Below are positions 1 to 64,000 of a stretch of DNA of 64,000 bases, piece after piece (the first letter of the stretch is position 1; the number at the start of each line of letters is the position of its first letter). The stretch covers positions 4,293,001 through 4,357,000 of the forward strand of contig NC_015259.1 of the NCBI RefSeq assembly GCF_000192745.1, given 5' to 3'. Below the pieces are notes generated by a model. That model made no database searches. It was not told where the DNA came from and saw only the letters and a list, made by a program, of their open reading frames with translations. This stretch comes from Polymorphum gilvum SL003B-26A1. GTDB lineage: Bacteria > Pseudomonadota > Alphaproteobacteria > Rhizobiales > Stappiaceae. The position numbers and the translations under genes are program-made.

Positions 1-69
1 GTCTTCATTCACCTTGTTGTCTGCATGCGGCAGCGGGTAGCCGCGATTTGGGGTCGTCTGGGCAACCAT
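1..69 (-). CDS. Phage tail fibre-type protein, N-terminus only
   Basis: Only the first 23 codons are in the window. The N-terminus contains the segment RGYPLPHADNKVNED, a type of opening common in alphaproteobacterial phage fibre or side-tail proteins, where a YPLPHP-DN motif precedes a coiled region. The start is supported by a GGGAG ribosome site just upstream, and the gene begins 11 bp after the stop of the DUF4815 gene. It would be the next late tail gene of the Mu-like prophage. The family assignment is by resemblance only. Confidence 0.55.
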   Translation of the reverse strand, partial: MVAQTTPNRGYPLPHADNKVNED

Positions 70-80
70 GGCAGCTCCCT

Positions 81-3000
81 CTAGATCGTTGCGACGCGGA
101 GATCCGCGAGCGAGGGGCGGGCCGCCGGCCCGCCTGTGAGCGTCAGGCGGACGCGGGTTTCCGCGCCCCAGGCGGGCTGCGGATCAAGCGGGTCGAGTTC
201 ATGGCTGCGCTCGACCCAGCCGTCCGTCTCGAGCACATCGATCGAGCGCAGCGGGATCGTTTCCCAGCCTGCATCGCCGCGCTGCAGCTCGACGGTCAAA
301 GCGGATCCGGATGGCAAAAGCGCCTTGAGGCGCACAGGGATGCGGACCGCCCCATCGACGGCAAAGGCACGCGAGACATAGGTGGCGGTATCGCGCAAGG
401 ACCCGGCGATGAGCTGCACCCCCGGAAACAGCGTCGGCGACGCCGTCTCCGTGCCGGCGAGGACGGCGAAGACGACAACCGTTTCCGTGACGCGCGTGTC
501 CAGTTCCAGCACCTGTCCTGGCGCCATGCGCCAGAGGCCACCGCCAGGGCGCTCGACCTCGAAGACGACCGAGCATTCGGCTTCTGGCAAGTCCACGACG
601 GCGCGGATGATGAGATCCGTGCAGTCGACCAGGTCGACCTGGCCGAGCGAGATCCGCTTGACGCCGGGTGCGAAGCGGGCGGCGCGCAGGTCGAATGAAA
701 GGTCCTCGTCCTGGTGCGCCGTCCAGGTCCGCGCGTTGCTCGAGGAGAGCATGACGCCGACCGGGTACGGCTGCGCGGTCACCCAGGACTGCGCCACCGC
801 GTCGAAGGCGCCGATCTGGGCGGACGAGATCGAATGCGCGGCATCGTCCGACTTGACGACGAAGCAGTATTCGCGCCCAGCCGACAGCCAGAGCGGTTCC
901 GGCAGAGCGATCACGGTCGGCTGGCCGATCGCGACACCGCCCATCACGACATACGCCTGGCTGAGGATTTCGGCCGTGGGCATGCCCTGGGAGCAGGAGC
1001 GGATCTCCAGCAGGAGAGGATTTGTCGGATCGCCGACCGCGCAGATGCGCAGGGTCACGGCCGCGATATGCCGGCCTTGCGTGCCGGCCGGAAGGACGAA
1101 TGTCTGCGCGAGTGGGTCGGCGTCGCCGGCGCCGTCGCTGCCTTGAACGCTGCCGTCCCACTCCCGGACGGGCGGGTCGCTCCATCTTGTGACGGTGCTC
1201 ACCTGGCGCATCACCGTGATCTCGATCTGCCCCTCGCCGACGAACAGCGCGGTGGCTTCCGTGCCAGATCCGCCGACAGCGCGCACAAGCTTGCGGCCGG
1301 CCGGATAGGTCTCGGCCGCAATGGCGATCGTGCCGGAGATCTCGCCGTTGCCGTCCGCGACGACGCCGGCCGGCGTCACGTCGACGCCGTCGAAGGTGAG
1401 TGCGTCCAGCGTTTCGCCCGCGCCGAAGCCGCGGATCGTGAAGCCGACGTCGATGGCGCGCAGGAACTCGGCGAGTTCCTGTCGGGTGTCGACGACGTCG
1501 GTGCGCGTCGTGGTGCGAGACAGGTTGCCGGCGCCGAAGACAGCTGTCTGCGCCGAGGCCCATTCGGTGCGGGTCTCGGTCCACAGATCGACAGCCGGAT
1601 CGAGCGTCAGCTCCGCCGGGATCGGCAGGAAGTTCGCATAGGGGTTGACCAGCCTGCAATGCGTCACCAGACCTTGCGAGATCACGACCTCGGGGCTCCA
1701 GTCGAGCAGCACGGGACGCGGCGGGCCGAGCCGGTGGATCGTCGGGTCGATCGCGAGTTGGCACGAGCCGTCGAACAGGGCGGCGTCCTGGGCGACGCCG
1801 CCGTCGCGCCAGCGATCGGAGGTGAAGGGATCGACAAAGACGCCGCGCTTGGCCGTCGGCTCGCGGCTGTCGATGTCGCGGCGCAGCCGTTCCAGGGCGA
1901 CGAGGTCGAGCACGTCGACCAGGCGCTTGTACATCCGGTCGATGTCCGTGAAGGGGTAGGCCCGCACACCGCTGTTGATGATCGTCGGCGCGCCGGACCA
2001 GGAGTTGACTACCTCGGCGAGGGGCAGATGCGTTGCCGGCGCGGCCGGCGGCACCGGTCTCGATCGGCTCGACAGGCCCTCGATGTAGACGGCCCGGCCG
2101 TCCGGGTCGAGGCAGATGAGGTCGACGCGCAGCAGTTTGTAGTCGTAGGTCAGCAGCACCTCGCCGCCGGTGACGCCGCCGGCCAGCGTCACGGTTCCGT
2201 CCGTGGTCGAGACGGGCACAACCGCGTCGCGATAGCGATAGGTCACCTCGTAGCTCGATCCCGGCGCCGGCTCCCCGCCGCCCGGGGTCCAGTCGACGCG
2301 GTCGGCATTGAGCACGTAGTCCGTCCCGGGTGTGTAGATGGTCCCGCCCTGGCGGACCTCGATCAGGGCCGTGACGCTGTCCTGCGACAGGAGGTCCATG
2401 GAGCCGACCGACGGTCCGTGGGTGACCGTTTCCGTCGTCTCCTTCGTGACCAGCGCCATCACCAGGTTCGCAAGCGGCGGGAAGCGAAGGACGAGCGTCG
2501 CGGTCCCGGTCCCGCCATCGGCGAAGACATGCTGTTCGGCGTCGATCCTCCCGACGTCGGCCGTCTCGGGCACCGCAAGGCGCAGGGACGCGCTCCGCGT
2601 CCGCTTGAAGCCGTTGATGTTGGCGACACCCTGTTCGATGACGAACACCTGGGCGCCCGCCATGCGGCCAAGCGCTGAGACGCGGCAGCCGGAGATGACA
2701 TAGGAGCCGTTTGCGTCGCGATCGTAGCCGGCGATGGCCTGGAGCGTCACCGACAGCTCGGCCGGAGCCGTCTGGTCGAGCGCCACCCCGTCCTTGAGCA
2801 GGTAGACCGGGTAGAGGTCGCCCGGCTGGCCGTCGCCGGCCCGTCCCCAGGCGAGGCTCTCTTCGATCCGCGCGGCGCCCGCTTCGCCCTCGGCCGCCGT
2901 GCCAGGCGCAAGGCCGAGCAGATCCGGATCCTGCTCGTGAGTGACCGCCTGGCGCACGAGCCGCACGCCGATCGCGACCTCGCCGTCCATCGGCACGCCG

Positions 3001-3293
3001 GCCAGTGTCGCCGCCACGACCGGGCGCACGTCGCCGGCCGCGAAGATGCGCCCAGGCTCGAGGAACACGCTGCCGGCGTCCGGGTCGACCACGATGCCGG
3101 CACCCGCAATCCGGTCGCCGTCGCGGGCGGACAGTCCGCCCGCGCGGGCGATGCGCCCGCGCAGGATCGACTGCGCTTCGTTGAGTTCCGCGCCTTGCAG
3201 GAAGGCGCCCTCGCGAAACACGACATCCGTCATGGCGGGCTTCGTCGCCGAGCGGTCGTAGGCGCCGGAAATCAGAGGGTGTTCGAAGGCCAT
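81..3293 (-). CDS. DUF4815-type phage tail/baseplate-associated protein
   Basis: This 1070-residue late protein follows tail protein I. The N-terminal half (about residues 1-450) looks like the DUF4815 family of phage tail proteins, with an early segment FREGAFLQGAELNEAQSILRGR. The C-terminal half is beta-rich and has repeated sandwich-like stretches without recognisable enzymatic motifs. A GAGG ribosome site precedes the chosen ATG; upstream in-frame codons extend into the previous gene and were rejected. Position after V-W-J-I suggests a baseplate-distal or fibre-network component, but exact function is unknown. Confidence 0.7.
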   Translation of the reverse strand: MAFEHPLISGAYDRSATKPAMTDVVFREGAFLQGAELNEAQSILRGRIARAGGLSARDGDRIAGAGIVVDPDAGSVFLEPGRIFAAGDVRPVVAATLAGVPMDGEVAIGVRLVRQAVTHEQDPDLLGLAPGTAAEGEAGAARIEESLAWGRAGDGQPGDLYPVYLLKDGVALDQTAPAELSVTLQAIAGYDRDANGSYVISGCRVSALGRMAGAQVFVIEQGVANINGFKRTRSASLRLAVPETADVGRIDAEQHVFADGGTGTATLVLRFPPLANLVMALVTKETTETVTHGPSVGSMDLLSQDSVTALIEVRQGGTIYTPGTDYVLNADRVDWTPGGGEPAPGSSYEVTYRYRDAVVPVSTTDGTVTLAGGVTGGEVLLTYDYKLLRVDLICLDPDGRAVYIEGLSSRSRPVPPAAPATHLPLAEVVNSWSGAPTIINSGVRAYPFTDIDRMYKRLVDVLDLVALERLRRDIDSREPTAKRGVFVDPFTSDRWRDGGVAQDAALFDGSCQLAIDPTIHRLGPPRPVLLDWSPEVVISQGLVTHCRLVNPYANFLPIPAELTLDPAVDLWTETRTEWASAQTAVFGAGNLSRTTTRTDVVDTRQELAEFLRAIDVGFTIRGFGAGETLDALTFDGVDVTPAGVVADGNGEISGTIAIAAETYPAGRKLVRAVGGSGTEATALFVGEGQIEITVMRQVSTVTRWSDPPVREWDGSVQGSDGAGDADPLAQTFVLPAGTQGRHIAAVTLRICAVGDPTNPLLLEIRSCSQGMPTAEILSQAYVVMGGVAIGQPTVIALPEPLWLSAGREYCFVVKSDDAAHSISSAQIGAFDAVAQSWVTAQPYPVGVMLSSSNARTWTAHQDEDLSFDLRAARFAPGVKRISLGQVDLVDCTDLIIRAVVDLPEAECSVVFEVERPGGGLWRMAPGQVLELDTRVTETVVVFAVLAGTETASPTLFPGVQLIAGSLRDTATYVSRAFAVDGAVRIPVRLKALLPSGSALTVELQRGDAGWETIPLRSIDVLETDGWVERSHELDPLDPQPAWGAETRVRLTLTGGPAARPSLADLRVATI

Positions 3294-3300
3294 TTGAACC

Positions 3301-4455
3301 TCATGTGAAACGAACCAGCAGTCCGATGCGCTCGCGCACGGTCTTGCCGAAGCGGATGTCGACGGACGTGCGTCCGACGGGGGCGTGCGGCGTGTGGATC
3401 TCGCCCGGACCAAGCCAGATCTTGCCGGGCGTTGCGGGATCGAGCGGCGTGGCGGCGACGAGCAGGGCGGCTTCGACGGCACGGGCGCCGTCGCCATCCC
3501 CGAACCCCGTCAGGGCGATCGCCGCCAGCGCCTCGCCGGTCGCGCCGGGTGACCAGCCATGGCCGAGCACCCCATAGAGCCCGGCCGCACCGGCCGGCGC
3601 GACCTGCGCGAAGCAGCGGCAGCGGCGCGCGCCGATCAGCGCCCCGCCCGTATCGTAGAAGCCGAGATAGGCGCCGCGCGCGGCGAGGGCCGCCGCCATC
3701 TGGCGGACGCGGGCGCCGGCCGAGCCGAGCTCCGACCAGGTGTTGGTGACAGTCGACCACGCCACGGGCAGGTCCGACCATGAGAGCGAGCCCGAGCCGT
3801 CGTCGTCGATCCAGATGCCGAGCGCCTCGAGCTCCGCCTGGCTGAGCGTCACCTCGGCCTCGTGCGCGCGCCCAAAGCTCCACTTCGGGCCGGCAAGCCC
3901 GTCCGTCGCCTCGACATGCACGCCGCTGTCGTCGCCGACCATGCAGTCCGACAGCCGCGTCCAGGACGCCTCGGCGGCCGCGACGTCGTAGCCATGGACG
4001 CCGCGCCGGAATTGCGAGCGCGCCGGCTGAGACAGGCGGGCGATGCCGGCGATCCGCGCCAGGTCGCCCTCCTCGTCGCGGACACGGTCGAGGGTCAGCC
4101 GATAGTCCGCCCAGGCGAGCCGGCGCGCGGGCGGATCGACGAGATCGGCCGAGTAGCCGACAAAGCCGAGCCCCGCCGCCATGCCGGCATGCGTGCCGCG
4201 CAGGCGCTCCCACCGGATGCCTTCCTCCAGGAGATCGAAGACATTCGGAATGAACGCAGAGAGCGCGCCTAGCCCGTATTCGTAAACCAGCCAGGCCGCG
4301 AGGGCCGGTTGCGGGTTGACCAGTTTCCAGCCAGGGATCGCGTCGACACCCGGCGCGATCCGCGCGGCAAGATCTGCGCCCGCGAGATCGATCCCACACT
4401 CAAGGGCGGTGGCATTGGAAGGAAGAAGAGACCCAGCAGGATCGATATGGCTCAC
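3301..4455 (-). CDS. Phage tail protein I (P2 gpI-like baseplate protein)
   Basis: The 384-residue product follows baseplate J and carries the typical gpI opening: SLLPSNATALE followed by a DLAARI region and a conserved WLVYEYG segment near residue 57. In P2-type phages gpI joins the baseplate wedge and precedes the fibre genes. The start is GTG, overlapping the stop of J as GTGA. The protein is longer than the usual gpI (about 180-220 residues); the extra C-terminal part (after about residue 200) has no recognised domain and could hold a fibre-attachment region. Confidence 0.8.
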   Translation of the reverse strand: MSHIDPAGSLLPSNATALECGIDLAGADLAARIAPGVDAIPGWKLVNPQPALAAWLVYEYGLGALSAFIPNVFDLLEEGIRWERLRGTHAGMAAGLGFVGYSADLVDPPARRLAWADYRLTLDRVRDEEGDLARIAGIARLSQPARSQFRRGVHGYDVAAAEASWTRLSDCMVGDDSGVHVEATDGLAGPKWSFGRAHEAEVTLSQAELEALGIWIDDDGSGSLSWSDLPVAWSTVTNTWSELGSAGARVRQMAAALAARGAYLGFYDTGGALIGARRCRCFAQVAPAGAAGLYGVLGHGWSPGATGEALAAIALTGFGDGDGARAVEAALLVAATPLDPATPGKIWLGPGEIHTPHAPVGRTSVDIRFGKTVRERIGLLVRFT

Positions 4456-5300
4456 CGGCCGCGCCCTCCGTCGAGGATGTCGATGCTGCCAACGCCGATT
4501 GCCTCGTTCGGTGCGGCGACCAGATCCTCGGTCGGCCACGTTACGGCCACGCGCGTCACGCCCGGGACCATCGCCTTCGCGATCAGCCAGGACGAGGTCA
4601 GGTCGAGGCCAAGGAGGCTCTCCGCAGTCCAGGCCTCGCGCACGGTCGCGGCGACATCCGCGAGCCGGGAGACGGGCGCATCCGGCGCCAGGCGCACGGT
4701 CAGGGCCACGTCCGTGACGGTCCGGATGGCGGAGATCACCTCGAACCGGTCGGACACCACCCGCACCGCCGGGGCTTCGAGCGCCGAGCGGACCGCCGCG
4801 AGCAGCGCCGGGCTGGCCTCGCCGCCGGTATCCGTCGAAAGGACAGCGACATGCACGGTCGGATCGCGCCCCGCGCGCCATATGGCGACGTCCCGCACCT
4901 GCAGCGACGCAGCCAGGGCGATCGTCTTGTACCGTTCCAGCGGCCCGCCGGCGGAGCGGCCGAGGATGGCGAGCCAGACCCGATCGCGCAGCCGGTCGTC
5001 GCCTTCGCCGACGAGACGCGTCACATCGTGGAATGCGGCGAGATGATCGAGGTCGGACGTGGCGGCGAATGCGAGCAGATTGCTCCTCGCCGCGTCATTG
5101 ATCCGCGCGCGGAGCAACAGCTCGCGATAGGCGAAAGCCTGGCAGAGGATCGTGACCGGATCCGTTTCGAGCGCGCCGACGTCCCAGGCGATGCCGGCGG
5201 CGGCAAGCCGCGTCTGGGCGTCCGCGGCGATCGCCGCGAGGATCGCCTCGAAGTCAAGGTCCTCCAGGATCGCGGGAGGCGGAAGATCGGGGCGGGTCAA
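4452..5300 (-). CDS. Baseplate assembly protein J-like
   Basis: The 282-residue protein matches the baseplate J family. It has the N-terminal LDFEAILAAIAAD segment, the YRELLLRARINDAARSNLLAFA stretch read in two parts, and the characteristic region near residues 85-125 (DHLAAFHDVTRL, GGPLERYK). J forms the wedge around the tail hub in contractile tails. The start is TTG at 5300, sharing a TTGA junction with the gp25/W stop; no better in-frame start exists nearby. Flanking W and I genes confirm the context. Confidence 0.88.
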   Translation of the reverse strand: MTRPDLPPPAILEDLDFEAILAAIAADAQTRLAAAGIAWDVGALETDPVTILCQAFAYRELLLRARINDAARSNLLAFAATSDLDHLAAFHDVTRLVGEGDDRLRDRVWLAILGRSAGGPLERYKTIALAASLQVRDVAIWRAGRDPTVHVAVLSTDTGGEASPALLAAVRSALEAPAVRVVSDRFEVISAIRTVTDVALTVRLAPDAPVSRLADVAATVREAWTAESLLGLDLTSSWLIAKAMVPGVTRVAVTWPTEDLVAAPNEAIGVGSIDILDGGRGR

Positions 5301-5704
5301 GAGACGGGCTCCAGGACGAGCCGCTCGCCGCTGCCGACGGCAAGATCGGCGACGCGTGCCTCGCGGAGCGCGTAGTCGCCGAGATGGCCGCGCGGGTAGA
5401 AATACCCGTCAAGGATGAAGACGAAGCGCCCCGCGCGACCGCCTGCGGCCAGGTCGATCGTGCGCAACCGGAAGCCCGGCTCCCCGTTGACCGGATCCTC
5501 GACGGCCTCGGCGATCGCGACATAGAGTTCCAGCAGCGTGCGCTCGTTGGCGTTGGCATCCTGAAGGTCAGGGATGCGCGACCCGAAATCCCGGCGCATC
5601 ACCCGGCTGTTGAACCGCGTCGTCAGGATCTTGCCGAGCGACTGGACGCAGTGGTCCCAGCCCGTCAGAACCTTGCCCGTCGTTGCCGAGATACCGGTCC
5701 GCAT
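5297..5704 (-). CDS. Baseplate protein W / gp25-like lysozyme-fold protein
   Basis: The 135-residue protein belongs to the GPW/gp25 family. It shows GWDHCVQSLGKILTTRFNSR and the signature RRDFGSRIPDL, followed by LRTIDLAAGG and a C-terminal ERLVLEP. In contractile tails gp25 links the inner wedge to the sheath. The start at MRTGISATTG gives the usual family length. Presence of W together with V, J and I shows a contractile-type baseplate, although the sheath gene is not seen in this window. Confidence 0.88.
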   Translation of the reverse strand: MRTGISATTGKVLTGWDHCVQSLGKILTTRFNSRVMRRDFGSRIPDLQDANANERTLLELYVAIAEAVEDPVNGEPGFRLRTIDLAAGGRAGRFVFILDGYFYPRGHLGDYALREARVADLAVGSGERLVLEPVS

Positions 5705-5708
5705 GGGC

Positions 5709-5900
5709 TTACCTGTCCTCGGCCTTGATCGCCTTCGCGGTCTTGACGGCCTCTGCCTTGCCCGCCGGCTCGATCTCGCCGGCAATCAGGGCATAGCGGG
5801 CCTGGTCCTCGCTCAGGCGCAGGGTTTCCCCCTTCCCGGGGTTGCGGGTGCCGGCGACGAACGGGCCGGCCTTGTCGGTAACGAGGTAGGGTTTCATCAT
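5709..5900 (-). CDS. Small conserved-type phage tail-region protein, unknown
   Basis: A 63-residue protein sits between baseplate V and W. It opens MMKPYLVTDKAGPFVAG and ends in a lysine/alanine-rich charged tail. An AAGGAG site eight bases before the ATG supports the start; an upstream start is possible but lacks such a site. I do not recognise a family. The segment KGETLRLSEDQARYALIAGEI resembles short phage proteins that end near a residue-binding fold, but no function can be given. Confidence 0.6.
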   Translation of the reverse strand: MMKPYLVTDKAGPFVAGTRNPGKGETLRLSEDQARYALIAGEIEPAGKAEAVKTAKAIKAEDR

Positions 5901-5913
5901 GGGGTCGTCTCCT

Positions 5914-6480
5914 TCAGACAAGAACGTCGTCGGCGCCGTCGACAGCCACGTCGCCGCCGTCGTCCAGGCCGCCGACGAAGTGAACTTTGCGGTTTCCGTT
6001 GGCGAGCCGGGTGCGCTTGGTGGTGAGGATCTCGTCGGCCGAGATCTTGACGGCGGCGTCGCCGACGGCCAGCTCGACTGTTTCGCCGTCCATGATCAGC
6101 CGTGTGTTGCCGTGCTTGATCACGAGGCGCTGATCGTGATCGGTCGGCCGAGGGTTGTCGGTGGTGTAGCCGTCGCGCACGGCGATCGAGTGCGGGCCGA
6201 GCTCGCCGTGGGGCGACAGCAGGCGCATGGTCTCGCCGATGGCGACCGGCACATGGGTCGAGTAGCCGCCGACCCCGTCCCCTGCGCTCTCCTGAACCTG
6301 CACCCAGGGCGATAGGAACGGCTTGCCGGTGCGGCCGTCCGCCGGCATCAGCTCAAGGCGCACCTTGTCGCCCTGGATCTGCGCCACCTTGCCCGTCATG
6401 TGCGACGCGGCAAGACGGCGATGCAGGTCGTCGACTTCCTTGTAGAGCGAGCGCAACTCGCGCGCGAGGGTCGGGATCAT
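5914..6480 (-). CDS. Baseplate assembly protein V (tail spike) homologue
   Basis: The 188-residue product resembles Mu gp45/P2 gpV, the membrane-piercing tail spike. It has a helical N-terminus (about 1-25), an OB-fold-like region (VAQIQGDKVRLELMPADG, then SPWVQVQESAGDGVGGYS) and a beta-rich C-terminal part with DGETVELAVGDAAVKISADE, typical of the spike stem. The C-terminus ends VDGADDVLV without the usual His-x-His iron-binding tip that I could identify. The start overlaps the preceding stop by ATGA. Confidence 0.85.
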   Translation of the reverse strand: MIPTLARELRSLYKEVDDLHRRLAASHMTGKVAQIQGDKVRLELMPADGRTGKPFLSPWVQVQESAGDGVGGYSTHVPVAIGETMRLLSPHGELGPHSIAVRDGYTTDNPRPTDHDQRLVIKHGNTRLIMDGETVELAVGDAAVKISADEILTTKRTRLANGNRKVHFVGGLDDGGDVAVDGADDVLV

Positions 6481-7946
6481 GCCCCACCCCCGGAGGTCGC
6501 GACGCCGAGGATTGTCTTGATATGGGGACGGTCGAGATCTGTCGGCACACCCCAGCCGCCCCCATCGACGACTATGACGGAAAGCGTTTGTGTGCTGTCG
6601 TCGTCGAAGGTCACAGTGACATCATAGGTGCCGTCCTCAACAGCCAGCGTAAGTGCGTCAGCGGCGCGAGTCGCCGAAGATCCGGTCGTCGGGATGTACG
6701 AAGTAGCCTTGTTGCCAGGCTCGCACTGCGGTCCGAAAACGTCGATATTCACGTTTTCGTTGCTCTCGTCGCCAAAGAGGATGACGCGTTCGTCGGCGGC
6801 TGCGCTGGAGCCGGTCCTGTAGTTAGCGGTGTGGGTCTTGCGGGTCCACGTTGTCGTCAGTCCTGTATTGCCCACGCCCACCGAATTGACGCTGAAGAGA
6901 AAGCTGGAGTAGGCATCAGATGCCCGCACCCACATGGATGACGTGACTTCCGTCTGGTCGGCGAGGGCACCGGCGTTGACCGCGATGCGCCCGCCGCGTA
7001 TGCCGCTGCCGCTGCCGCTTGTGGCGGCCGCGTTCCACCGCACGGCGCCGTTGCCGCCAAAGGGATCGGCGATGCCCCCGGTGAGGTTGGCAAGGCTTGG
7101 TTGGTTCCACCAACCAAGCCATCCGGTTCCCTCCCTGACGTCTGTCGACGTGAGGATCAAATTCGTACTCGCGTCTTCGATGAGTAACCCGCCGTCTGTC
7201 AGACGCGGGGTGTTGAGCGCAAATGTGACGAGCGCGCCATCCACCACGCCGGTTCCCACGGTCGGTCGCGCGAAGTCCGCATCGGGCGAGGCAATCAGGT
7301 CTTCAAGCGCCGCGTAGGCGCGACCGTTGATCCACGCTCGATCCGCGAGGGCATTGAGGTAGAACGCGGCCCCGGCGGGGACCCAGGCGGGACGCCCGTC
7401 CTCGGGGAGGCTGTCGTCGGGAAGGGTGTCGTCGGGGGGCGGCGGCCAGAACGGCGCGCCGTTCACGTCGAGCGTGAGCTCGATCGGCTCGCCCTCGGCG
7501 AAGACGCCGGCGGTGACCTCGCGCAGGGCTTGCGTCCATTCCACCGCGACGACCGAGACGCCGCGCCGGTCGAACTGGCCCGAGATGAGCGGCGCGATCC
7601 GCAAGCCCTGCGGCGCGCCGATGCGCGCCAGCCCGAACCGCTGGCGCGGCGACAGCACCGCGAGCACGGCCTCGGCGATCGCCCAGGCGTCTGCATCGCG
7701 CCCCGGTTCCTTGCCTTCCGCGATCGCGAAGGCGGCGATTTCGAGTCCGACATCGTAGGAGCCGCCGGCGCTCGCCTGGACGGGCGCCCGGATGACGCCG
7801 ATCCGCAGCGCCGGCGCCCGGATCGTGTTGCGCTGGAGCTCGTCCAGGTCGAACCGGCCGAACTGCACCGCGCAGCTGCGCAAAACGGGCAGCGCGGCGG
7901 TGAAGGTCGCCTCGACGGCGGTGCGGAACTCGTTGATCCGGCTCAT
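6477..7946 (-). CDS. DUF1834 (Mu gp37-like) protein fused to a lectin-like tail module
   Basis: The N-terminal 150 residues match the DUF1834/gp37 family of Mu-like tail proteins, which normally stop near 150-200 residues. Here a proline-rich linker (about 165-190) leads into about 290 further residues. That part contains LLIEDASTNLI, an SSMWVRAS strand, GPQCEPGNKATSYIPTTG and TRAADALTL, the pattern of carbohydrate-binding-like beta-sandwich modules seen in phage fibre proteins. The DNA of the added part is visibly poorer in GC than its neighbours. The start overlaps the previous gene by ATGA. Function: structural tail protein, probably with an exposed binding module. Confidence 0.8.
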   Translation of the reverse strand: MSRINEFRTAVEATFTAALPVLRSCAVQFGRFDLDELQRNTIRAPALRIGVIRAPVQASAGGSYDVGLEIAAFAIAEGKEPGRDADAWAIAEAVLAVLSPRQRFGLARIGAPQGLRIAPLISGQFDRRGVSVVAVEWTQALREVTAGVFAEGEPIELTLDVNGAPFWPPPPDDTLPDDSLPEDGRPAWVPAGAAFYLNALADRAWINGRAYAALEDLIASPDADFARPTVGTGVVDGALVTFALNTPRLTDGGLLIEDASTNLILTSTDVREGTGWLGWWNQPSLANLTGGIADPFGGNGAVRWNAAATSGSGSGIRGGRIAVNAGALADQTEVTSSMWVRASDAYSSFLFSVNSVGVGNTGLTTTWTRKTHTANYRTGSSAAADERVILFGDESNENVNIDVFGPQCEPGNKATSYIPTTGSSATRAADALTLAVEDGTYDVTVTFDDDSTQTLSVIVVDGGGWGVPTDLDRPHIKTILGVATSGGGA

Positions 7947-8422
7947 TGCAGAAGGCTCCCGATCCAGTCGCGCGTCGCGTCCTCGATGTCGCGGCGGTTC
8001 TCGGCCGAAAGTCCCAGCCATGTGCGGGCCGGGATCGTCACCGTCCGGGCGAAGACGGCCGCGTTGCCGACCATGAACCGCAGCGCCCTGGCGGTCTTCG
8101 GCTTGACGGTGCCGCCTTGCTGATGGATGCGGGCATAGGCGAGCCCGGAGCCGACCAGCACGCCTGCGCTCGACGCGACATAGTCGACCGACCGCGAGAG
8201 GTGTCCTTCGGCGTACAGGATCGACGTTCCCGCGCGGTTCGGCTTCCAGGCGGCACCTTCGGGTGTGGTCTTTTCCTGTTCGATGCGCCGTCGTGTCTGT
8301 TCCTGGACCAGCCGCCCGATCCCTTCCGCGAGTTCCTCGCGCGGTGCGTCGAGGATCCCTTCGATCGTGACGAGGCGGCGCGCCAGATCGGTGTCGTCGA
8401 CGCGGATGGCGACGCCGCTCAT
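7943..8422 (-). CDS. Phage virion morphogenesis / tail completion protein (Mu gpG-like)
   Basis: The 159-residue protein has the features of the Phage_tail_S/virion morphogenesis family: an N-terminal helix region, then TRRRIEQEKTTPEGAAWKPN, a YAEGHLSRSVDYVAS segment, YARIHQQGG and a C-terminal IPARTWLGLS. These proteins act at head-tail joining or tail completion. In Mu gpG sits after gpF, whereas here it follows DUF1320, a rearrangement common in related phages. Starts and stops overlap neighbours by four bases on both sides. Confidence 0.85.
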   Translation of the reverse strand: MSGVAIRVDDTDLARRLVTIEGILDAPREELAEGIGRLVQEQTRRRIEQEKTTPEGAAWKPNRAGTSILYAEGHLSRSVDYVASSAGVLVGSGLAYARIHQQGGTVKPKTARALRFMVGNAAVFARTVTIPARTWLGLSAENRRDIEDATRDWIGSLLQ

Positions 8423-8841
8423 GGCTGGCGCCGCCCGAACAGGCGCGCTTCGGAGAAGAACGCCGCGCCGCTCTCGCTCGCCGCGCCGTCGATGACGATT
8501 GCCGGTTCGCTGCGGCCGAGCCCGGCCTTGCCTTCGGCGATCCGCTTCAGCAGGTCGACCGCCTGCCTGTAGCGCTCCTCGATCGTCGTCGTCAGCGAGG
8601 CGTGCCGGTTGGCGAGCAGGTAGACCGCGATGTTGACGGCCGGCGCGATCAGGATCTGCGGCAGGTCGGCGAGCGGCAGTTCGTAGCGCGCCGACAGATG
8701 CGCGTCGATCTCGGCCGAGGCGAAGGCAAGCGCGGTGGCCACGGCGTCGGCCGGATCGACATCCTCGGGCAACAGGTCGGCGAGGAAGTCCGCCCCCCAG
8801 ATCGTCTCGATGTCGGTTTTGCCTGCATAGGCCACGGTCAT
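8419..8841 (-). CDS. DUF1320 family protein (Mu gp36-like)
   Basis: The 140-residue protein opens VAYAGKTDIETIWG and continues with the FASAEIDAHLSARYELPL segment that marks DUF1320 proteins. These act at the head-tail connector region in Mu-like phages. It lies between the small gp35-like gene and the tail completion gene, matching the usual order T, 35, 36, 37. The ATG follows shortly after the preceding stop. Confidence 0.88.
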   Translation of the reverse strand: MTVAYAGKTDIETIWGADFLADLLPEDVDPADAVATALAFASAEIDAHLSARYELPLADLPQILIAPAVNIAVYLLANRHASLTTTIEERYRQAVDLLKRIAEGKAGLGRSEPAIVIDGAASESGAAFFSEARLFGRRQP

Positions 8842-8856
8842 TGTCCTCGCGGTTGC

Positions 8857-9126
8857 CTACGCCTCTTCGACGCGGACGAAGAGCAGCGGGTCGGCCTCGA
8901 TCGCCCGGCGCTCGTCCTCGCCCAGCCCGGCAAGCGGAATGCGCAGGGGATCGCGGCCGAAGGCACGGCCGGCGCGCCGGCGCGGTCGCGGCGACGTGAC
9001 GACGAGAAAGCCCGCTGCCGCAGGAGCGATCGTCGGCGGCGTCTCGATCCCGGCCCCGGCTCCCGGGGCGGCGGGTTTGCTTTCTTCGGGCGCGGTCGCG
9101 GCGCGCCTTGTCCTGGATCGGGTCAT
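8857..9126 (-). CDS. HI1506/Mu gp35-like small protein
   Basis: An 89-residue protein between the major head gene and DUF1320. Its N-terminal half is low-complexity and rich in Arg, Ala and Pro. The C-terminal part (FGRDPLRIPLAGLGEDERRAIEADPLLFVR) resembles the HI1506-type phage proteins with their conserved end segment around 'I..DP.L.V...'. Its role in Mu-like virions is not established. The start ATG at 9126 is the first after the stop of gpT; upstream extension would run through the head gene. Confidence 0.7.
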   Translation of the reverse strand: MTRSRTRRAATAPEESKPAAPGAGAGIETPPTIAPAAAGFLVVTSPRPRRRAGRAFGRDPLRIPLAGLGEDERRAIEADPLLFVRVEEA

Positions 9127-9203
9127 CGGGATCCCTGTTTCAAGAGGGTGGGGGCGCCCGCCGGGCGGGCGGCGCGGGCGGGCGTCGATCAGGCCAGCTG
9201 CGA

Positions 9204-10103
9204 TTAGGCCAGATGCGGGATCTCGACGATCTCCAGGAGCCCGCGGTCGGTGTTGGTGGCGCCGGACGCCTCGCGCTCGGCGAGCAGGAGATCGCGGGCG
9301 CGGTCGCTGTTGGAATTTCCGACCACGATGATGTTGGGCACGATGCCGAGCGGCCGGCCCTCGTCCGACTTCAGCTCCTTCATGGCGGTGCGCGCGGCCC
9401 GGAGCGTCTCCTTGGTCAGCTCCTGCTTCGAGCCGTAAGCCATCTGCCAGAAGCCGAACCCGGCCGCGGCCCGGCCGTCGACGCCATAGGCGTACTTGTC
9501 CTTGTCGAAGACACGGTCGGACGTCTTCGGGTCGTCCTTGCGGACGAAGCGGTAGTCGCGCCGCTTCTGGTAGATCAGGGGCTTCAGCGCCCGGCGGGTG
9601 TCCATGAGGTACCACGCGGGATTGGCGCCGGCCTGCATGTTGGAGACCGACACCTCCTTGCGCGTCTGCGGGTCAAGCACCGGATGGTCGGTGTCGAAAA
9701 AGGGCTGGCCGTCGTAGCACTCGGCCTCGAAGGCGTTCGCGAGGTGCTCGAAGATCAGCTCGTCCGGATGAGCGGCGGCCGCGCGGCCCATCTCGGTAAA
9801 CAAGGGCGCGTAGATGCCGAGATTGTCGTCCGCGATGTCGTCGGCATCGACCTCGATCGTGCCCTCGAACTTGCGGTTCAGCACCGTGTAGCGGCGGGTC
9901 TGCATGGTCTCGTAGGTGCGCGACCCGATCCACTCCCGCAGCTTCGGGAACTTGCCGAGCCACGCATAGGAGTTCTCGCGCGTGCTGGACGGGATCATGG
10001 TCGCGATGCTCGGCCAGTGCGGCTTCGTGTCGTCGAACCCGTGCTGATAGGCGCGGGAGAAGCCGCGGAAGAGATCGTCCAGGGACTGCTGGTTGATGAT
10101 CAT
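9204..10103 (-). CDS. Mu-like major head subunit (gpT)
   Basis: This 299-residue product is the major capsid protein. It opens with MIINQQSLDDLFRGFSRAYQHGF, followed by the SSTRENSYAWLGKFPKLREW motif that is diagnostic for Mu gpT, and contains GTIEVDADDIADDNLGIY and AYGVDGRAAAGFGFWQMAYGS. It has the normal family length and the usual position after the protease I and cement genes. Confidence 0.95.
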   Translation of the reverse strand: MIINQQSLDDLFRGFSRAYQHGFDDTKPHWPSIATMIPSSTRENSYAWLGKFPKLREWIGSRTYETMQTRRYTVLNRKFEGTIEVDADDIADDNLGIYAPLFTEMGRAAAAHPDELIFEHLANAFEAECYDGQPFFDTDHPVLDPQTRKEVSVSNMQAGANPAWYLMDTRRALKPLIYQKRRDYRFVRKDDPKTSDRVFDKDKYAYGVDGRAAAGFGFWQMAYGSKQELTKETLRAARTAMKELKSDEGRPLGIVPNIIVVGNSNSDRARDLLLAEREASGATNTDRGLLEIVEIPHLA

Positions 10104-10139
10104 GGGATAGGTCCTTGTTGGGCGGCGGGTGTGGCCGGA

Positions 10140-10541
10140 CTAGAAATCGACCCAGACGCCGGACGGATCGACGGCCGCCACGCGGCCGGCCGGCGAGCGG
10201 GTGCCGGTGCCGTCGGTCTTCGCGACCGTCTCGTCATCGACCACGAAGCAGGTCTTGCCGACATCGGCGAGGGCCACCGGATCGGCTTCCAGGTTGGCGA
10301 AGAGGAAGGTCCGCTTGCGCAGGACCTCGACGCGCGCGTCGCCGGCCGCGCCGGCGGTGTTGTCGACGGTGCGCTCGGCACGGCCCAGCGAGACAAGGCC
10401 GGTGGCCGTGTAGCCGGGCTTGGCTAGACCGGCGTCGAGCACGACGAGTGCGCCTGCGTGGATCTTGACACCGGCCGCGAGCGGATGGCTCTCGTAGTCG
10501 GGGATCCGCATCGGGGTCTGGCGTTCTTTGGCGAGGGGCAT
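10140..10541 (-). CDS. Capsid cement/decoration-like protein
   Basis: A 133-residue protein between protease I and the major head subunit. Segments KIHAGALVVLDAGLAKPGYTA, then an alternating beta pattern ending in GRVAAVDPSGVWVDF, resemble phage capsid cement proteins of the DUF2190 type that stabilise the shell. In Mu itself this position holds the scaffold region (Z), so a decoration function is inferred from pattern and context only. Confidence 0.65.
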   Translation of the reverse strand: MPLAKERQTPMRIPDYESHPLAAGVKIHAGALVVLDAGLAKPGYTATGLVSLGRAERTVDNTAGAAGDARVEVLRKRTFLFANLEADPVALADVGKTCFVVDDETVAKTDGTGTRSPAGRVAAVDPSGVWVDF

Positions 10542-10590
10542 GGGATGGCTCCGGATTGATCAGGTGGAGAGGCGGTCCGCCTAGGACCGG

Positions 10591-11604
10591 TCAGAGCGAC
10601 GTCGCGTAGTCTTCCTCCGACTGCCCCAGCATGGCGGCAATCGAGCGCTGCTGATCGGTGAGCGCGGGGCGCCCCTTCCGATCGCGCTCGTCGAGATCGG
10701 AAGGGGCGCCGATGACCGGCATCGTGCCGACGAGCTTCCTGAATGTGTCGAGGCCGCCCTCGGCCGCGCAGAGCGCGCGGTAGTGATCGCGCGAGGCGGG
10801 AGCGATCTTGCCGGCCTTCACCGCATCCTCGATCGCCGCGTTCACTTCCGCGTCGCGGATCTTTGTCTGCTCGGCGGCGAGCGAGGTTTCGGCCGCACCG
10901 GCGCGGGCGATCGCCTGGTCGTAGTCGGCGCGCGGCACGAAGCGCTCCATGGACGGCGCCTCGGCGGCGGCGAGCGCGGTACGGAGCTCGCCCTGCAGCC
11001 GCTGCACGGCCGCAAGGATGGTGTCGATCGAGGCGTCGTCCACAAGGCCGAGCGCGCGGCAAAGGGCGGTGAAATCCATGTCAGTCTCCAGGGTGTGGGG
11101 GGCGGTCGAACCTTCGGCGCGGGAAAGCGCCGTCATCCTCAGCGCAGGACGGTTGACGAGGCCGGCGCCGACGACGCGGACAATTTCGCCGGCCTTGGTG
11201 GAATAGAACTCGGGGGATACGAACCGGTACTCGCGGGCCGCGATCATGGCGCTCGCCTTCTCGGTCCATTCGACGCGCGCCCAGATGGCACCCTCCCGGA
11301 CCTCCATGGCCGCGATCCAGCCGGCGGCAGGCGCCAGCTCCCCTTTCGGGGCGCGGTGCGCTTGCGCATGCTCGTAGTCGATGGGGATGGGTGCGCCGTT
11401 CGCCTCGAAGGCGGCAATCACCGCCTGCGGATCGGTGAGGCGCCAGCGGCGGCCGTCACGCGCGACAAGATCCGGGCCGGCCGGAAAGATCTGCACCCAT
11501 TCGGGCGCGGACGCTCCCTCGCTGGAGGCGATGGCGGCTGTCGCAAAAAGGGCGGTTGCGGTTCGCGTCGTCATGGGCGACAAAGTGAATGTCGCCCGCA
11601 TCAT
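10591..11604 (-). CDS. Mu-like protease/scaffold protein I
   Basis: The 337-residue protein is a phage I-type head maturation protease. It has PEWVQIFPAGPDLVARDGR, IPIDYEHAQAHR (likely carrying the catalytic His/Ser region) and AGWIAAMEVREGAIWARVEWT, then SPEFYSTKAGEIVRV. The C-terminal third is helical and charged (about 170-300), typical of the scaffold part released after cleavage. The start is uncertain: ATGATG at 11604 with a weak GGGG site, or ATG at 11574 without one. A perfect palindrome lies directly upstream. Confidence 0.88.
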   Translation of the reverse strand: MMRATFTLSPMTTRTATALFATAAIASSEGASAPEWVQIFPAGPDLVARDGRRWRLTDPQAVIAAFEANGAPIPIDYEHAQAHRAPKGELAPAAGWIAAMEVREGAIWARVEWTEKASAMIAAREYRFVSPEFYSTKAGEIVRVVGAGLVNRPALRMTALSRAEGSTAPHTLETDMDFTALCRALGLVDDASIDTILAAVQRLQGELRTALAAAEAPSMERFVPRADYDQAIARAGAAETSLAAEQTKIRDAEVNAAIEDAVKAGKIAPASRDHYRALCAAEGGLDTFRKLVGTMPVIGAPSDLDERDRKGRPALTDQQRSIAAMLGQSEEDYATSL

Positions 11605-11612
11605 CTGCGCCC

Positions 11613-11625
11613 CTGACACTGTCAG
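11613..11625. promoter_or_regulatory. Palindrome CTGACACTGTCAG before the head operon
   Basis: A perfect inverted repeat (CCTGACACTGTCAGG, 11612-11626) lies just upstream of the protease I gene. The same 13-bp core, apart from its central base, recurs at 19389-19401 before the lysis operon. A second short inverted repeat (GGGCGACA and TGTCGCCC, 11575-11597) follows. By position these could be sites for the Mor/C-type activator of this phage; that is inference. Confidence 0.5.
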
Positions 11626-11927
11626 GCGGAGACACTTCCCAAAGCCGACATTGCCGCCAGCTGCAACTTGCGACCGCGCATCGCGCGCAGGATCGCCGTT
11701 AAAGGGGTCTCAAAGGGGGTAGGAGCGGCGTTTGAGGCTTGCGGCGGGAAGATGCCCGGCAAGCCTCAAACGCCCGCCACAGGCCGCGCCAGCGGCAATC
11801 GGTTTGAGCTCGCGCGTTGCCTGTGCTATCAAGACGGCGCACACGGGCAAATCAAAGCCTTCGGGCGCGCTCGGCTTTAGAGAGCGGAAGGGGTAGCGAC
11901 CTTCCTGTCCGTGTGCTCCTTCTCTTT
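11626..11927. other. Non-coding gap between gpF and protease I with a strong inverted repeat
   Basis: About 300 bp without a convincing gene separates gpF from protease I. It contains a 16-bp perfect inverted repeat (11727-11742 with 11759-11774, 16-base loop). No T-run follows on the minus strand, so it is not a simple intrinsic terminator. A short plus-strand open frame (11668-11880) runs through the repeat but has no ribosome site and no recognisable sequence. The gap probably holds the promoter for the head operon. Confidence 0.5.
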
Positions 11928-11981
11928 CATCATCTGATCATGTCGCCCGGCTGGCATCATCTGATCATGTCGCCCGGCTGG
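11928..11981. repeat. 27-bp perfect tandem direct repeat at the gpF stop codon
   Basis: The 27-bp unit 11928-11954 is repeated exactly at 11955-11981. The unit contains CATCATCTGATCATGTCGCC and encodes the last residues of gpF plus its stop, so the second copy carries a redundant end of the gene. It looks like a recent slippage or duplication event. Confidence 0.9.
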
Positions 11982-13219
11982 CGATCGAAGTAGCGCCGCC
12001 GCTTCGTCGTGAAGATCGTGCGAACCCGCCACGCGCTTCGGGCCGGGTCGAGCACCATGAAAATTCCGGTCGCTGCATCGAAAATCCTCACGGTCCCGGT
12101 CGGATCCCGCCTGGCTTCGGCGCGCTTCAGGATGTCGCCGATCGCCGGCCAGGCGCCAACATCTGGCAAGCGCCGATGATCAGCGGCATGTCCAATCGTG
12201 CGCGCGTCGATCATGACCGGGAGATGGTCGTCGCCGAAGCGGCCTGGCGCGATGGCAATCGGAAACCTTGTCAGGGCATAGCGCCGTTCGGCCTCGAGTT
12301 GCTCCAGCAGGTCAAAGCCTGTGAGGCCCCGGGTCCTTAGGGCTGGAGCTCGCGCGGCGTGGTGCAATCCCGTCTCGATCGCGTCCTGGACGAAGACCTT
12401 GAACGCCGGCGAGGCGGTGAAATCCGCGATCGCGGCACGGCGCGCGGATGTCGGCAGATCGCCGAGGCGACCGGACAGCAGCTCCGCCACGTTGCGTCCG
12501 CGCGTCTTGCCGGGGTTGGTGTCCCAGCCGGGGTCGATCCCGACCGGGACGCGCACGGTCTGGCCGGTGCGCTTGTTCCGCCAGGGCCGCATGACGATCT
12601 GCGGGCCGCCGGCCTGCGGATCGTAGCCGAGCCGCTCCGCCTCGCGCCGGGAGATCTGGCGCACGCCGCATTTGCAGCCCCAGCCGTTCGGCGGATAGTG
12701 CGTGTCCCAGAAGGGATCATCCACCGGAAGAACGATCCCCACCCAGGCGCGGTGTTCCGGCCGGCGGCGTTCTGCAAGCGACAGGGTGTAGACCAGATAC
12801 GGCAGAAAGCGCTTTGTGCGCTGGGATCGCTCCCACTCGCCAGCCGCGTGCGCCGTGCGGATGTTCGCCCAGTAGATCGTGTGCAGCCGGCGCGGACTGC
12901 CGAGCTGCACGAGCTTCGTCGCCCCGTCGGCCGGATCCTGCGCGAAGCGTTTTCCCCACCAGCCCTTTGCCTGCAGGGTCGGCGTCAGGCGCTCCCGGAA
13001 CGTCTCGAACGGCACGCGGTTGACGATCGCGTCCTCGACCGCGGCGCGCAGGTCGTCCAGGACGTCGAAGCCCGCCGTCTTCGCCACCGTGAAGGCATAG
13101 GCATGCTCGACCGGCGCGATGTCGCGCCAGTCGAAAGTCGGCCGCGATCCCTTACCCCGAAAGTAGCGGATAACCTCCGGCGAGGCCGTGAGGGCCTGTT
13201 CGGGAAGATCAACCGGCAT
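11957..13219 (-). CDS. Mu gpF-like minor head protein with C-terminal nuclease-like extension
   Basis: The 420-residue protein has the gpF head morphogenesis core: FDWRDIAPVEHAYAFTVAK, a central WANIRTAHAAGEWER segment, and the cysteine motif WGCKCGVRQISRREAERLG near residue 185. Residues after about 280 form an extra domain with a late GTVRIFDAATGIFMVLD strand pair and a basic end (TKRRRYFDRQ). That shape resembles PBECR-type (barnase/EndoU/RelE-like) domains often joined to gpF, an inference from pattern only. It overlaps the portal gene stop by 11 bp. Confidence 0.85.
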   Translation of the reverse strand: MPVDLPEQALTASPEVIRYFRGKGSRPTFDWRDIAPVEHAYAFTVAKTAGFDVLDDLRAAVEDAIVNRVPFETFRERLTPTLQAKGWWGKRFAQDPADGATKLVQLGSPRRLHTIYWANIRTAHAAGEWERSQRTKRFLPYLVYTLSLAERRRPEHRAWVGIVLPVDDPFWDTHYPPNGWGCKCGVRQISRREAERLGYDPQAGGPQIVMRPWRNKRTGQTVRVPVGIDPGWDTNPGKTRGRNVAELLSGRLGDLPTSARRAAIADFTASPAFKVFVQDAIETGLHHAARAPALRTRGLTGFDLLEQLEAERRYALTRFPIAIAPGRFGDDHLPVMIDARTIGHAADHRRLPDVGAWPAIGDILKRAEARRDPTGTVRIFDAATGIFMVLDPARSAWRVRTIFTTKRRRYFDRQPGDMIR

Positions 13220-14771
13220 CGCCGAGCCCGCGCGCGATCATCGCAAGGTCCGCCAGCCGGCGGGCGATCGGCCCGACATCGAGGGCGCCGGACAGGCGAT
13301 CGAGCCGGGCGCGCAAGTCCTCGTAGGACGTTGCCGCGGCGAACGCCTCCTGCAGCTGCTCGAGCACGGGCGCCAGGTCGGCACCCCACTCCTGGAGCGC
13401 CCCCTCCAGAAGCGCGTCGAGCTCGTCCTGATCCTGGCCGGCCCGAGCTGTCGCGTGCACCCCGCCGCAATGCGGACAGGCGCGGGCGAGTTGCGGATCG
13501 CCCGATGGCGTCGCCTCGGGCTGGCCGGCGCCCGGCGCCCGCAGGACATCGTCTTCGTCCTTCGGTGCGCCCAGGCCGACCTTATCGCGCACCTCCGACG
13601 ATGACACGCGCAAGCCGAGCGGCACGAGTTTCGTGAGCGCTTCCGACAGCGTCTCGATGTCTTCCGCCTCCGCCACGGGCAGGTCGACGGTCGGATAGCG
13701 CTCCTGCGGCCCGAAGTTGAACGCGACGAAGGGCTGCACCAGATCCCGGTTGAGCGTGGTCGAAACCTGCCGGCCGTCGGCGCGCAGGATGTCGTAGCGC
13801 ACGTTCTCGTGCACCTGGGCCTGGGCAAGCGACGATCCGTCGTCGGTGGTCATGGTCTGGCCAAGGACAGCCTTCGAGATCTGCGCGTCCAGGTACTCGG
13901 CCATGGCGCCGAAGACCGCGTTGCCCGACCCACCCTTGGCTTCGATGAATTCGACGTCCATGCCGGTCGGGATGATGGCGGCGGCGTCGGCGCCAAGGTC
14001 GCGCACCGCGCGCAGCAGGACGCGCTTTTCGTCGGGCGTGGCGCTCCTGGGGTAGCGCCCGACGCGCATCGGCATGCCGAACACTTCCAGGAACGCCGCC
14101 CAGTCCTTGAGCGTGTAGCTCTTCAGCAGGAAGGCCCAGGCGGCGAGACGCGCCAGGCCGCCCCGGATCGGCAGGCCGGATTTCAGCTTCGGAACATGGC
14201 GGATGAACGAATAGCGCGAGATCTCCCGGCCGTCCGCCGATCCGTCCTCGCGCAGGCGCAACTCGCGGCCCGTCTTGCGGTCGAACTGGAAATGGCGCGG
14301 ATCGCGGCCGACATACCCGCGCGGGCGCCAGATCTTGCCGCGCTCCCAGAGGATCTCGACCACCGAAAACCCCTTGCCGAGCGCATCGAGCAGGTCGATC
14401 AGCATGTCTTCGAAGTCGGGGGCTTCGATCAGCTCCCGGACGGCGTCGAGGATCTTCTCGTCGACCGGACCCGCCTTCGGCTCATTGACCACGGGCTCGA
14501 TGGCCAGCACGGCGCGCTTGCGGGTGCCAAGGACCGCGGCATAGTGGAGATCGCGCTCCTCCATCTCCTCGGCCAGCGCGAGATAGTCTCCCGCCTCGCC
14601 CTCCACCGCATCGCGCAGGATGCGGGCGAGCCGGGCCGGCGTCAGGCCCGACGCGACCGGTTCGCTCCAGATCGAGCGCACGCCGGTCAGGGTCGGCGCG
14701 GCTTCCTCCCTCAGCAGCTCCGCCGAGGATATGGGCCGGCCGTAGGGATCCACGATCTGATAGCCGCTCAC
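13209..14771 (-). CDS. Mu gp29-like portal protein (DUF935)
   Basis: The 520-residue portal opens SGYQIVDPYGRPI and shows the DUF935 hallmarks LAEEMEERDLHYAAVLGTRKRAV, FGMPMRVGRYP, and the SKAVLGQTMTTDDGSSLAQAQVHE region read in parts around residue 330. The portal ring sits at the capsid vertex where DNA enters. The GTG start at 14771 shares a GTGA junction with the terminase stop and lies six bases after an AGGAGG site. A CPHCGGVH cysteine pair near residue 430 is an added feature. Confidence 0.92.
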   Translation of the reverse strand: MSGYQIVDPYGRPISSAELLREEAAPTLTGVRSIWSEPVASGLTPARLARILRDAVEGEAGDYLALAEEMEERDLHYAAVLGTRKRAVLAIEPVVNEPKAGPVDEKILDAVRELIEAPDFEDMLIDLLDALGKGFSVVEILWERGKIWRPRGYVGRDPRHFQFDRKTGRELRLREDGSADGREISRYSFIRHVPKLKSGLPIRGGLARLAAWAFLLKSYTLKDWAAFLEVFGMPMRVGRYPRSATPDEKRVLLRAVRDLGADAAAIIPTGMDVEFIEAKGGSGNAVFGAMAEYLDAQISKAVLGQTMTTDDGSSLAQAQVHENVRYDILRADGRQVSTTLNRDLVQPFVAFNFGPQERYPTVDLPVAEAEDIETLSEALTKLVPLGLRVSSSEVRDKVGLGAPKDEDDVLRAPGAGQPEATPSGDPQLARACPHCGGVHATARAGQDQDELDALLEGALQEWGADLAPVLEQLQEAFAAATSYEDLRARLDRLSGALDVGPIARRLADLAMIARGLGDAG

Positions 14772-16438
14772 CACAAACCTCCTGAATGTCCGGGATCGAT
14801 CCCGCCGATGCGGGCGAAGTCGTCGTCGTCGAGCGGCGGGCCGCCGTTGTGCCCTGCTTGTGCGAACGGCGAGTGCCTCGCGGCCGTGTAGTCGAATTCC
14901 GGAAGGTCCTGACGGCTCACGAAGTAGGCCAGAGCCGAGGCGACAGCGCTGTCGCCGTGCCGCTTGAGGCCGTCCGCGCCCGTCGTGGCGTGATCGTCCG
15001 GCACCTTCACCACCCCGTCGCAATACTGCAGCGCCTGATGGTCGCGCAGGATGTCCTCGTCGGCTGGAAGCACGACGGTCTTGTCCGCAAAAGCCTCGAG
15101 ATAGGCGGGCATTTCAGCCAGGTACCAGGCGCGCGACAGGCTCACCTCGACGATCGAGGGGCCGTATTTCTGGGCTGCGACCTCGGCGAGATAGGCGCCG
15201 TTGCCGGTGGCGTCGAGCGCGCCGCCCGACATGCGCGGCAGGGCGTCGACGATATAGAACAGGATGTCGCGCTGCTGGTCGAAGGGGACGTTGCGCAGTT
15301 CGACAATCAGGCCCGAACGGCGCACGAGCGAGCGCGTGATCGCCATGACGGCGATCACGGTGAGATCGCCCTTGCGCGCGAAGTCCTCGCCGAAGACATG
15401 CGGCAACAGCGGGTCGAGCGCTGCCAAATGGGGCTTCAGCTCGCGCTCACAGAAATTCAACGTCTCGGCCTTGCGGATGTGTTCGGGCGCGTTCTTGAAA
15501 TCGTCGTCGCAGGCCCACCGCACGATCGGGATGCCGGCCTCCATGCAGGCCTCGATCTGCACGCGGGTGAGCGCCGAGCCCTCCGCCTCGGCGGGGATGG
15601 CGTCGAGCTCCTGGCGCATCGCGGCCAGGCGCGGCCCATAGGCGCCGCGGATCTTGCGCTCCCAGGCGCGTTCGCCTTCCTCCGACCAGGTCTCGCCCTT
15701 GACCAGGCAGACCCGCTTGAACAGCCCGTTCGCGACGGCGGCGCCGAAGGGGATGTGGTGGATGCTGAAATCGGTCTTGCCGGCGCGCGCTTCGCGGATC
15801 AACTCGTTAAACGGGTTTAGAACGCCGTTGTGCGTCGAGATCACCCGGATCTTGCCGCCCCAGATCAGCAGGGCGTTGACGGCATCGAGCACGCCGCGGA
15901 CGTCCTGGTGGAACGCGGCCTCGTCGATCACGACGACGCCCTGCAGGCCGCGAATGTTTTCCGGCCGTGACGACAGCGCCTCGACGCGATACCCGGACGC
16001 GAAGCGGATGCGGAACGCGGAGATCATCCGCGTGGTGCCGTCCGCCTTCTGGTCTTCGAACAGGAACTCCTCGATCTCGCCGAGGCTGCCGCACACCGTG
16101 CGGGCGAACTTGGCGACATAGCCGATGAACTCGCGGCCCTTGTCCTTCGTGTCGCCGATGTAGAAGACGTTGTCGCCGCCGGCCGACCGGGAGGCGGCGG
16201 CGATCAGCGTATCGTCCAGGGCTTCGGCGAAGGTGATGCCGGTTCGCCGCCCCTTTTCGGCGAGTTTCAGGTCCGACTTGTCCTCGATCCATTCGATCTG
16301 GTGGCGCATCAGCACGCCTTCGGCGAGCGGGTCGAGATCGTCCGGCACCTCCGCGCCGCGCGGCAGGGCGTCGGGCAACCCGGCCGCCTCGCGCGACAGG
16401 ATCGGCGGCCCGGCGAACATGTCGCGGTCCTTCGTCAT
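14768..16438 (-). CDS. Mu gp28-like terminase large subunit
   Basis: The 556-residue packaging ATPase/nuclease has an N-terminal ATPase domain with a Walker A-like EKGRRTGITFAEA (about 61-72) and Walker B GVVVIDEAAF (about 167-176). A nuclease region follows, with acidic positions in GEDFARKGDLTVIAVM and ALDATGNGAYLAE typical of the RNase H-like fold. It cleaves and pumps phage DNA into heads. Start ATG overlaps the DUF3486 stop as ATGA; the upstream open frame was rejected. Confidence 0.93.
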   Translation of the reverse strand: MTKDRDMFAGPPILSREAAGLPDALPRGAEVPDDLDPLAEGVLMRHQIEWIEDKSDLKLAEKGRRTGITFAEALDDTLIAAASRSAGGDNVFYIGDTKDKGREFIGYVAKFARTVCGSLGEIEEFLFEDQKADGTTRMISAFRIRFASGYRVEALSSRPENIRGLQGVVVIDEAAFHQDVRGVLDAVNALLIWGGKIRVISTHNGVLNPFNELIREARAGKTDFSIHHIPFGAAVANGLFKRVCLVKGETWSEEGERAWERKIRGAYGPRLAAMRQELDAIPAEAEGSALTRVQIEACMEAGIPIVRWACDDDFKNAPEHIRKAETLNFCERELKPHLAALDPLLPHVFGEDFARKGDLTVIAVMAITRSLVRRSGLIVELRNVPFDQQRDILFYIVDALPRMSGGALDATGNGAYLAEVAAQKYGPSIVEVSLSRAWYLAEMPAYLEAFADKTVVLPADEDILRDHQALQYCDGVVKVPDDHATTGADGLKRHGDSAVASALAYFVSRQDLPEFDYTAARHSPFAQAGHNGGPPLDDDDFARIGGIDPGHSGGLW

Positions 16439-17019
16439 GTCCGCACGCCAAGGAAGTCTCGGCGCAGCTGAGCAACGCGCTCGGCCGACAGTCCGGCCTC
16501 CTTGCCGATCGTCTCGACGACGTCCTCGACCTTCTCGGCGAAAGCCGCCTCGACCGCCTGCCGTCGCGCGGTCGACACGGACTGCGCCGCGACGGCCGCC
16601 CGCAGCGCGTTGGCGAGTTCCTGCGCGCCCCTGGTGGAAAGCCCGCCGTCGCCGGCCGACTGGAGGATCTCGAAGATGAGCGTCTTGATCGCCTCGGCGG
16701 CGATCAGCGTCAGATCGTCGGAGGCGGCCGCGTCGAAGCGCTCCGAGATCGTCGCAGCGATGTCCCGGGTCTGTTCCAGCCGGCGTGTCATCTGCGCCAG
16801 CCTGACCGAGAACCGATTGAAGGCGGAAAACGAGGGGATGTCGAAGCCGACGCCCGTCTCGCCCTGGACGGCGATCAGCTTCTCGCGGAATGCGGCATAG
16901 ATGTCCAGCTGGGTCCTGTCGCGCGCCGCAAGCTGATCGGCCGCCCAGGCGATGATCGCGGAGCAGTCGTCGGGAAGCAGGTCGATCGCCGACAGGCGCC
17001 CCCGTCCGCGCGGTGCCAT
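16435..17019 (-). CDS. DUF3486 protein (Mu gp27-like, probable small terminase)
   Basis: The 194-residue protein opens MAPRGRGRLSAIDLLP, the typical DUF3486 beginning, and continues with PSFSAFNRFSVRLAQMTRRL. Family members sit directly before the terminase large subunit in Mu-like phages and are thought to recognise phage ends for packaging. It starts two bases after the stop of the preceding gene and overlaps the terminase by four bases. Confidence 0.9.
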   Translation of the reverse strand: MAPRGRGRLSAIDLLPDDCSAIIAWAADQLAARDRTQLDIYAAFREKLIAVQGETGVGFDIPSFSAFNRFSVRLAQMTRRLEQTRDIAATISERFDAAASDDLTLIAAEAIKTLIFEILQSAGDGGLSTRGAQELANALRAAVAAQSVSTARRQAVEAAFAEKVEDVVETIGKEAGLSAERVAQLRRDFLGVRT

Positions 17020-17021
17020 CG

Positions 17022-17318
17022 TCACGCCTCCGGCCGCGCGGGACGCTTGACGCCCTCGATAACCGTCCTGCGCTCGACATGCCGTGCCCCCTTCTCCGTG
17101 AGTGTGGCGACCAGGATGGATCCGGCCTCGGTGAGCGTCACGGCGCCCATGTCGCGCAGCCACCGGAGCTCGTCATGCACCCAGGCGCGTTCGCGGCTGA
17201 TCCCGAACGTTTCCAGGGTCAGGCGGAGGAGTTCGGAATTCAGCTGCTCGTCGGGCTGCTGTCGCAACGCCTTCAGCACGATCAGCCGTGCTTCCTCGCG
17301 CAGGATCCGGTTCATCAT
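17022..17318 (-). CDS. VpaChn25_0724-type phage protein (winged-helix-like)
   Basis: The 98-residue product has the pattern of this Mu-like phage family: ILREEARLIVLKALRQQPDEQLNS, then RLTLETFGISRERAWVHDELRWL, and a C-terminal LTEAGSILVATLTEKGARHVER. The helix-helix-strand layout suggests a winged-helix fold. It lies between DUF2730 and DUF3486, its usual place. Function is not established. Confidence 0.85.
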   Translation of the reverse strand: MMNRILREEARLIVLKALRQQPDEQLNSELLRLTLETFGISRERAWVHDELRWLRDMGAVTLTEAGSILVATLTEKGARHVERRTVIEGVKRPARPEA

Positions 17319-17321
17319 GGT

Positions 17322-17663
17322 TCACGCTCCCCGCCGTCCGCTCGCTTCGGCGATCAGGAACTCCTGCAACCGCTCGGAAATCGCCGCCACGGGCTTGAGG
17401 CGTTCCGACAGGATCTGGATCTCGCCGCTCATCTTCGCCAGCTCCACCTGCATCGTGTGCGCGTGGTTGCGGTCCGGCAGGTGCTCGATGTCCCGCTCGA
17501 TCACGTCGAGCCGGCGGTCGTGCTCCTGGCTGCGATCGCGCAGCGCCTTGATCTCATCGGCATTGACGCGGCTGCGCGCGGTCAGCCAGGTGTAGATCAG
17601 CGAGGCGATCGCCAGTGCGCCACTCATGGCGCTGACAAGCGGGGTGATGTCGCTCAGGCTCAC
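17322..17663 (-). CDS. DUF2730 family membrane-anchored coiled-coil protein
   Basis: The 113-residue product has one N-terminal membrane segment (about residues 8-28) and a long charged coiled region (HDRRLDVIERDIEHLPD, then the HTMQVELAKMSGEIQ pattern) typical of DUF2730. Such genes stand between lysis and packaging genes in Mu-like phages. The layout resembles an inner-membrane spanin, so a role in lysis is possible but unproven. Confidence 0.82.
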   Translation of the reverse strand: MSLSDITPLVSAMSGALAIASLIYTWLTARSRVNADEIKALRDRSQEHDRRLDVIERDIEHLPDRNHAHTMQVELAKMSGEIQILSERLKPVAAISERLQEFLIAEASGRRGA

Positions 17664-17797
17664 CGGCGATCTCCCTTGACGATGGTGGTAACGGATGCGG
17701 AAGCGCAGCGCCCGGCATCGTGCGGGGCGAGCGCGAGGGCGGCGAGGCCACCTGCAAGAAGGATCAGCAGGACCTGGGCGAACGGATGCAGCGTCAT
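17660..17797 (-). CDS. Small single-pass membrane protein in lysis region
   Basis: A 45-residue protein with one hydrophobic segment (FAQVLLILLAGGLAALALA) and a short soluble tail. It overlaps the DUF2730 start by four bases and directly follows a two-segment membrane protein. The LAGG stretch resembles part of a lipobox but lacks the cysteine, so it is not a clear outer-membrane spanin. The role is unknown; the context is lysis. Confidence 0.6.
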   Translation of the reverse strand: MTLHPFAQVLLILLAGGLAALALAPHDAGRCASASVTTIVKGDRR

Positions 17798-17801
17798 CGC
17801 A

Positions 17802-18194
17802 TCACCGCAGCGACCGGAGCGCGGCGACGCCGCCGCCGACATAGAACAGCCACTGGATCATCTGCCCGCCCCAGGCTTCGAGGATCGGCACCGTGGCCAC
17901 CCTCCACCCGAAGCGGAACACGCTGTCGAGACAGACCGCGCCCCACCACAGGCCCAGCGGCAGCACGAACAGCGCGGCGAAGATCCAGAAGGCGGCATGC
18001 TCGAGCTTCGCCCCGTTGAATGCGGTCATCTCCCTGGTTTCGGCGACGGCGGCGCGGATCGCCTCGATCTCGACCTGCGTGCGCAACGCCGCCCGGTCGG
18101 TTTCCGAGGCGGCCCGGCGCTCCAGATAGGCGAGCGTGCGCTCGACCAGGCCGGACGATGCAAGCCGCAGGACAAGCGACAGCAACCAGCTCAT
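17802..18194 (-). CDS. Phage membrane protein of the lysis cluster, probable holin-related
   Basis: The 130-residue protein has a helical charged N-terminal region followed by two membrane segments (about 67-90 and 108-126), with a tryptophan-rich WGGQMIQWLFYVGGG end. Comparable genes follow the endolysin in Mu-like phages of alphaproteobacteria. It overlaps the upstream small membrane gene by four bases. Holin or holin-helper function is inferred from topology and position. Confidence 0.62.
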   Translation of the reverse strand: MSWLLSLVLRLASSGLVERTLAYLERRAASETDRAALRTQVEIEAIRAAVAETREMTAFNGAKLEHAAFWIFAALFVLPLGLWWGAVCLDSVFRFGWRVATVPILEAWGGQMIQWLFYVGGGVAALRSLR

Positions 18195-18391
18195 GTCCCG
18201 CCTCCGATCCGGGTCGTGGTGACGGTGCGAAGGAAGATGTTGAGCCCGCCGATGACCAGCATGGCCCAGAGCGCGTCGCGCGGTTCGAGGTAGAGATACC
18301 AGTCGAACTCGCCGAGGAAGCGCAGCAGCTCGAGAACGATCGGAACGAGCGCGACCAGCGCGTTGAGGATCAGTGTCCGGAAGCCTTTCAT
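18191..18391 (-). CDS. Small two-segment membrane protein, candidate holin
   Basis: A 66-residue protein with two hydrophobic stretches (TLILNALVALVPIVLELLRF and ALWAMLVIGGLNIFL) and few charges between them. Start ATG overlaps the endolysin stop as ATGA. Size, topology and place immediately after the endolysin fit a class II holin, but no family signature was recognised. Confidence 0.62.
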   Translation of the reverse strand: MKGFRTLILNALVALVPIVLELLRFLGEFDWYLYLEPRDALWAMLVIGGLNIFLRTVTTTRIGGGT

Positions 18392-19329
18392 GCGGTCGCC
18401 CTCTGCTTGAGGAGCCCGGTCATGCGATGACGGATCTCGTCGCGGTAGCGCCAGGCGAAGACCATGCCGCCGATCGCGGCAAGCGCGAGCGACCCGCCGG
18501 CGATCCACAGGACCCACTCCGGCGCGCCGCCCAGGGCGGCCGCGAGGCCAGCGCCCGAGACGAGACCCGCCACGCCGGTCGCGGTGCCGCTTTCGCGGGC
18601 GGCCGCCGCGCGCTCCAGCGCGGCCGCAGTTGCCGGGCCGAGCAGACCGTCCACCTTGAGATGCGGGTGGCCCGACTGGAACGCGCGCACGGCCTTTGTG
18701 GTCCTGGGTCCGGCGAGCCCGTCCAGCGCGCCGTCATAGTGGCCGAGGCGCGCGAGGATCGCCTGATAGTGCAGCAACTCGTCGGACGCGGTCGACGCAA
18801 CCGTGTCGCGCGGGATGACGCGGATCGCGCCGGATGTCGCGTAGATGCCGCGCTGGACGAGCAGCGCCTCGGCCTGGCGGCGCTTGACGAGGCCCGGCAG
18901 GCGGCGCCCGCCGGCCGTGGTGCCGGTCTTGCGCAGCAGCGCGGCCGACCCGGCGGCGTCGCCGGCCGCGAGCGCCTTCGCCCATTTCCACGTCGCGGCG
19001 CCTGGACCGAGATTGAAGCAAACCGATGCCGCGCCGTCGTAGTGGTGCTGGAACTTCGGCCGGATGTGCCGCACGACGGCCGCGCCATATTCCTCGTCCA
19101 CGATCTTCGGCAGGATCTTCAGGCATTCCTCGCGGGTGATCGTGTCACCTGGTTTCAGCTGCCGGCCGCGCGTCGCGATCCAGTAGCCGCGGAAGACCTT
19201 CGACCGGTTGGTGTAGCCGGTGCCGATGGTCAGCACGCCGACCGGATCGCGATAGGCACGGCTGACGAAGCCTTCATGCGCGACAACGTCGCGTGCGCCC
19301 TGCGGGCTCAATCTGGTGATCGTCGACAT
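18388..19329 (-). CDS. Endolysin: GH24 lysozyme with peptidoglycan-binding domain and C-terminal membrane anchor
   Basis: The 313-residue protein has a lysozyme domain at 1-170 with the catalytic Glu in VAHEGF (E19), DPVGVLTIGTGYT and later FNLGPGAATWKWAKAL. A peptidoglycan-binding domain follows (about 185-245; GALDGLAGPRTTKAVRAFQ). Residues about 265-290 form a membrane segment and the end is basic. The protein cuts cell-wall glycan for lysis. A C-terminal anchor is unusual for a phage lysozyme and may delay release until the membrane is depolarised. It is the first gene after Mor, so it opens the late region. Confidence 0.9.
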   Translation of the reverse strand: MSTITRLSPQGARDVVAHEGFVSRAYRDPVGVLTIGTGYTNRSKVFRGYWIATRGRQLKPGDTITREECLKILPKIVDEEYGAAVVRHIRPKFQHHYDGAASVCFNLGPGAATWKWAKALAAGDAAGSAALLRKTGTTAGGRRLPGLVKRRQAEALLVQRGIYATSGAIRVIPRDTVASTASDELLHYQAILARLGHYDGALDGLAGPRTTKAVRAFQSGHPHLKVDGLLGPATAAALERAAAARESGTATGVAGLVSGAGLAAALGGAPEWVLWIAGGSLALAAIGGMVFAWRYRDEIRHRMTGLLKQRATA

Positions 19330-19388
19330 GCGTTCGCCCCGGCTGGTGGATGCCGGTAGGGTGCGGGATCGGTGTCGGGGATATGAGC

Positions 19389-19401
19389 CTGACAGTGTCA
19401 G
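19389..19401. promoter_or_regulatory. Palindrome CTGACAGTGTCAG between Mor and the lysis operon
   Basis: This perfect 13-bp inverted repeat lies 60 bp before the endolysin start and just after the Mor gene. It matches the 11613-11625 palindrome except for the central base. In Mu the Mor-dependent middle promoter stands at this place, so an activator-binding role is a reasonable inference. Confidence 0.55.
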
Positions 19402-19419
19402 CCTCAGGCGTGCCGGGAC

Positions 19420-19812
19420 CTAGAACAGATCGCCTTGGCGGGGGTCCTTGCGGCGGCGCAACCGCGCGCGCGTGCGGTATGCGGTGCGCTCGTGGCAGCC
19501 GCTCGCCGCCGCAGCTTGGCGCGCCGAGGCGCCGCTTTCAAGGGCCTTTACGAGCGCCCGACGCGCGCTCGCTTCCCGCGCGATCGGGATCAGGAAGCGG
19601 CCGCCGGTGTTGCGAACGCGAAGATGATCGCAGATCCGCGCCGCCGCGTCCCATCCGACCGTTGCCGTCAGCCAGTGATCGTCGCTTGCGTGGCTCGGGA
19701 TATAGACCGTTTGCCCGCCTTTTTCGGCTGCGAGCTTCAAGGCAGCGTCGATGCCGGCAACTTCCGCGATCTCGACCAGGATACCGGGCAGGTAGGAATG
19801 GTCGCCCGCCAT
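19420..19812 (-). CDS. mor: Mor-type transcription activator
   Basis: The 130-residue product resembles the Mor/C activator family of Mu. It has an N-terminal dimerisation part with IAEVAGIDAALKLAAEKGGQ and VYIPSHASDDHWL, and a C-terminal helix-turn-helix (EREASARRALVKALESGASA, AAASGCHERTAYRTRAR in approximate order). Such proteins switch on middle or late transcription. No separate C gene is visible, so this single protein may activate both late blocks. It follows GemA by four bases. Confidence 0.85.
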   Translation of the reverse strand: MAGDHSYLPGILVEIAEVAGIDAALKLAAEKGGQTVYIPSHASDDHWLTATVGWDAAARICDHLRVRNTGGRFLIPIAREASARRALVKALESGASARQAAAASGCHERTAYRTRARLRRRKDPRQGDLF

Positions 19813-19816
19813 GGCG

Positions 19817-20464
19817 TCAGGCCTCGGCCTTGGCCATCGCCTTGCGCAGACGCAGGCCGAGCACGTTCATCAGGTCGATCCAGTCGTCACGACCGAAGTC
19901 GGCGTAGGTCCTGCCGGCCTGCATCCGCTCGACCCACGCATCCAGCGAGGCGGCCGGCGCCGCATCGCGGGCTGCAAGCCACGCCCATTGCGTCAGCAGG
20001 ATCTGGAAACGGCAGTCATTCAGCAGCTTCGGCCGCTGCTTCTCCCAGCGGTACAGTCCGTCATTGCCGGTCTCTCGCCGCAGCCACGCCTTCAGCGCCT
20101 CGATCGCGCGCGCGGCTTCGTCCGGCGCCCGCAGGAAGCGGGAGTGACCCAGACTGGTCTGGCGCTTGACGAAGGCGAGCATCGCAGCGTCGGTGTTGTC
20201 CCGCACGATCCCGAGGTTCCAGCCGGCGATCCAAAGCGCCTGCAGCTTGCCGGCGTAGGATCCGGTGGCCCGCTTGGCCGGCATGGGCCTTGAAGACCGC
20301 TTGAAGCCGAGGCGCTCGAGCTCGTCCACCACCGCCTGGTGCTGCGGCGGCGTCATGGCGCGCAGGCTCCGCGCGCCTGTCACCCGCTCGTAGAGGTCGC
20401 GGGCGTCGTCGCCGGCGATGCCGAGTTTTTTGAGCCCGACATGGATGAGTGCGTGTGCTGTCAT
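19817..20464 (-). CDS. gemA: GemA-like regulatory protein (gp16, DUF1018)
   Basis: The 215-residue protein begins MTAHALIHVGLKKLGI and contains YERVTGARSLRAMTPPQHQAV, the region typical of gp16/GemA proteins, followed by GKLQALWIAGWNLGI. GemA of Mu modulates host gene expression and supercoiling. The preferred start at 20464 overlaps the preceding small frame as ATGA; an alternative ATG is 12 bp upstream. Confidence 0.85.
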   Translation of the reverse strand: MTAHALIHVGLKKLGIAGDDARDLYERVTGARSLRAMTPPQHQAVVDELERLGFKRSSRPMPAKRATGSYAGKLQALWIAGWNLGIVRDNTDAAMLAFVKRQTSLGHSRFLRAPDEAARAIEALKAWLRRETGNDGLYRWEKQRPKLLNDCRFQILLTQWAWLAARDAAPAASLDAWVERMQAGRTYADFGRDDWIDLMNVLGLRLRKAMAKAEA

Positions 20465-20565
20465 CTGTCCCACCATCTCAATCGGTCCGGACGCGCCTCG
20501 TCCGGACCCTCGGTTGACGCCGTGGCCGCGCGCGCGGCCCCTGGATCGTGGCCGTGGATGGACAT
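20461..20565 (-). CDS. Tiny early phage ORF, unknown
   Basis: A 34-codon frame (MSIHGHDPGAARAAT...) lies between the frameshifted gene at 20567 and GemA. Its ATG overlaps the end of the upstream gene, and its stop overlaps the GemA start as ATGA. The junctions suggest translation, perhaps mainly to couple GemA. It is too short to assign a function. Confidence 0.4.
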   Translation of the reverse strand: MSIHGHDPGAARAATASTEGPDEARPDRLRWWDR

Positions 20566-20566
20566 G

Positions 20567-20781
20567 TCAAAGCCCTCCGTCTCCCTCCTTGAGCGCCGCC
20601 TTGATCCGGTCCCGGTTGCCGGCCAGCCAGCGCAAAGTGTCGAGCACGCATTCCAGTGTTCGGTCGCCTCGCCCTCGCGCAGGCGGCGCTGGGACACCAG
20701 ACCGGGATAGACACGCCGCCGCATCGCGAGCTCGTGCTCGACCTCCTGGATTTGCGCGGTCAGCGTGCGGCGACAGGCCAT
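20567..20781 (-). pseudogene. Short early phage gene disrupted by a single-base deletion
   Basis: The frame starts MACRRTLTAQIQEVEHELAM and runs to EGEATEHWNA. Its continuation, LDTLRWLAGNRDRIKAALKE, is in the next frame and ends in TGA at 20567. The 215-nt length is one base short of a whole number of codons. The break lies near 20646-20650. Both halves join into a coherent helical protein of about 71 residues of a kind found in early regions of Mu-like phages. It could be a true mutation or a sequencing error; no slippery run is present. Confidence 0.75.
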
Positions 20782-21110
20782 ATCAGCCCCCACTTGCCGT
20801 CGAGCAGATCGTCCAGCCACTGCGGCTCCGGATGGTCGGCCGGCCTGCCGATCTCCGCCTCGATCTCGATGATGAGCAGCGCGAGCTCGGCGATGACGGG
20901 CACCGATTCCGGGCTGGCCGTGCCAGCCACCGGCACATGATCCATGCCGTCCCAGGCAAGCTCACAGCAGCACTCGACCATCGATGCGAGCTCGCCGCGC
21001 AGCACGGCGAGCGCGCGTTCCAGCAGATCGGTGAGGCGGCAGAGCTTGCGCTCATCGGCGGATTTCACGGCCGGCCGATAGGGTGACTGGAGCGTCGGAT
21101 CATCGCTCAT
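20760..21110 (-). CDS. Early phage protein, unknown
   Basis: The 116-residue product begins MSDDPTLQSPYRPAV. It has a Cys-containing helix (MVECCCELAWDG) and a hydrophobic, acidic C-terminal helix before GKWGLIWPVAAR. I recognise no domain. It follows DUF3164 with start and stop sharing one base, within the tightly overlapped early operon. Confidence 0.6.
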   Translation of the reverse strand: MSDDPTLQSPYRPAVKSADERKLCRLTDLLERALAVLRGELASMVECCCELAWDGMDHVPVAGTASPESVPVIAELALLIIEIEAEIGRPADHPEPQWLDDLLDGKWGLIWPVAAR

Positions 21111-21763
21111 CACGCCACCTTGGCCAAGTCGATCGTGACCGGCTCCCATTTGCCGTCGGGCCTGTCGCGCTTGTGGAAGCGCACGTAGGTCTTCGATCCC
21201 GTGATCCGCATGGCGTCGCGGATCGCCTCCATTGCCTGATTCCAGCGCGCGTCTTCGATCTCCAGCCGCAGCAGCATGAAGATTTCCGACCGGTTGATCT
21301 GGCCTTCGCGGTCGGTGTTGAACGCCCGGGTGATGATCCCGCGGATCTCCGGCCGGGCGTCGGCCGACCACTCGTTGAGGCATTCGTCGATCAGCGCCTT
21401 GGCGATCTGCAGCTGCGGCCCGAAGTCGATGAAATCCGCGACCTGGACGCTCACCCTCATGCAGCCGTCCACCGTCTGATAGGTCCGGTTGCCCTTGATG
21501 CCGCCGCGCGTCTGGCCGTAGACCTCCTGCAGCAGCGCGTCGAACTCGCCGAGATCGGTGAAGGTGTGGCCCTTGAAGCGCTCGATCTGCGCCGACAGCT
21601 CCTCGCTGTAACGCATGATCTTGCGAACCACCTCGTCCTCCAGCTTGTCCTGGGCCTTGATCAGCTCCAGCGGCACAAGCTTGCCCTTGGCATCGGCCAT
21701 GTAGGGCCTGCCGTTGACGTCGATGACACCGCCGGCTGCGGCGCGGGTTTCGGGGCTGTTCAT
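21110..21763 (-). CDS. DUF3164 family protein
   Basis: The 217-residue product shows the DUF3164 pattern: DVNGRPYMADAKGKLVPLELIK, KIMRYSEELSAQIERFKGHTF, then GNRTYQTVDGCMRVSVQVADF. This family is a standard early gene of Mu-like phages, next to GemA, with unknown function. It is well formed and of normal length. Confidence 0.9.
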   Translation of the reverse strand: MNSPETRAAAGGVIDVNGRPYMADAKGKLVPLELIKAQDKLEDEVVRKIMRYSEELSAQIERFKGHTFTDLGEFDALLQEVYGQTRGGIKGNRTYQTVDGCMRVSVQVADFIDFGPQLQIAKALIDECLNEWSADARPEIRGIITRAFNTDREGQINRSEIFMLLRLEIEDARWNQAMEAIRDAMRITGSKTYVRFHKRDRPDGKWEPVTIDLAKVA

Positions 21764-21764
21764 G

Positions 21765-22166
21765 TCAAATCCTCCGGTTGATGGATGTCATTTGGTCGAG
21801 TGCGGAGCGGCCCGGCGCCGGGTCGCCCATGAGTGTCGGGGTCGGGTCGGCTTGGCCGTCGCGCCTTAGGTCGGGGAGCATCAGGTCCAGCAGCGGGGTG
21901 ACCCGCCAGCGCCGGCCGGTCGGGGCAGGCACGAGCCGCGCCCGCTCGGCCGCCTCCCGATGCAGCATCTCGCGCTGGCGCAACTCCTGATCGACGGCGA
22001 CGATCAGTCGGCTGATGGACTGGACGAGGTCGGCCCGGCTCGTGCCGCCGCTGAGCAGCCGGGCGGCCACCTCGGCGGCCGCGATCGAGGCGGGCGTGTC
22101 CGGGCCGCAGCCGTCGAAGACCGATGCCAGGATGTCGTCGACCAGGTCGTGCAGGGCCTCGCTCAT
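21765..22166 (-). CDS. Early phage protein, unknown
   Basis: A 133-residue, mostly helical protein. Residues 1-80 are acidic to neutral with leucine periodicity (LHDLVDDILASVF, LVQSISRLIVAVDQEL). The C-terminal part is Pro- and Asp-rich. The start overlaps the upstream stop as ATGA. No family was recognised; position is in the early operon between regulators and DUF3164. Confidence 0.6.
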   Translation of the reverse strand: MSEALHDLVDDILASVFDGCGPDTPASIAAAEVAARLLSGGTSRADLVQSISRLIVAVDQELRQREMLHREAAERARLVPAPTGRRWRVTPLLDLMLPDLRRDGQADPTPTLMGDPAPGRSALDQMTSINRRI

Positions 22167-22423
22167 GACGCAGCCCCCCCATCCTGCGGGCGCGGCCTGG
22201 GCACGACCGGCATCCGCGTGACCTTGCCGGAGGCGAGGTCCGCCGCCGTGATCGTCACCGCCCCGGCCGGCACGGCCGCCTCCAGGTGCCTGGCCTGTCG
22301 CATGCAGTCGGTCAGCATCAGCTCGACCAGGCTTGTCACAGTGCCGGACAGCACCAGCCGGCCGTCGTGCGACCGGTGCTCGGCCAGGCCGTCGCGCAGT
22401 GCGCGGAGATCGTCAGAAAGCAT
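22163..22423 (-). CDS. Early phage protein, unknown
   Basis: An 86-residue product beginning MLSDDLRALRDGLAEH. An AAAGGAGG site five bases before the ATG decides the start over a GTG one codon upstream. The N-terminal helix is amphipathic and the C-terminal part (VTITAADLASGKVTRMPVV) beta-like. The function is unknown. Confidence 0.6.
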   Translation of the reverse strand: MLSDDLRALRDGLAEHRSHDGRLVLSGTVTSLVELMLTDCMRQARHLEAAVPAGAVTITAADLASGKVTRMPVVPRPRPQDGGAAS

Positions 22424-22799
22424 CACCGCCTCCTTTCACGCGAGAGTGTGGGCAGCCGCCTCGGCACGCCCGGTACATGCGGACCCGATGCGCCGACGTC
22501 GGCGCGTAGGCCTTGCCTTGCCAGTCGAGGCACTGGTCGCGGCTGAGCTCGCCGACGACGGGGCAATCGACCGTCAGGCCCATCAGCGCGCCGCGCACGC
22601 GTTCTTCCACCCGCGCCATATCGCCGGCGTAGCGGGCGTTCAGCACCTGGCTGACGACGGCCGGCGAATAGCCGACCCGCCTGGCGGCACCGTTCAGGCC
22701 CTCGCGATCGGCAAGGGCCGCGAGTTCTGGAACCCAATCCGGAATGGCAGCGCCCCACGCGGCCAGCGCCTTGACGGCCATCGGGACAGGAGCGGTCAT
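22413..22799 (-). CDS. Probable helix-turn-helix early regulator
   Basis: The 128-residue protein contains a helix-turn-helix-like stretch (EGLNGAARRVGYSPAVVSQVLN, about 35-56, split here by family resemblance to Cro/C1-type sites). It also has two Cys pairs further on (VDCPVVGELSRDQCLDW and YRACRGGCPHSR) that could bind zinc. It overlaps its neighbours at both ends. A regulator role is inferred from the motif and the early location. Confidence 0.65.
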   Translation of the reverse strand: MTAPVPMAVKALAAWGAAIPDWVPELAALADREGLNGAARRVGYSPAVVSQVLNARYAGDMARVEERVRGALMGLTVDCPVVGELSRDQCLDWQGKAYAPTSAHRVRMYRACRGGCPHSRVKGGGDAF

Positions 22800-23428
22800 G
22801 GCGCGACCTCCTCGGTGACCGGCGTTCCGTAAACGTCGTTGGTGTTCGGATCGTAGACCGTGTGCGTTCTGAGGAGCCTCGGTGGCTTCGGACCCGTGTT
22901 CATCGACGGTTTGAGCCGCCACTTGGCGAGGTGTCGAGGGCGGCCCGGCACCACACAGTGGAGGTATCCCGCTGCCGCCAGATGCTTGGCATAGCTGTGC
23001 GCCGTCACAACCGACACGCGGACCTCATCGGTCGAGGAGAAGTCGGCGAGTTCCTTCGCCGTCCATCCGTCACGCAACAGATGCCGCATCGTGTTCCAGA
23101 GAAGCTGCTGGATGGGCACCGGCGCTTCCGAACCGTCTCGGCGCAGGCGTGGCGCCTCGGCCTGGCGGCGGCAAAGCCGATAGACCCGCCTCTGATATCG
23201 GCGGTCGGCGCCTTCGGCCCCGATCTCTTCGATGACGCCGGCCAGACGGAGCCTGCGCAGGTAATCGGTGACGACGTTGTCGCCCGGATCGCAGCACCCC
23301 TGGTCGATGTCGTGCTTCGTGAAGGGTGCGCCGGTCCGCGTCAGGTCGAGGATGACCGACCAGACATGCTCGTAGCCGCGCAAAACCGGACGGCCGGCGA
23401 TCGTCTTGAGGGTAAGGATCGCCGCCAT
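22796..23428 (-). CDS. Early phage winged-helix-type protein, unknown
   Basis: The 210-residue product begins MAAILTLKTIAGRPVLRGYE. Two segments look like winged helices: FTKHDIDQGCCDPGDNVVTDYLRRL (as two parts, about 38-62) and a central WTAKELADFSSTDEVRVSVVTAHSYAKHL (about 120-148). Two tandem DNA-binding-like domains suggest a regulator of phage or host genes. The start shares bases with the stop of gene B (TGATG). Confidence 0.6.
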   Translation of the reverse strand: MAAILTLKTIAGRPVLRGYEHVWSVILDLTRTGAPFTKHDIDQGCCDPGDNVVTDYLRRLRLAGVIEEIGAEGADRRYQRRVYRLCRRQAEAPRLRRDGSEAPVPIQQLLWNTMRHLLRDGWTAKELADFSSTDEVRVSVVTAHSYAKHLAAAGYLHCVVPGRPRHLAKWRLKPSMNTGPKPPRLLRTHTVYDPNTNDVYGTPVTEEVAP

Positions 23429-24192
23429 CAGCCGCGCCCTCCCGCCCGCCGGATCGGCGTCTCGCCCGTGAAGATGCGCCCTCCGTAGGAGCCTCTTTCG
23501 ACGGCCGTCAGGCCGCTGTTGCGGGCGAACTGACCGATCTCGTGAAGGGTCGTGGCGATCCTGCGCGCCTTGCCGGCCGTCTGGCGGCGGACGTCTTCGA
23601 GCAGATCCGGCGCGATCTCCACCCCCGGGCACAGGAACCGCGCGAGCACCGTCGTGTCCTCGCTGTCGCACGGCTGCGCCAGCTGGAAGTCGAGCACCCG
23701 GTTGTGCACGCGTTCATGCGCTTCGAGCTTCCGAGGCAGCAATTCCTCGCCGATCAGGATGACCGGCACCTGCGTCGTCTCGTGGATGTCGCGCACGAAC
23801 TCGATCATCCCGCCGTCGACCAGCTTGTCGGCCTCGTCGATGATCAGCGGCCGATGGGGCGCGTCGCCGAGCCGATAGATGATGTCGTCCATCAACGCAG
23901 CCACGGTGCCGCGCGGCCGCGGCTGGCCGAGTTCCTGCAACAACGCCTCGCAGAACCGCTTCTGCCGCCAGTAGTGGCGCACTTCCACATAAACCGCGCC
24001 GGTCTTGTTGATCGCGTACTGCGCGGCGACGCTCTTGCCGTAGCCGCTGTCGCCGCTGAACACGCCGATGCCGGGCAGGCCGACCGCGCGGGTGCGCAAC
24101 GCCTCGATCAGGGTCATCAGTGCGGCGACGTTCTTCAGCGGCGCGATCGATCCGCGTGCTGCCGTCTTGACGTTCTTGAGTGGTGCCGTCAT
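23428..24192 (-). CDS. Transposition ATPase B-like (AAA) protein
   Basis: The 254-residue protein has Walker A GDSGYGKS (47-54) and Walker B PLIIDEADKL (about 115-124), with an arginine-rich C-terminal helical domain. In Mu, B binds target DNA and activates transposase A. An AAGGA site seven bases before the ATG fixes the start. The N-terminus contains a short duplication (APLKNVKTAARGSIAPLKNV). It follows A after a 79-bp gap, the largest in the early operon. Confidence 0.9.
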   Translation of the reverse strand: MTAPLKNVKTAARGSIAPLKNVAALMTLIEALRTRAVGLPGIGVFSGDSGYGKSVAAQYAINKTGAVYVEVRHYWRQKRFCEALLQELGQPRPRGTVAALMDDIIYRLGDAPHRPLIIDEADKLVDGGMIEFVRDIHETTQVPVILIGEELLPRKLEAHERVHNRVLDFQLAQPCDSEDTTVLARFLCPGVEIAPDLLEDVRRQTAGKARRIATTLHEIGQFARNSGLTAVERGSYGGRIFTGETPIRRAGGRG

Positions 24193-24216
24193 CCTATGGT
24201 CCTTCAAAACGGTCTT

Positions 24217-24249
24217 GAGGGCTCCGGTTTTCCGGGGCTCTTTTTTTCT
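24217..24249 (+). terminator. Intrinsic terminator oriented antisense, between A and B
   Basis: An 11-bp stem with three G-U pairs (arms 24217-24227 and 24232-24242, TTTT loop) runs into a T-rich tract on the plus strand. On the minus strand the wobble pairs become mismatches, so it should act on plus-strand transcripts, opposite to the genes. Just beyond, CTGACA-AAGC-TGTCAG (24260-24275) is an imperfect relative of the late palindromes. Confidence 0.5.
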
Positions 24250-24271
24250 TGGGCTAGACCTGACAAAGCTG

Positions 24272-26464
24272 TCAGATCTCGCCGAAATCCTCGTACATCT
24301 GGCTCATCGCCTTGTATTCCGGGCCGGTCTGGTAGCCGCCGAGCCACATTGCATCGGCCGTCTCCACCGGTTCGCCCGCCGCGATCGCGGCTTCCAGGGC
24401 GAGCGCGCGGCGGAACCGCAATTGCGGGGTTTCCTGCCTGCGGAGTTGCGTCACGGGCGCCGACCTCGTCGCGGCGCCTTGTGCGAGGTCCGCCGCGATC
24501 TCCGCGGCGCGGCCAGAGAGGCGCGTCTTGACCGGCTCCGGCGCGGTCACATCGAGCGCGGCGGCGATTTCCGGCGTGGAGTGCTCCTCTTGCCGCTTCG
24601 GCAGGGCCACCACCTTGCCGTCCTCGCGCGCCAACGCGTCGCGCTTGGCGACATCGATCGCGCGCTCGATGAGCGGTCGGCCGGAGGTGATGTCGCGGAT
24701 CCGCGCCTTGACCTCGCGCGTCGCCTCGAGGAGCGCCTGGGCCTGCGCTTCCTTCTTCGCGGCGATGATGGTTTTGGGATGCAGACCGGCCAACTCGGGA
24801 CAGACGGCCTCGCCGATGTAGCGGCCGTCATCGGCGTCGAACGCGTAAGCCTTGCCACTGTCGTTCGGGTCCATCCGCACGAATACGGCATCGCCCGGCA
24901 TCGCGGCATTAATCACGTAGTGGAAACCGTCGATCCGCACGCCGAACTTCGTGACCTTCCGCAGGCCGTCCTTGCCGGCCGCGGGCATCAGCAACACGTC
25001 GAGTGCGCGCGCAGCGACCGTGCGGATTGGGGCGCTCGAAGCCGCCGCCGCATCGGCCGGCGTCATGCCCTTAGACAACCCGGCATGCGGCCGGGCCTCG
25101 TAGATGTACCGTGCCCAATCGTCCACGTAAGCCTGGAGCTGCGGCCCGGTCAGAGACACGTCGAACATGTCGGCCGTGTCGGCGCCAAGGCGGTCGGCGA
25201 AGCTCTTGCGGTCCTCGATGGCCTTTCGGTCGGCGACCGAATGTCCGACGTAGCCCGGCAACAGGGTGGCGCAATCGTGCTGGAACGTCTTGATGGCGCG
25301 CTCGACGTGGCCCTTCTGCTGTGGCGTGTAGGCCGCGGAAAGCTCCATTTCGATGTCGAGGGCGGCAAACAGCCGCTTGGTATCCCGCGCGACGAAATCG
25401 CTGCCGTTGTCCGTCTTGATCTTGGCCGGCACGCCCCAGGCGAGGATCGCCTTGCGGATCAGCAGCGCCACGGCCGAGGCGCGCGGCGTGCGCGAGACGT
25501 ACCAGCAGATCCGCCGCGTCGCGATATCGGTACAGGCATAGATTGAATACCGCCCATCCGTGCAGTAGGCGTCGACCGGCGACGCATCGATCTGCCAGAG
25601 CGTATTCGCCTCGGTGATGAAGCGCAGAGAGCCGACGCCGGAGGGTGCCATCGTCGAGCGGTAGCGGTCCGGGTTTGTGAGCCGCGTCAGCGCGACTTTT
25701 TCCGCCGATTTAAGCCGCCTCAAAAAGTGCTGAAACGTGCGCACCGGCGGCATGGGGAGCGCCGTCTCGATGCCGCCCTTGATCGCGCGGATCTCGTCGC
25801 CAAACTCGTCCCTGCAAAGCGTGCGCACATGCGCGCCGGAAAGGTGCGGCTGGTGGGCAATGAGCGCGAGGATGAAAGTCCGCAGCGCCCCGCCGTTGGC
25901 GGTTTCCAGAACCGCCTTGCCCTTGCGCGCGGTGGATGGGTCGAAGCCGAGCAGGTCGGGCGACTGCTTCTTGGCGGCGCGCCAGCGGGCGAGTGTCCGC
26001 TTGGACAGATGCGGCACCATCGCGCCGATCCAGTCGTCGACCGAGAGCTTGCCGGCGTTGTAGCGCGCAACGAAGGTCTGCGTCAGGCTCGCCTGTCCGA
26101 GCCGCTGGCCCTTCGCATAGTCCTCGTATGCGGCAACGATCGCCAGCCGCGCGTCCCGCTCCATCGCCGCGCGGTCGGTGCCGGTGCCGGGGGCGGGGGC
26201 GGGGGCGGCAGACGGTTCCGCCGTCTCGTCCGGGGCGGGCGTCTCGATCCGGCGATGGAGCGTCTCGTAGGCGAGGCGGGCGAGCGTCGGCAGCAGGGCG
26301 ATGTGATATTCGAGGCCTCCGCCGCGTCCGACGCGATCTCGCGCATAGGCCGGATTGGCGTGCCAGCGCTCGCTCTCGGCCAGCAGCCGGACGCCCCGTT
26401 CCGTGCCCGGCAGGCCCGGCAGGCCCAGCTCGGCGATCTCGCGGGCGGTCAGCCACTCGGTCAT
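24272..26464 (-). CDS. Mu-like transposase A (DDE recombinase)
   Basis: The 730-residue transposase has an N-terminal DNA-binding region (1-160), a core with the DDE triad at D293 (WQIDASPVD), D352 (KTDNGSDF) and E388 (GHVERAIKTF), and a beta-barrel domain around 470-560 (VTKFGVRIDGFHYVIN). It cuts and joins phage ends and drives replicative transposition. The start overlaps the previous stop as ATGA. All catalytic residues are present and the frame is intact. Confidence 0.95.
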   Translation of the reverse strand: MTEWLTAREIAELGLPGLPGTERGVRLLAESERWHANPAYARDRVGRGGGLEYHIALLPTLARLAYETLHRRIETPAPDETAEPSAAPAPAPGTGTDRAAMERDARLAIVAAYEDYAKGQRLGQASLTQTFVARYNAGKLSVDDWIGAMVPHLSKRTLARWRAAKKQSPDLLGFDPSTARKGKAVLETANGGALRTFILALIAHQPHLSGAHVRTLCRDEFGDEIRAIKGGIETALPMPPVRTFQHFLRRLKSAEKVALTRLTNPDRYRSTMAPSGVGSLRFITEANTLWQIDASPVDAYCTDGRYSIYACTDIATRRICWYVSRTPRASAVALLIRKAILAWGVPAKIKTDNGSDFVARDTKRLFAALDIEMELSAAYTPQQKGHVERAIKTFQHDCATLLPGYVGHSVADRKAIEDRKSFADRLGADTADMFDVSLTGPQLQAYVDDWARYIYEARPHAGLSKGMTPADAAAASSAPIRTVAARALDVLLMPAAGKDGLRKVTKFGVRIDGFHYVINAAMPGDAVFVRMDPNDSGKAYAFDADDGRYIGEAVCPELAGLHPKTIIAAKKEAQAQALLEATREVKARIRDITSGRPLIERAIDVAKRDALAREDGKVVALPKRQEEHSTPEIAAALDVTAPEPVKTRLSGRAAEIAADLAQGAATRSAPVTQLRRQETPQLRFRRALALEAAIAAGEPVETADAMWLGGYQTGPEYKAMSQMYEDFGEI

Positions 26465-26925
26465 CGCCGTGCCCTCCACCGCGCTTCGAGGGCGCAGCGG
26501 TGCGCGTCCATCTTCCGCTGCTGTTCCTCCACGAGATGCAACTCGATCAGGTCGGCATAGCGCGCCTCGACCACGACGAAGCCGAACCGCTCGACCAGCG
26601 CGCCGAGCAGCCCGTTGCAGCCGGTCGCCTCCACCAGGGCGAGGAACGCGTCCAGCGGAATGCGGTGCTCCTCCGCCGCCTCGCTGGCCCACTTGTCGAG
26701 TGTGGCTTCGGACACCGACCGTCCGAGGGTCGTGGCGATCCGGCGCGCGACGTCGGCGCGCGAGGCCCCCTCCTCGCGCGCCTCGCGCAGGGCGCGCGAC
26801 ACCAGCCGGGCGATCTGGCTGTCCAGCGCGCCGCGCCCCGGACCCTCCGCGCCAAGGCTCACGGTCGCCTTGGGCGGAGCCCAGGAGAACAGGTCCTGCC
26901 AGAGCGGGTCGCGGCGCCGGGACAT
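26461..26925 (-). CDS. Early phage protein preceding transposase, unknown (HTH-like)
   Basis: The 154-residue product is highly charged. Residues 40-80 (ARLVSRALREAREEGASRAD, VARRIATTLGRSVSEATLDKWAS) look like a helix-turn-helix, and GCNGLLGALVERFGFVVVEAR follows. Genes of this size and pattern occur just before the transposase in Mu-like phages of alphaproteobacteria. It may regulate the transposition genes; that is inference. Confidence 0.65.
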   Translation of the reverse strand: MSRRRDPLWQDLFSWAPPKATVSLGAEGPGRGALDSQIARLVSRALREAREEGASRADVARRIATTLGRSVSEATLDKWASEAAEEHRIPLDAFLALVEATGCNGLLGALVERFGFVVVEARYADLIELHLVEEQQRKMDAHRCALEARWRARR

Positions 26926-26928
26926 GGG

Positions 26929-27792
26929 TTAGCCGCGCTCCGCCAGCCAGAGGTCGATGGCCTCGCGATGCGCCTCGAAGAACGCCCGCTGCTCGGCCTT
27001 CTTCAGCCGCGAGAACGTGTCCGACAGTTTCTCCCAGGCACCCGGCTTCGGCGCAGGCGGCAACTTGTCGATGACTGCGATTGCCTCCTCGACTGTCGCC
27101 GCCGCCGCCGGCTCGGCCAGCAGCAGCCCGACGATCTGCGCCTGCCGCTCCGGCGACTGATCGGCGAGTTTCAGGAGTTCGGACTGGTTGCAGGCAAGCG
27201 GACTGTCGGCGATCCGGTCGCGGATCTCCGGCGAGATCGTCGCGATCTTCAGGCAGCGCCAGACCGTGACCTTGCTGAGGTCAAGCGCCCGTTGCGCCGC
27301 CTCGCCGAAGGACGCGGCGAACTGCTCGGCGGCAGCAGCTACCGGGTCGGCGTCGATCAAAGTTTCATCGTGAAACTTTGATGCCGCCCGCCGGTTTCCC
27401 CCGCGCTTCACCTGGCCTTGTGCGGCCTCGTAGATGTCGCGCCAGGCGGCGATCGCCACGGCGCGCTCCAGCGGGTTCAACTCGAACCGCATCAGGTTTT
27501 CGCGGATCTCGCGCAGGCCCGTCTCGGCCTCGCCGGCGAAGGCGTCCGGCGCATGGATGATCGCCGGGATCTCCGCCCAACCGAGCAGCTTCGCCGCCGC
27601 CAGCCGATGCGCGCCGTAGATCAGCCGATAGCCGCCATTGTCGGTCGGTCCGACAACCTCGATCGGCGTCAGCAGCCCGCGCTCGTCGATATCCTCGGCC
27701 AGCGCTTCGACGCGCGCCGGCAGCGCCTTGCGCAGGCGGTCAGTCACGTCGATCGCGGCAAGATCAAGATCCATGATGGTGTGTGCGGTCAC
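26929..27792 (-). CDS. ParB/Srx-fold nuclease-like protein of the early operon
   Basis: The 287-residue protein has an N-terminal ParB-type domain: MDLDLAAIDVTDRLRK, IDERGLLTPIEVVGP, and the box YRLIYGAHRLAAAKLLGW, followed by ENLMRFELNPLERAVAI. A helix-turn-helix-like region (AQRALDLSKVTVWRCLKIA) follows around 180-200. Plasmid ParB proteins bind centromere sites and CTP; phage versions are often early regulators or DNA-binding factors. The GTG start at 27792 has a GGGAC site nearby; ATG at 27774 is the alternative. Confidence 0.8.
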   Translation of the reverse strand: MTAHTIMDLDLAAIDVTDRLRKALPARVEALAEDIDERGLLTPIEVVGPTDNGGYRLIYGAHRLAAAKLLGWAEIPAIIHAPDAFAGEAETGLREIRENLMRFELNPLERAVAIAAWRDIYEAAQGQVKRGGNRRAASKFHDETLIDADPVAAAAEQFAASFGEAAQRALDLSKVTVWRCLKIATISPEIRDRIADSPLACNQSELLKLADQSPERQAQIVGLLLAEPAAAATVEEAIAVIDKLPPAPKPGAWEKLSDTFSRLKKAEQRAFFEAHREAIDLWLAERG

Positions 27793-28513
27793 GTGTTTCG
27801 TCCCGGTGATTGTTGTATCGTGTCCCGAAAAAGCGGCCGGGCATGCCGCTGTGCAGAGGCCCGGCCAGTTCGGGAGGAAACGCGGGTAGCCCCGCCGCCC
27901 GGCCACTGACGCAGGTCGCGCGTTCCCCTACACTCGGGGCGCGAACACCCGAGCTGGAGGGAAGAGGAATGCTGGGAAGAGAGCTATGGGCGGCGTATCT
28001 GCAAAGGCACTTTGTGCCACCGTCCTTTCCGCCTGAGATCATGAATGCGGATGCCGATACAGTCGCTCGCCTCATTTGGCCGCTTCTGTCGAAGTTTCGG
28101 GCGAAAATGGAAGTCCTCACGTCGACACGGTTCGACCGCGGATATGACCCAGAGGCGAATGCGGCGCTCTGGCGCATGGTCGAGGCCGGAAATCTCGACC
28201 CAATCGATGACTGCAGCGCAGGCGCGGGACGTGTTCTGTATGAACGGGCCTCATGGAGCATTGTTGCACTGACCATGGAAGCGAGGCGGGTTCCGGCTTC
28301 ATGATCCCACTCCCGGCTCTCACGCACCTGTCGAAGTTCAGGCAGTGGCAGCGCTGCTATTCTGTCTCGGAGGTCCTGGTACGGAATTCCCTTCTCAATG
28401 GCCTGATCGATCGTCGCCCGAAGACTTTCCAGCTTTCCCCGCTGATACGCCGCTCCGGCCACAGTGAAGGCCTCCGGCAACCGCAAGTCTTGCCAGTTCC
28501 ACGCGCCCGTCAT
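27764..28513 (-). CDS. Early phage ORF, N-terminal part credible, rest antisense to another gene
   Basis: The frame begins MTGAWNWQDLRLPEAFTVAG at an ATGA junction with the upstream gene. The first 70-75 residues (to REWDHEAG) look like ordinary phage protein. Beyond that the frame runs antisense to the plus-strand gene at 27969-28304 and has a composition typical of a shadow frame. The original C-terminus may have been replaced when that gene was inserted. Only the N-terminal half is trusted. Confidence 0.4.
   Translation of the reverse strand: MTGAWNWQDLRLPEAFTVAGAAYQRGKLESLRATIDQAIEKGIPYQDLRDRIAALPLPELRQVRESREWDHEAGTRLASMVSATMLHEARSYRTRPAPALQSSIGSRFPASTMRQSAAFASGSYPRSNRVDVRTSIFARNFDRSGQMRRATVSASAFMISGGKDGGTKCLCRYAAHSSLPSIPLPSSSGVRAPSVGERATCVSGRAAGLPAFPPELAGPLHSGMPGRFFGTRYNNHRDETRDRTHHHGS
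27969..28304 (+). CDS. Plus-strand cargo-like gene inside the early operon, unknown
   Basis: A 111-residue protein starting MLGRELWAAYLQRHFVPPSF with a strong GGAGGG ribosome site. It is mostly alpha-helical with ADTVARLIWPLLSKFRAKMEV and NAALWRMVEAGNLDPIDD. It is transcribed against all neighbouring early genes, and its DNA is lower in GC than theirs. No family is recognised. The pattern, a lone reversed gene with its own signals, is that of a moron, possibly expressed from the prophage. Confidence 0.65.
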   Translation: MLGRELWAAYLQRHFVPPSFPPEIMNADADTVARLIWPLLSKFRAKMEVLTSTRFDRGYDPEANAALWRMVEAGNLDPIDDCSAGAGRVLYERASWSIVALTMEARRVPAS

Positions 28514-28743
28514 CCCGCCACCTCCGCGACCGCCCACTTGGCGTCGCTGATGCCGCGCGCGTTGATCCAGTCGGCCTCCGCCTGCGCTTCCCCGACGCTG
28601 GCGAACCGGTACGCGTCGCCCGCCAGCAGGCCGGTCTCGGCGACCAGCGCCGACCCGCCGCCGGCAACCTCGACCTGATGGACGCGGCCCGTGTGGTAAT
28701 AGGCGCGGCCCGAGGCCGACACCTTCTTCAGGATCGCTTTCAT
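28510..28743 (-). CDS. Early phage protein, unknown
   Basis: A 77-residue product beginning MKAILKKVSASGRAYYHTGR. An AAAGGAG site six bases upstream favours this ATG, although the frame also begins at 28845 with an ATGA overlap to the Ner gene. Alternating strands and two helices give no recognisable family. It may be made in two forms. Confidence 0.6.
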   Translation of the reverse strand: MKAILKKVSASGRAYYHTGRVHQVEVAGGGSALVAETGLLAGDAYRFASVGEAQAEADWINARGISDAKWAVAEVAG

Positions 28744-28841
28744 GGCAGGCTCCTTTGCGGTGCGAAGGGGATCGCGGGAGCCTGTCAGCAAGGGCCCCTG
28801 CGCCGCCCGCTTCCTGGCGAGGATCTCAGCTGGCGAGAGGC

Positions 28842-29141
28842 TCATGCCGCCGCGCGGTCCTGGCCGCTCTTCGGGGCGCGATTGGCACTGGTGGCCTTCG
28901 GCGCATACCTGCTAGACAGGATGCGGGTTGTCGTGATCGGATACCGATCGGGAAACAGCTGCTCGACCGGCACCTCGAGGAACTGGGCGATCGCCGCCTC
29001 GGCCTTGCGGTTCGTTCTCTTCCAGACATGGCCGAAGGAATTCGGCTTCATGTCGATGCTCTCGGCCAGCGCGGACAGCGTCATGCCGCGGCGATGCAGC
29101 TCGGCCTTGATCGAATGCTGGTCCCACCTGGGCTTCGTCAT
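28842..29141 (-). CDS. ner: Ner-like DNA-binding regulator
   Basis: The 99-residue protein begins MTKPRWDQHSIKAELHRRGMTLSALAE and contains the Ner/Nlp helix-turn-helix (MTLSALAESIDMKPNSFGHVW, in two parts) followed by EAAIAQFLEVPVEQLFPDRY. In Mu, Ner shuts off early transcription to allow lytic development. It is divergent from the repressor at 29290, the normal arrangement. An upstream in-frame start at 29171 is possible. Confidence 0.85.
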   Translation of the reverse strand: MTKPRWDQHSIKAELHRRGMTLSALAESIDMKPNSFGHVWKRTNRKAEAAIAQFLEVPVEQLFPDRYPITTTRILSSRYAPKATSANRAPKSGQDRAAA

Positions 29142-29241
29142 GGGCTCCCCTTCGAACCCGGCCTGCTGCAACAGGCCGGGTTCCTTGAACTGTCGATGTG
29201 AAACACCGGCCCCAAATCACGGGCCGATAAGATAGGGATAA

Positions 29242-29277
29242 AATGCGTTTGCGCTTTTGTAAAGCTCGAATGCGTTT
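29242..29277. promoter_or_regulatory. Operator-like direct repeats in the Ner/repressor divergent promoter
   Basis: The 9-mer AATGCGTTT occurs at 29242-29250 and 29269-29277, 27 bp apart, and between them lies the palindrome GCTTTTGTAAAGC (29253-29265). The repeats stand immediately before the repressor TTG start and upstream of Ner. Binding by repressor and Ner is the obvious inference. Confidence 0.55.
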
Positions 29278-29289
29278 AAGTGTGCTGTC

Positions 29290-29814
29290 TTGGCTCGACC
29301 CGAAACGGATCCGAAGACGCCTTTAGCGCAGAGACTTAGGGAGCTGCGCCGGCAGCACGGAGATCCTCAGCGCGGCGAATTAGCCGGAAAGCTGGGAATT
29401 AGCGTCACCGCCGTGGCCACTTATGAGCGAGGAGAGAGAGAGCCAGCGGCATCTGTTCTGGCCGCCTATGCGGATGTTTTTGGTGTAAATTTGAACTGGC
29501 TTCTCACTGGCGAGGGGGAGATGTTCGCCGATCCGGCGAAGGCTCCGGCTCGGGCGATGCCTTCCATCGACCCGGCGCTGTTTCGCCAGGTCGGCCGTCT
29601 CGTCACGCGGGTGCACAAGGAAGAGGGGATCAAGCTGCCGCCGGATGCCGTTCTGGACGAGCAGGCCGAGGCCTACAACGCCCTGCTGGCGCGCGCCGAG
29701 GATCCTGCCGACGCCGCCGAGCTCCACAGCCTGCTGCCCTGGCTGGAGGCGCGCCTGCGCAGGAAGCTGCAAACCGCCGCCGCCGAGCCCGGCACCGGCA
29801 AACGTCAGGCGTGA
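29290..29814 (+). CDS. Phage repressor with XRE helix-turn-helix
   Basis: The 174-residue product is the likely lysogeny repressor. An XRE-type helix-turn-helix lies in GELAGKLGISVTAVATYERGE (about 28-48), followed by SVLAAYADVFGVNLNWLLTGEG. The rest is a helical C-terminal domain. The start is TTG; no ATG or GTG lies in frame near the beginning. It is transcribed toward the phage end, as the c gene of Mu is. Confidence 0.85.
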   Translation: MARPETDPKTPLAQRLRELRRQHGDPQRGELAGKLGISVTAVATYERGEREPAASVLAAYADVFGVNLNWLLTGEGEMFADPAKAPARAMPSIDPALFRQVGRLVTRVHKEEGIKLPPDAVLDEQAEAYNALLARAEDPADAAELHSLLPWLEARLRRKLQTAAAEPGTGKRQA

Positions 29815-30220
29815 TGCTTCTGGAAGTCTGAATGATCGTATTAAGTGTCGTCTCGCGCCCGTTTACAACCCGATCGCCGCACGCGATCCGCGTGGCCTCC
29901 AGCTCGGGGGTCGGGGCCGGTTTTAGGGTTGGTTTCAGGAAATCGCGACTTCCGAGTTAATTCGCTAGAATGGCTGTTTTCCGCCGTTTTTAAGTCGGAA
30001 GTCACTTCCGACTTAAATCGACAAATTGGCTGTTTTCTGCCGTTTTCCAGGCACCCTCATCGCGCCACGCGGGCCTTTTTGTGCCATTTGATCTTGCGCG
30101 CCCCTTTTTCGCCCACCCCGCCCAACCGCTCGGCAAGCCGCTGAATTCAAATCATTTTCGCCTGTTCCCGCCTGTTCCCACCTAATCCCGGTTCAGTGCC
30201 ATGTGTTCTTGCGCGTTACA
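29815..30220. repeat. Early phage end with transposase-type sites and repeats
   Basis: No gene lies in these 406 bp. They contain two 43-bp direct repeats (29948-29990 and 30004-30046, 36 of 43 identical), each ending in GGCTGTTTTCNGCCGTTTT. A perfect 29-bp palindrome (29989-30017) with arm ACTTCCGACTTAAA overlaps them, as do three 10-bp tandem units (30161-30190). Two 20-bp sites GTGCCATNTGNTCTTGCGCG (30081-30100 and 30196-30215, 18 of 20 identical) are in the same orientation. The outer one ends at a minus-strand TG, the expected Mu-type terminus. Confidence 0.7.
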
Positions 30221-30714
30221 CATCCGCTTGAGCCGTTCCGGCGTTCAGGCCCTTTGCGCGTTTCCGCGACAGGAAATCGAGTTTCCGCGCGACAGCTTCG
30301 CGGCCGACCCGCGGATTGCCAAGCTCCAGTGGGAACGCGACAGCGCCTAGGTTCCGCCGCTCCTTCCGCGCCCTGCCGATCATCCGGGCCGATCGTCCGC
30401 GCGGCAGGAGTGCGTGTCCCGGCCGGTTCCCTGGCGGACAGCTTTCAGGACGGCGACGGACGACACCTCGCGCGACAGGCAGGCGACGCCAATCCTGTTT
30501 CAGGTTGATCGCCCGTTTCGACAATCACGGAGCTCTGCGGTCCGCTTGACTGATGAAGAGCGGGAAATGGCCTAGCGGAGGGTGGAGGACACAGTCCGAA
30601 CCCGAAGGCACGCGCGCAGGGTTAGTGTGGCGGCTGCGCGCAAGCAAAATGGCGGAGGGGATGGGCCTGACGTCCAACCTTCTCTGGGCCGGAAACGAGT
30701 TGAAGTCGTTGTCT
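30221..30714. other. Host flank of the Mu-like prophage, no clear intact gene
   Basis: Several short frames occur but none is convincing. One plus-strand frame ending at 30350 (ADPRIAKLQWERDSA, stop TAG) begins directly at the phage terminus and could be the C-terminal remnant of a host gene split by insertion. A minus-strand frame (30216-30524) uses a TTG start and takes its stop from phage DNA. Both are weak. The region downstream of the ATPase gene shows no obvious terminator. Confidence 0.35.
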
Positions 30715-32712
30715 TCAACCCGCGCGCCGCGGGATCCTTCTGCGATAGGCATGACGTTGGACGGGGGCGCTGATGCTGTCGACAGTCACCACCTGATCTG
30801 GTGACGCTGACTTGTTTTCGTTGCGGCGGATGGGGTCCCGCAGCAGACGCAGCCCGTTGAGCACCACCAGAACCGTTCCGCCCTCGTGACCGATCACTGC
30901 GAGCGGCAGAGGCAGCTCGAAGAACAGCGCGCCCGTCACCAGAATGACCATGGCACCCATGGAGAAGGCGAGGTTCTGCCGAATGATCCGCGCCGTGCGC
31001 CGCGCCAGTCGATGCGCCTCCGCGAGCCGTCCCATGTCTTCCGACAGGAGCGCCACGTCGGCTGCCTGCAGCGCGACATCCGATCCGGCAGCACCCATGG
31101 CGATCCCGACATCGGCACGGGCCAGCGCGGCCGCGTCGTTGACGCCGTCTCCGACGAAGGCGACCTTGCCTCTGGCCGCCAGCTCGCCGGCCATCCGGAC
31201 CTTGTCTTCCGGCAGCATGTCGGCATGGATTTCCCCGGGCTTCAAGCCGAGCTCTTCGCCGATCCGCAAAGCAACCGCGCGGCGGTCGCCGGTCATCATG
31301 ACGATTTCGCCGACGCCGCCTTCGCGCAACGCGGCAAGCGCCGGCGCAGAGGTCGCGCGAGCCTGATCCGCGATGGTGACAGCCCCCATCACCTGCCGAT
31401 CCCGGCCGAAATAGATGACCGTCTCGGTGTCCGCAGCTAGCGCCTGTAGCTTCGGGTGGTCGATTGAGGCGCCCATCTTTGATGCGAGGCGCGGATTGCC
31501 GGCCCACACCTGCCCCTCGCCGTCGTTACCGACGATGCCGGCACTCGGTCGGGTGATCACGTTTGTCACTTGGGCCGGTTCAACATCGCGACTGAGGGCT
31601 TCCTGCCGCACGGCAGCCGCGCTGTGATGTTCCGACTGGGCCTCGAGCCCGGCAAGCAGCGAGAGGAAGCGCCGATCGTCGCCATCGAGCGCCACCACCC
31701 TTGTGACCGAGGCCTTGCCGGTCGTCAGCGTTCCCGTCTTGTCGAAGGCGAAGGTGTCGACCGCCGCCAGCGTCTCGAGCGCGGCGCCGCCCTTGAACAA
31801 CACACCTCCGCGCGCGGCAGCCGACAGGGCGGAAAGAATCGCGGCAGGGACGGAGATCACGATCGCGCAGGGGCTCGCCGCCACCAGCAGAGTCGCTGAT
31901 CGGTAGAGCGCCTCCTCCCAGTCGCGCCCCAGCCAGTAGAAGGCGGCGAAGGCCAGGACGGCTCCGACCATGACCGCGACCGTGTAGCGTTGCCCGAACC
32001 AGGAACTGAAGCGCTCCGATGGCGCCTTGGCCGCCTGCGCCTCGGTCACGAGCGCGATCATGCGGGCGACGGTGCTTTCCTCGATCGTCTTCGTCACGGC
32101 CATCTCGAGCACGCCGTCGAGGTTGACCGTCGCCTCGAAGACCGGGGCGCCGGGTTGTTTGGCGACGGGCATGGACTCGCCCGTGATATGGGCTTCGTCG
32201 AGAGAGCCCCGGCCGCTGACGATCACCCCGTCCGCCGGAACCCGCGCGCCGGGCCGCAGCACCACGACGTCATCCACCTGAAGATCGGCAGCAGGGACTT
32301 CCGAGACTGACCCGTCCGGCGCCTTGCGAAGTGCCGTCTCCGGCCGAAGCTCCATCAACGCCTCGATGGCCCGGCGCGCGCGGCCGAGCGCCCGTTCCTC
32401 CAGTGTCGTGGAGATGCTGAACAGCGTCAGCAGGACCGCACCCTCGAAGGGCGCGCCGACAGCCGCGGCCGCAACGGCGGCAACGACCATCAGCAGGTCG
32501 ATGTCGAGAATGCGCTCTTCCCACAATGTGGTGGCGGCCCGCCATGCGGCGGGCAAGCCGCCTGCCAGATAAACAAGCAAAAGACCTGCGAGAGAGAAGG
32601 AAGCCGCCGTGGCGCCCTGAAGCGGCCATAGCGCGAGAATGGCCAAGAGCATCCCAAGGACGGTGAGGGCCGTCAGCGCGAATGAGCGGTCGATCTGAAA
32701 CGGCTTTCCCAT
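30715..32712 (-). CDS. P1B-type metal-transporting ATPase, SPC type (P1B-4-like)
   Basis: The 665-residue pump has no N-terminal metal-binding domain. It shows the TGES loop (HITGESMPV), the intramembrane motif SPC (VAASPCAIVIS), the phosphorylation site DKTGTLT, and GDGVNDAAAL. The C-terminal segment has HEGGTVLVVLNGLRLL, the signature of P1B-4 pumps that export cobalt, zinc or iron. The ATP-binding HP dipeptide is HH here (SEHHSA). The ATG at 32712 has a GGGAGA site and lies one base after the LysR stop, so the two form an operon. Confidence 0.9.
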   Translation of the reverse strand: MGKPFQIDRSFALTALTVLGMLLAILALWPLQGATAASFSLAGLLLVYLAGGLPAAWRAATTLWEERILDIDLLMVVAAVAAAAVGAPFEGAVLLTLFSISTTLEERALGRARRAIEALMELRPETALRKAPDGSVSEVPAADLQVDDVVVLRPGARVPADGVIVSGRGSLDEAHITGESMPVAKQPGAPVFEATVNLDGVLEMAVTKTIEESTVARMIALVTEAQAAKAPSERFSSWFGQRYTVAVMVGAVLAFAAFYWLGRDWEEALYRSATLLVAASPCAIVISVPAAILSALSAAARGGVLFKGGAALETLAAVDTFAFDKTGTLTTGKASVTRVVALDGDDRRFLSLLAGLEAQSEHHSAAAVRQEALSRDVEPAQVTNVITRPSAGIVGNDGEGQVWAGNPRLASKMGASIDHPKLQALAADTETVIYFGRDRQVMGAVTIADQARATSAPALAALREGGVGEIVMMTGDRRAVALRIGEELGLKPGEIHADMLPEDKVRMAGELAARGKVAFVGDGVNDAAALARADVGIAMGAAGSDVALQAADVALLSEDMGRLAEAHRLARRTARIIRQNLAFSMGAMVILVTGALFFELPLPLAVIGHEGGTVLVVLNGLRLLRDPIRRNENKSASPDQVVTVDSISAPVQRHAYRRRIPRRAG

Positions 32713-32713
32713 G

Positions 32714-33676
32714 TTATCTCCCGGCTGCTGGGGCATGCTCGTCGAGCTTCGATAAGTCGCCGTGCAAAGGCGCATCCATTGCCTCGCGGCTCATGCCCTC
32801 CAGCAGAGGCGCTTCCTTTGCCAATGCCTCGGCCAGGAAGTCGAGAAAAGCCCGGATGCGCGCGGTTTGGCGCAGATCCTCATGAGTCAACAGCCAGAGG
32901 TCGAGGGTGAATTCGTCAGGCAGCGGGGCGATGCGTACGAGATCGGTCTCGAGGTCCGCAAGTCCGCAAGGCAGCGGCGCAAGTCCCATCCCGGCCTTGG
33001 CGGCGGAGAGAGCAGCCGCCACCGAGTTCGTGCGCAGCACCGGCTTCACCTCCGGAAGAAAGCCGGCCATGCGACGGACAAGCGCCTCATGCTCCGAGTC
33101 GAAGCCGATCCAGTTGTGGAGCGAGAGGTCAGGCTCCGGCCGCCGCGCGCGGTAGTCGGCGCTGGCGTAGACGGCAAAGGCGAGCCGTCCGACCCGGCGC
33201 CCGACCAGGGTCTCGGCTGGCGCATTGCCGACGCGCAGCGCGACGTCAACCTCACGCCGGCTGAGGTTCAGGGCGACATTGCCGACGACAAGCTCGACTT
33301 CGATACCGGGATACGCATCCCGGAACCCGGCGAGGTGCCGCGGCAGTAGTCCGAATGCCAGCATGTCGATGGTCGTGAACCGCACGGCGCCGCTGAGACG
33401 CAGATCCTGCCCGGTCACCTTGCGGCTCAGGCTTGCGATCTCCTCCTCGACGCGCAAGGCGCCGTCACGCAGCTCCTCTCCAGCGGGCGTGAGCAGATAG
33501 CCCCCCGGTTGTCGCTCGAAGAGGCGTACCCCCAACGCCTCCTCGAAGGCACCGATGCGGCGAAAGACGGTGGAATGGTTCACGCCGAGCGTTCGAGCCG
33601 CGCCCGAGAGCGACCCGGCCCGTGCCACGGCCAGAAAGACGCGCAAGTCGTCCCAGTTCTCGGCCTTTGCATCCAT
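32714..33676 (-). CDS. LysR-family transcription regulator
   Basis: The 320-residue protein has the LysR winged helix at the N-terminus (DLRVFLAVARAGSLSGAART, LGVNHSTVFRRIGAFEEALG) and an effector-binding domain from about residue 90. It is cotranscribed with the P1B ATPase and divergent from the DUF6448 gene, so it probably controls both. A conserved 28-bp element overlaps its start codon. The ligand is not identifiable; a metal-linked signal is inferred from context. Confidence 0.88.
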   Translation of the reverse strand: MDAKAENWDDLRVFLAVARAGSLSGAARTLGVNHSTVFRRIGAFEEALGVRLFERQPGGYLLTPAGEELRDGALRVEEEIASLSRKVTGQDLRLSGAVRFTTIDMLAFGLLPRHLAGFRDAYPGIEVELVVGNVALNLSRREVDVALRVGNAPAETLVGRRVGRLAFAVYASADYRARRPEPDLSLHNWIGFDSEHEALVRRMAGFLPEVKPVLRTNSVAAALSAAKAGMGLAPLPCGLADLETDLVRIAPLPDEFTLDLWLLTHEDLRQTARIRAFLDFLAEALAKEAPLLEGMSREAMDAPLHGDLSKLDEHAPAAGR

Positions 33677-33691
33677 GCAAGCAAAGCTTTC
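33664..33691 (+). promoter_or_regulatory. 28-bp repeated regulatory element, copy 1
   Basis: The element reads CCTTTGCATCCATGCAAG then CAAAGCTTTC, and includes a TTGCAT-CC-ATGCAA inverted repeat across the LysR start codon. It matches copy 2 (34477-34504) at 24 of 28 positions and lies 102 bp before the DUF6448 ATG. Similarity continues weakly for about 20 bp downstream (TCGCNAATCNC). Confidence 0.6.
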
Positions 33692-33792
33692 AAAAATCGC
33701 CAATCCCGCCGCACTCTCGCACAGTTTACCTTCTTGGTCGAGGCGGGCTCGACCGAGCCGCGCCGCAGATCGACAAGCGAAGGAGCATTCCA

Positions 33793-34353
33793 ATGCGCAG
33801 ACTACTCATGGCAACCGCCGCCCTCGGCCTTCTCGCCAGCCCCGCTTTCGCGCACTGCGACAGCATGGACGGCCCGGTGGTCCAGGACGCGCAGCGCGCC
33901 CTCGAAGCGCAGGACGTGACCCCGGTTCTCAAGTGGGTCACAGCGGAGGACGAGGACGAGATCCGAAGTGCCTTCGACATGACGCTGGAGGTTCGCGAGG
34001 AAACCGATGCCGCCAAGACAGTTGCTGACCGGTATTTCTTCGAAACCCTGATCCGGGTCCACCGCGCGAGCGAGGGCGCGGGCTTCACCGGACTGAAGCC
34101 GGCGGGCAGCGTCGAGCCGGCGATTGCAGCCGCCGACCAGGCTCTGGAGGACGGCAACGTGGAGCCTCTGGCGGAAGAGCTCGCCTCCGCGATCCGGCAC
34201 GGAGTCGAGGAACGTTTCGCGGTAGCTTACGAGAAGCGCCAGACGGCGGAGGACTCCGTCGAGCAGGGTCGCGAGTACGTCGAAGCCTACGTGCAGTTCA
34301 CGCACTTCGCCGAGCAGGCAGACCACCTGGCCGATGCCGGAGCCAGCCACTAG
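33793..34353 (+). CDS. Exported DUF6448 protein
   Basis: The 186-residue protein has a clear signal peptide (MRRLLMATAALGLLASPAFA, cleavage before HCDS) and a helical mature part. The mature start HCDSMDGPVVQDAQRALEA is typical for DUF6448, a family often found beside metal-resistance genes. It is rich in Glu and Asp. The function is unknown; metal binding in the periplasm is possible. It is divergent from LysR and begins after a GAAGGAG site. Confidence 0.8.
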   Translation: MRRLLMATAALGLLASPAFAHCDSMDGPVVQDAQRALEAQDVTPVLKWVTAEDEDEIRSAFDMTLEVREETDAAKTVADRYFFETLIRVHRASEGAGFTGLKPAGSVEPAIAAADQALEDGNVEPLAEELASAIRHGVEERFAVAYEKRQTAEDSVEQGREYVEAYVQFTHFAEQADHLADAGASH

Positions 34354-34415
34354 CACCAGGAGACCCTCGCCGGGCACTGACCCCAGCCCGAGCACTGGCG
34401 ATGTGAGACATGTGG

Positions 34416-34441
34416 CGGCGGAGCGCGACGGCGCTCCGCCG
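34416..34441. terminator. GC-rich hairpin after DUF6448
   Basis: A 10-bp perfect stem (CGGCGGAGCG with its complement at 34432-34441, loop of six bases) lies 60 bp downstream of the DUF6448 stop. No T-run follows, so it may act as a weak or factor-dependent terminator or an mRNA-stabilising hairpin. Confidence 0.35.
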
Positions 34442-34476
34442 TTACGCGTCAGTGGCGCTTTGCCCACTGGAGAGGG

Positions 34477-34504
34477 CCTTTGCATTCCTGCAAGACAAGC
34501 TTTC
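34477..34504 (+). promoter_or_regulatory. 28-bp repeated regulatory element, copy 2
   Basis: This copy reads CCTTTGCATTCCTGCAAG then ACAAGCTTTC. It lies 92 bp before the HMA gene, nearly the same distance as copy 1 from DUF6448. The two share 24 of 28 bases, suggesting a common regulator, perhaps the LysR protein. Confidence 0.6.
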
Positions 34505-34595
34505 GGGTTTCGCTAATCGCAGTGCACAGGAGAACAACATAGATCCTCAGTAGAGGCAGGGCTCACAGAGAGCCCGACCGAGAAAGGAGAAAATC

Positions 34596-34829
34596 ATGTC
34601 ACAGAACAGCATCACGAAAACCATCCTCCGCAGCGACGAGCTTTCGTGCCCGTCCTGCGTGCCGAAGATCGAGAAGGCCTTGCGTGGACTGCCCGGTGTC
34701 GAGAAGGCCGAGGTGCGCTTCAACACCGGCAAGATCGAAGTCGAGCACGACCCTGCCCGGTCGAGCGTCGATGCGCTGGTCGAAGCGATCCGCGGCACCG
34801 GCTACGAAGCGCGGCCCTCGGCCTTCTGA
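34596..34829 (+). CDS. Free-standing HMA heavy-metal-binding protein
   Basis: A 77-residue protein with one HMA domain. The metal-binding motif is SCPSCVPKIEKAL (CxxC at about residues 19-22), followed by the conserved GVEKAEVRFNTGKIEVEHD. It has no signal peptide. Such proteins deliver soft or transition metals to P1B pumps. The gene lies 78 bp before an ATPase lacking its own HMA domain, so this is probably its detached partner. A strong AAAGGAG site precedes the ATG. Confidence 0.9.
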   Translation: MSQNSITKTILRSDELSCPSCVPKIEKALRGLPGVEKAEVRFNTGKIEVEHDPARSSVDALVEAIRGTGYEARPSAF

Positions 34830-34907
34830 CCTTAATGGTGATCCCGCCGCGCCGCAATCCGGTGCGGCGGATCCACTTCGCAAGAAATGAATGAAAGGAG
34901 GGATGAG

Positions 34908-36857
34908 ATGAGCAGTCTTGTTGCGAATATCAGCGGCGCCATCACACATCCTGCACGGCGACGTTTCTGGCTTACCGTCAGCAGCGGAAGCCTCATCGCA
35001 GTCGGTCTGATCGCGCGCTACGGCTTCGGAATGATCGACCTCTGGTGGGCGCTCATGGTCGCCGCCGCTTTGCTGGCTGGCTCGGACATCGCGGTCCGCG
35101 CCTGGCGGGCGCTGAAGGTCAGGCATCTGAGCATCGAGCTGTTGGTGACGGTTGCCGCCGTGGGCGCGCTGGTGATCGGCGAAGTCTGGGAATCGGCCGC
35201 CGTCACCTTCCTGTTCATGCTGGGTGCGTGGCTGGAGATGCGGACCATGGGCCAGACCCGCGGCGCGCTGAAAGCGCTGCTCGACGCTGCCCCGGCCACC
35301 GCCACCGTCCTGCGGGGCGGCCAGCCGGTCGAGGTTCCTGCCATTGCCGTGCAACTGGGTGAAACCGTGCTGGTCAAGGCTGGCCAGCGTATTCCGGTCG
35401 ACGGAGAGGTGACCGAGGGTACAGCCGCGGTCAGCGAGGCCGCCATTACTGGCGAGCCGATGCCTTCCGAGAAGGCGCCCGGCAGCCGTGTCCATGCCGG
35501 AACCATCGCTGAGAACGGCCTTCTGCGCATACGGGCAACCAATGTCGGTGCCGACACCACGCTGGCCCGCATCATCCAGCGCGTCGAGGAAGCGCAGGAG
35601 GAAAAGGCCCCGAGCCAGCGCATGATCGAGCGCTTCGCGCAGTGGTACACGCCCTCGATCATCGGGCTCGCGGTTGTCGCCTTCGCCTTCACGCAGGACA
35701 TCCGGCTGGCGCTGACCCTGCTGGTCGTGGGCTGCCCCGGCGCGCTGGTGATCTCGACGCCCGTGTCGATCGTCGCCGGTATCGGTCGGGCCGCGCGCAG
35801 CGGCATCCTCATAAAGGGCGGCCAGCATCTGGAAAGCGCGGGGCGGATCGACACGCTGGCGCTGGACAAGACTGGCACGCTGACCGAAGGCAAGCCGCGT
35901 CTGGCTACGGTGATCGCGCTTGACGGCACAACCGAGGACGAACTGCTGCGCTTGGCCGCGACAGCCGAGGCCGGATCGGACCACCCGCTCGGCCGCCCGA
36001 TAGTCGAGGCTGGTCGCAAGCAGGGTCAGCTGCCCACGCCCGAATCGCTCGACGAGCACGCCGGTATGGGTATCAGCGCCCGCATCGAGGGGCGCGAAGT
36101 CGCCGCAGGGAACCGCCGCCTGATGGACAGGCTTGGCATCCCGCTGGGAGCCGAGGGCGAAGCCGCTCTGGGCCGGCTGCTCGAGGCCGGGCAGACGCCG
36201 ATCCTCGTGGCGGCGGACGGAAAGCTGATCGGCTTGCTGGGCATGTCCGACATGGCCCGAGAGGGCGCAAAGGAAGCCATCGCCCGCCTGCGCAACATCG
36301 GCATCGGCCGCGTGGTGATGTTGACTGGCGACCAGCATGGCGCGGCGCATGCCATCGCCCGCGAGATCGGCATCGACGAGGTCCACGCCGGCCTGATGCC
36401 CGAGGACAAGCTGGAGTTGATCCGCAGAATGAAGGCCGATGGCGCGCATGTCGCGATGGTCGGTGACGGCATCAACGACGCGCCCGCTCTTGCGGCCGCC
36501 GATACCAGCATCGCCATGGGCGCGGCAGGCAGCGACGTCGCCATCGAGACCGCAGACATCGCCCTGCTCAAGGATGATCTCGGCAAGATCCCAGAGGCGA
36601 TGGCGATCTCGCGCGCGACGCTTGGCAACATGCGCCAGAACCTGGTCATCGCGCTTCTGACGGTGGCGGGGCTGCTCGCCGGCGTCTTCAGCGGCCATGT
36701 CCACATGGCGGGTGGGATGCTGGTCCACCAGCTCTCGGTGCTGATTGTCATCGCCAATGGCATGCGGCTTCTGCGGGTGCCCGGAGCACCCAGACCGGAC
36801 GCTGCCGCTCGCCGAGGCCGGACTGCCGTTGGGCCCGCAGCCGCCACCAGGACGTGA
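34908..36857 (+). CDS. P1B-type metal-transporting ATPase with CPG motif
   Basis: The 649-residue pump resembles CadA/ZntA-type transporters but lacks the N-terminal HMA domain. It has TGEP (AAITGEPMPS), the membrane motif GCPGALVISTPV, DKTGTLTEG, the HP dipeptide SDHPLG and GDGINDAPAL. The canonical CPC is CPG, so one metal-coordinating Cys is missing, which should change specificity or coordination. AAAGGAGGG five bases before ATG 34908 fixes the start. The end is basic and low-complexity. The substrate is unknown. Confidence 0.9.
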   Translation: MSSLVANISGAITHPARRRFWLTVSSGSLIAVGLIARYGFGMIDLWWALMVAAALLAGSDIAVRAWRALKVRHLSIELLVTVAAVGALVIGEVWESAAVTFLFMLGAWLEMRTMGQTRGALKALLDAAPATATVLRGGQPVEVPAIAVQLGETVLVKAGQRIPVDGEVTEGTAAVSEAAITGEPMPSEKAPGSRVHAGTIAENGLLRIRATNVGADTTLARIIQRVEEAQEEKAPSQRMIERFAQWYTPSIIGLAVVAFAFTQDIRLALTLLVVGCPGALVISTPVSIVAGIGRAARSGILIKGGQHLESAGRIDTLALDKTGTLTEGKPRLATVIALDGTTEDELLRLAATAEAGSDHPLGRPIVEAGRKQGQLPTPESLDEHAGMGISARIEGREVAAGNRRLMDRLGIPLGAEGEAALGRLLEAGQTPILVAADGKLIGLLGMSDMAREGAKEAIARLRNIGIGRVVMLTGDQHGAAHAIAREIGIDEVHAGLMPEDKLELIRRMKADGAHVAMVGDGINDAPALAAADTSIAMGAAGSDVAIETADIALLKDDLGKIPEAMAISRATLGNMRQNLVIALLTVAGLLAGVFSGHVHMAGGMLVHQLSVLIVIANGMRLLRVPGAPRPDAAARRGRTAVGPAAATRT

Positions 36858-36877
36858 ACGCCTGTTCCATCACCAAG

Positions 36878-36906
36878 AGCCCCCGCGCCCTCGCGCGGGG
36901 GCTTTC
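36878..36906 (+). terminator. Intrinsic terminator after the CPG ATPase
   Basis: A perfect 10-bp stem AGCCCCCGCG/CGCGGGGGCT with a six-base loop is followed by TTTC. It lies 20 bp after the ATPase stop and before the DUF924 gene. Confidence 0.8.
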
Positions 36907-36977
36907 GCGGCTGCGCGATGGCGGCTGCTTTATCATTGTCTGGAGCAGATACAAGTGTGCTCCATGGAGGTGCGGCC

Positions 36978-37630
36978 ATGAACCAGAAAACTGACGATCA
37001 GATATGGCGGGAAGTTCTCGAATTCTGGTTTCCGGAGGGCCGCTCATTTCAGATCGATGCGGAGACCCATAGAGATCGTTGGTTCTGGCGAATGCGTGGC
37101 GGCGCGGACAGCGAAATTGAGTCCCGTTTTTCGGAACTCACTGCTGAAGGAGCCGTAGGAAATCTCGACCCTCGGGCCTCCGATTCCGAAGGCAGGCTCG
37201 CGCTCATCATTGTGCTCGATCAGTTCTCGCGATCGGTCTGGCGAGGCAATGTCCGCGCTTTCGCGCAGGACAAGGCGGCGCTGGCGCTGGCGATGGAAGG
37301 CCTAACCAACGGCCAGTACGCCGCGCTGCCAACGCCATGGTTCAAGGTCGTTCATGGTCTGCCACTCGGCCATTGCGAGGGACCCGAGCACCTTGAGCGC
37401 CTCGATCTCCTCATCCGGCTTCGCAAGGAGAGATCGCCGCAGAAGCCCCCGCGCACCTGCAGCCGATTTACCGGCCGCTGGTAAAGCAGGCCCGGGACGT
37501 GAAGGACGTGATCGCGGCATTCGGCCGTCATCCTCACCGCAATCAGGTTCTTGGTCGCAATTCGACCCCCGCCGAGGAAGGATACCTCAAGCAGGACGAT
37601 CTTCCCCATGAGAGGGCATTTGAAGCATGA
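36978..37630 (+). pseudogene. DUF924 family gene with a frameshift
   Basis: The first frame begins MNQKTDDQIWREVLEFWFPE and has the family core IIVLDQFSRSVWRG. Near 37427-37431 the reading moves to the next frame, which continues as EIAAEAPAHLQPIYRPLVK and FGRHPHRNQVLGRNSTPAEE, the typical DUF924 ending, to TGA at 37630. The length is one base short of whole codons. With one base restored the protein would have 217 residues. It is either a mutation or a sequencing error. A GGAGG site precedes the start. Confidence 0.85.
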
Positions 37631-37716
37631 ATCTGCGCCCCCGCGGGGCGGCGTCATACGACGCTCGCAACACTCACCAGTGCGGACTCCGCCGCCGTGA
37701 CGATCGATGGCGATGG

Positions 37717-38661
37717 CTATGAAAACAGTTGTCCGACTCCCAAGCTCCGTGCGTCGCCATTATGGTCGCGCAAGAGGAACAGGGCGTCGAGCCCGCTTCG
37801 TCTTGCGAGCGTCGCGCCTTTGTCCGGCCCAAGCACCATGAGGGCCGTCGCCCACGCATCGGCTTCGGCACAGGTTCGAGCCACGACGGTGACGGAGGCC
37901 GGCGACGCGATCAGCGGCGCGCCGCGCCTTGGGTCCATCGTGTGCGACAGGCGGCGCCCCTGCACCTCGACCCAGTGACGGTAGTCGCCCGAGGTCGCGA
38001 CGGCGGCATCCTGAAGCGCGAGGATCGAATGCGGCGTCCGGCGCTCGGCGTCCGGCGCCTCGACCGCGATGGTCCAGGCTTCGCCGTCCGGCCTGAGGCC
38101 CATTGCACGCATCTCGCCATCGATCCCGACGAGTCCGTCCGAAATCCCATGATCGCGCAGGGTCTCGGCGAGCCGGTCGACGCCATAGCCCTTGGCGATG
38201 CCGTTGAGGTCGAGCTTCAGGGCTGCGGCCTTGCGCACGCGGGCGTCGTCCATCTCCAGCGCCTCATGTGCCGGGCGGCGCGAGGCGGTCATCGCGGCGC
38301 GGATGCCATCCGGCGCGGCGTCCCCGGGGCCGAAGCCCCAGGCCGTCACCGCGTCGCCCATGCCAATGTCGAACGCCCCGCCCGAGGCGCGCCCGATCTC
38401 GATGCCGAGGCGCAGGACCGCAGCCAGTTGCGCGGGCACCGCCACCCATTCTCCCACCGGCGCCGCGTTGAGCCGCATCAGGTCGCTGCCCGCGTTCCAG
38501 GTCGACATCTGTCCGTCCACCTCTTCCACGGCCGCCTGCAGCGCGCCCCGGATTGCCTCCTTGTCGACGTCGGGACCAGCGAAGAACAGCGCGGACCAGC
38601 GCGTGCCCATCGTGGGGCCGTTCAGGGCGACCCGGACCAGTTCAGTAGACATCTTCGACAT
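37717..38661 (-). CDS. apbE: FAD:protein FMN transferase (ApbE)
   Basis: The 314-residue enzyme transfers FMN from FAD onto Thr or Ser of target proteins, using Mg. It has the ApbE landmarks NGPTMGTRWSALF at the N-terminus, DLNGIAKGYGVDRLAE, VGIDGEMRAMG and SGDYRHWVEVQGRRLSHTMDP (in two parts). No signal peptide or lipobox precedes the core, unlike the usual exported form. It overlaps the reductase stop by 20 bp (or 11 bp if ATG 38652 is used). Its likely substrate is the DUF2271 protein of the same cluster. Confidence 0.93.
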   Translation of the reverse strand: MSKMSTELVRVALNGPTMGTRWSALFFAGPDVDKEAIRGALQAAVEEVDGQMSTWNAGSDLMRLNAAPVGEWVAVPAQLAAVLRLGIEIGRASGGAFDIGMGDAVTAWGFGPGDAAPDGIRAAMTASRRPAHEALEMDDARVRKAAALKLDLNGIAKGYGVDRLAETLRDHGISDGLVGIDGEMRAMGLRPDGEAWTIAVEAPDAERRTPHSILALQDAAVATSGDYRHWVEVQGRRLSHTMDPRRGAPLIASPASVTVVARTCAEADAWATALMVLGPDKGATLARRSGLDALFLLRDHNGDARSLGVGQLFS

Positions 38662-40849
38662 ACCGCCCCTCCGCCTTCAGGACTGCCGGGGTCAGCCCGG
38701 CCGGCGCGAGAAACTCGGCCAGCGCATCGGCCACGCCGGCCGCCATGTCGCGTCCGCCGCAGACCATCACACGCGCCCCATTGCGGATGAGTTCCGCGAC
38801 CTCCGTGGCCTCGCCGCGCAGTGCGTCCTGGACGTAATGAGGCCGCGCCCCGCGTGAGACGGCCGTGACCAGGCGTGTCAGGCGTCCCTCGTCCTGCCAG
38901 TCGGGGAAATCCTCGCCGTAGAAGAAATCGCTGTTGGGATGGCGCATGCCGAAGAACAGGTAAATCGGCCTACGGCGCGCGTTGCCGCGCACGAAGCCCG
39001 CGAGCGGCCCGATGCCGGTCCCCGCGCCGATCAGGATCAGCGGCGCCCGACTCCGGCCCGGACGGAAACCGGGGTTGGGGCGGAGAAAGGCAGCGATGGT
39101 GTCACCCGGCTCCAGCGCCGTCAGCTGTCCCGAGCAGAGGCCGCCGGGATGCTTCTTGACCACGATCTCGATGAAGCCGTCGAGACGCCCGGACGCGAGC
39201 GAGTAGAGCCGCGGAACGGCGCCGCCCTCGGGCAGGATGCCGATCAGGTCCCCCGCCTGGAACCGAGCGAACCCGCCCCCGAGCAGCCGCTGCCAGAGCG
39301 GGACGCGTGGAAGCGCGAAGCGCAGGATCGCCGTCGGGGCCTGCACCTCGGCGCCGTAGTCGCGCCGCGAGACAAGGGTCAGCGTGGTCGTTTGCGGCTG
39401 GACCGACTGATGCGACAGCTCGAGTCCAATGCCGAGCACGTCTCCAAGCGCACGACCCCAGCGGGCGAAATCCTGCGGCGATTGCCGGTCGATCGTGTCG
39501 AGCGGCAGAAGCTCGGGCCAACCCTTCGCCTGCGCCGCTGCCGCGACGTCCCTGGCGAAGGCGCACCAGGCCGGAAAGCTGCGGTCGCCGAAGCCGAGCA
39601 CCGCAAGAGGAATGTCCGGCGCGCGCTCGAGCGTGCTCAGCCGGTCGAGAAAGCCCTTCGCCGAGGCCGGCGCCGCCCCGTCGCCATAGGTCGCGGCGAG
39701 CAGGATGATCCGCTCCGCCCGCGCATAGCGCTCCGGCGCGAAGCCCGACATCGGGCCGACATGGACGCTCTGCCCGGCCTCCGTCAGTGCGGCGTGAAGG
39801 GTCGCGGCGAAGCCCCAGGTGCTGCCGCCCTCGCTGCCGACGAGAAGGATCGTCTCCGCCCGCACGGCGGGCTGGTTGCCCCGGATGCGCGGCCGCCCGC
39901 GCCGCCCGGCGAGCCAGACCAGGATGCCGGTCGCGCCCATCGCGGGCACGCCGAGCGCCATAAGCCCGAGCACGAGGCCAAGCGTCGCCGCCCCCTGTCC
40001 GGTGTGCAGCATGTAGATGGTCTCCGAGACGCGCTCCCATCCCGTCAGGTCGGCCCAAGCCAGAAGCGCGCCGGTACCCTGGTCGAGATAGCCGGTGCCC
40101 CGGTCGGTCTTGACCGTGAAGACATCCGTCGCGTCGCCCGGATAGGGAAAGCTCAGCTCGCGCAGCTCGGCGACCGGCGTCTGCCGCAGCGTTGGCATCT
40201 GGTCGAGCGCGAACCCCGTCTCTCCACTGACCTCCGCTGGGGCGACCGGTATGCTGCCGCCATCCGGCAGCAGATCGAACGTGGACGCCGTCATCCAGAG
40301 AGCGGTCGTGGAGGACAGAACGAGGCCGACGACAGCGATCCGGGCGATCTCGACGTGCAGCCGCCCGGCGAGCGGGCCACGCAAGCGCGCAAACCAGTGC
40401 CGCCAGCCGCCCGCGCGGCGCGCGACCAGCGCCGCGCCGGAGAGCGAGAGGATCAGCATCGCGGCAGCCCCTGCGGCCATGGCGATGCGGCCGCTATCCC
40501 CAAGGAAGAGCGAGCGGTGAAGGTTGGTGAGCCAGCGTTCGACCTGGTTGGGGTCGGCCGAGGCCACGCCTTCACCGGTCGCCGGGTCGATCACGGCGGC
40601 TCCCGGCGCGCCCTGATCGAACCAGTAGGCGGTGATGCGACCGGAGGGCGACCGGCGGACCTGCTCGACGCCCGGATAGACGGCCTGAATGCGGCTCGCG
40701 AGTGCAGCGACGGTCAGGCCGGCCTGCGACTGCGGCGCGGCGATGCGCTCGGCCGCGGGGAAGACCGAGAGCGCCGCACCGCTCAGGCTCAGGATGGTGA
40801 GGAGCGCGAGGGCCAGAAGACCCGGCCAGCGATGGAGTGCACGGATCAT
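38642..40849 (-). CDS. PepSY membrane protein fused to flavodoxin and NADPH-type reductase domains
   Basis: The 735-residue protein has an N-terminal PepSY-type membrane region (about 1-325; segments near 5-25, 120-142, 168-190, 290-315), a flavodoxin domain (about 335-470; ILLVGSEGGSTWGFAATL, LAATYGDGAAP), and a sulfite-reductase-type FAD/NADP reductase (about 500-730; RLYSLASG, GLCSGQL, LIGAGTGIGPLAGF, VMVCGGRDMA). It should carry electrons from cytoplasmic NAD(P)H through flavins to the periplasmic side. ATG 40849 has a GAGGGG site; GTG 40864 overlaps the DUF2271 stop. Confidence 0.92.
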   Translation of the reverse strand: MIRALHRWPGLLALALLTILSLSGAALSVFPAAERIAAPQSQAGLTVAALASRIQAVYPGVEQVRRSPSGRITAYWFDQGAPGAAVIDPATGEGVASADPNQVERWLTNLHRSLFLGDSGRIAMAAGAAAMLILSLSGAALVARRAGGWRHWFARLRGPLAGRLHVEIARIAVVGLVLSSTTALWMTASTFDLLPDGGSIPVAPAEVSGETGFALDQMPTLRQTPVAELRELSFPYPGDATDVFTVKTDRGTGYLDQGTGALLAWADLTGWERVSETIYMLHTGQGAATLGLVLGLMALGVPAMGATGILVWLAGRRGRPRIRGNQPAVRAETILLVGSEGGSTWGFAATLHAALTEAGQSVHVGPMSGFAPERYARAERIILLAATYGDGAAPASAKGFLDRLSTLERAPDIPLAVLGFGDRSFPAWCAFARDVAAAAQAKGWPELLPLDTIDRQSPQDFARWGRALGDVLGIGLELSHQSVQPQTTTLTLVSRRDYGAEVQAPTAILRFALPRVPLWQRLLGGGFARFQAGDLIGILPEGGAVPRLYSLASGRLDGFIEIVVKKHPGGLCSGQLTALEPGDTIAAFLRPNPGFRPGRSRAPLILIGAGTGIGPLAGFVRGNARRRPIYLFFGMRHPNSDFFYGEDFPDWQDEGRLTRLVTAVSRGARPHYVQDALRGEATEVAELIRNGARVMVCGGRDMAAGVADALAEFLAPAGLTPAVLKAEGRYVEDVY

Positions 40850-40860
40850 GGCCCAGCCCC

Positions 40861-41331
40861 TCACATGTCGTAGGCGAAGCTGGCGACGTAGCGGCGTCCG
40901 GTCACGGGGGTGCCCGCGCCATCGGTCGTGAGCGGCACCGCCACATCGTTCGGGCTGTCCCGCATGTCCTCGACGGCAGCGTCGATGTGGAGCGTGTAGC
41001 CCGCGTCGAACAGCGCGTCGGCCAGGTCGAGCGTGATCTCGAGCGTGCGGCCCGCGCCGACGCTGGCGCCGGTGATGCCGTTGATCTGCGCGGCGTCGCC
41101 GCCCGTGGCGCGGTACCAGTCGCTCAGATGCTCGTAGTACTTGGACTTGCCGCCGGCCATCCAGAGACTGCCGACATAGGCGCCCGAGGCGTCGGTGACG
41201 TAGAGCGCGAGGTAGGCCCCGTCGCCTCCGTAGGTGTTGAGGGTCGTGGTGAGCGTCACCGGCCGCGCCATGGCGAGACCGGGAAGTGTCAGCGCCGTGG
41301 TCAGCGCAAGCGTTGCGAGAAGCGATTTCAT
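40861..41331 (-). CDS. Exported DUF2271 protein, probable FMN-carrying electron carrier
   Basis: The 156-residue protein has a signal peptide (MKSLLATLALTTALTLPGLA) and a beta-sandwich mature part. Residues 84-90, NGITGAS, resemble the ApbE flavinylation motif (D-x-x-[ST]-G-A-[ST]), with S90 as the predicted FMN site. The gene precedes the PepSY reductase and ApbE in the same operon. The probable role is periplasmic electron transfer between the reductase and an acceptor such as ferric iron; that is inference. Confidence 0.85.
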   Translation of the reverse strand: MKSLLATLALTTALTLPGLAMARPVTLTTTLNTYGGDGAYLALYVTDASGAYVGSLWMAGGKSKYYEHLSDWYRATGGDAAQINGITGASVGAGRTLEITLDLADALFDAGYTLHIDAAVEDMRDSPNDVAVPLTTDGAGTPVTGRRYVASFAYDM

Positions 41332-41369
41332 CGGATGGATCCTTGTTCGGAGAGGGGCTGCGAAGCGGT

Positions 41370-41744
<375 letters not shown>

Positions 41745-41800
41745 GGCAGGGTCTCCTTTCGTCTGCTGAAGACAATCTGGAGAACCGACCTGAGGGCTTG

Positions 41801-41838
41801 CTGACGGCGCAGCGATTTCCGCTTCAGGTTGCCGTCAG
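41801..41838. promoter_or_regulatory. Regulator box before the Asp-rich gene
   Basis: An 8-bp perfect inverted repeat CTGACGGC / GCCGTCAG spans the site. Its right half is part of the 17-mer CTTCAGGTTGCCGTCAG (41822-41838), which matches the complement of 43636-43652 at 16 of 17 positions. It lies about 60-95 bp before the Asp-rich gene start and is a probable site for the two-component regulator at 43730. Confidence 0.65.
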
Positions 41839-41839
41839 G

Positions 41840-41870
41840 AAGAAATGGCCCCGCCGGTGAGAGCGGGGCC
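41840..41870 (-). terminator. Intrinsic terminator after the ferric reductase gene
   Basis: An 8-bp perfect stem GGCCCCGC/GCGGGGCC with an eight-base loop lies 55 bp beyond the reductase stop and reads into ATTTCTT on the minus strand. Confidence 0.65.
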
Positions 41871-41924
41871 AAAAGGCGCAGGCGAGAGCCACACGGCTGG
41901 CGTGGCGATGTGACAGGCCCTTTC

Positions 41925-43274
41925 TCAGGCGAATTCGAACTGCTCGAAGCGGACCCGCCGCGGCATCTGGTTCTGTGCCTTCAGGCCCTTGAGGATCCCG
42001 TCCTTCAGGCCGGTCGGGCCGCAGAACCACAGATCTGCATCCTTGACCGCGAACGGCGCCGCGCTGATCAGGCGCTCGGCCGTGAGTCGGCCATCGCGCG
42101 TCGTGACGACCACCTCGAAACTGAACCTCGGGTTGCGGGCGGCCGCAGCGCGCAGCGTCTCCACCCCGATCGCTTCCTCCTGTGTCCGGACGCAATGGAC
42201 GAGGTGAATGTCGCGCCTCTCCGCCTCGGTCAGGCTTTCCGCCCAGGCGAGGAAGGGCGTGATGCCGATGCCGCCGGCGAGCCAGATCTGGCGCGCACCG
42301 CCCTTGCGGAAGTCGAACCGCCCATATGGGCCCTCGACCTGTACGCGCGTCCCGGTCCGCAAGGTCGCGGGAAGACTCCGCGTCCAGCCGCCCAGCGCCC
42401 GGATGGAGAACGTCAGGGCGCCGTCAGGACGCGGGGCGCTGGCGATCGTGAAAGGGTGCGGCTCGGACAGTCCAGCCTCCGGCGCGCGAACAAAGGCAAA
42501 TTGCCCCGGCCGCCACCGCATGGCCCGACCCATGGGGCTGAGCGTCAGCGTGGTGGTGTCGCCGGTCTGGCTGATCTCGCTGACGGTGAACTCCCGACGC
42601 CGCAGCTGCGGGGCGACCAGCTCGGTGAAGATCCACGCAGCGACTCCGGCGATGCCGAATGTGTTGAGAAGCATCGAGAGCGATGGATCTACCCCCGTCG
42701 GCATGTCGACGAAGAACTGGTGAAAGACCACGATGGCAAACAGGGCTCCCATGAAACGATGGCTGAAGCGCCAGATCTGATAGGGGATTTCCAGCCCGAT
42801 GAAGGGCAGCCGCCGGAACCAGCTGACAGCAATCAGCGCGAGAAGCGCGTTGAAGGCGAACTCGCCCGCCTCCGCACCCAGTTCACCAAGGCCGGTTTCA
42901 CGAACCGTCCGCTCGAAGTCCGGCTCGATCTGCTGATGCAGGATCATCAGGACCATCGCGGAGATGCCCAGCCATTTGTGGACCCGGTACATGCGGTCGA
43001 GTCCGCCGAACAATAGCTCCACCAGAGGCGGCCGTGCGGCGAGGATCAGGGTCTGCGCCATTGCGACAACCGCCGCGGCCCCAACTGCAATGCCGAGCGC
43101 CGCATCCGCACCATAGGGCGCATAGGTGTTGAACCCGAGCAGCGCCGCCAGCAGGCATGGCAGCGCTACCAGCAACGGGCCCATCAAGGGCAGAGGCGAT
43201 ATGACGGGAAGCCGGGGCGGTGTCGGAAAGCCGGGCGCCGGGACATCACCGGCGCGATGCACTGCATCAGTCAT
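41925..43274 (-). CDS. Ferric reductase-like transmembrane flavoprotein
   Basis: The 449-residue protein has six membrane segments in its N-terminal half with paired His ligands for haem (HKWLGISAMVLMILHQQ, HRFMGALFAIVVFHQFF). An FAD-binding domain (GQFAFVRAP, EPHPFTIASAP) and an NAD(P)-binding domain (LAGGIGITPFLAWAE, WFCGPTGLKDGILKG) follow. It resembles ferric reductase/NADPH oxidase-type proteins that move electrons outward across the membrane. Its start overlaps the PepSY gene by 8 bp. Confidence 0.92.
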   Translation of the reverse strand: MTDAVHRAGDVPAPGFPTPPRLPVISPLPLMGPLLVALPCLLAALLGFNTYAPYGADAALGIAVGAAAVVAMAQTLILAARPPLVELLFGGLDRMYRVHKWLGISAMVLMILHQQIEPDFERTVRETGLGELGAEAGEFAFNALLALIAVSWFRRLPFIGLEIPYQIWRFSHRFMGALFAIVVFHQFFVDMPTGVDPSLSMLLNTFGIAGVAAWIFTELVAPQLRRREFTVSEISQTGDTTTLTLSPMGRAMRWRPGQFAFVRAPEAGLSEPHPFTIASAPRPDGALTFSIRALGGWTRSLPATLRTGTRVQVEGPYGRFDFRKGGARQIWLAGGIGITPFLAWAESLTEAERRDIHLVHCVRTQEEAIGVETLRAAAARNPRFSFEVVVTTRDGRLTAERLISAAPFAVKDADLWFCGPTGLKDGILKGLKAQNQMPRRVRFEQFEFA

Positions 43275-43584
43275 CGTCGCCTCCCTCTCGGTTCCGGTCG
43301 CGCCGATCGCCCTCGTCGTCCTCGTATTCGATCTCGATCACCTCCAGCGTGGCCGGGTGGACCGTCACCTCGATCGCGCGCCCTTCGGCATCCCTGCCGT
43401 CGATCTCGTAGCAGCCGTCGTCGATCTTGATGCGGCGCACCGTCCAGCCGTTGCCCTCGGCCAGCCGGGCGACGGCGTCGCGCGGCTGCCAATCGGCCAT
43501 CGGCACGAAGCAGTCGTCGTCCGCCAGTGCGACGCCGGCCGGGAAGACGGCGAGAAAGCCAAGAATTGTCAATGTCTTCTTCAT
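43267..43584 (-). CDS. Exported PepSY-domain protein
   Basis: The 105-residue protein has a signal peptide (MKKTLTILGFLAVFPAGVALA, cleaved before DDD) and a PepSY domain: VARLAEGNGWTVRRIKIDDG, CYEIDGRDAEGRAIEVTVHP, then TLEVIEIEYED. Its acidic tail ends in GGDDD. PepSY proteins of this size are often periplasmic partners of reductases or sensor kinases. It leads the two-gene operon with the ferric reductase, divergent from the response regulator. Confidence 0.88.
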   Translation of the reverse strand: MKKTLTILGFLAVFPAGVALADDDCFVPMADWQPRDAVARLAEGNGWTVRRIKIDDGCYEIDGRDAEGRAIEVTVHPATLEVIEIEYEDDEGDRRDRNREGGDDD

Positions 43585-43635
43585 GGGCCAAACTCCTCGT
43601 CGCTCGCCTCTTGATGCACTTCATGCGCGGCGAAG

Positions 43636-43685
43636 CTGACGGCAGCCTGAAGGGGCTCGGCCCATCGGCTTCAGCTTCGCGTCAG
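43636..43685. promoter_or_regulatory. Regulator boxes in the divergent PepSY/response regulator promoter
   Basis: CTGACGGCAGCCTGAAG (43636-43652) and CTTCAGCTTCGCGTCAG (43669-43685) form an imperfect inverted pair, 13 of 17 matching. The first is the complement of the 41822-41838 box with one mismatch. Placement between divergent genes suggests binding by the response regulator to control both directions. Confidence 0.65.
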
Positions 43686-43729
43686 TCAGACGGATCATGG
43701 AGGGTCATCGGGACAGGACGGGGACGACC

Positions 43730-44389
43730 ATGCGCATACTGCTGATCGAGGACGACACGACACTCGGCGCGGCCGTGCGCGACCAGATCGCAGCCGATGG
43801 CCAGTCGGTGGACTGGGTCACGCGGCTCGATGCGGCACGCGACGCGATCGGTTCAACCTCCTACGACCTTATCCTGCTCGACCTCATGCTGCCGGATGGG
43901 CGCGGCATCACCTTCCTCAAGGGCCTGCGCGCGAGGGGCGACGTGACCCCAGTCATCATTCTGACCGCGCTCGACCAGGTGTCGGACAGAATCGAGGGGC
44001 TGAACGCGGGCGCTGACGACTACCTCGTGAAGCCCTTCGACCTCGCGGAACTGTCGGCCCGGATCGGCTCGGTCGCCCGACGCTACAGCGGTAACCCGAA
44101 CCCGATCCTGACCCACGGGGCGCTGGACATCGACCTCGCCGCGCGCAGCGTGCATCGCGATGGCAGGCCGGTGCCGCTGACGGCGCGGGAATGGGCGCTG
44201 TTCGAGGCCTTCCTCGCGCGCCCGGGGCAGCTTCTGTCCAAGGCGCAGCTGGAGGAGAAGCTCTACGCCTTCGACGCCGAGGTGGAGAGCAACACCATCG
44301 AGGTGCATGTCAGCCGCCTGCGCAAGAAGCTTGGGACTTCGGTCATCGAGACCGAGCGCGGCATGGGCTACAGGCTCGGCCGTCCATGA
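43730..44389 (+). CDS. OmpR/PhoB-family response regulator
   Basis: The 219-residue protein has a receiver domain with acidic pocket EDD (residues 7-9), phospho-acceptor D51 (LILLDLMLPD) and VKPFD Lys near residue 100. A winged-helix output domain (PVPLTAREWALFEAFLARPG, NTIEVHVSRLRKKLG, ETERGMGYRL) follows. The ATG at 43730 gives the normal start; upstream codons overlap the regulator boxes. It overlaps the kinase gene as ATGA, so the two are cotranslated. Confidence 0.93.
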   Translation: MRILLIEDDTTLGAAVRDQIAADGQSVDWVTRLDAARDAIGSTSYDLILLDLMLPDGRGITFLKGLRARGDVTPVIILTALDQVSDRIEGLNAGADDYLVKPFDLAELSARIGSVARRYSGNPNPILTHGALDIDLAARSVHRDGRPVPLTAREWALFEAFLARPGQLLSKAQLEEKLYAFDAEVESNTIEVHVSRLRKKLGTSVIETERGMGYRLGRP

Positions 44390-45744
44390 AATGGCCCGCG
44401 AGCCTTCAGGGCCGACTCGGCCTGTCGCTTGGCCTCGCGCTGACGGTGCTGTGGCTGCTGGCTGCGACGGTGACGGCCGTGATCGTGCGGGGCGAGTTGG
44501 AAGAGGTCTTCGACAGCGCGCTGCGCGAAACGGCGGAGCGGATCCTGCCGCTGGCTGTGACCGATATTGTCGGGAGGGAAGATCAGGGAGTGACGCAACG
44601 GCTTGCGCCCATCCGGGAGCATGACGAGCTCTTCACCTACATCGTCCGCGATGGCGAGGGACGCATCCTGCTGCAATCTCATGCGGCCGACCCTGCCGTG
44701 TTCCCGCCTTGGGACGGTCCGGGGTTTCGGCAGACCGCCACCCACCGGCTCTACAGCGACGCGGCGCTTCAGGACACGATCCGGATCACCGTGGCCGAGC
44801 CGCTGGCCCATCGCGCGTCGGTCGCGCGGGAGATCCGGATGGGCCTGGGCCTGCCGCTGCTGGTCGTCCTGCCGGTCGCGCTTGTGGCCATCATCCTGGC
44901 GGTCCGCTTCAGCCTCGATCCCCTGCGCCGGTTTCGGTCGCGGCTCGAGGCGCGCGGCGCCCGCGACCTGTCGGAGGTTCCCGCCGAAGGACTGCCGACG
45001 GAGATCGGCCCGCTGGCCGAAACCCTGAACAGCCTTCTGGCCAGACTTCGTGAGGCGTTCGAGGCCGAACGCAGCTTCGCCGCCAACGCCGCTCACGAGT
45101 TGCGGACACCGCTGGCGGGCGCCATCGCGCAGGCGCAGCGGCTTCGCTCCGAGACGAGCGAGCCCGTTACCGAAGCGCGCGCCGCGGAGATCGAGGCGAC
45201 GCTCAAGCGCCTGACCCGGCTTTCCGAACGCCTCATGCAGCTTGCGCGGGCCGAAGGCGGGCGGCTGCGGATGGACCGGAGCGGGGACCTGAGGGCGGTC
45301 GCCCGCGTGGTGGTGGACGATCTTGAGCGCGCCAGCACGAAGGACCGCATCGCGCTGACGCTGCCGAGTACAGCCGTCATGTCCGACATCGATCCCGACG
45401 CCTTCGCCATCCTGTGCCGCAACCTCGTGGAAAACGCGCTCCGGCACGGAGCCGAGAATACGACGGTCCAGGTTGCGTTGACCGCCGACGGACTGCTTTC
45501 CGTCGCGAACGACGGGCCGGTCCTGCCACTCAACACTCTCGACCGCCTGACGGCGCGCTTCGAACGGGCGAACGCGAGTGCCGACGGCAGCGGGCTCGGG
45601 CTCGCCATCGTCGCCGCCATTGCGGACCGGATCGGTAGCTCGCTCGTTCTGGAGTCGCCGCGTCCGGGTGCATCTTCCGGTTTCCAGGCGTCGCTCAGGT
45701 TGCCGACCGATGGCCAGGACCCTCCTGCGAGGCGCGACGCGTAG
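44386..45744 (+). CDS. Two-component sensor histidine kinase
   Basis: The 452-residue kinase has two membrane segments (about 13-34 and 152-174) framing a periplasmic sensor of about 115 residues, a HAMP-like linker, the H-box FAANAAHELRTPLAG with H237, and an ATPase domain with NLVENALRHGA and GSGLGLAIVAAIADRIG. It resembles QseC/CusS-like kinases. Its neighbours suggest it senses metal or redox state of the envelope. Its stop lies 21 bp from the stop of the convergent prophage spanin gene. Confidence 0.92.
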   Translation: MKWPASLQGRLGLSLGLALTVLWLLAATVTAVIVRGELEEVFDSALRETAERILPLAVTDIVGREDQGVTQRLAPIREHDELFTYIVRDGEGRILLQSHAADPAVFPPWDGPGFRQTATHRLYSDAALQDTIRITVAEPLAHRASVAREIRMGLGLPLLVVLPVALVAIILAVRFSLDPLRRFRSRLEARGARDLSEVPAEGLPTEIGPLAETLNSLLARLREAFEAERSFAANAAHELRTPLAGAIAQAQRLRSETSEPVTEARAAEIEATLKRLTRLSERLMQLARAEGGRLRMDRSGDLRAVARVVVDDLERASTKDRIALTLPSTAVMSDIDPDAFAILCRNLVENALRHGAENTTVQVALTADGLLSVANDGPVLPLNTLDRLTARFERANASADGSGLGLAIVAAIADRIGSSLVLESPRPGASSGFQASLRLPTDGQDPPARRDA

Positions 45745-45765
45745 TTGGAGGCAGGCGCCGAAACA

Positions 45766-46014
45766 TCAACACACCCGCGCCTGCTCCCGCATAACAGCGT
45801 AGTCACTCAGCATTTCAGCGATCGCCGAGTTCTCCGGCAACAAAGCCAGCTCGTCTGCTGCCTGCGCCTGGAACTCCCGGCTGTACTCGACGACCGGCGG
45901 ACACGCCCCTGGCCCACCGCCGTCAGAAGCGCCCGTCGCGCATCCGCTCAGCCAAATCATTGCGAGAAGCAGGGCGACACGCCGCCGCTTCGAGCATCCG
46001 CCTTTGTACGTCAT
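45766..46014 (-). CDS. Outer-membrane spanin subunit (Rz1-like lipoprotein)
   Basis: The 82-residue protein has a lipoprotein signal (RVALLLAMIWLSGC, lipobox LSGC) and a short mature part with CPPVVEYSREFQAQAADELA. It overlaps the i-spanin frame by about 90 bp in another frame, the classic Rz/Rz1 layout. Together they would fuse inner and outer membranes at lysis. ATG 46014 is chosen over an upstream TTG. Confidence 0.85.
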   Translation of the reverse strand: MTYKGGCSKRRRVALLLAMIWLSGCATGASDGGGPGACPPVVEYSREFQAQAADELALLPENSAIAEMLSDYAVMREQARVC

Positions 46015-46180
46015 GAGCCCTCTCAATGGTCTCGAGCTGTTCGGCCAGCCGGCCGGCGCGCTCGCCGGAGCGGCGCAGAGCCAGCAGGAACAGAAGGATT
46101 GCGATGGCAGTGATGACGTAGCGGATCGCCGTGCGCGTCCATGCCGATCCAGCGAGCGTGGCGAAGAGCCCGCAGATCAC
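45923..46180 (-). CDS. Inner-membrane spanin subunit (Rz-like)
   Basis: The 85-residue product has one N-terminal membrane segment (IRYVITAIAILLFLLAL) followed by a charged helical periplasmic part (GERAGRLAEQLETIERAHDV). The GTG start shares a GTGA junction with the M15 endolysin stop. Its 3' part overlaps the lipoprotein gene, identifying it as the Rz partner. Confidence 0.8.
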   Translation of the reverse strand: MICGLFATLAGSAWTRTAIRYVITAIAILLFLLALRRSGERAGRLAEQLETIERAHDVQRRMLEAAACRPASRNDLAERMRDGRF

Positions 46181-46851
46181 CGCCGCCCCCGGCGCCAGTC
46201 ATCGAGGCGGGCGTAGATCGTGACTGCGATGCCCCCGAGCGCGACGGCGATGAACACCCAGCGGAGCGTATCGAGATACGGCACCAGCGGCAGGATGGCG
46301 GTCTGGGTCTCGGCCAGGACGCTCTGCGCGATCTCGACCCCGGCTGCGCCCAGCGTCGCCACGCCAGCCGCGCCACCGCCCTTCATGGTGCGGCTGTCGG
46401 CCAAAACCTCGCGCGCTGGTGGCGTTTCTTCGGCGAAGGCAGTCGCCCGAACCGGGAACCGCTCGCCCCACTGCCGCGCGGGCCCGAGATCGACATGGAT
46501 GAACCCCGATCGCGGGTAGAAGCCGAAGCCGAGGAATCCGACCTCGCGCGCCGCAGCCTCGAAGGCCACCGGATCGTGGTTCGCCATGGCGATGTCGAAG
46601 GCGGCGCCGTCGAGATGCTTCGACCGGCCCGCGCCCCCCACGGCACGGTTGTGCTCTGGGCTGCGGTAGGCGGAGCGGACGATCAGCGGCTTGCCCAGCC
46701 GGTCGCGCAGCGCCTGCAGCTTGTCGAGCGCCTCATCGTGGATGCGCAAGCTACCGCTGCCGCGGCAGGCGATCTCCGCAGGCGAGAAGTTCTTCCAACG
46801 CCAGCGGGCGGTCGGCACGTCGCGCCAGTGGTTGAAGGGGGTGGTCGTCAT
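46177..46851 (-). CDS. M15-type peptidase endolysin with C-terminal membrane segment
   Basis: The 224-residue protein has a D-Ala peptidase domain with zinc-binding motifs SKHLDGAAFDIAM (H..D) and FIHVDLG (HxD), preceded by IVRSAYRSPEHNRAVGG. It cuts peptide cross-links of peptidoglycan. A helix and a membrane segment (about 190-212) follow, so the enzyme may be anchored. It precedes the spanins in a compact lysis cassette. Confidence 0.88.
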   Translation of the reverse strand: MTTTPFNHWRDVPTARWRWKNFSPAEIACRGSGSLRIHDEALDKLQALRDRLGKPLIVRSAYRSPEHNRAVGGAGRSKHLDGAAFDIAMANHDPVAFEAAAREVGFLGFGFYPRSGFIHVDLGPARQWGERFPVRATAFAEETPPAREVLADSRTMKGGGAAGVATLGAAGVEIAQSVLAETQTAILPLVPYLDTLRWVFIAVALGGIAVTIYARLDDWRRGRR

Positions 46852-46868
46852 GGCTGGTCTCCGCACAT

Positions 46869-46892
46869 AAAAAAACTCGCCGAACGGCGGGT
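46869..46892 (-). terminator. Intrinsic terminator between DUF6127 and endolysin genes
   Basis: On the minus strand a seven-base-pair stem with one mismatch (ACCCGCC/GGCGAGT, loop GTTC) is followed by seven T residues. It may limit or separate expression of the lysis cassette from the tail genes. Confidence 0.6.
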
Positions 46893-46919
46893 CGGTGGGT
46901 TGAGGATCGGAAGCGCCGG

Positions 46920-47210
46920 TCAGGGACCGTTGCCAAACAGTCTCAGCTTGATGGCAATGCCGGCCATGAGGGCGAGCAGGACGCCGGTGGTGATGATGCG
47001 AACGGCGGTCTGCACGGCCGTCTGCCTGGCCAGCCGAAACCCGGCCAGCAGCGATCGCAGATCGCGGATGTCCTCGGCCGCCTCCGTCCCGTCGAGCCCA
47101 ACCTCATGCAGGGCACGGCGGGCGCCGGCTTCGGCGGCGCGTTCGAGCAGCGCCTCGAACTCGTCGCTCGGCAGACTGACCAGCCTGCCGCTGTCGCGTT
47201 TCTGTTCCAT
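46920..47210 (-). CDS. DUF6127 family membrane-associated phage protein
   Basis: The 96-residue protein begins MEQKRDSGRLVSLPSDEFEALLERA and ends with a membrane segment (VRIITTGVLLALMAGIAI). It is typical of DUF6127, a small gene near fibre and lysis genes in alphaproteobacterial phages. The topology allows a holin-like role, which is unproven. Confidence 0.75.
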   Translation of the reverse strand: MEQKRDSGRLVSLPSDEFEALLERAAEAGARRALHEVGLDGTEAAEDIRDLRSLLAGFRLARQTAVQTAVRIITTGVLLALMAGIAIKLRLFGNGP

Positions 47211-47233
47211 CGTCGTGGTTCTCAAACTGTCGA

Positions 47234-48514
47234 TCAGATCACCAGCGTCCCGGCGAGCGTGATCGCGATGTCGGCGAGCGTGGCGTCGGGGCTCGCGGGC
47301 GCGATCACCTCGAGGAGGTCGCCCGGTTCGAGGGCGGTCTCGCTCACGGCGATGAAGACGGCGATGGAGGCGCTCGCCGCGAAGCGGATGGTGCCGATGC
47401 TCGTGCCGTTGCGCTGGACATCGAGGTCCGTCTCTGCGGTGGCCGCGACCCCAGCCGTGCCCTGGCTGCCAGCAAGATCGACCTTGAGCCGCGAGCGCCG
47501 GGCCACGACCGTGCGCAGCAGCACCTCCGAGGCGGCGGTCGCGCCCGCCTTAGCGAAGGCGAAGTCCGCCGGCGGATCGGCGGCGTCCTCGGTCTCGACC
47601 ACTTCGAGCGCGAGCCAGGTGCGCTCCATGCCCCGGAGCTCGCCTGAGGCGCTGACGAACACCGTAAGCTCGAACCAGTCGCCGGCGACGACCGGGAGGA
47701 CCGCGCTCGCGATGTTCCGCATCTGGTTGCTGTAGCCGCTGTCGCCGCGGACGATGAAGGAGCCGCCACCGATCACGCCGCCGCCGTTCATGCGAATCTC
47801 GACCAGCTGGCTCGTCGGCGAGGTCTGCCACTCGATATTGCCCGTGAGCCGGACCTTGGTTACACCGGCCGGCACGGTAAGCCGCGTCGGCTGGCCGGCG
47901 TCCCAGAGCGCGTCGCTATCGTAGACGGCGCTCTGCCAGGAGATCGGAACATAGGCGCCGGTCGTCGAGACGCTGAAGTTGGTGGTCCGCCGCACCAGCG
48001 CGCCCCGGAAGGGCAGCAGGGCGCGCTGGAAGATGCCGACACCGGCAGCACCCCAGAACACGCCATCGAACTGGAGCACGTCGCTGGCGACGGCGGCACC
48101 GATCGCGACGTCGGTCAGGTCGTTGAGAGCACCGGCGCCGCCGCCGACCCCGAAGAGATCGCTGCCATTGCCCTGCACCAGCACGGTGGCGTCGGGCAGG
48201 ATGATGACCTCCGCGCCCGAACCCGCGTACTTGGCCCGGACCTCCTGGCCGCCGCTGGTCGCGTTCCGGATCGCGAGCCGCCGGTGATTGGCGGGCAGCG
48301 TCAGGACGCGCGCAGCCGTGAGCGTGCCGGTGAGGACGATCAGGCCGTTGCGGTTGGCTTGCGCGCTGGTCAACGTCACGTTGGCGTCAGCCATAGCCAG
48401 TGACAACGCCCGATTCATGGAGTTGTCGAGGGCATCGACCGCGTCGTTGATCGTGACCTCCTTCTGGTTCTGGGCGGCGGCGACATGGGTCACGGCCAGA
48501 TTGGGGCTGGGCAT
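47234..48514 (-). CDS. Tail fibre-like protein
   Basis: The 426-residue product begins MPSPNLAVTHVAAAQNQKEV, with INDAVDALDNSMNRALSLA after it, a common opening of alphaproteobacterial phage fibre proteins. A glycine-rich hinge (GVGGGAGALNDLTDVAIGAA) and a beta-rich receptor-facing part follow. The gene overlaps the J stop as ATGA. It probably decorates the tail tip and binds the host surface. Confidence 0.75.
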   Translation of the reverse strand: MPSPNLAVTHVAAAQNQKEVTINDAVDALDNSMNRALSLAMADANVTLTSAQANRNGLIVLTGTLTAARVLTLPANHRRLAIRNATSGGQEVRAKYAGSGAEVIILPDATVLVQGNGSDLFGVGGGAGALNDLTDVAIGAAVASDVLQFDGVFWGAAGVGIFQRALLPFRGALVRRTTNFSVSTTGAYVPISWQSAVYDSDALWDAGQPTRLTVPAGVTKVRLTGNIEWQTSPTSQLVEIRMNGGGVIGGGSFIVRGDSGYSNQMRNIASAVLPVVAGDWFELTVFVSASGELRGMERTWLALEVVETEDAADPPADFAFAKAGATAASEVLLRTVVARRSRLKVDLAGSQGTAGVAATAETDLDVQRNGTSIGTIRFAASASIAVFIAVSETALEPGDLLEVIAPASPDATLADIAITLAGTLVI

Positions 48515-51500
48515 CAGGTAACCTCCAAGGTGACGGCGCGCGGAAACCCGCGACCCACGACCGCGCTCATTTGATGGACGGCGACCGAAAGTTCCGTGGG
48601 AACAGCGCCGAAATCGGCCAGGATGTCAGCATTGGCGTAGACGGCGCTCGGGCTGGTGGAGGTGAGCGTGCGCTTCACCGCACCGCCGGGACCATCGAGG
48701 ATGTCGACCTCATATGCTTCGCTGGCTTCCCCAAGCGGCACCACGCCGGTCCCATCCTTCAGCTCGCCGCCAATACGCGTGCGACGGATCCAGGAGAGCG
48801 TGATGTTCGCTGGGCTGCCGCTCGTAGTCGCGCGAACGTTCCACGGCGCGTAGGGTCTGAGGTCGCGGCCGCCGTGGCTCTGGACGAGCGTCTCGGCATC
48901 CTCGAACAGCGTGCCGAAGCCGACGGCGCGCCAGGATCGCGGCAGTCCGAGATCGCCGAGCGCCGTGACAAGCGTCTCGACGTCATCAGGATCAAGCAGC
49001 ACGAAGACCTCACCTGCCGCATGGCCATCGACGAAGACGTCCGTGCCGCGTCGGCCGCGCAGCAAGCCGGTGAGCGTGTAGGAGCCATCCGGGTTCAGCG
49101 TGACATCACGGAACTGGATGATCTCGGGCTCGCCATTGGCCTTCAGCACGAGGGCCGCATTGGCGCCATTGACCAGAGCCTCCTGAGTGACGCTCTCCAA
49201 GCGCTCGCCGCCGGTGGTCATGAAGACGGTGAGGCTGTTCTCCTCGTCGGTGCCGAACGGCGAACGAGGCGCGCCCAGAGCATTCGCCGTGGCGCCCCAT
49301 GCGGCTTCGCTGAGGGCCCGCCCGACCTGCGCCCATGCGGAGCCGTCGGCGCTGCGATAGAGGGCAGCGCCCGGCCAGCCGGGACCGCCGAACCCCGCCA
49401 TCAGATAGTAGATCCGCGAGCCCGCACCGCCCGCATCATCGACATCGCGCAGGAGCGGCAGGTCGGGCAGGATAAGCCGCGTGGCGGCGTTCGCGCCCAC
49501 CAGCTGGACGGGTTTGCCGGAACCGCCATCGGCGACGACCGAGGAGACATAGGTGGCGGACGTCTCCGAGACGCCCTTCACCGCGAGCGAGAAATCCGCG
49601 CCCACATCGAGCCGGTTGATCCGCGTCCGGAAGGTCGATCCGGTGGCGAAGGCCACATCCACCACATCGGTCGGATCGAGCCGCAGCCAGTCTGGCGGCA
49701 GTTCGGCTTCGTAGGCGCTGCGCTCGATCCAGGCGCTGTAGAGCGTCTTGGCGGCGATGCGCTTGGCCGTTGTGGCGTCGATGGCGAGCGCGAGCTCGAG
49801 GCTCGCCTGGTTGCGCGAGTGCATGGTGGGGAGCGGCAGCGAGGCCCGCTTCTCGCTCTGCGTGCCTTGCTGATAGTCGGCGTCGCGGTCCATGTAGACG
49901 ACGGCGACGCGCTCGGGCAGCTCGACTTCCTGCGTGCGGCGCTCGCGCCAGCTTTCGCCCGTCTGGCTGTCGAGCGGCACAAGGTATTCGGCCGGGATCG
50001 TGGCGACCGGCGCGCGCCCGCGATTTCGGAAGCGAAGCGTGTCGTCGGTTTCGGCGGCGTCGAAGAAATAGGCCTGCGCCAGCGGCTCGATCGCGCCGCG
50101 CACGGTGGTCTGCCGGCCGATCACATAGCCGGGCACGGATGGCGTGAGCTCGGCGACGTCAATGTCGGCGAGCCCGAGGCCGGCGCGCCCGCAGAGATCG
50201 GCGACGATGGACGACAGCGCCTCACCCTCGCCACCGCCGCGATTGAGGAACAGCCGGGCCCAGCCGCTGCTGCCGCGCACCAGATGGGTGTCGGTGACGG
50301 CGTCGTAGACCTGCGCGCCCTGTTCGCTGACCGCACCCGGCCAGATCTCATTGAGCATGATGGCGCCCGTTGCCGTGTCGAGCTGGACGACGCGCGTCGA
50401 GCGCATCAGCGTCCAGCGCTGGCCCCGCAAGCGGCTCTGACCGAAGAACGGGCCCTCGTAGTTGATCTTGTGCGGGACCGCCGTCTTCCAGACGATGCCG
50501 TTGTCGGCGCGCCACTTGATCGTGTAGATCGTCCCGGCCGAGCCGCCGTTCGACATCGTGATCTGGAAGATGACGCTGTCGTCGGTGGCGTCGTAGGTCA
50601 GTCCGCCGGCATCGCTGTAGAACCCCGTCGCGCCAGCTTCGATCTGCGCAGGCGTGAAGCTCGCCACTTTCTCGAAGGTGACGCCGAGCGACTGGCCGGT
50701 GAGACCGTCATACTGCGCGAAGGCTGAAACCCGGATGCGGTAGAGCCCGAGGCTGGTGTGGTTCAGACTGCTCGATGTCGCGCTCGCCAGAATCCAGCCA
50801 TCGCCATAACCCTCTCCGACGGCGCCGCCGATTGCACCCCGGATGCGGGATTCCGTCACAGTCTGGCCGGCGCCCCAGACGTAGCCCATGCTGTCGGCGC
50901 GCAAGAGCCCGATGTCGTTGAACAGCGATCCGGTCAGCAGGAAATCGACCCGACCGGACGGCCCGTAGGCCGAGATCATTCCCATCCACGTCGTCGTCAC
51001 GAAGCGGGTCGTGGTGTTGGAAAGGCCGGTGCTGGTGAAGCCGAAGCGGCCCACTTCCTTCAGCGCGTTCGGCTCGACACGGATGATCGGCCGCGAGTTG
51101 CCCGAGCCTACCGTCAGGTAGAGGTGACCGTCCTCGCCGCAGAACAGCGTGCTCGGGAAATTGTTGGGCGTGACGGCGGCAACGTCCGTCATTCGCGCCT
51201 GGCGGTCCTCCGCCATGGTGCGCAGATCGAAACGGCGGATGCCGGCGGCTTCGGCGTTGCTGCTCGACGAGACGAAATAGCCGTAGCCGCGCCGCCAATC
51301 GATCGCGAGGTCGCTGATCTGGTAGGACCCGAAATAGCCGCCTTCGCCCGTCGTGATGAAATCCAGCAGCTGATAGGGCTGCTGCGCGGCGCGGCGATAG
51401 GTGATTTCCGCCGTGATGTTTGGGATGCGGTTGCCGAAATCGGCGAGCGCCAGATCCTCGAAGACAATGACGCAGAGCCCGCGATGCGCAGGTGCGCGAC

Positions 51501-52026
51501 CGGCGCCCACATGCGCTTCGATCAGCGGATCCGGTAATTGAGCCTCGCTGCCGCGATGAAAACGGAAGCGCAGGTTTGGCTTGGCGACGTCAGGGCTCGA
51601 TCCGGTCTTGTCATAAATGAGCTTGCCGTCGGCCCAGATGCGCAGCACGTCCTCGGCTGGGCCCTCACCGAAGCTCAGCGCGAAGGACGCGAAATAGGAA
51701 TAGCTGATCGAGGTCTGGGTGCTGCGCCCGCCGCCGCCCTTGCCGCCGGATCGGGTGCGGGTGACGTTCTGCTGTTCGCGAATGCCCGACGACCAGATCA
51801 TGTTGCCGGCCATGCGCAGCGTGCCGTAGCCGATCGGGATCGATGCGCCGTAGGCGGAGGACGAGACGGTCAGATCGCCCAGCCGCGGACCCTCGGTGGT
51901 GACGTTCTGCCCCTTGGCGGGAAACAGCAGGCTGCCGACGACGGAGCCCACCAGCCAGCCGGCCTGCCAGCCGAGACCGACGGCGGAGCCGAGCGCGGCC
52001 CCGCCTACTGCGACGAGGATGGCCAT
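48514..52026 (-). CDS. Tail tip / host specificity protein (J-like)
   Basis: The 1170-residue protein begins with glycine-rich hydrophobic stretches (VGGAALGSAVGLGWQAG), then GPRLGDLTVSSSAYGASIPIGYGTLRM, a pattern of phage tail-tip proteins. A large beta-rich middle and a C-terminal fibronectin-like region (NITLSWIRRTRIGGE, AYEVDILDGPGGAV) follow. It is the central tip protein contacting the receptor, following the NlpC/P60 gene as in lambda K-I-J. Confidence 0.85.
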   Translation of the reverse strand: MAILVAVGGAALGSAVGLGWQAGWLVGSVVGSLLFPAKGQNVTTEGPRLGDLTVSSSAYGASIPIGYGTLRMAGNMIWSSGIREQQNVTRTRSGGKGGGGRSTQTSISYSYFASFALSFGEGPAEDVLRIWADGKLIYDKTGSSPDVAKPNLRFRFHRGSEAQLPDPLIEAHVGAGRAPAHRGLCVIVFEDLALADFGNRIPNITAEITYRRAAQQPYQLLDFITTGEGGYFGSYQISDLAIDWRRGYGYFVSSSSNAEAAGIRRFDLRTMAEDRQARMTDVAAVTPNNFPSTLFCGEDGHLYLTVGSGNSRPIIRVEPNALKEVGRFGFTSTGLSNTTTRFVTTTWMGMISAYGPSGRVDFLLTGSLFNDIGLLRADSMGYVWGAGQTVTESRIRGAIGGAVGEGYGDGWILASATSSSLNHTSLGLYRIRVSAFAQYDGLTGQSLGVTFEKVASFTPAQIEAGATGFYSDAGGLTYDATDDSVIFQITMSNGGSAGTIYTIKWRADNGIVWKTAVPHKINYEGPFFGQSRLRGQRWTLMRSTRVVQLDTATGAIMLNEIWPGAVSEQGAQVYDAVTDTHLVRGSSGWARLFLNRGGGEGEALSSIVADLCGRAGLGLADIDVAELTPSVPGYVIGRQTTVRGAIEPLAQAYFFDAAETDDTLRFRNRGRAPVATIPAEYLVPLDSQTGESWRERRTQEVELPERVAVVYMDRDADYQQGTQSEKRASLPLPTMHSRNQASLELALAIDATTAKRIAAKTLYSAWIERSAYEAELPPDWLRLDPTDVVDVAFATGSTFRTRINRLDVGADFSLAVKGVSETSATYVSSVVADGGSGKPVQLVGANAATRLILPDLPLLRDVDDAGGAGSRIYYLMAGFGGPGWPGAALYRSADGSAWAQVGRALSEAAWGATANALGAPRSPFGTDEENSLTVFMTTGGERLESVTQEALVNGANAALVLKANGEPEIIQFRDVTLNPDGSYTLTGLLRGRRGTDVFVDGHAAGEVFVLLDPDDVETLVTALGDLGLPRSWRAVGFGTLFEDAETLVQSHGGRDLRPYAPWNVRATTSGSPANITLSWIRRTRIGGELKDGTGVVPLGEASEAYEVDILDGPGGAVKRTLTSTSPSAVYANADILADFGAVPTELSVAVHQMSAVVGRGFPRAVTLEVT

Positions 52027-52032
52027 GAGAGT

Positions 52033-52482
52033 TCAGTGTCCGGGAGAGCGAAAGCGAAAGGCGAATTTGACCTTGGCCGGCCACTCGCCGGCATAGGGCT
52101 CTTCGATGACCTGCCTGCGGGTCGCATGGGCGTGCAGCAGATGGGGATGGCCGAGCCGCTCGGTCAGGAAGCCGCAGTGGCAGGGATAGGCCTGATCGGC
52201 GAAGACGAGCACGTCACCGGGCTGGGCCTCCGGGATGGCCACGCCGTCCATGTTGCCCCGGAAATGTTCGACGAAACCCTGTCCCTGAGCGCGGCGGCTG
52301 TAGCCGGTGCTGTCATAGTCCGAGAGATCGAGCGCCCGGGCGACGCAGACCACCAGCCCGACGCAGTCGATGCCCGAACGCGTGCGCCCCTGATGCCGCC
52401 AGGGAACGCCAAGCCAGCCGCGGGCATCGGTGACGACCGCCTCGGGTGTGACGGCCTCAGGGGTAATGATCTCAGCGGGCAT
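52033..52482 (-). CDS. NlpC/P60-family tail-associated peptidase
   Basis: The 149-residue protein has the catalytic Cys in GIDCVGLVVCVARAL and the His region LGHPHLLHAHATRR. It cuts peptidoglycan peptides during DNA entry and corresponds to the C-terminal part of lambda K. It overlaps the DUF2163 stop by 11 bp. Confidence 0.92.
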   Translation of the reverse strand: MPAEIITPEAVTPEAVVTDARGWLGVPWRHQGRTRSGIDCVGLVVCVARALDLSDYDSTGYSRRAQGQGFVEHFRGNMDGVAIPEAQPGDVLVFADQAYPCHCGFLTERLGHPHLLHAHATRRQVIEEPYAGEWPAKVKFAFRFRSPGH

Positions 52483-54052
52483 CGGGATAGCTCATCATGG
52501 CGTCCTGCCCCGGCACGTAGGGCTCGCCGCGGAAGTTGAGGACGTTGGCAAAGCGGGCGATGCAGGTGTCGAGGCGCTTGTCGCAGCCGGGATGGATGCG
52601 GAAGAGGTCGCCGACCCGGATCGCATAGCCCATGGGCAGGAACAGCTCGGCGCGGCCCGTTGCTTGGGTCCACGCCTTCACTTCGATCGAGCGTCCGGCA
52701 TTCGGCCCGCTCTCCCAGGCCAGCACGCCGCCGGCGAACCAGCCGTCACTCGCGCGGGACTCGTCGACCGATGCCGTGAACACCGCCCGGTCGACGACAT
52801 CGGTGACGATCCCGGCCCGACTCCAGGACTCCATGGCCTCAAACACGGCCGTTCCGTCGGTGGTCTGCTGGCCGACGGAAGTGTCATAGGCTGGCTGGTC
52901 AGCAGCCGTCGTACCCGCACCGACGCAGCGGTAGACGCGATTCTCAAACACGGTCGCTGTGCCGACGCCTGTCGTCGTGTCGGTGAAGAAGCCGCTGACG
53001 GCGTCGAGCGCGGAATTGCACACCGAGCCGCTGACCCTCGTGCCGTTGAAGATCACGCGCAGCTGCCGGGTGCCCGAGGGAACCAGCGCGTCGGCGACCT
53101 GGCAGAGCGTCCAGACGCCGGTCATCGCCTCACTGCCGGTGTCGAGCGGTGTGGCCAACACAGCGCCCAATTCATCGAGCAACTGCACGCGCAGCCGTCC
53201 CTGATCGACGGTGTTGCCGCCGCCATTGGCCCGCCATCCGCCGACGGTCAGGCGGTAGTCGCCGGCATCGAGGATGGCCTCATCGAGAACATCGGCGAGA
53301 TCGACGGTCTGACGCAGCTCGAAGCTGGCGACATTGCCGCCTTCAAGAAAATGCGTTCCAGTCTTTGGCCCGAGCGCGCCGCTCGCAGTTTTCGCCGCCG
53401 CCGAGCCGGAAGCTACGGTCCAGCCGGAGAGATTGCCGGCATCGAAGCCAGGATTGACGAAGGGAATTCCGATCGTCGCGAGCGCCGAGGAGGTACGCAC
53501 GCGGACGGTGTCGCCGACGGCATAGGACGTCGAACGCTGGATCTCGGGCGGATGGATCGGCACTTTGCAGCGCGGGTCGCCGAGATCGGCGCGGCATTCA
53601 GGGCTGTAGAGCTCGCCGATACGCTGGGAGAGCGCCTGCGTCATGCCGCGCAGCTCTGTGCGGAAAACGCCTTGCTCGGTCAGCACCACCTCGCCAAACC
53701 AGCCGCGCCGCATGCGAAGCGCGCCCATCGAAGGATCGGCCCAGTTGACGAGGAAGATGCGCACCTCCGCCTGATCAAAGAGACCCGCGCGCAGCTCCTC
53801 CTCGGTGATCGCCTCGTCATCGAACACGCCCTCGACGTCGAGATTATCGACGCTGAGGCTCGCATCATTGGCGATCGCCGTGCGCGAATAGCCGGAGCTC
53901 GCCTTATAGAGATCGCCGTCGAAGACGAGATCGCGGTCATGGTCGGTGAAGAAGAACTCCCGGCCATCCACGCGCGTGATGCGCCAGCAGGTGGCGAGCG
54001 TGGTCACGGGCCCCGCCAGGTGAGTGGCGAGCGCTGTCGATGTCGACTTCAT
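52472..54052 (-). CDS. DUF2163 tail protein with inserted beta-sandwich domain
   Basis: The 526-residue protein has the DUF2163 N-terminal part (1-190; CWRITRVDGREFFFTDHDRD, RIGELYSPECRADLGDPRC) and C-terminal part (360-526; GCDKRLDTCIARFANVLNFRGEP). Family members are usually near 280-300 residues. The extra residues, about 199-355 (GFDAGNLSGWTVASG to LRVIFNGTRVSGSV), look like a jelly-roll or carbohydrate-binding module placed in a surface loop. It forms part of the tail tip. Confidence 0.88.
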   Translation of the reverse strand: MKSTSTALATHLAGPVTTLATCWRITRVDGREFFFTDHDRDLVFDGDLYKASSGYSRTAIANDASLSVDNLDVEGVFDDEAITEEELRAGLFDQAEVRIFLVNWADPSMGALRMRRGWFGEVVLTEQGVFRTELRGMTQALSQRIGELYSPECRADLGDPRCKVPIHPPEIQRSTSYAVGDTVRVRTSSALATIGIPFVNPGFDAGNLSGWTVASGSAAAKTASGALGPKTGTHFLEGGNVASFELRQTVDLADVLDEAILDAGDYRLTVGGWRANGGGNTVDQGRLRVQLLDELGAVLATPLDTGSEAMTGVWTLCQVADALVPSGTRQLRVIFNGTRVSGSVCNSALDAVSGFFTDTTTGVGTATVFENRVYRCVGAGTTAADQPAYDTSVGQQTTDGTAVFEAMESWSRAGIVTDVVDRAVFTASVDESRASDGWFAGGVLAWESGPNAGRSIEVKAWTQATGRAELFLPMGYAIRVGDLFRIHPGCDKRLDTCIARFANVLNFRGEPYVPGQDAMMSYPDAR

Positions 54053-54651
54053 GGGCGGATCTCCAGCACCGGGATCTGGCCCCAGCTGCCGAGCTGATAG
54101 GTCTCGATGGTGATGTCCATCTGGTCGCTGTCGAAGCGAACCGGCACGTCGAACTCGAAATCCGCCGTCACCTGGACACCCGACGCTGGCGCGGTCGTGA
54201 AGGTCACGAGCCCTGTCGCCGTGTTCACCGTCCAGCCCGTGACCGCCTCGACGCCGTCGCGATAGATCTTGACCGTGCCAGGAACCGGTTTGGCGATGAT
54301 GCGGCTCTCGATCTCGCCGCCGCTCGCATAGCGCCTGACGAGCTGGAAAGTCTTGTTGGCCCCATCGCCGACGCCGAGCACCTGCGCGAATGCCTGATAA
54401 TCGGTCCAGTCCTTGAAGCGGAATCCGTAGGCGCGCCCCTTGCGGGCGCGGAAGAAGGCGATCAGCGCCGCGACCTGCTCGCGCTTCTTGAGGCCATGCG
54501 CCACGTTCCATTTGCCTCGCGCGGCGGCCCAGTTGGCATTGCGGCGCTCGTGCCCCGACACGGTCGTCACCACGGTCGTCGAATAACCCGGTCCGCCCGA
54601 CGCCCCGTAGGAGATGTCGGGCGGGAACTGCACCTCATGAAATCCGCTCAT
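54049..54651 (-). CDS. DUF2460 tail protein
   Basis: The 200-residue protein starts SGFHEVQFPPDISYGASGGPGY and contains RRNANWAAARGKWNVAHGLK and FRARKGRAYGFRFKDWTDYQA, defining features of DUF2460. In alphaproteobacterial phages and gene transfer agents it is a distal tail/hub protein next to DUF2163. It has normal length and an ATGA overlap. Confidence 0.93.
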   Translation of the reverse strand: MSGFHEVQFPPDISYGASGGPGYSTTVVTTVSGHERRNANWAAARGKWNVAHGLKKREQVAALIAFFRARKGRAYGFRFKDWTDYQAFAQVLGVGDGANKTFQLVRRYASGGEIESRIIAKPVPGTVKIYRDGVEAVTGWTVNTATGLVTFTTAPASGVQVTADFEFDVPVRFDSDQMDITIETYQLGSWGQIPVLEIRP

Positions 54652-54662
54652 CTGTCGACCCG

Positions 54663-57167
54663 TCAGAGATTGCGCCGCGCTCGTTCCATGGCGCGGGCAG
54701 CGTCCGCCGCGATCTGGCCTTGCGCGTGGCGGAAGCTGTTCGCGTCGGGTGTCGAGATGTTCATCACGACATTGACAGGCGGGCGCGTGTCGCGGCCCGA
54801 GCCCATCGCTGCGAGCTGGGAGCGCGACAGCACCATCTCTCCGCGCTGCAGGATGGCGGGCACCTCGTCTGGACGCAGGCCCGCCCGTCCGCCAACAATG
54901 CCGCCGCCATGCAGGCGCGGCGCACCGGCAAAAGCGAACGCCGGGACGAGCCGCTGCGGCGCAGGAGCGCCGACGATGCCGCCCGCGTGGAAGATGCCCG
55001 ACAGGATGCCGCCGCCCCCGCCGAACAGATTGCCGAAGATCCCACCGCCGCTACCCATGCCGCCGAGCGCGTTGGCGAGGGGCCCGAGGATCGCCGAGCG
55101 CAGCGCGATGCGGGTGATGTCTGCCAGGATGCTATCGGCGAGCGCCTTGAAGTCGAATTTGCCGGTCGTCACGAACTTCGCGACAGCGTCTTCGGCCGAC
55201 CGGAACGCACTGGTGAGCGCATTGCCGAGGCCCTTGCCCCAATTCGCGGCCTCTTCGGCATAGCGCGCGAGCTCGTCCCTGACGGCGGCCCAGCCCGTTG
55301 CGGCCTCGTCAGCCGCCGCCTTGATCTCCCGGCCGGCCTCGCGACTTGCCGCGGCGGCGCGCCCTGCCGAGCCTCTGCCGCCCGCTCCATCACCTGCCTC
55401 ATCGCCACTGCCACCAATCGCGCCGAACGCCGTGTCAAGCCGCTCCGTCGCCGCAGCAGCCTCATCGATCTGGGAGTTCGCCCCGGCCATCGCCTCGCGG
55501 AGCGCAGCGACCGACTCCAGCGGCGCACCGGCAAGTTCACCAAGTGCACTCGCGGTTTCACGGGCGCTTGTCGCGGCGCGACGGGCATCCTCCGCGAAGG
55601 CGGAGAATCCGAGATCCGGAACGCGAAATGCATCGGTCTCGAAGGCGGCCGCGAAGGCGTCGCGCGCAGCCGCGCCAGCGCCTTCGGCCGCGCCCGCAAA
55701 TTGGTTTTCGATCCGGCCGAGATCGATATCCGGAACGAGTCTGATTTCGGTCTCGATGCCGATCGCTGAAAGCGCGGCGCCAATTCCCTGCACCAGGCCG
55801 TTGATGCCGCGCGTGGCGCCGTTCAGCATCCATTCGACGGCGGCGATCAGCGCATTGGCCGCCCGGATGGCAAAGTCGCCGATCGCTGCCGGCAGTCGAC
55901 GCCAGATCGCCACCATGGCGTCGAACGCGCCCTGGAAGACGTTGACGGTCCGATTGCCGAAAGCGACGACGGCATCGAGAGCGCCTTGCAGCGCGTCGGC
56001 GACGTTCGCCTGAATGCCGAGCCAGGCTGCGGCGATCCGGTTCTTCAGCACCTCGACGAACAGGCCGATCCGGTCCCACACTTCACGCGCCACATCGCCC
56101 AGCAGATTGAGCGCCGCGCCGAAGCCGCCCGTGGCCTGCACGAGCCGCCCGAACTGATAGATCAGCTCACCCGCCGCCACGACCAGCGCGCCGATCCCGG
56201 TGCGGATGATCGCCCCGCGCAGGAAAACGAGCGCAGTGGCAAGACCACGCACCGAGACGGCAGCTACCACCATGCTGGCGACGAAGCGCCCCGCCATGAG
56301 CCCGACGAAGGCGGTGGCGATCGAGGCAAGCCGTCCGAGATTGTCGAACAGAAGCCGAATGGCCTGCCCGAGCGGACCGGTCGTGCGTGAGATCGCGGCC
56401 AGCGCATCAGCAACGGCTTCGAGCGCCGGCGCTGCGGCGACCGCCAGCTGGTTCGAGACCCCACGCCAGATCAGACCGAGGCGAGAGATAGCGTCATTGG
56501 TGCGCTCGATCTGGGCCGCGTCTTGTTGCGACACCACGACCCCGAAGTCCCGCACGTCCTGCGTCGCCGTCCTAAGCGTCGCCGTATCGATGCGCAGGAA
56601 GGTGAGCGCGGCGCGATCGCCGAAGAGCTGGGAGGCGACCGCCGCACGCTCGGCCTCGGGCACGTAGCGGGCGAGAGCCTCCTGGATGGCGGCGATGCGC
56701 TGGTCGAGGGGAAGGCGCTGCAGTTCCTGAGAGGTCAGCCTGAGACGTTCGAGCGCGCCGACCGCGGCTCCGGTTCCGGCTGCTGCCTGGCTCAGGCGCC
56801 GGGTCAGCTGGATGGTCGCCTGTTCGATCTCGCCCATGGAGACGCCGGCAAGATCACCGGCGCGCTCCAGTACCTGGATACTCTCGACCGTCGTGCCGAG
56901 TGAGGCGGCAAGCTTGGCCTGATTGTCGATGACCTGCAGGCCGGAGCGGATCATCGCCGCCGCGCCCGCTGCAAATGCCGCTGCAGCAGCAGCCGCTGCT
57001 ATCTGAACCCGGCGATAGAAGGCGGCGACGCGCGTGTTCGCCGCATCCATTTCGCGGGAGAGGCGCCGCATGCCCTGTTCACCCGCATCGCCGATGCCCT
57101 GCAGCTCGGCGCGAACCTCGCGGCCGCCGACGACGGCAAGGCGCACGGACACCCTTTTCTCAGCCAT
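54663..57167 (-). CDS. Tail tape measure protein
   Basis: The 834-residue protein is alpha-helical with an Ala-rich hydrophobic stretch near 55-75, a LGTTVESIQVLERAGDLAG repeat-type region and Gly-rich end (NALGGMGSGGGIFGNLFGGGG). It determines tail length and passes through the tube. Its ATG overlaps the end of the frameshifted chaperone by 8 bp, the normal G-T-H arrangement. Confidence 0.9.
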   Translation of the reverse strand: MAEKRVSVRLAVVGGREVRAELQGIGDAGEQGMRRLSREMDAANTRVAAFYRRVQIAAAAAAAAFAAGAAAMIRSGLQVIDNQAKLAASLGTTVESIQVLERAGDLAGVSMGEIEQATIQLTRRLSQAAAGTGAAVGALERLRLTSQELQRLPLDQRIAAIQEALARYVPEAERAAVASQLFGDRAALTFLRIDTATLRTATQDVRDFGVVVSQQDAAQIERTNDAISRLGLIWRGVSNQLAVAAAPALEAVADALAAISRTTGPLGQAIRLLFDNLGRLASIATAFVGLMAGRFVASMVVAAVSVRGLATALVFLRGAIIRTGIGALVVAAGELIYQFGRLVQATGGFGAALNLLGDVAREVWDRIGLFVEVLKNRIAAAWLGIQANVADALQGALDAVVAFGNRTVNVFQGAFDAMVAIWRRLPAAIGDFAIRAANALIAAVEWMLNGATRGINGLVQGIGAALSAIGIETEIRLVPDIDLGRIENQFAGAAEGAGAAARDAFAAAFETDAFRVPDLGFSAFAEDARRAATSARETASALGELAGAPLESVAALREAMAGANSQIDEAAAATERLDTAFGAIGGSGDEAGDGAGGRGSAGRAAAASREAGREIKAAADEAATGWAAVRDELARYAEEAANWGKGLGNALTSAFRSAEDAVAKFVTTGKFDFKALADSILADITRIALRSAILGPLANALGGMGSGGGIFGNLFGGGGGILSGIFHAGGIVGAPAPQRLVPAFAFAGAPRLHGGGIVGGRAGLRPDEVPAILQRGEMVLSRSQLAAMGSGRDTRPPVNVVMNISTPDANSFRHAQGQIAADAARAMERARRNL

Positions 57168-57839
57168 CGTGTTCAGCCTTCATTTGCGCATTGAGGCCGC
57201 GGACCATCATTGCCTCGATGTCCGGCAAGAGCTCCGCGCAGATGAGTGTGTTGAGCCCGAGCGCCTCGGCGATCGCGAGGGCGGCGGTCATGTCGAGCCC
57301 CAGGACTGCGCCGGGGATGGCGCGCAGCTGGCCCGTGAGCCGCAAGGCGAGATCCCAGACCTGCCAGACTTCGAGGGTATGGGGGCGGTTCAGGACGGCT
57401 GGACACTCGCCGCAGATGCGCCCTGTGTTGACATGACAGGATCGGCAATACTGGTCGCCCCCGCTGAAATGCCATTCGGCAAGGGCGCGGAGCCGTTTTT
57501 TTCCGCTTCCAGCAGCAGACCCTTCGAGACGTAGCGCAGCTGGAAGGCTTCGAAGAGCGGCAGGATGTCGAGCAGCGCATCGATCCCTTCCGGCGTGACC
57601 GGCACGGGATTGCCGTCCGCATCACCGACGCCCTCCCAGTCCTCGACCACGAGCCGCGCCAGCGCCTTGGCCATGGCGACCGCGATGGTTTCGTTCGATG
57701 CCCCTTCGGGCAGGCTGGTGACGGTCGGATCGCTGCGCGCCGCCGCCATCAGGGATGTCGTGAGCGGACCGACGTGCAGGCGCACACCGTGGCCGAGATC
57801 GAGCCAGCGCGGCTCGCGGGAGAGATCAAGACGGATCAT
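57160..57839 (-). CDS. Tail assembly chaperone G-T fusion made by -1 frameshift
   Basis: A -1 shift at A AAA AAC joins the first 115 codons of the chaperone to a 111-codon frame that overlaps the tape measure start, giving 226 residues. The extension (RLRALAEWHFSGGDQY onwards) has no start of its own and contains CRSC and CGEC separated by seven residues, a zinc-ribbon pattern. In lambda the G-T product recruits tail tube subunits to the tape measure. The rest is helical (GLDMTAALAIAEALGL). Confidence 0.8.
57390..57839 (-). CDS. Tail assembly chaperone G-like (zero-frame product)
   Basis: The 149-residue zero-frame product starts MIRLDLSREPRWLDLGHGVR and is helical at LVVEDWEGVGDADGNPVPVTP and FEAFQLRYVSKGLLLEAEKN. 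After the slippery site it runs 34 further codons to TGA. It lies between tail tube and tape measure genes, the usual site of lambda G. It is expected to be the major form, with the longer G-T fusion as the minor form. Confidence 0.8.
   Translation of the reverse strand: MIRLDLSREPRWLDLGHGVRLHVGPLTTSLMAAARSDPTVTSLPEGASNETIAVAMAKALARLVVEDWEGVGDADGNPVPVTPEGIDALLDILPLFEAFQLRYVSKGLLLEAEKNGSAPLPNGISAGATSIADPVMSTQGASAASVQPS
57495..57501 (-). promoter_or_regulatory. -1 ribosomal frameshift slippery heptamer A AAA AAC
   Basis: On the minus strand a run of seven A (57496-57502) followed by C gives A AAA AAC in the zero frame (codons GAA AAA AAC). The -1 frame is open from here to 57160. The A-run could also allow transcriptional slippage. 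No marked downstream pseudoknot was sought in detail. Confidence 0.75.
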
Positions 57840-57849
57840 GGATGCATCC

Positions 57850-59121
57850 TCATGCGTAGCTAATGACGTCGTTCAGGAGATGGGCGCGCAGCATGGTGCC
57901 CTCGCTGTCATCGAAGGCGGCGCGCCAGTCGAAGCTCGCCTCGACCCCGCCGGGGCCGGAGACGGCGTATTTGGGTTTTGGCAGGAAGACGCGCGGTAGC
58001 TCGAAGCGGAGCGCATAACCCTCGGGGAAGGTGAAGCCGTAATCCAGTGCGACGGGATCGCCATTGGCGGCTTCGGCGACCAGCGTCGCGCCGTCGAAGC
58101 GCACCGACATCGAGCCTTCGGCGGACGCGAAGGTCGGATCGGCCGCCTCGATCTTGCCGTCCTCGCGGATCACCCGCACCCGTTCGAGATTGTTCGAGAA
58201 GGTGAGACTGCCGCCGGTGACGCCCGCGAGCGGCTGACCGCCACGCCGGATGAAGCCGCGTCCCTGACTGAAACGGCGCAGCGAGAATGCATCCGGACTG
58301 GCGTCGACGGTGGCGGCGAAACGTTCCTCGCCCTGCGCCACGAGCTCGAGGCGGGCGTTTGCCGGTCCCTCCTGGCCCATCTCGAAATTGAGGCTCTCCA
58401 TCACCGTGCCGAGATGGCGGAAGAAGACCGGGGTCGTCAGCTTCGGGTGGCCGATCTCGATCGTGTAGCTCGGGATGTCGTCGGCGCCGCTCTCCCAGAC
58501 ATGGGCATAGCCGCCACCGGTCAGCGTCGGGCCGGACACGCTCGCCGCGGATGCTGCAAGGGTGAAGCTGTTGCCAGTCGGGCCGGCCGTGTCGAACACG
58601 ATCACGAGCGTCTGGGTGCTCGTCGGCCGGGACCAGGTGCATTTGGCGATCTCGGCATCGGCCGAGGCGTTGAGATCGTTGACCAGTTGATCGAGGGTCT
58701 GAGTGACCGTCGTCTGGATTTCCGTCTCGTCGCCCGATGGCGTCCCGGAGACGAAGGTCCAGACGGTACTATTGAGCGTGATCGTGTCGCCGGGCGACGG
58801 ATTGGCCGCGAAGGAAATCGAGCCAGAGGCATTGACCGGCGTCGTCACGGGGTCGCCGAACAGGCCGGTCAGCCAGAAGCCGGTGCCGCGCAGGTCGAAC
58901 GGGATATCGATCTGCCCCTCGTCGGTGATGAGGCCGCGATAAGGATCCTGCGCGTTTCGCCCCCGTCCCAGCAGCGGGTCGTCACCGAGCGGCTGGGCCG
59001 AGGACAGATCGGTCGATTTGAAGTCGAGGCTTCGATAGCCGGTAAGCGGCGCGACCCCATAGCTTGCCTCCCGGCAAGCCTTGAGCGTGGCGTCCGCGCC
59101 GTAAGCGCGTACCTTGGGCAT
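57850..59121 (-). CDS. Major tail tube protein
   Basis: The 423-residue protein begins MPKVRAYGADATLKACREAS and has a family-like pattern: YRGLITDEGQIDIPFDLRG, GFWLTGLFGDP, and SYTIEIGHPKLTTPVFFRHLG. It is larger than lambda V; residues about 100-200 hold an Ig-like insertion with Thr/Asp repeats (TPSGDETEIQTTVTQTLDQL). It lies upstream of the chaperones and downstream of the tail terminator gene. Confidence 0.82.
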   Translation of the reverse strand: MPKVRAYGADATLKACREASYGVAPLTGYRSLDFKSTDLSSAQPLGDDPLLGRGRNAQDPYRGLITDEGQIDIPFDLRGTGFWLTGLFGDPVTTPVNASGSISFAANPSPGDTITLNSTVWTFVSGTPSGDETEIQTTVTQTLDQLVNDLNASADAEIAKCTWSRPTSTQTLVIVFDTAGPTGNSFTLAASAASVSGPTLTGGGYAHVWESGADDIPSYTIEIGHPKLTTPVFFRHLGTVMESLNFEMGQEGPANARLELVAQGEERFAATVDASPDAFSLRRFSQGRGFIRRGGQPLAGVTGGSLTFSNNLERVRVIREDGKIEAADPTFASAEGSMSVRFDGATLVAEAANGDPVALDYGFTFPEGYALRFELPRVFLPKPKYAVSGPGGVEASFDWRAAFDDSEGTMLRAHLLNDVISYA

Positions 59122-59143
59122 GGATAACTCCTGTTCCTGAAGA

Positions 59144-59578
59144 TCAGTCGCTGAGCGGATCGCTCACCAGGTATTCGACCGTGACGACGAGCCGGGCGGT
59201 CAGGACCGGGGCCGCCCCCTCGATCGCCAGCGCTCCGGTTTCCGGCGCCGACGGCGTCAGGTTCTCGGCGAGTCCGCCGAGGGAGGGATCGATCCTGAGC
59301 GCCGCACCGATCGATCCGAGCAACGTGTCGAGCGCCGCTTCGCCTCCGCCCGTCGGATCGCGGGGCACATAGACCTCGATCTCGACCCGGTGGGCGTAGA
59401 ACTCCGTGCGCGGATTGAGCGTCACGTCCGGCTCGCCCGGATCGCCGTCGCGCAGGATGACGAGACCGGCTGCCAGCACCTTCTCGGGAAGGACCTCATT
59501 TCGACGCACGTTCGCGTCCAACGCATTGTCGAGCGTCTGGAAGAGAGCTCCGAGGATGGCTTCACGACGGCTGGACAC
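59144..59578 (-). CDS. Probable tail terminator / minor tail protein
   Basis: The 144-residue protein begins with a GTG (SSRREAILGALFQTLDNA) seven bases after GAGGA. It has the beta-strand layout AAGLVILRDGDPGEPD, then HRVEIEVYVPRDPTGGGE and LTARLVVTVEYLVSDPL. This resembles Phage_tail_U-type proteins that cap the tail tube. Position directly before the tube gene supports this. Confidence 0.72.
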   Translation of the reverse strand: MSSRREAILGALFQTLDNALDANVRRNEVLPEKVLAAGLVILRDGDPGEPDVTLNPRTEFYAHRVEIEVYVPRDPTGGGEAALDTLLGSIGAALRIDPSLGGLAENLTPSAPETGALAIEGAAPVLTARLVVTVEYLVSDPLSD

Positions 59579-59672
59579 TGGTTTTCCTCAGGCTTGGGGC
59601 CAATCCAGGTGATCTCGCCGCACAGAATGCGGCGCGCACATGCACTGGGATGCGAAGAAGGCGAAGGCGGGG

Positions 59673-60320
59673 CTACCGCCCATCGACCCAGTTGCGGACG
59701 ACCAGGCCGGGCAGCCGCTCCTGCCAAGTGTTCGCTGCGGAAGCGACATCGAGCCGCTTCCTGAATGTGACCTGCGGCACCAGAATGAAGATCGGCACGG
59801 TCACCAAGCCGCGTCCTCTGCGCACAGCGGCGGCACTGGCTCTGGCGTATCCGCCCCGCTTCCCCGTCCGCGCCCGCATGTTGTCGGCGACGAGCAGAGA
59901 TGCAGCGTTGCGCCGGTAGACGAAGCGCAGCCGCTGCCCGGTACGCCGTTCCCATCCGCCGGGCGTAATCTTGCGGCCACCGTCGCCGAAGCGTCCGGCA
60001 GCAGCGGTCGGAATGGCCAGAAAGAAACCCTTGGTCGACCGGATGGTGGCGCCGTCTTCGTAAATGCGAATGATGCCCGGCGCCTTCGACCAGACGAGTC
60101 CCGCCGCCCGGATGCTGCTCTGGCCCTTGGGGAAGGTCTCGGACCGCCAGGTGCGCGCCAGTCGAGGGCCGAGCCCCGCATTGGTGATCTGTGTTCTGAG
60201 CTCGGTCTTGAGCCCCTCCGCCGCCTCACCGACACCGGCCGTGACAGCCTTTTCGGCCGCCTTGACCTCCTCGGCCATGATGCGACCAAGGTCACCGATG
60301 ATGGTCGAGGACAGCCTCAT
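59673..60320 (-). CDS. DUF6441 family phage protein
   Basis: The 215-residue product begins MRLSSTIIGDLGRIMAEEVK and contains RTQITNAGLGPRLARTWRSE and NSHARTGKRGGY-like basic stretches (MRARTGKRGGYARASA). It matches DUF6441, a tail or head-tail completion protein in alphaproteobacterial phages. It overlaps the joining gene by four bases. About 90 bp downstream, before the next gene, hold no clear frame. Confidence 0.8.
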   Translation of the reverse strand: MRLSSTIIGDLGRIMAEEVKAAEKAVTAGVGEAAEGLKTELRTQITNAGLGPRLARTWRSETFPKGQSSIRAAGLVWSKAPGIIRIYEDGATIRSTKGFFLAIPTAAAGRFGDGGRKITPGGWERRTGQRLRFVYRRNAASLLVADNMRARTGKRGGYARASAAAVRRGRGLVTVPIFILVPQVTFRKRLDVASAANTWQERLPGLVVRNWVDGR

Positions 60321-60631
60321 GCCGGTCTCAGCTCCACGGTCCAGACAAGGCGTTCGCTGTCGCGCACGGGCTCTCCCTGCACGACGTAGATCGCGCCGTC
60401 GATTTCGAAGCCATCCGCTTCCGCCAGGTTCGGGGCGTCATGCGTTCGTACATCACCAATGACGCCTTCGCTCCAGATGCGCGTCTCGCCGAAGCTCTCG
60501 ACACGATCCGGCTGTCGCAAGACAATCCGGACGGTCACCGGCGCGCCCGTGCCGCCTGCCCGCCAGATGGCATCCCGCGCGAGATTGGGATCGGCGAAGA
60601 GGTCGTCGATCGCCTCTGCGAAGATGCTCAT
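60317..60631 (-). CDS. Head-tail joining protein
   Basis: A 104-residue protein with beta-strand pattern around VTVRIVLRQPDRVESFGETR and DGFEIDGAIYVVQGEPVRDS, followed by LVWTVELRP. It resembles the short phage head-tail joining proteins placed after the major capsid gene. The stop of the capsid gene lies two bases before its ATG. Function is inferred from fold pattern and position. Confidence 0.75.
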   Translation of the reverse strand: MSIFAEAIDDLFADPNLARDAIWRAGGTGAPVTVRIVLRQPDRVESFGETRIWSEGVIGDVRTHDAPNLAEADGFEIDGAIYVVQGEPVRDSERLVWTVELRPA

Positions 60632-60633
60632 GC

Positions 60634-61656
60634 TCAGTTGCTGGAGAAGATGCGCACGGCGAGACGCGGCCGCTTGTTGATCGGCAGGATCGAGGCCTCG
60701 GTCTTGACCTCGATGGCGCTGCCGTCGGGGCGGGCAATCTGCCGCGCGTAGATCGGAAGGCCGACCGTGTTGACCGTCTCGATCAGGTTGGCCGGCGCGC
60801 CGTGGGTGACGAAGGTGTCGAGCGTGCCGAGCGGGAACGCGATGCCCTCGCCGGAGGGGATCAGCGTTTCCGTTGTGCCGGTCGAGAGCGTGACGGTGGC
60901 GTTGTACTCCTCGAACAGGATGCCGGCGAAGGGAAAACGTCGGCGGGTGTCCTCGCGCAGCGGCTGCGCCCCGGTCGAGGAGTAGTACTTGTAGGCCTCC
61001 TCGACCTTGGCGTGGCCGATCAGCTTGTCGAAGAACTCCGGGCTCACCATCGCCAGCACACCGGTCATGGTCTCGCCCTTGAGCTCGGTCTCGATCTTGC
61101 GCAGCACGTCGCGCACCTTGCCCTGAACCTGGGTGCCGGCGGTGCCGAGCACGAAGTCCGTCTCAAGCTGCGTGAGCCCGAACTCGGTGAAGTAGTTGTA
61201 GAGCGTGGTGCCGGCGCCGTCCTTGACGATGCCGCGCAGCGCATTGACCTCCATGTACTCGCGGGTCTGGGCGTGCTTGACCCGCATGCGGGTGAGCTTG
61301 CGCTCCATGACGGTGGCGAGCGGGTCGGCGGCATCGGCCACGCCGAAGCCGCGCACGCCCTGGATGTCCTGGGGCGTGATCACGTCGTCGTGGGGAATCC
61401 ACGGCACCGTGAAGGAGCGCATGGAGCGCGTGTCGCGGTTGGCGACGGTGGCGGGACCGCCGAGCGGCACCGTGGGCAGGAGGTTCAGCACGCCTTCCGC
61501 CTGCTCGATGACGACGGAGCGCTGTGTGACGCCCTCGAAGCGGAACAGGCCCATCTGCCCGAGCCGGGTGTAGACGTTGGGCAGGATGTTGATGGCCTGG
61601 GTCATCTCGGCGAGCGAGTAGCCGCCCGCGTCGAACGGGTTGATCATGGCGACCAT
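60634..61656 (-). CDS. Major capsid protein E (lambda E family)
   Basis: The 340-residue protein belongs to the Phage_cap_E family. It has INPFDAGGYSLAEMTQAINILP near the start, the core RDTRSMRSFTVPWIPHDDVITPQDIQGVRGFG (two parts), and SPEFFDKLIGHAKVEEAYKYY with FAGILFEEYNATV near the end. Length is normal. It forms the capsid shell. Confidence 0.95.
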   Translation of the reverse strand: MVAMINPFDAGGYSLAEMTQAINILPNVYTRLGQMGLFRFEGVTQRSVVIEQAEGVLNLLPTVPLGGPATVANRDTRSMRSFTVPWIPHDDVITPQDIQGVRGFGVADAADPLATVMERKLTRMRVKHAQTREYMEVNALRGIVKDGAGTTLYNYFTEFGLTQLETDFVLGTAGTQVQGKVRDVLRKIETELKGETMTGVLAMVSPEFFDKLIGHAKVEEAYKYYSSTGAQPLREDTRRRFPFAGILFEEYNATVTLSTGTTETLIPSGEGIAFPLGTLDTFVTHGAPANLIETVNTVGLPIYARQIARPDGSAIEVKTEASILPINKRPRLAVRIFSSN

Positions 61657-61689
61657 GATGTCGGGTCTCCCTGGGATGGAACGGGCATG

Positions 61690-61721
61690 AAAAAGGCCCC
61701 GAAGGCGGACGCCTCGGAGCC
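61690..61721 (-). terminator. Intrinsic terminator between decoration and capsid genes
   Basis: On the minus strand a 11-12-bp GC-rich stem (GGCTCCGAGGC with GCCTTCGGGGCC, loop of four) runs into TTTTT. It sits in the 94-bp gap after the decoration gene. Since the capsid gene must still be expressed, it may be a partial terminator or processing hairpin. Confidence 0.6.
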
Positions 61722-61750
61722 GGTGACGGATTGGATCTGACGAGCGTGGA

Positions 61751-62140
61751 TCAGGCGGTGTCGCGCGGCACGATGCCGGCAGAGCTCAGCTCGGCGTGCT
61801 TGACGGCCGTCTTGGCCGCGTCATCGACGGAGGCGTCGAAGACGAGCGCCGCCTTGGAGACGATCGCCGGACCGCGGGCAACCACGAGGCCGGTCCTGTC
61901 GCCGGCCGTCGCGTCGACCGCCTCGATCAGGACGGCCGTTGCGACCTCCGCACCCTCGTCTCCGACGACCTCGGCGTCCGGCGACAGGCGGTACTTGCCC
62001 GAGGCGGTGATCCGGCCGAGGACGGATCCGAGTGCGTAGTTCGTGCCAGCCTTGAGGGTCACAGCCTCGCGGCAGTAGCTCGCATTGAGCTCGTATTTGA
62101 GCAGGTCGCCACGGGTCGGCGACATGGTGAGAACAGTCAT
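61751..62140 (-). CDS. Head decoration protein D
   Basis: The 129-residue protein matches the lambda D family: LLKYELNASYCREAVTLKAG, YALGSVLGRITASGKY and AVLIEAVDATAGDRTGLVVARGPA. It binds the capsid surface as trimers and stabilises it. An AAGGAGG site six bases before the ATG supports the start. Confidence 0.92.
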   Translation of the reverse strand: MTVLTMSPTRGDLLKYELNASYCREAVTLKAGTNYALGSVLGRITASGKYRLSPDAEVVGDEGAEVATAVLIEAVDATAGDRTGLVVARGPAIVSKAALVFDASVDDAAKTAVKHAELSSAGIVPRDTA

Positions 62141-62157
62141 GATGATCCTCCTTGTCG

Positions 62158-62580
62158 TCAGCTGCGGTTGGCCGAGGCGCGCTCACGCGCACGACGCACG
62201 ATGGGGCTTTCGCCGCCGTTCGAGGACGGCGAGCCGGCCAGTGACGGCGCCACGGCGACGACAGAGCTCGCCTCGGCGCGTGCCGCGAGGGCGTCGAGGA
62301 TGGAGCTTCGCAGCGCATGCGGCGCCACTCCCTTCGCCATGGCGTCGGCGGCGTCGATGGCGACGCCAAGCCGGGCCCCTTGGGCGGCGATGGCGGCGAT
62401 CTCCGCATACTCGGCGCGCAGCCGCTCGGCCGTTTGATCGGTATTGGGCGTGTCGGTTGCTTCCGGTGCGCCAGCAGGCGGTGCCGACAGCGGAGCCTCG
62501 GGCGTTTCCGGATCGGGTGCGCAGGTCTCGCTGACGGCGGCGTCTTCGGCAGCCGGGTTGAGGTCGGGTTCTACTGTCAT
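62158..62580 (-). CDS. Internal in-frame start producing the scaffold alone (Nu3-like)
   Basis: An in-frame ATG at 62580 is preceded by AAGGAG, ten bases away, inside the protease gene. It would produce a 140-residue scaffold beginning MTVEPDLNPAAEDAAVSE and ending in a helical REYAEIAAIAAQGARLGVA-type region. Lambda makes Nu3 in the same way from gene C. Translation from here is inferred. Confidence 0.65.
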   Translation of the reverse strand: MTVEPDLNPAAEDAAVSETCAPDPETPEAPLSAPPAGAPEATDTPNTDQTAERLRAEYAEIAAIAAQGARLGVAIDAADAMAKGVAPHALRSSILDALAARAEASSVVAVAPSLAGSPSSNGGESPIVRRARERASANRS

Positions 62581-63477
62581 TGCGGTCTTTCTCCTTGACG
62601 GTTGATGAGCGCGGGCGCGTTGCGATGCGCCCGTGATGAGGCGTGGCGGGTCCAGCGCCCGGGCGAGATCCACAAGAGCGAGATCGACAGTGCCGAGCTT
62701 GTCGGCCAGGCCGGCGCCTATGCCGCGCTGACCCCGATAGATCGCGGCTTCGGTGGCGCGCACGGCGTCGGGACTCATGTTCCGATTGCGCGCCACCAGG
62801 GTGACGAGGTCGGCATGGAGCGCGTCGACATCCGCCTGGATCGCCGACAACGCCGTATCCGAGAGCGGCGCGTGGGCATTGCCCTCGATCTTGCGATCGC
62901 CCGCGTGAACGAGCGTCCATTTGAGGCCGGCCATGACGTCGGCGACGCTCTCGTCGACATGGATGGCGACGACGCCGATGGATCCGACCTCCGCCGTCCG
63001 GGTGACGTAGAGGCGGTCCGCCACGCTGGCGATGGCAAAGGCAGCCGACAGCGCGCTTTCGCTCGCGACAGCCCAGAGCGGCTTCTGCGCATCCTGGCGC
63101 AACGACACGAGGCGATCGACCAGGTCGAAGAGACCGCCGACCTCGCCACCCGGCGAGTCGATCTCCACCAACACGGCCCGCACAGTAGGATCGGCCAGCG
63201 CGGCTTCCACGGCGGAGGCGACCTCGCCATAGTCGCTGGCGCCCAGAAGACTGGTGAGCCAGTCGCCACGCGTCACCAACGGTCCGAGGATCGGCACCAC
63301 GGCGATGCCGGGATCGGTAACGGAATGGCTCGCCACCGGCGGCGCATCGCGGGCCGGAAGCATGGCCTGGCGTGTATCGAGCATTGGGCCGGCGGCGAGC
63401 AGGCCGTCGAGCGCCCGCGGGGCGATCGCCAAGGGCCGGCCACCGAGCCGGGTGAGCAGCGGATTCAATCGTGTCAT
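62158..63477 (-). CDS. S49 capsid protease fused to scaffold (lambda C-like)
   Basis: The 439-residue protein has an SppA/S49 protease domain (about 55-270): VRAVLVEIDSPGGEVGGLFD, SESALSAAFAIASVADRLYV with the catalytic Ser, and VGSIGVVAIHVDES, plus a Lys-type region. The C-terminal part (300-439) is a charged, helical scaffold. The protease matures the capsid and scaffold. A GAGG site precedes ATG 63477. Confidence 0.9.
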   Translation of the reverse strand: MTRLNPLLTRLGGRPLAIAPRALDGLLAAGPMLDTRQAMLPARDAPPVASHSVTDPGIAVVPILGPLVTRGDWLTSLLGASDYGEVASAVEAALADPTVRAVLVEIDSPGGEVGGLFDLVDRLVSLRQDAQKPLWAVASESALSAAFAIASVADRLYVTRTAEVGSIGVVAIHVDESVADVMAGLKWTLVHAGDRKIEGNAHAPLSDTALSAIQADVDALHADLVTLVARNRNMSPDAVRATEAAIYRGQRGIGAGLADKLGTVDLALVDLARALDPPRLITGASQRARAHQPSRRKTAMTVEPDLNPAAEDAAVSETCAPDPETPEAPLSAPPAGAPEATDTPNTDQTAERLRAEYAEIAAIAAQGARLGVAIDAADAMAKGVAPHALRSSILDALAARAEASSVVAVAPSLAGSPSSNGGESPIVRRARERASANRS

Positions 63478-63484
63478 GGAAACC

Positions 63485-64000
63485 TCAGTCGGCGGCGACG
63501 TTCGCCTGGTTGTCCGCTGGTGCTGCCTGAGCATCGTTCAGCAGCGTGGGGTCGGAGGATGCGCTGCCGAAGGAGAGGCCAAGCTGACGCTCTCGCGCAC
63601 GGTCCGCAGCAATCTCGGCATCGACCTGATCGGCGTCATAGCCGCGCTCGGCGAGCGCCTGCGTCCGGCTCTTCAGCCCCGCCTCGATCTGTTCGATCTC
63701 GGCGCGCGCGTCCTTCAACGGATCGACCCAGTCCCATTTGGGCGGCAACCAGGAACAGCCGAGCCAGGTGCGCCGCTGCTGTTCGTAATCGGGCAAGGCA
63801 ATCGCGCCCGTCATGACCGCCGTATCGAGCCATCGCGCCCAGACCCGTCGACAGATCTGCCAGACCATGACCGAATGCTGATAGGCCTCGATGCGGCGGC
63901 GGAATTCCAGCAGCGCGAGCCGCGAGTTCGAGTAGTTCGCCTTCAGCATGTCGTTCGACAGATACGCGTACGGAATGCCGAGCGCCGCCGAGACCTGCAG
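63485..64000 (-). CDS. Portal protein, C-terminal part (cut by window edge)
   Basis: The frame is open to the window end. Residues seen include SAALGIPYAYLSNDMLKANYSNSRLAL (in two parts), typical of lambda-type portal proteins (Phage_portal_2), then QHSVMVWQICRRVWARWLD, WLGCSWLPPKWDWVDPLKDA and a helical, charged end. The portal ring sits at the capsid vertex; terminase and small genes should lie upstream beyond 64000. Confidence 0.9.
   Translation of the reverse strand: MQVSAALGIPYAYLSNDMLKANYSNSRLALLEFRRRIEAYQHSVMVWQICRRVWARWLDTAVMTGAIALPDYEQQRRTWLGCSWLPPKWDWVDPLKDARAEIEQIEAGLKSRTQALAERGYDADQVDAEIAADRARERQLGLSFGSASSDPTLLNDAQAAPADNQANVAAD

Follow-up and report, generated by a model that had tools for sequence, protein, structure and literature searches.

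Several described systems come close to the gene cluster analyzed here. The nearest are the PepSY-like clusters of Meheust et al. (2021, eLife, PMC8238504), which likewise hold ApbE, a DUF2271 protein with an [S/T]GA[S/T] motif and a PepSY_TM protein. Flavinylation of a DUF2271 protein at this motif has been published, and the available text of that study counts 2833 PepSY clusters with DUF2271, an NAD-binding domain in 1077 PepSY-like genes, an MsrQ-like gene in 108 clusters and VIT1 in 167 (PMC8238504). The CCNA_03155-03159 operon of Caulobacter shares a PepSY-family membrane protein, DUF2271, a flavin-dependent reductase and a link to iron: insertions in the homologous genes make the cells less fit under EDTA, and expression of these genes is raised in mutants showing an iron defect (PMC11870441). 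PepSY_TM cores with conserved histidines also occur in the reductases FoxB and CrpH (PMC13038864), and a small exported PepSY protein resides next to response regulator and kinase in DbfQRS and PA2658-BqsRS; in Vibrio, DbfQ acts on the DbfS sensor (PMC12714742).

The cluster from Polymorphum gilvum SL003B-26A1 is a member of the family published in 2021 and probably encodes a transmembrane electron carrier for the reduction of a metal such as iron. It resides in a window of 64,000 nucleotides, the whole stretch of DNA analyzed, in which neither RNA families nor tRNAs were found. The minus strand encodes ApbE (FAD:protein FMN transferase, 314 aa, 37717..38661; PF02424, E 7.9e-79), a 735-aa fusion of PepSY_TM, flavodoxin and FAD/NAD reductase (38642..40849; Pfam PepSY_TM, Flavodoxin_1, FAD_binding_6 and NAD_binding_1), an exported DUF2271 protein of 156 aa with a predicted FMN site, S90, in the motif NGITGAS (40861..41331; PF10029, E 1.1e-34), an exported Asp-rich protein without Pfam family (41370..41744), a ferric-reductase-like transmembrane protein with FAD/NAD domains (41925..43274; PF01794 with E 3.4e-13, PF08022, PF00175) and an exported PepSY_2 protein (43267..43584; PF13670, E 3.3e-27). 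The latter adjoins two divergent genes on the plus strand that encode an OmpR/PmrA-type response regulator of 219 aa (43730..44389; all NCBIfam models shown lie below cut-off) and a sensor histidine kinase of 452 aa with HAMP, HisKA and HATPase domains (44386..45744; a 2CSK_N-like sensor lies just below cut-off). Refined starts are ATG 40849 for the PepSY_TM protein, ATG 41331 for DUF2271, 43730 for the regulator and 44386 for the kinase. Pfam confirmed, in place, every protein named in the original prediction, and also the two-component pair.

Our preferred reading, which we judge about evenly balanced between right and wrong, is that of a mobile version of the PepSY/DUF2271 flavin electron-transfer system under two-component control, which would be induced by metal and reduce a metal held on the exported Asp-rich protein. 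The grouping of these genes is very unlikely to be accidental. Genes for ApbE, PepSY_TM protein, DUF2271, PepSY_2, response regulator and kinase are all present in 82 of 91 loci around DUF2271 relatives (L014-L104), counts that are lowered by several loci ending at contig ends and that include one locus titled Enemella evansiae (L044), possibly a contamination; all 82 keep the gene order and orientation of the window. Motif and neighbourhood, the loss of which had been named as grounds for giving up the original prediction, are both conserved across the relatives' loci. A second copy of the cluster, absent from that prediction, is found in the same genome at C2:2754267.

A PF03929 domain (E 4.6e-31) encoded between ApbE and DUF2271 places the cluster among the PepSY-like systems, for which Meheust et al. 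ask for a PF03929 or PF16357 protein at most five genes from ApbE, FMN-bind, DUF2271 or DUF3570 and for at least one target gene whose product carries a signal peptide or a lipidation site (PMC8238504), here DUF2271 according to a hydropathy test. In the PepSY_TM protein, His 11, 116, 170 and 287 (numbered from GTG 40864) have a frequency of 1.0 in 87 rows, making them candidate heme ligands. Unlike in FoxB and CrpH (PMC13038864), the PepSY_TM core shares one polypeptide with flavodoxin and reductase domains and has a DUF2271 flavoprotein as its partner. The ferric-reductase-like protein combines Ferric_reduct, FAD_binding_8, NAD_binding_1 and FAD_binding_6 domains; with PF01794 above cut-off it belongs by sequence to the ferric-reductase/MsrQ-like superfamily, its ferric reductase activity being a prediction, and His 99, 113, 172 and 185 have a frequency of 1.0 in 38 rows. 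This second membrane slot holds a ferric-reductase-like protein in 39 of 107 loci, a cytochrome b561 in 40 and neither in recognizable form in 28, so the ferric-reductase-like protein is one of two alternatives and not an obligatory step. The cluster had originally been described as a complete route from NAD(P)H to a periplasmic flavoprotein and on to metal. Parts for a route from cytosolic NAD(P)H to the periplasm, a DUF2271 substrate for ApbE and a dedicated regulator are indeed present, but the description is too simple, because no export signal is present in the neighboring ApbE, the acidic exported protein was left out and the ferric-reductase-like gene is exchangeable.

A 16-bp site marks the promoters of the cluster and is nearly cluster-specific in its own genome. 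Comparison across loci yields putative regulator sites, which the original prediction did not contain, upstream of the gene for the Asp-rich protein (TTCAGGTTGCCGTCAG, 41823..41838, plus strand) and facing the PepSY_2 gene (TTCAGGCTGCCGTCAG, 43636..43651, minus strand), with a weaker copy facing the response regulator gene (TTCAGCTTCGCGTCAG, 43670..43685, plus strand). The site lies at most 200 bp upstream of 87 of the 93 genes equivalent to that for the Asp-rich protein and also accompanies 90 of 97 regulator genes at the 5' end; none of four scrambled or reversed patterns matched at these positions. With at most one mismatch, four of seven sites in the genome belong to its two clusters, among them all three perfect ones, and the reversed pattern does not occur in this genome. 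PepSY_2 and regulator genes, directly divergent from each other and both held by 97 of 107 loci, form by gene content a DbfQRS-like module, i.e. a small exported PepSY protein at most four genes from kinase or regulator. In contrast to DbfQRS and PA2658-BqsRS, the module is joined to an electron-transfer operon; DbfQRS did not respond to added iron, which counts against our preferred reading (PMC12714742). Cys 25 and Cys 58 of PepSY_2 have a frequency of 1.0 in 83 rows. The RExxE motif is an iron-sensor motif of the BqsS/PmrB type, and the kinases of the window and its near relatives contain REHDE and RETAE. No RExxE is found at any position of the kinase from the second cluster copy, of those from L016-L021 and of many others; this counts against the preferred reading, and the idea of an RExxE iron sensor was dropped because the motif is not conserved among the cluster kinases.

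The position of S90 had been predicted exactly: 37 of 37 rows of the alignment have this serine, and the [ST]GA[ST] motif is present in DUF2271 from 89 of 90 loci. Since the cluster belongs to the published PepSY-like/DUF2271 systems (PMC8238504), covalent FMN on S90 is likely by analogy. DUF2271 is modelled by AlphaFold with a mean pLDDT of 85.3; its best Foldseek match is the NEDD4 C2 domain (E 0.011, TM 0.46) and none of 474 matches has E<=0.001, hence there is no close solved relative.

Where the flavin is attached bears on flavin delivery to periplasmic proteins in general, as the cluster ApbE, with the N-terminus MSKMSTELVRVALNGPTMGT, looks cytosolic while its presumed substrate DUF2271 is exported. 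In a hydropathy test of our own (threshold 1.6; not SignalP), a signal-peptide-like N-terminus was found for ApbE in 0 of 88 orthologous loci (scores <=1.12) versus 90 of 90 for DUF2271 (scores >=1.72). The cytosolic regulator, serving as control, passes in 0 of 86 cases at the expected start and in two of 86 when any upstream start is allowed, and an in-frame stop lies exactly five codons upstream of the ApbE start in 81 of 88 loci. The missing signal peptide was not part of the original prediction. A cytosolic ApbE without signal peptide serves the soluble fumarate reductase of Klebsiella, but there the substrate is cytosolic as well (PMC12052999), whereas the cluster ApbE has an exported protein as its only obvious substrate. 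In the preferred reading, FMN may be attached to DUF2271 in the cytosol before Sec export. The opposite view, attachment in the periplasm by a cluster ApbE exported in an unrecognized way or by a separate exported ApbE, is possible though doubtful. According to a review, ApbE is typically periplasmic, and in a thiamine growth test a cytosolic form did not substitute for it (PMC12052999). The published A. ursilacus ApbE was tested as a signal-peptide-truncated construct (PMC8238504) and is thus naturally exported. ApbE-DUF2271 fusions in four loci (L123, L133, L172, L173) begin with a signal-peptide-like stretch, and a third ApbE of the genome, at C2:588286, has a twin-arginine-type N-terminus (SRRRFL). 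Against periplasmic attachment stand, besides the 0 of 88 signal-peptide-like N-termini, the retention of ApbE in the cluster at 101 of 107 loci with H240 at a frequency of 1.0 in 87 aligned rows, and a plasmid-borne cluster could not rely on a separate exported ApbE of its host.

The reduced metal is probably iron, with Fe(III) as best guess. That the reduced metal is instead copper, or a different one that acidic proteins bind, or that the system mainly protects the envelope, appears somewhat unlikely. CrpH, a PepSY_TM protein, supports copper enzymes (PMC13038864), PepSY domains of UipA bind uranyl (PMC8963506), which also counts for the preferred reading, and regulator and kinase of the window also resemble the heavy-metal models cztR/copR and cztS/copS, below cut-off. 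The iron link of the Caulobacter DUF2271 operon argues against this alternative; that operon differs in having a DUF4198 partner and in responding with iron-starvation genes, and an adjacent two-component system is not mentioned in the available part of the paper (PMC11870441). The window also encodes a P1B-type metal ATPase in which CPG replaces the CPC, SPC or TPC of others (34887..36857, plus strand; Pfam, NCBIfam and motif), with close relatives in only two of the fetched loci (L026, L101), and a second one with an SPC motif (30715..32775, minus strand), the like of which follows just after ApbE in L029, L074 and L079. A P1B-type ATPase together with VIT is encoded at 47 of 101 loci, which favors the preferred reading. 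Fe2+ is among the ions transported by VIT and by TPC- or SPC-type ATPases, again speaking against a metal other than iron. Since both VIT and P1B ATPases belong to the exporters, detoxification would fit at least as well as uptake, a point against the preferred reading.

The exported gene at 41370-41744 had been overlooked in the original prediction. In related clusters, its product consists of the conserved C-terminal tail NPAPAGTVAPPQNGLFGNGAPPQVQVN on a mostly Asp-rich or PepSY body; the tail pattern finds it in 93 of 107 loci, a lower bound because some tails (L021, L061, L115, L124) escape the pattern. In five of five pairs of related clusters, hand-chosen from the tree, the body is exchanged up to the tail, with matching surroundings and the junction at the tail. 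The preferred reading has the tail dock to the flavoprotein unit. Alternatively, and none too likely, the tail may be a passive result of recombination joining cassettes, with conserved start codons and tail codons as anchors. The exchanged blocks are flanked on both sides by similar DNA, and distance correlations single out no specific partner for the tail, DUF2271 included (0.79 versus 0.76 for PepSY_2, from the 73 non-redundant loci among 80 that have every gene; inside the body classes, the correlation of the tail with its own body is just as good), which favors the passive tail and counts against our preferred reading, as does the low-confidence coil that AlphaFold predicts for the tail. 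On the other hand, 15 selected tails all share six residues (P, P, N, L, F, P), and so do 20 of 20 proteins with a PepSY body, whose identity goes down to 48%; this point is weakened by remoter tails outside the 15 (L115, L124, L130), which deviate at some of the six positions. Divergence is roughly twofold lower in the tail than in the Asp-rich body (0.164 versus 0.327), and among 61 genomes nine tail matches at E<1e-9 in eight genomes each lie immediately upstream of DUF2271; one extra match (E 4.5e-4) falls within an unrelated protein and the remaining ones have E 0.066 or worse. A role of the tailed proteins as free metal sponges, unconnected with the flavin chain, is quite unlikely: they are exported, lack a catalytic domain and have acidic bodies (median acidic fraction 0.22 and median longest Asp run 9 for 50 bodies classed as Asp-rich for want of a PepSY signature, one of which, in L020, is not actually Asp-rich), but the tail adjoins DUF2271 wherever clearly found in the 61 genomes, the gene has a promoter site of the same type and a conserved 27-residue tail would be superfluous for a sponge.

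In the preferred reading, the kinase, probably modulated by the neighboring PepSY_2, would sense an envelope signal, likely metal, and the response regulator would bind TTCAGSYTGYCGTCAG sites before its own pair, PepSY_2 and the tailed gene. Electrons may then pass from NAD(P)H via the reductase and flavodoxin domains and the PepSY_TM hemes to FMN on S90 of periplasmic DUF2271, with the second membrane cytochrome as a possible further entry point. The tailed protein would hold the metal through its Asp-rich or PepSY body and dock by its tail to the DUF2271/PepSY_TM unit, where the flavin could reduce it. While the core chemistry has already been published, the two-component pair with its promoter sites, the tailed protein, the swappable cytochrome slot and an ApbE without signal peptide go beyond the available text of Meheust et al. 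(PMC8238504). A more far-reaching and, taken as a whole, unlikely proposal is a periplasmic metal reductase of exchangeable cassettes on conjugative plasmids, with a constant flavoprotein/heme core, a docking tail on unrelated metal-binding poly-Asp or PepSY bodies, an interchangeable second cytochrome and cytosolic FMN attachment by an unexported ApbE before Sec export. Swapped bodies on a conserved tail would amount to a natural plug-in design that presents metals to the flavin, and would provide a handle on what DUF2271 proteins reduce.

The cluster is mobile. DUF2271 has no match in the phage set, so phages of that set do not carry the cluster; among plasmid records matching by DNA, 51 of 65 are typed as conjugative, many rows being near duplicates (38 of 97 plasmid records stem from one species). 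Carriage on conjugative plasmids suggests a function selected under some, probably metal-related, exposure.

All genes named in the original prediction of a flavin-based extracytoplasmic electron-transfer and ferric reduction system were recovered by Pfam searches at 37717-45744 of the window (C2:4293001-4357000 on the contig of the 4.72-Mb genome), with refined starts for DUF2271 (41331), the PepSY_TM protein (40849), the response regulator (43730) and the kinase (44386). The serine of NGITGAS in DUF2271 indeed occupies position 90. For comparison, the best 80 of 313 DUF2271 relatives from a contig search were retained and 60 DUF2271 loci were added from a larger number across the class and phylum; unless stated otherwise, counts refer to 107 loci of the group and its borders, 90 from the fetched loci L014-L104 and 17 from L114-L131. 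Motif and neighbourhood are both conserved: [S/T]GA[S/T] occurs in 89 of 90 loci of the window's group (L022 is the exception), S90 is invariant in all 37 aligned DUF2271 rows, and 82 of the 91 loci L014-L104 contain all six core genes, invariably (82/82) in the order and orientation of the window. The PepSY_TM protein (87 rows) and the ferric-reductase-like protein (38 rows) each have four invariant histidines. Flavinylation of a DUF2271 by its ApbE via the [S/T]GA[S/T] motif has been demonstrated (PMC8238504), so that the claim is a sound instance of a published kind; the same study lists 2833 PepSY-like clusters with a DUF2271 domain, and Caulobacter relatives have been tied to iron (PMC11870441, in part). 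The observation is real, correctly described and of known kind. What is new is a modular, tailed and regulator-linked variant combined with a mismatch in the location of ApbE.

The suggested complete route from NAD(P)H holds with respect to its gene set but overlooked an exported gene (41370-41744). The product of this gene, which lies immediately upstream of DUF2271, is a small exported protein with a C-terminal tail resembling NPAPAGTVAPPQNGLFGNGAPPQVQVN. Tailed proteins are encoded in at least 93 of the 107 loci; the body is of PepSY type in 43 of them and of non-PepSY type in 50. Of the latter, 49 exhibit a run of at least five aspartates, and the longest run varies with the locus from 1 (L020) to 21, perhaps through repeat slippage. 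In L021, PepSY, Asp-rich stretch and tail are united in one protein. Six residues are invariant across 15 chosen tails, while remoter tails (L115, L124, L130) break some of these positions, and the last 27 residues share on average 81% identity between PepSY-bodied proteins and the other body type. A tail profile search of 61 genomes yielded nine matches with E<1e-9 in eight genomes, all directly upstream of DUF2271; the next match (E 4.5e-4) is due to chance and the remainder score E 0.066 or worse. In all five chosen pairs of related clusters, identity is mostly 75-100% in the flanking DNA and 35-57% over most of the body, with the junction at the first tail codons; the cleanest pair is L102 versus L087 (flanks 93-100%). 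Body type changes 16 times on a quick PepSY_TM tree, as compared to a mean of 30 and a minimum of 25 in 200 shuffles. In AlphaFold models the PepSY body is of high confidence; the tail is rendered as coil (block means at most 60). We infer that the tail acts as linker and docking peptide. Tail distances correlate with those of DUF2271 (0.79) and PepSY_2 (0.76), and the tail follows its own body just as closely within each body class, so that DUF2271 is a slightly favoured candidate partner, not a proven one.

The position between PepSY_2 and the tailed gene is exchanged as well. It is filled by a ferric-reductase-like gene in 39 of the 107 loci, by cytochrome b561 in 40 (PF01292 in the one gene tested) and by neither recognised type in 28, and therefore the ferric-reductase-like protein is an option and not an obligatory step. 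All four combinations of slot and body type occur (22, 17, 22 and 15 loci). Slot content changes 12 times on the PepSY_TM tree (shuffles: mean 25, minimum 19), and L034 and L070 differ in slot content with clear borders while their PepSY_TM proteins are 98% identical. The genome of P. gilvum itself harbors a second DUF2271 (C2:2754267, 92% identical) with its own cluster copy, in which a b561-type gene occupies this slot. In some loci, b561 and the tailed gene are separated by a gene for an additional exported-looking protein of 168-200 residues that belongs to no Pfam family (L029:8800-9402; L054:8908-9414).

Of the 93 tailed genes, 87 have the sequence TTCAGSYTGYCGTCAG (at most 2 mismatches) in the 200 bp upstream of them, at a median distance of 94 bp. 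It also occurs no more than 300 bp from the 5' end of the regulator gene in 90 of 97 loci; the same test with four scrambled or reversed patterns found no match. The sequence is probably the binding site of the regulator. When a single mismatch is tolerated, seven copies are present in the own genome, and none of the reversed pattern. Four, including all three perfect ones, reside at the two clusters, and the remaining three fall within open frames, including that of a LysR-type gene. The additional exported-looking protein of L029 and L051 is immediately preceded by a copy of this 16-bp site. A small PepSY protein with an adjoining two-component pair is a known module, and DbfQ interacts with the DbfS sensor domain (PMC12714742, in part). 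A role of the kinase as RExxE iron sensor was rejected, the motif not being conserved among orthologous kinases.

The cluster ApbE starts about 14 residues ahead of the conserved GPTMGT. By our own hydropathy score, a signal-peptide-like N-terminus is found in 0/88 ApbE, 90/90 DUF2271 and 85/85 PepSY_2 proteins; the cytosolic regulator scored in 0/86 cases at the expected start and in 2/86 with any upstream start. In 81 of 88 loci, a stop codon in the ApbE frame occurs exactly five codons before the start. In L114-L173, only eight of 47 ApbE genes attain the score: four are ApbE-DUF2271 fusions as judged by frame length and positions (L123, L133, L172, L173), and the others are L145, L155 (with a lipoprotein-like start) and, at the threshold, L144 and L147. 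Stand-alone ApbE genes adjoining DUF2271 therefore commonly, though not universally, lack a clear signal. Unlike the cluster ApbE, that of A. ursilacus, used in a published flavinylation test, has a signal peptide (PMC8238504, in part). A 2025 review mentions a cytosolic ApbE that serves a fumarate reductase, likewise cytosolic, and further ApbE proteins within eukaryotes (PMC12052999); in available texts of the open-licence literature, figures and supplements aside, we found no description of such a mismatch between ApbE and its substrate. The main rival route would be flavinylation by a separate exported ApbE, and the own genome does contain a third ApbE (L113:1441-3003), whose SRRRFL twin-arginine-type N-terminus sets it apart from the two cluster ApbEs.

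Iron is favoured as the metal, yet efflux also fits, because TPC- and SPC-type ATPases and VIT are Fe2+-capable. Among 101 ApbE-bearing loci, the fetched stretch contains a P1B-type ATPase plus VIT in 47, the ATPase only in 16 (in some of these it is weak or far from ApbE), VIT only in two and neither in 36. The ATPase motif (n=59) is TPCP in 50, SPCA in three, CPCA in one and other or unread in five. Near the window cluster reside a P1B-type ATPase with SPC motif (30715-32775), adjoined by a LysR-type regulator (32714-33793), and another with CPG in place of CPC/SPC/TPC (34887-36857); VIT-type matches of this genome lie elsewhere. Close relatives of the CPG ATPase with the same CPG occur in L026 (93%) and L101 (75%). 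Copper would be possible by analogy to CrpH (PMC13038864, in part).

The cluster is sporadic among relatives, with a DUF2271 match in 10 of 61 genomes including the own one (one of the ten is weak). A DNA search matched 65 plasmid records, of which 48 match along 80% or more of the query and 51 are typed conjugative; a protein search found relatives on 97 plasmid records, 71 of them conjugative and 38 belonging to a single species. Plasmid partition and replication genes are found close to the cluster in Celeribacter and Ponticoccus. In the window, a Mu-like prophage with minus-strand matches (11957-26692; F-like 11957-13219, portal 13209-15023, transposase 24272-26692) lies on one side, and a tailed prophage (45766-63534) starts right behind the kinase gene, so that the cluster sits between two prophages. 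The latter encodes an unknown-function phage family, endolysin-type peptidase, tail proteins, tape measure, major head and head maturation protease. A near-identical cluster (L044) resides on a contig that is labelled as the actinobacterium Enemella evansiae, reflecting either contamination or far transfer.
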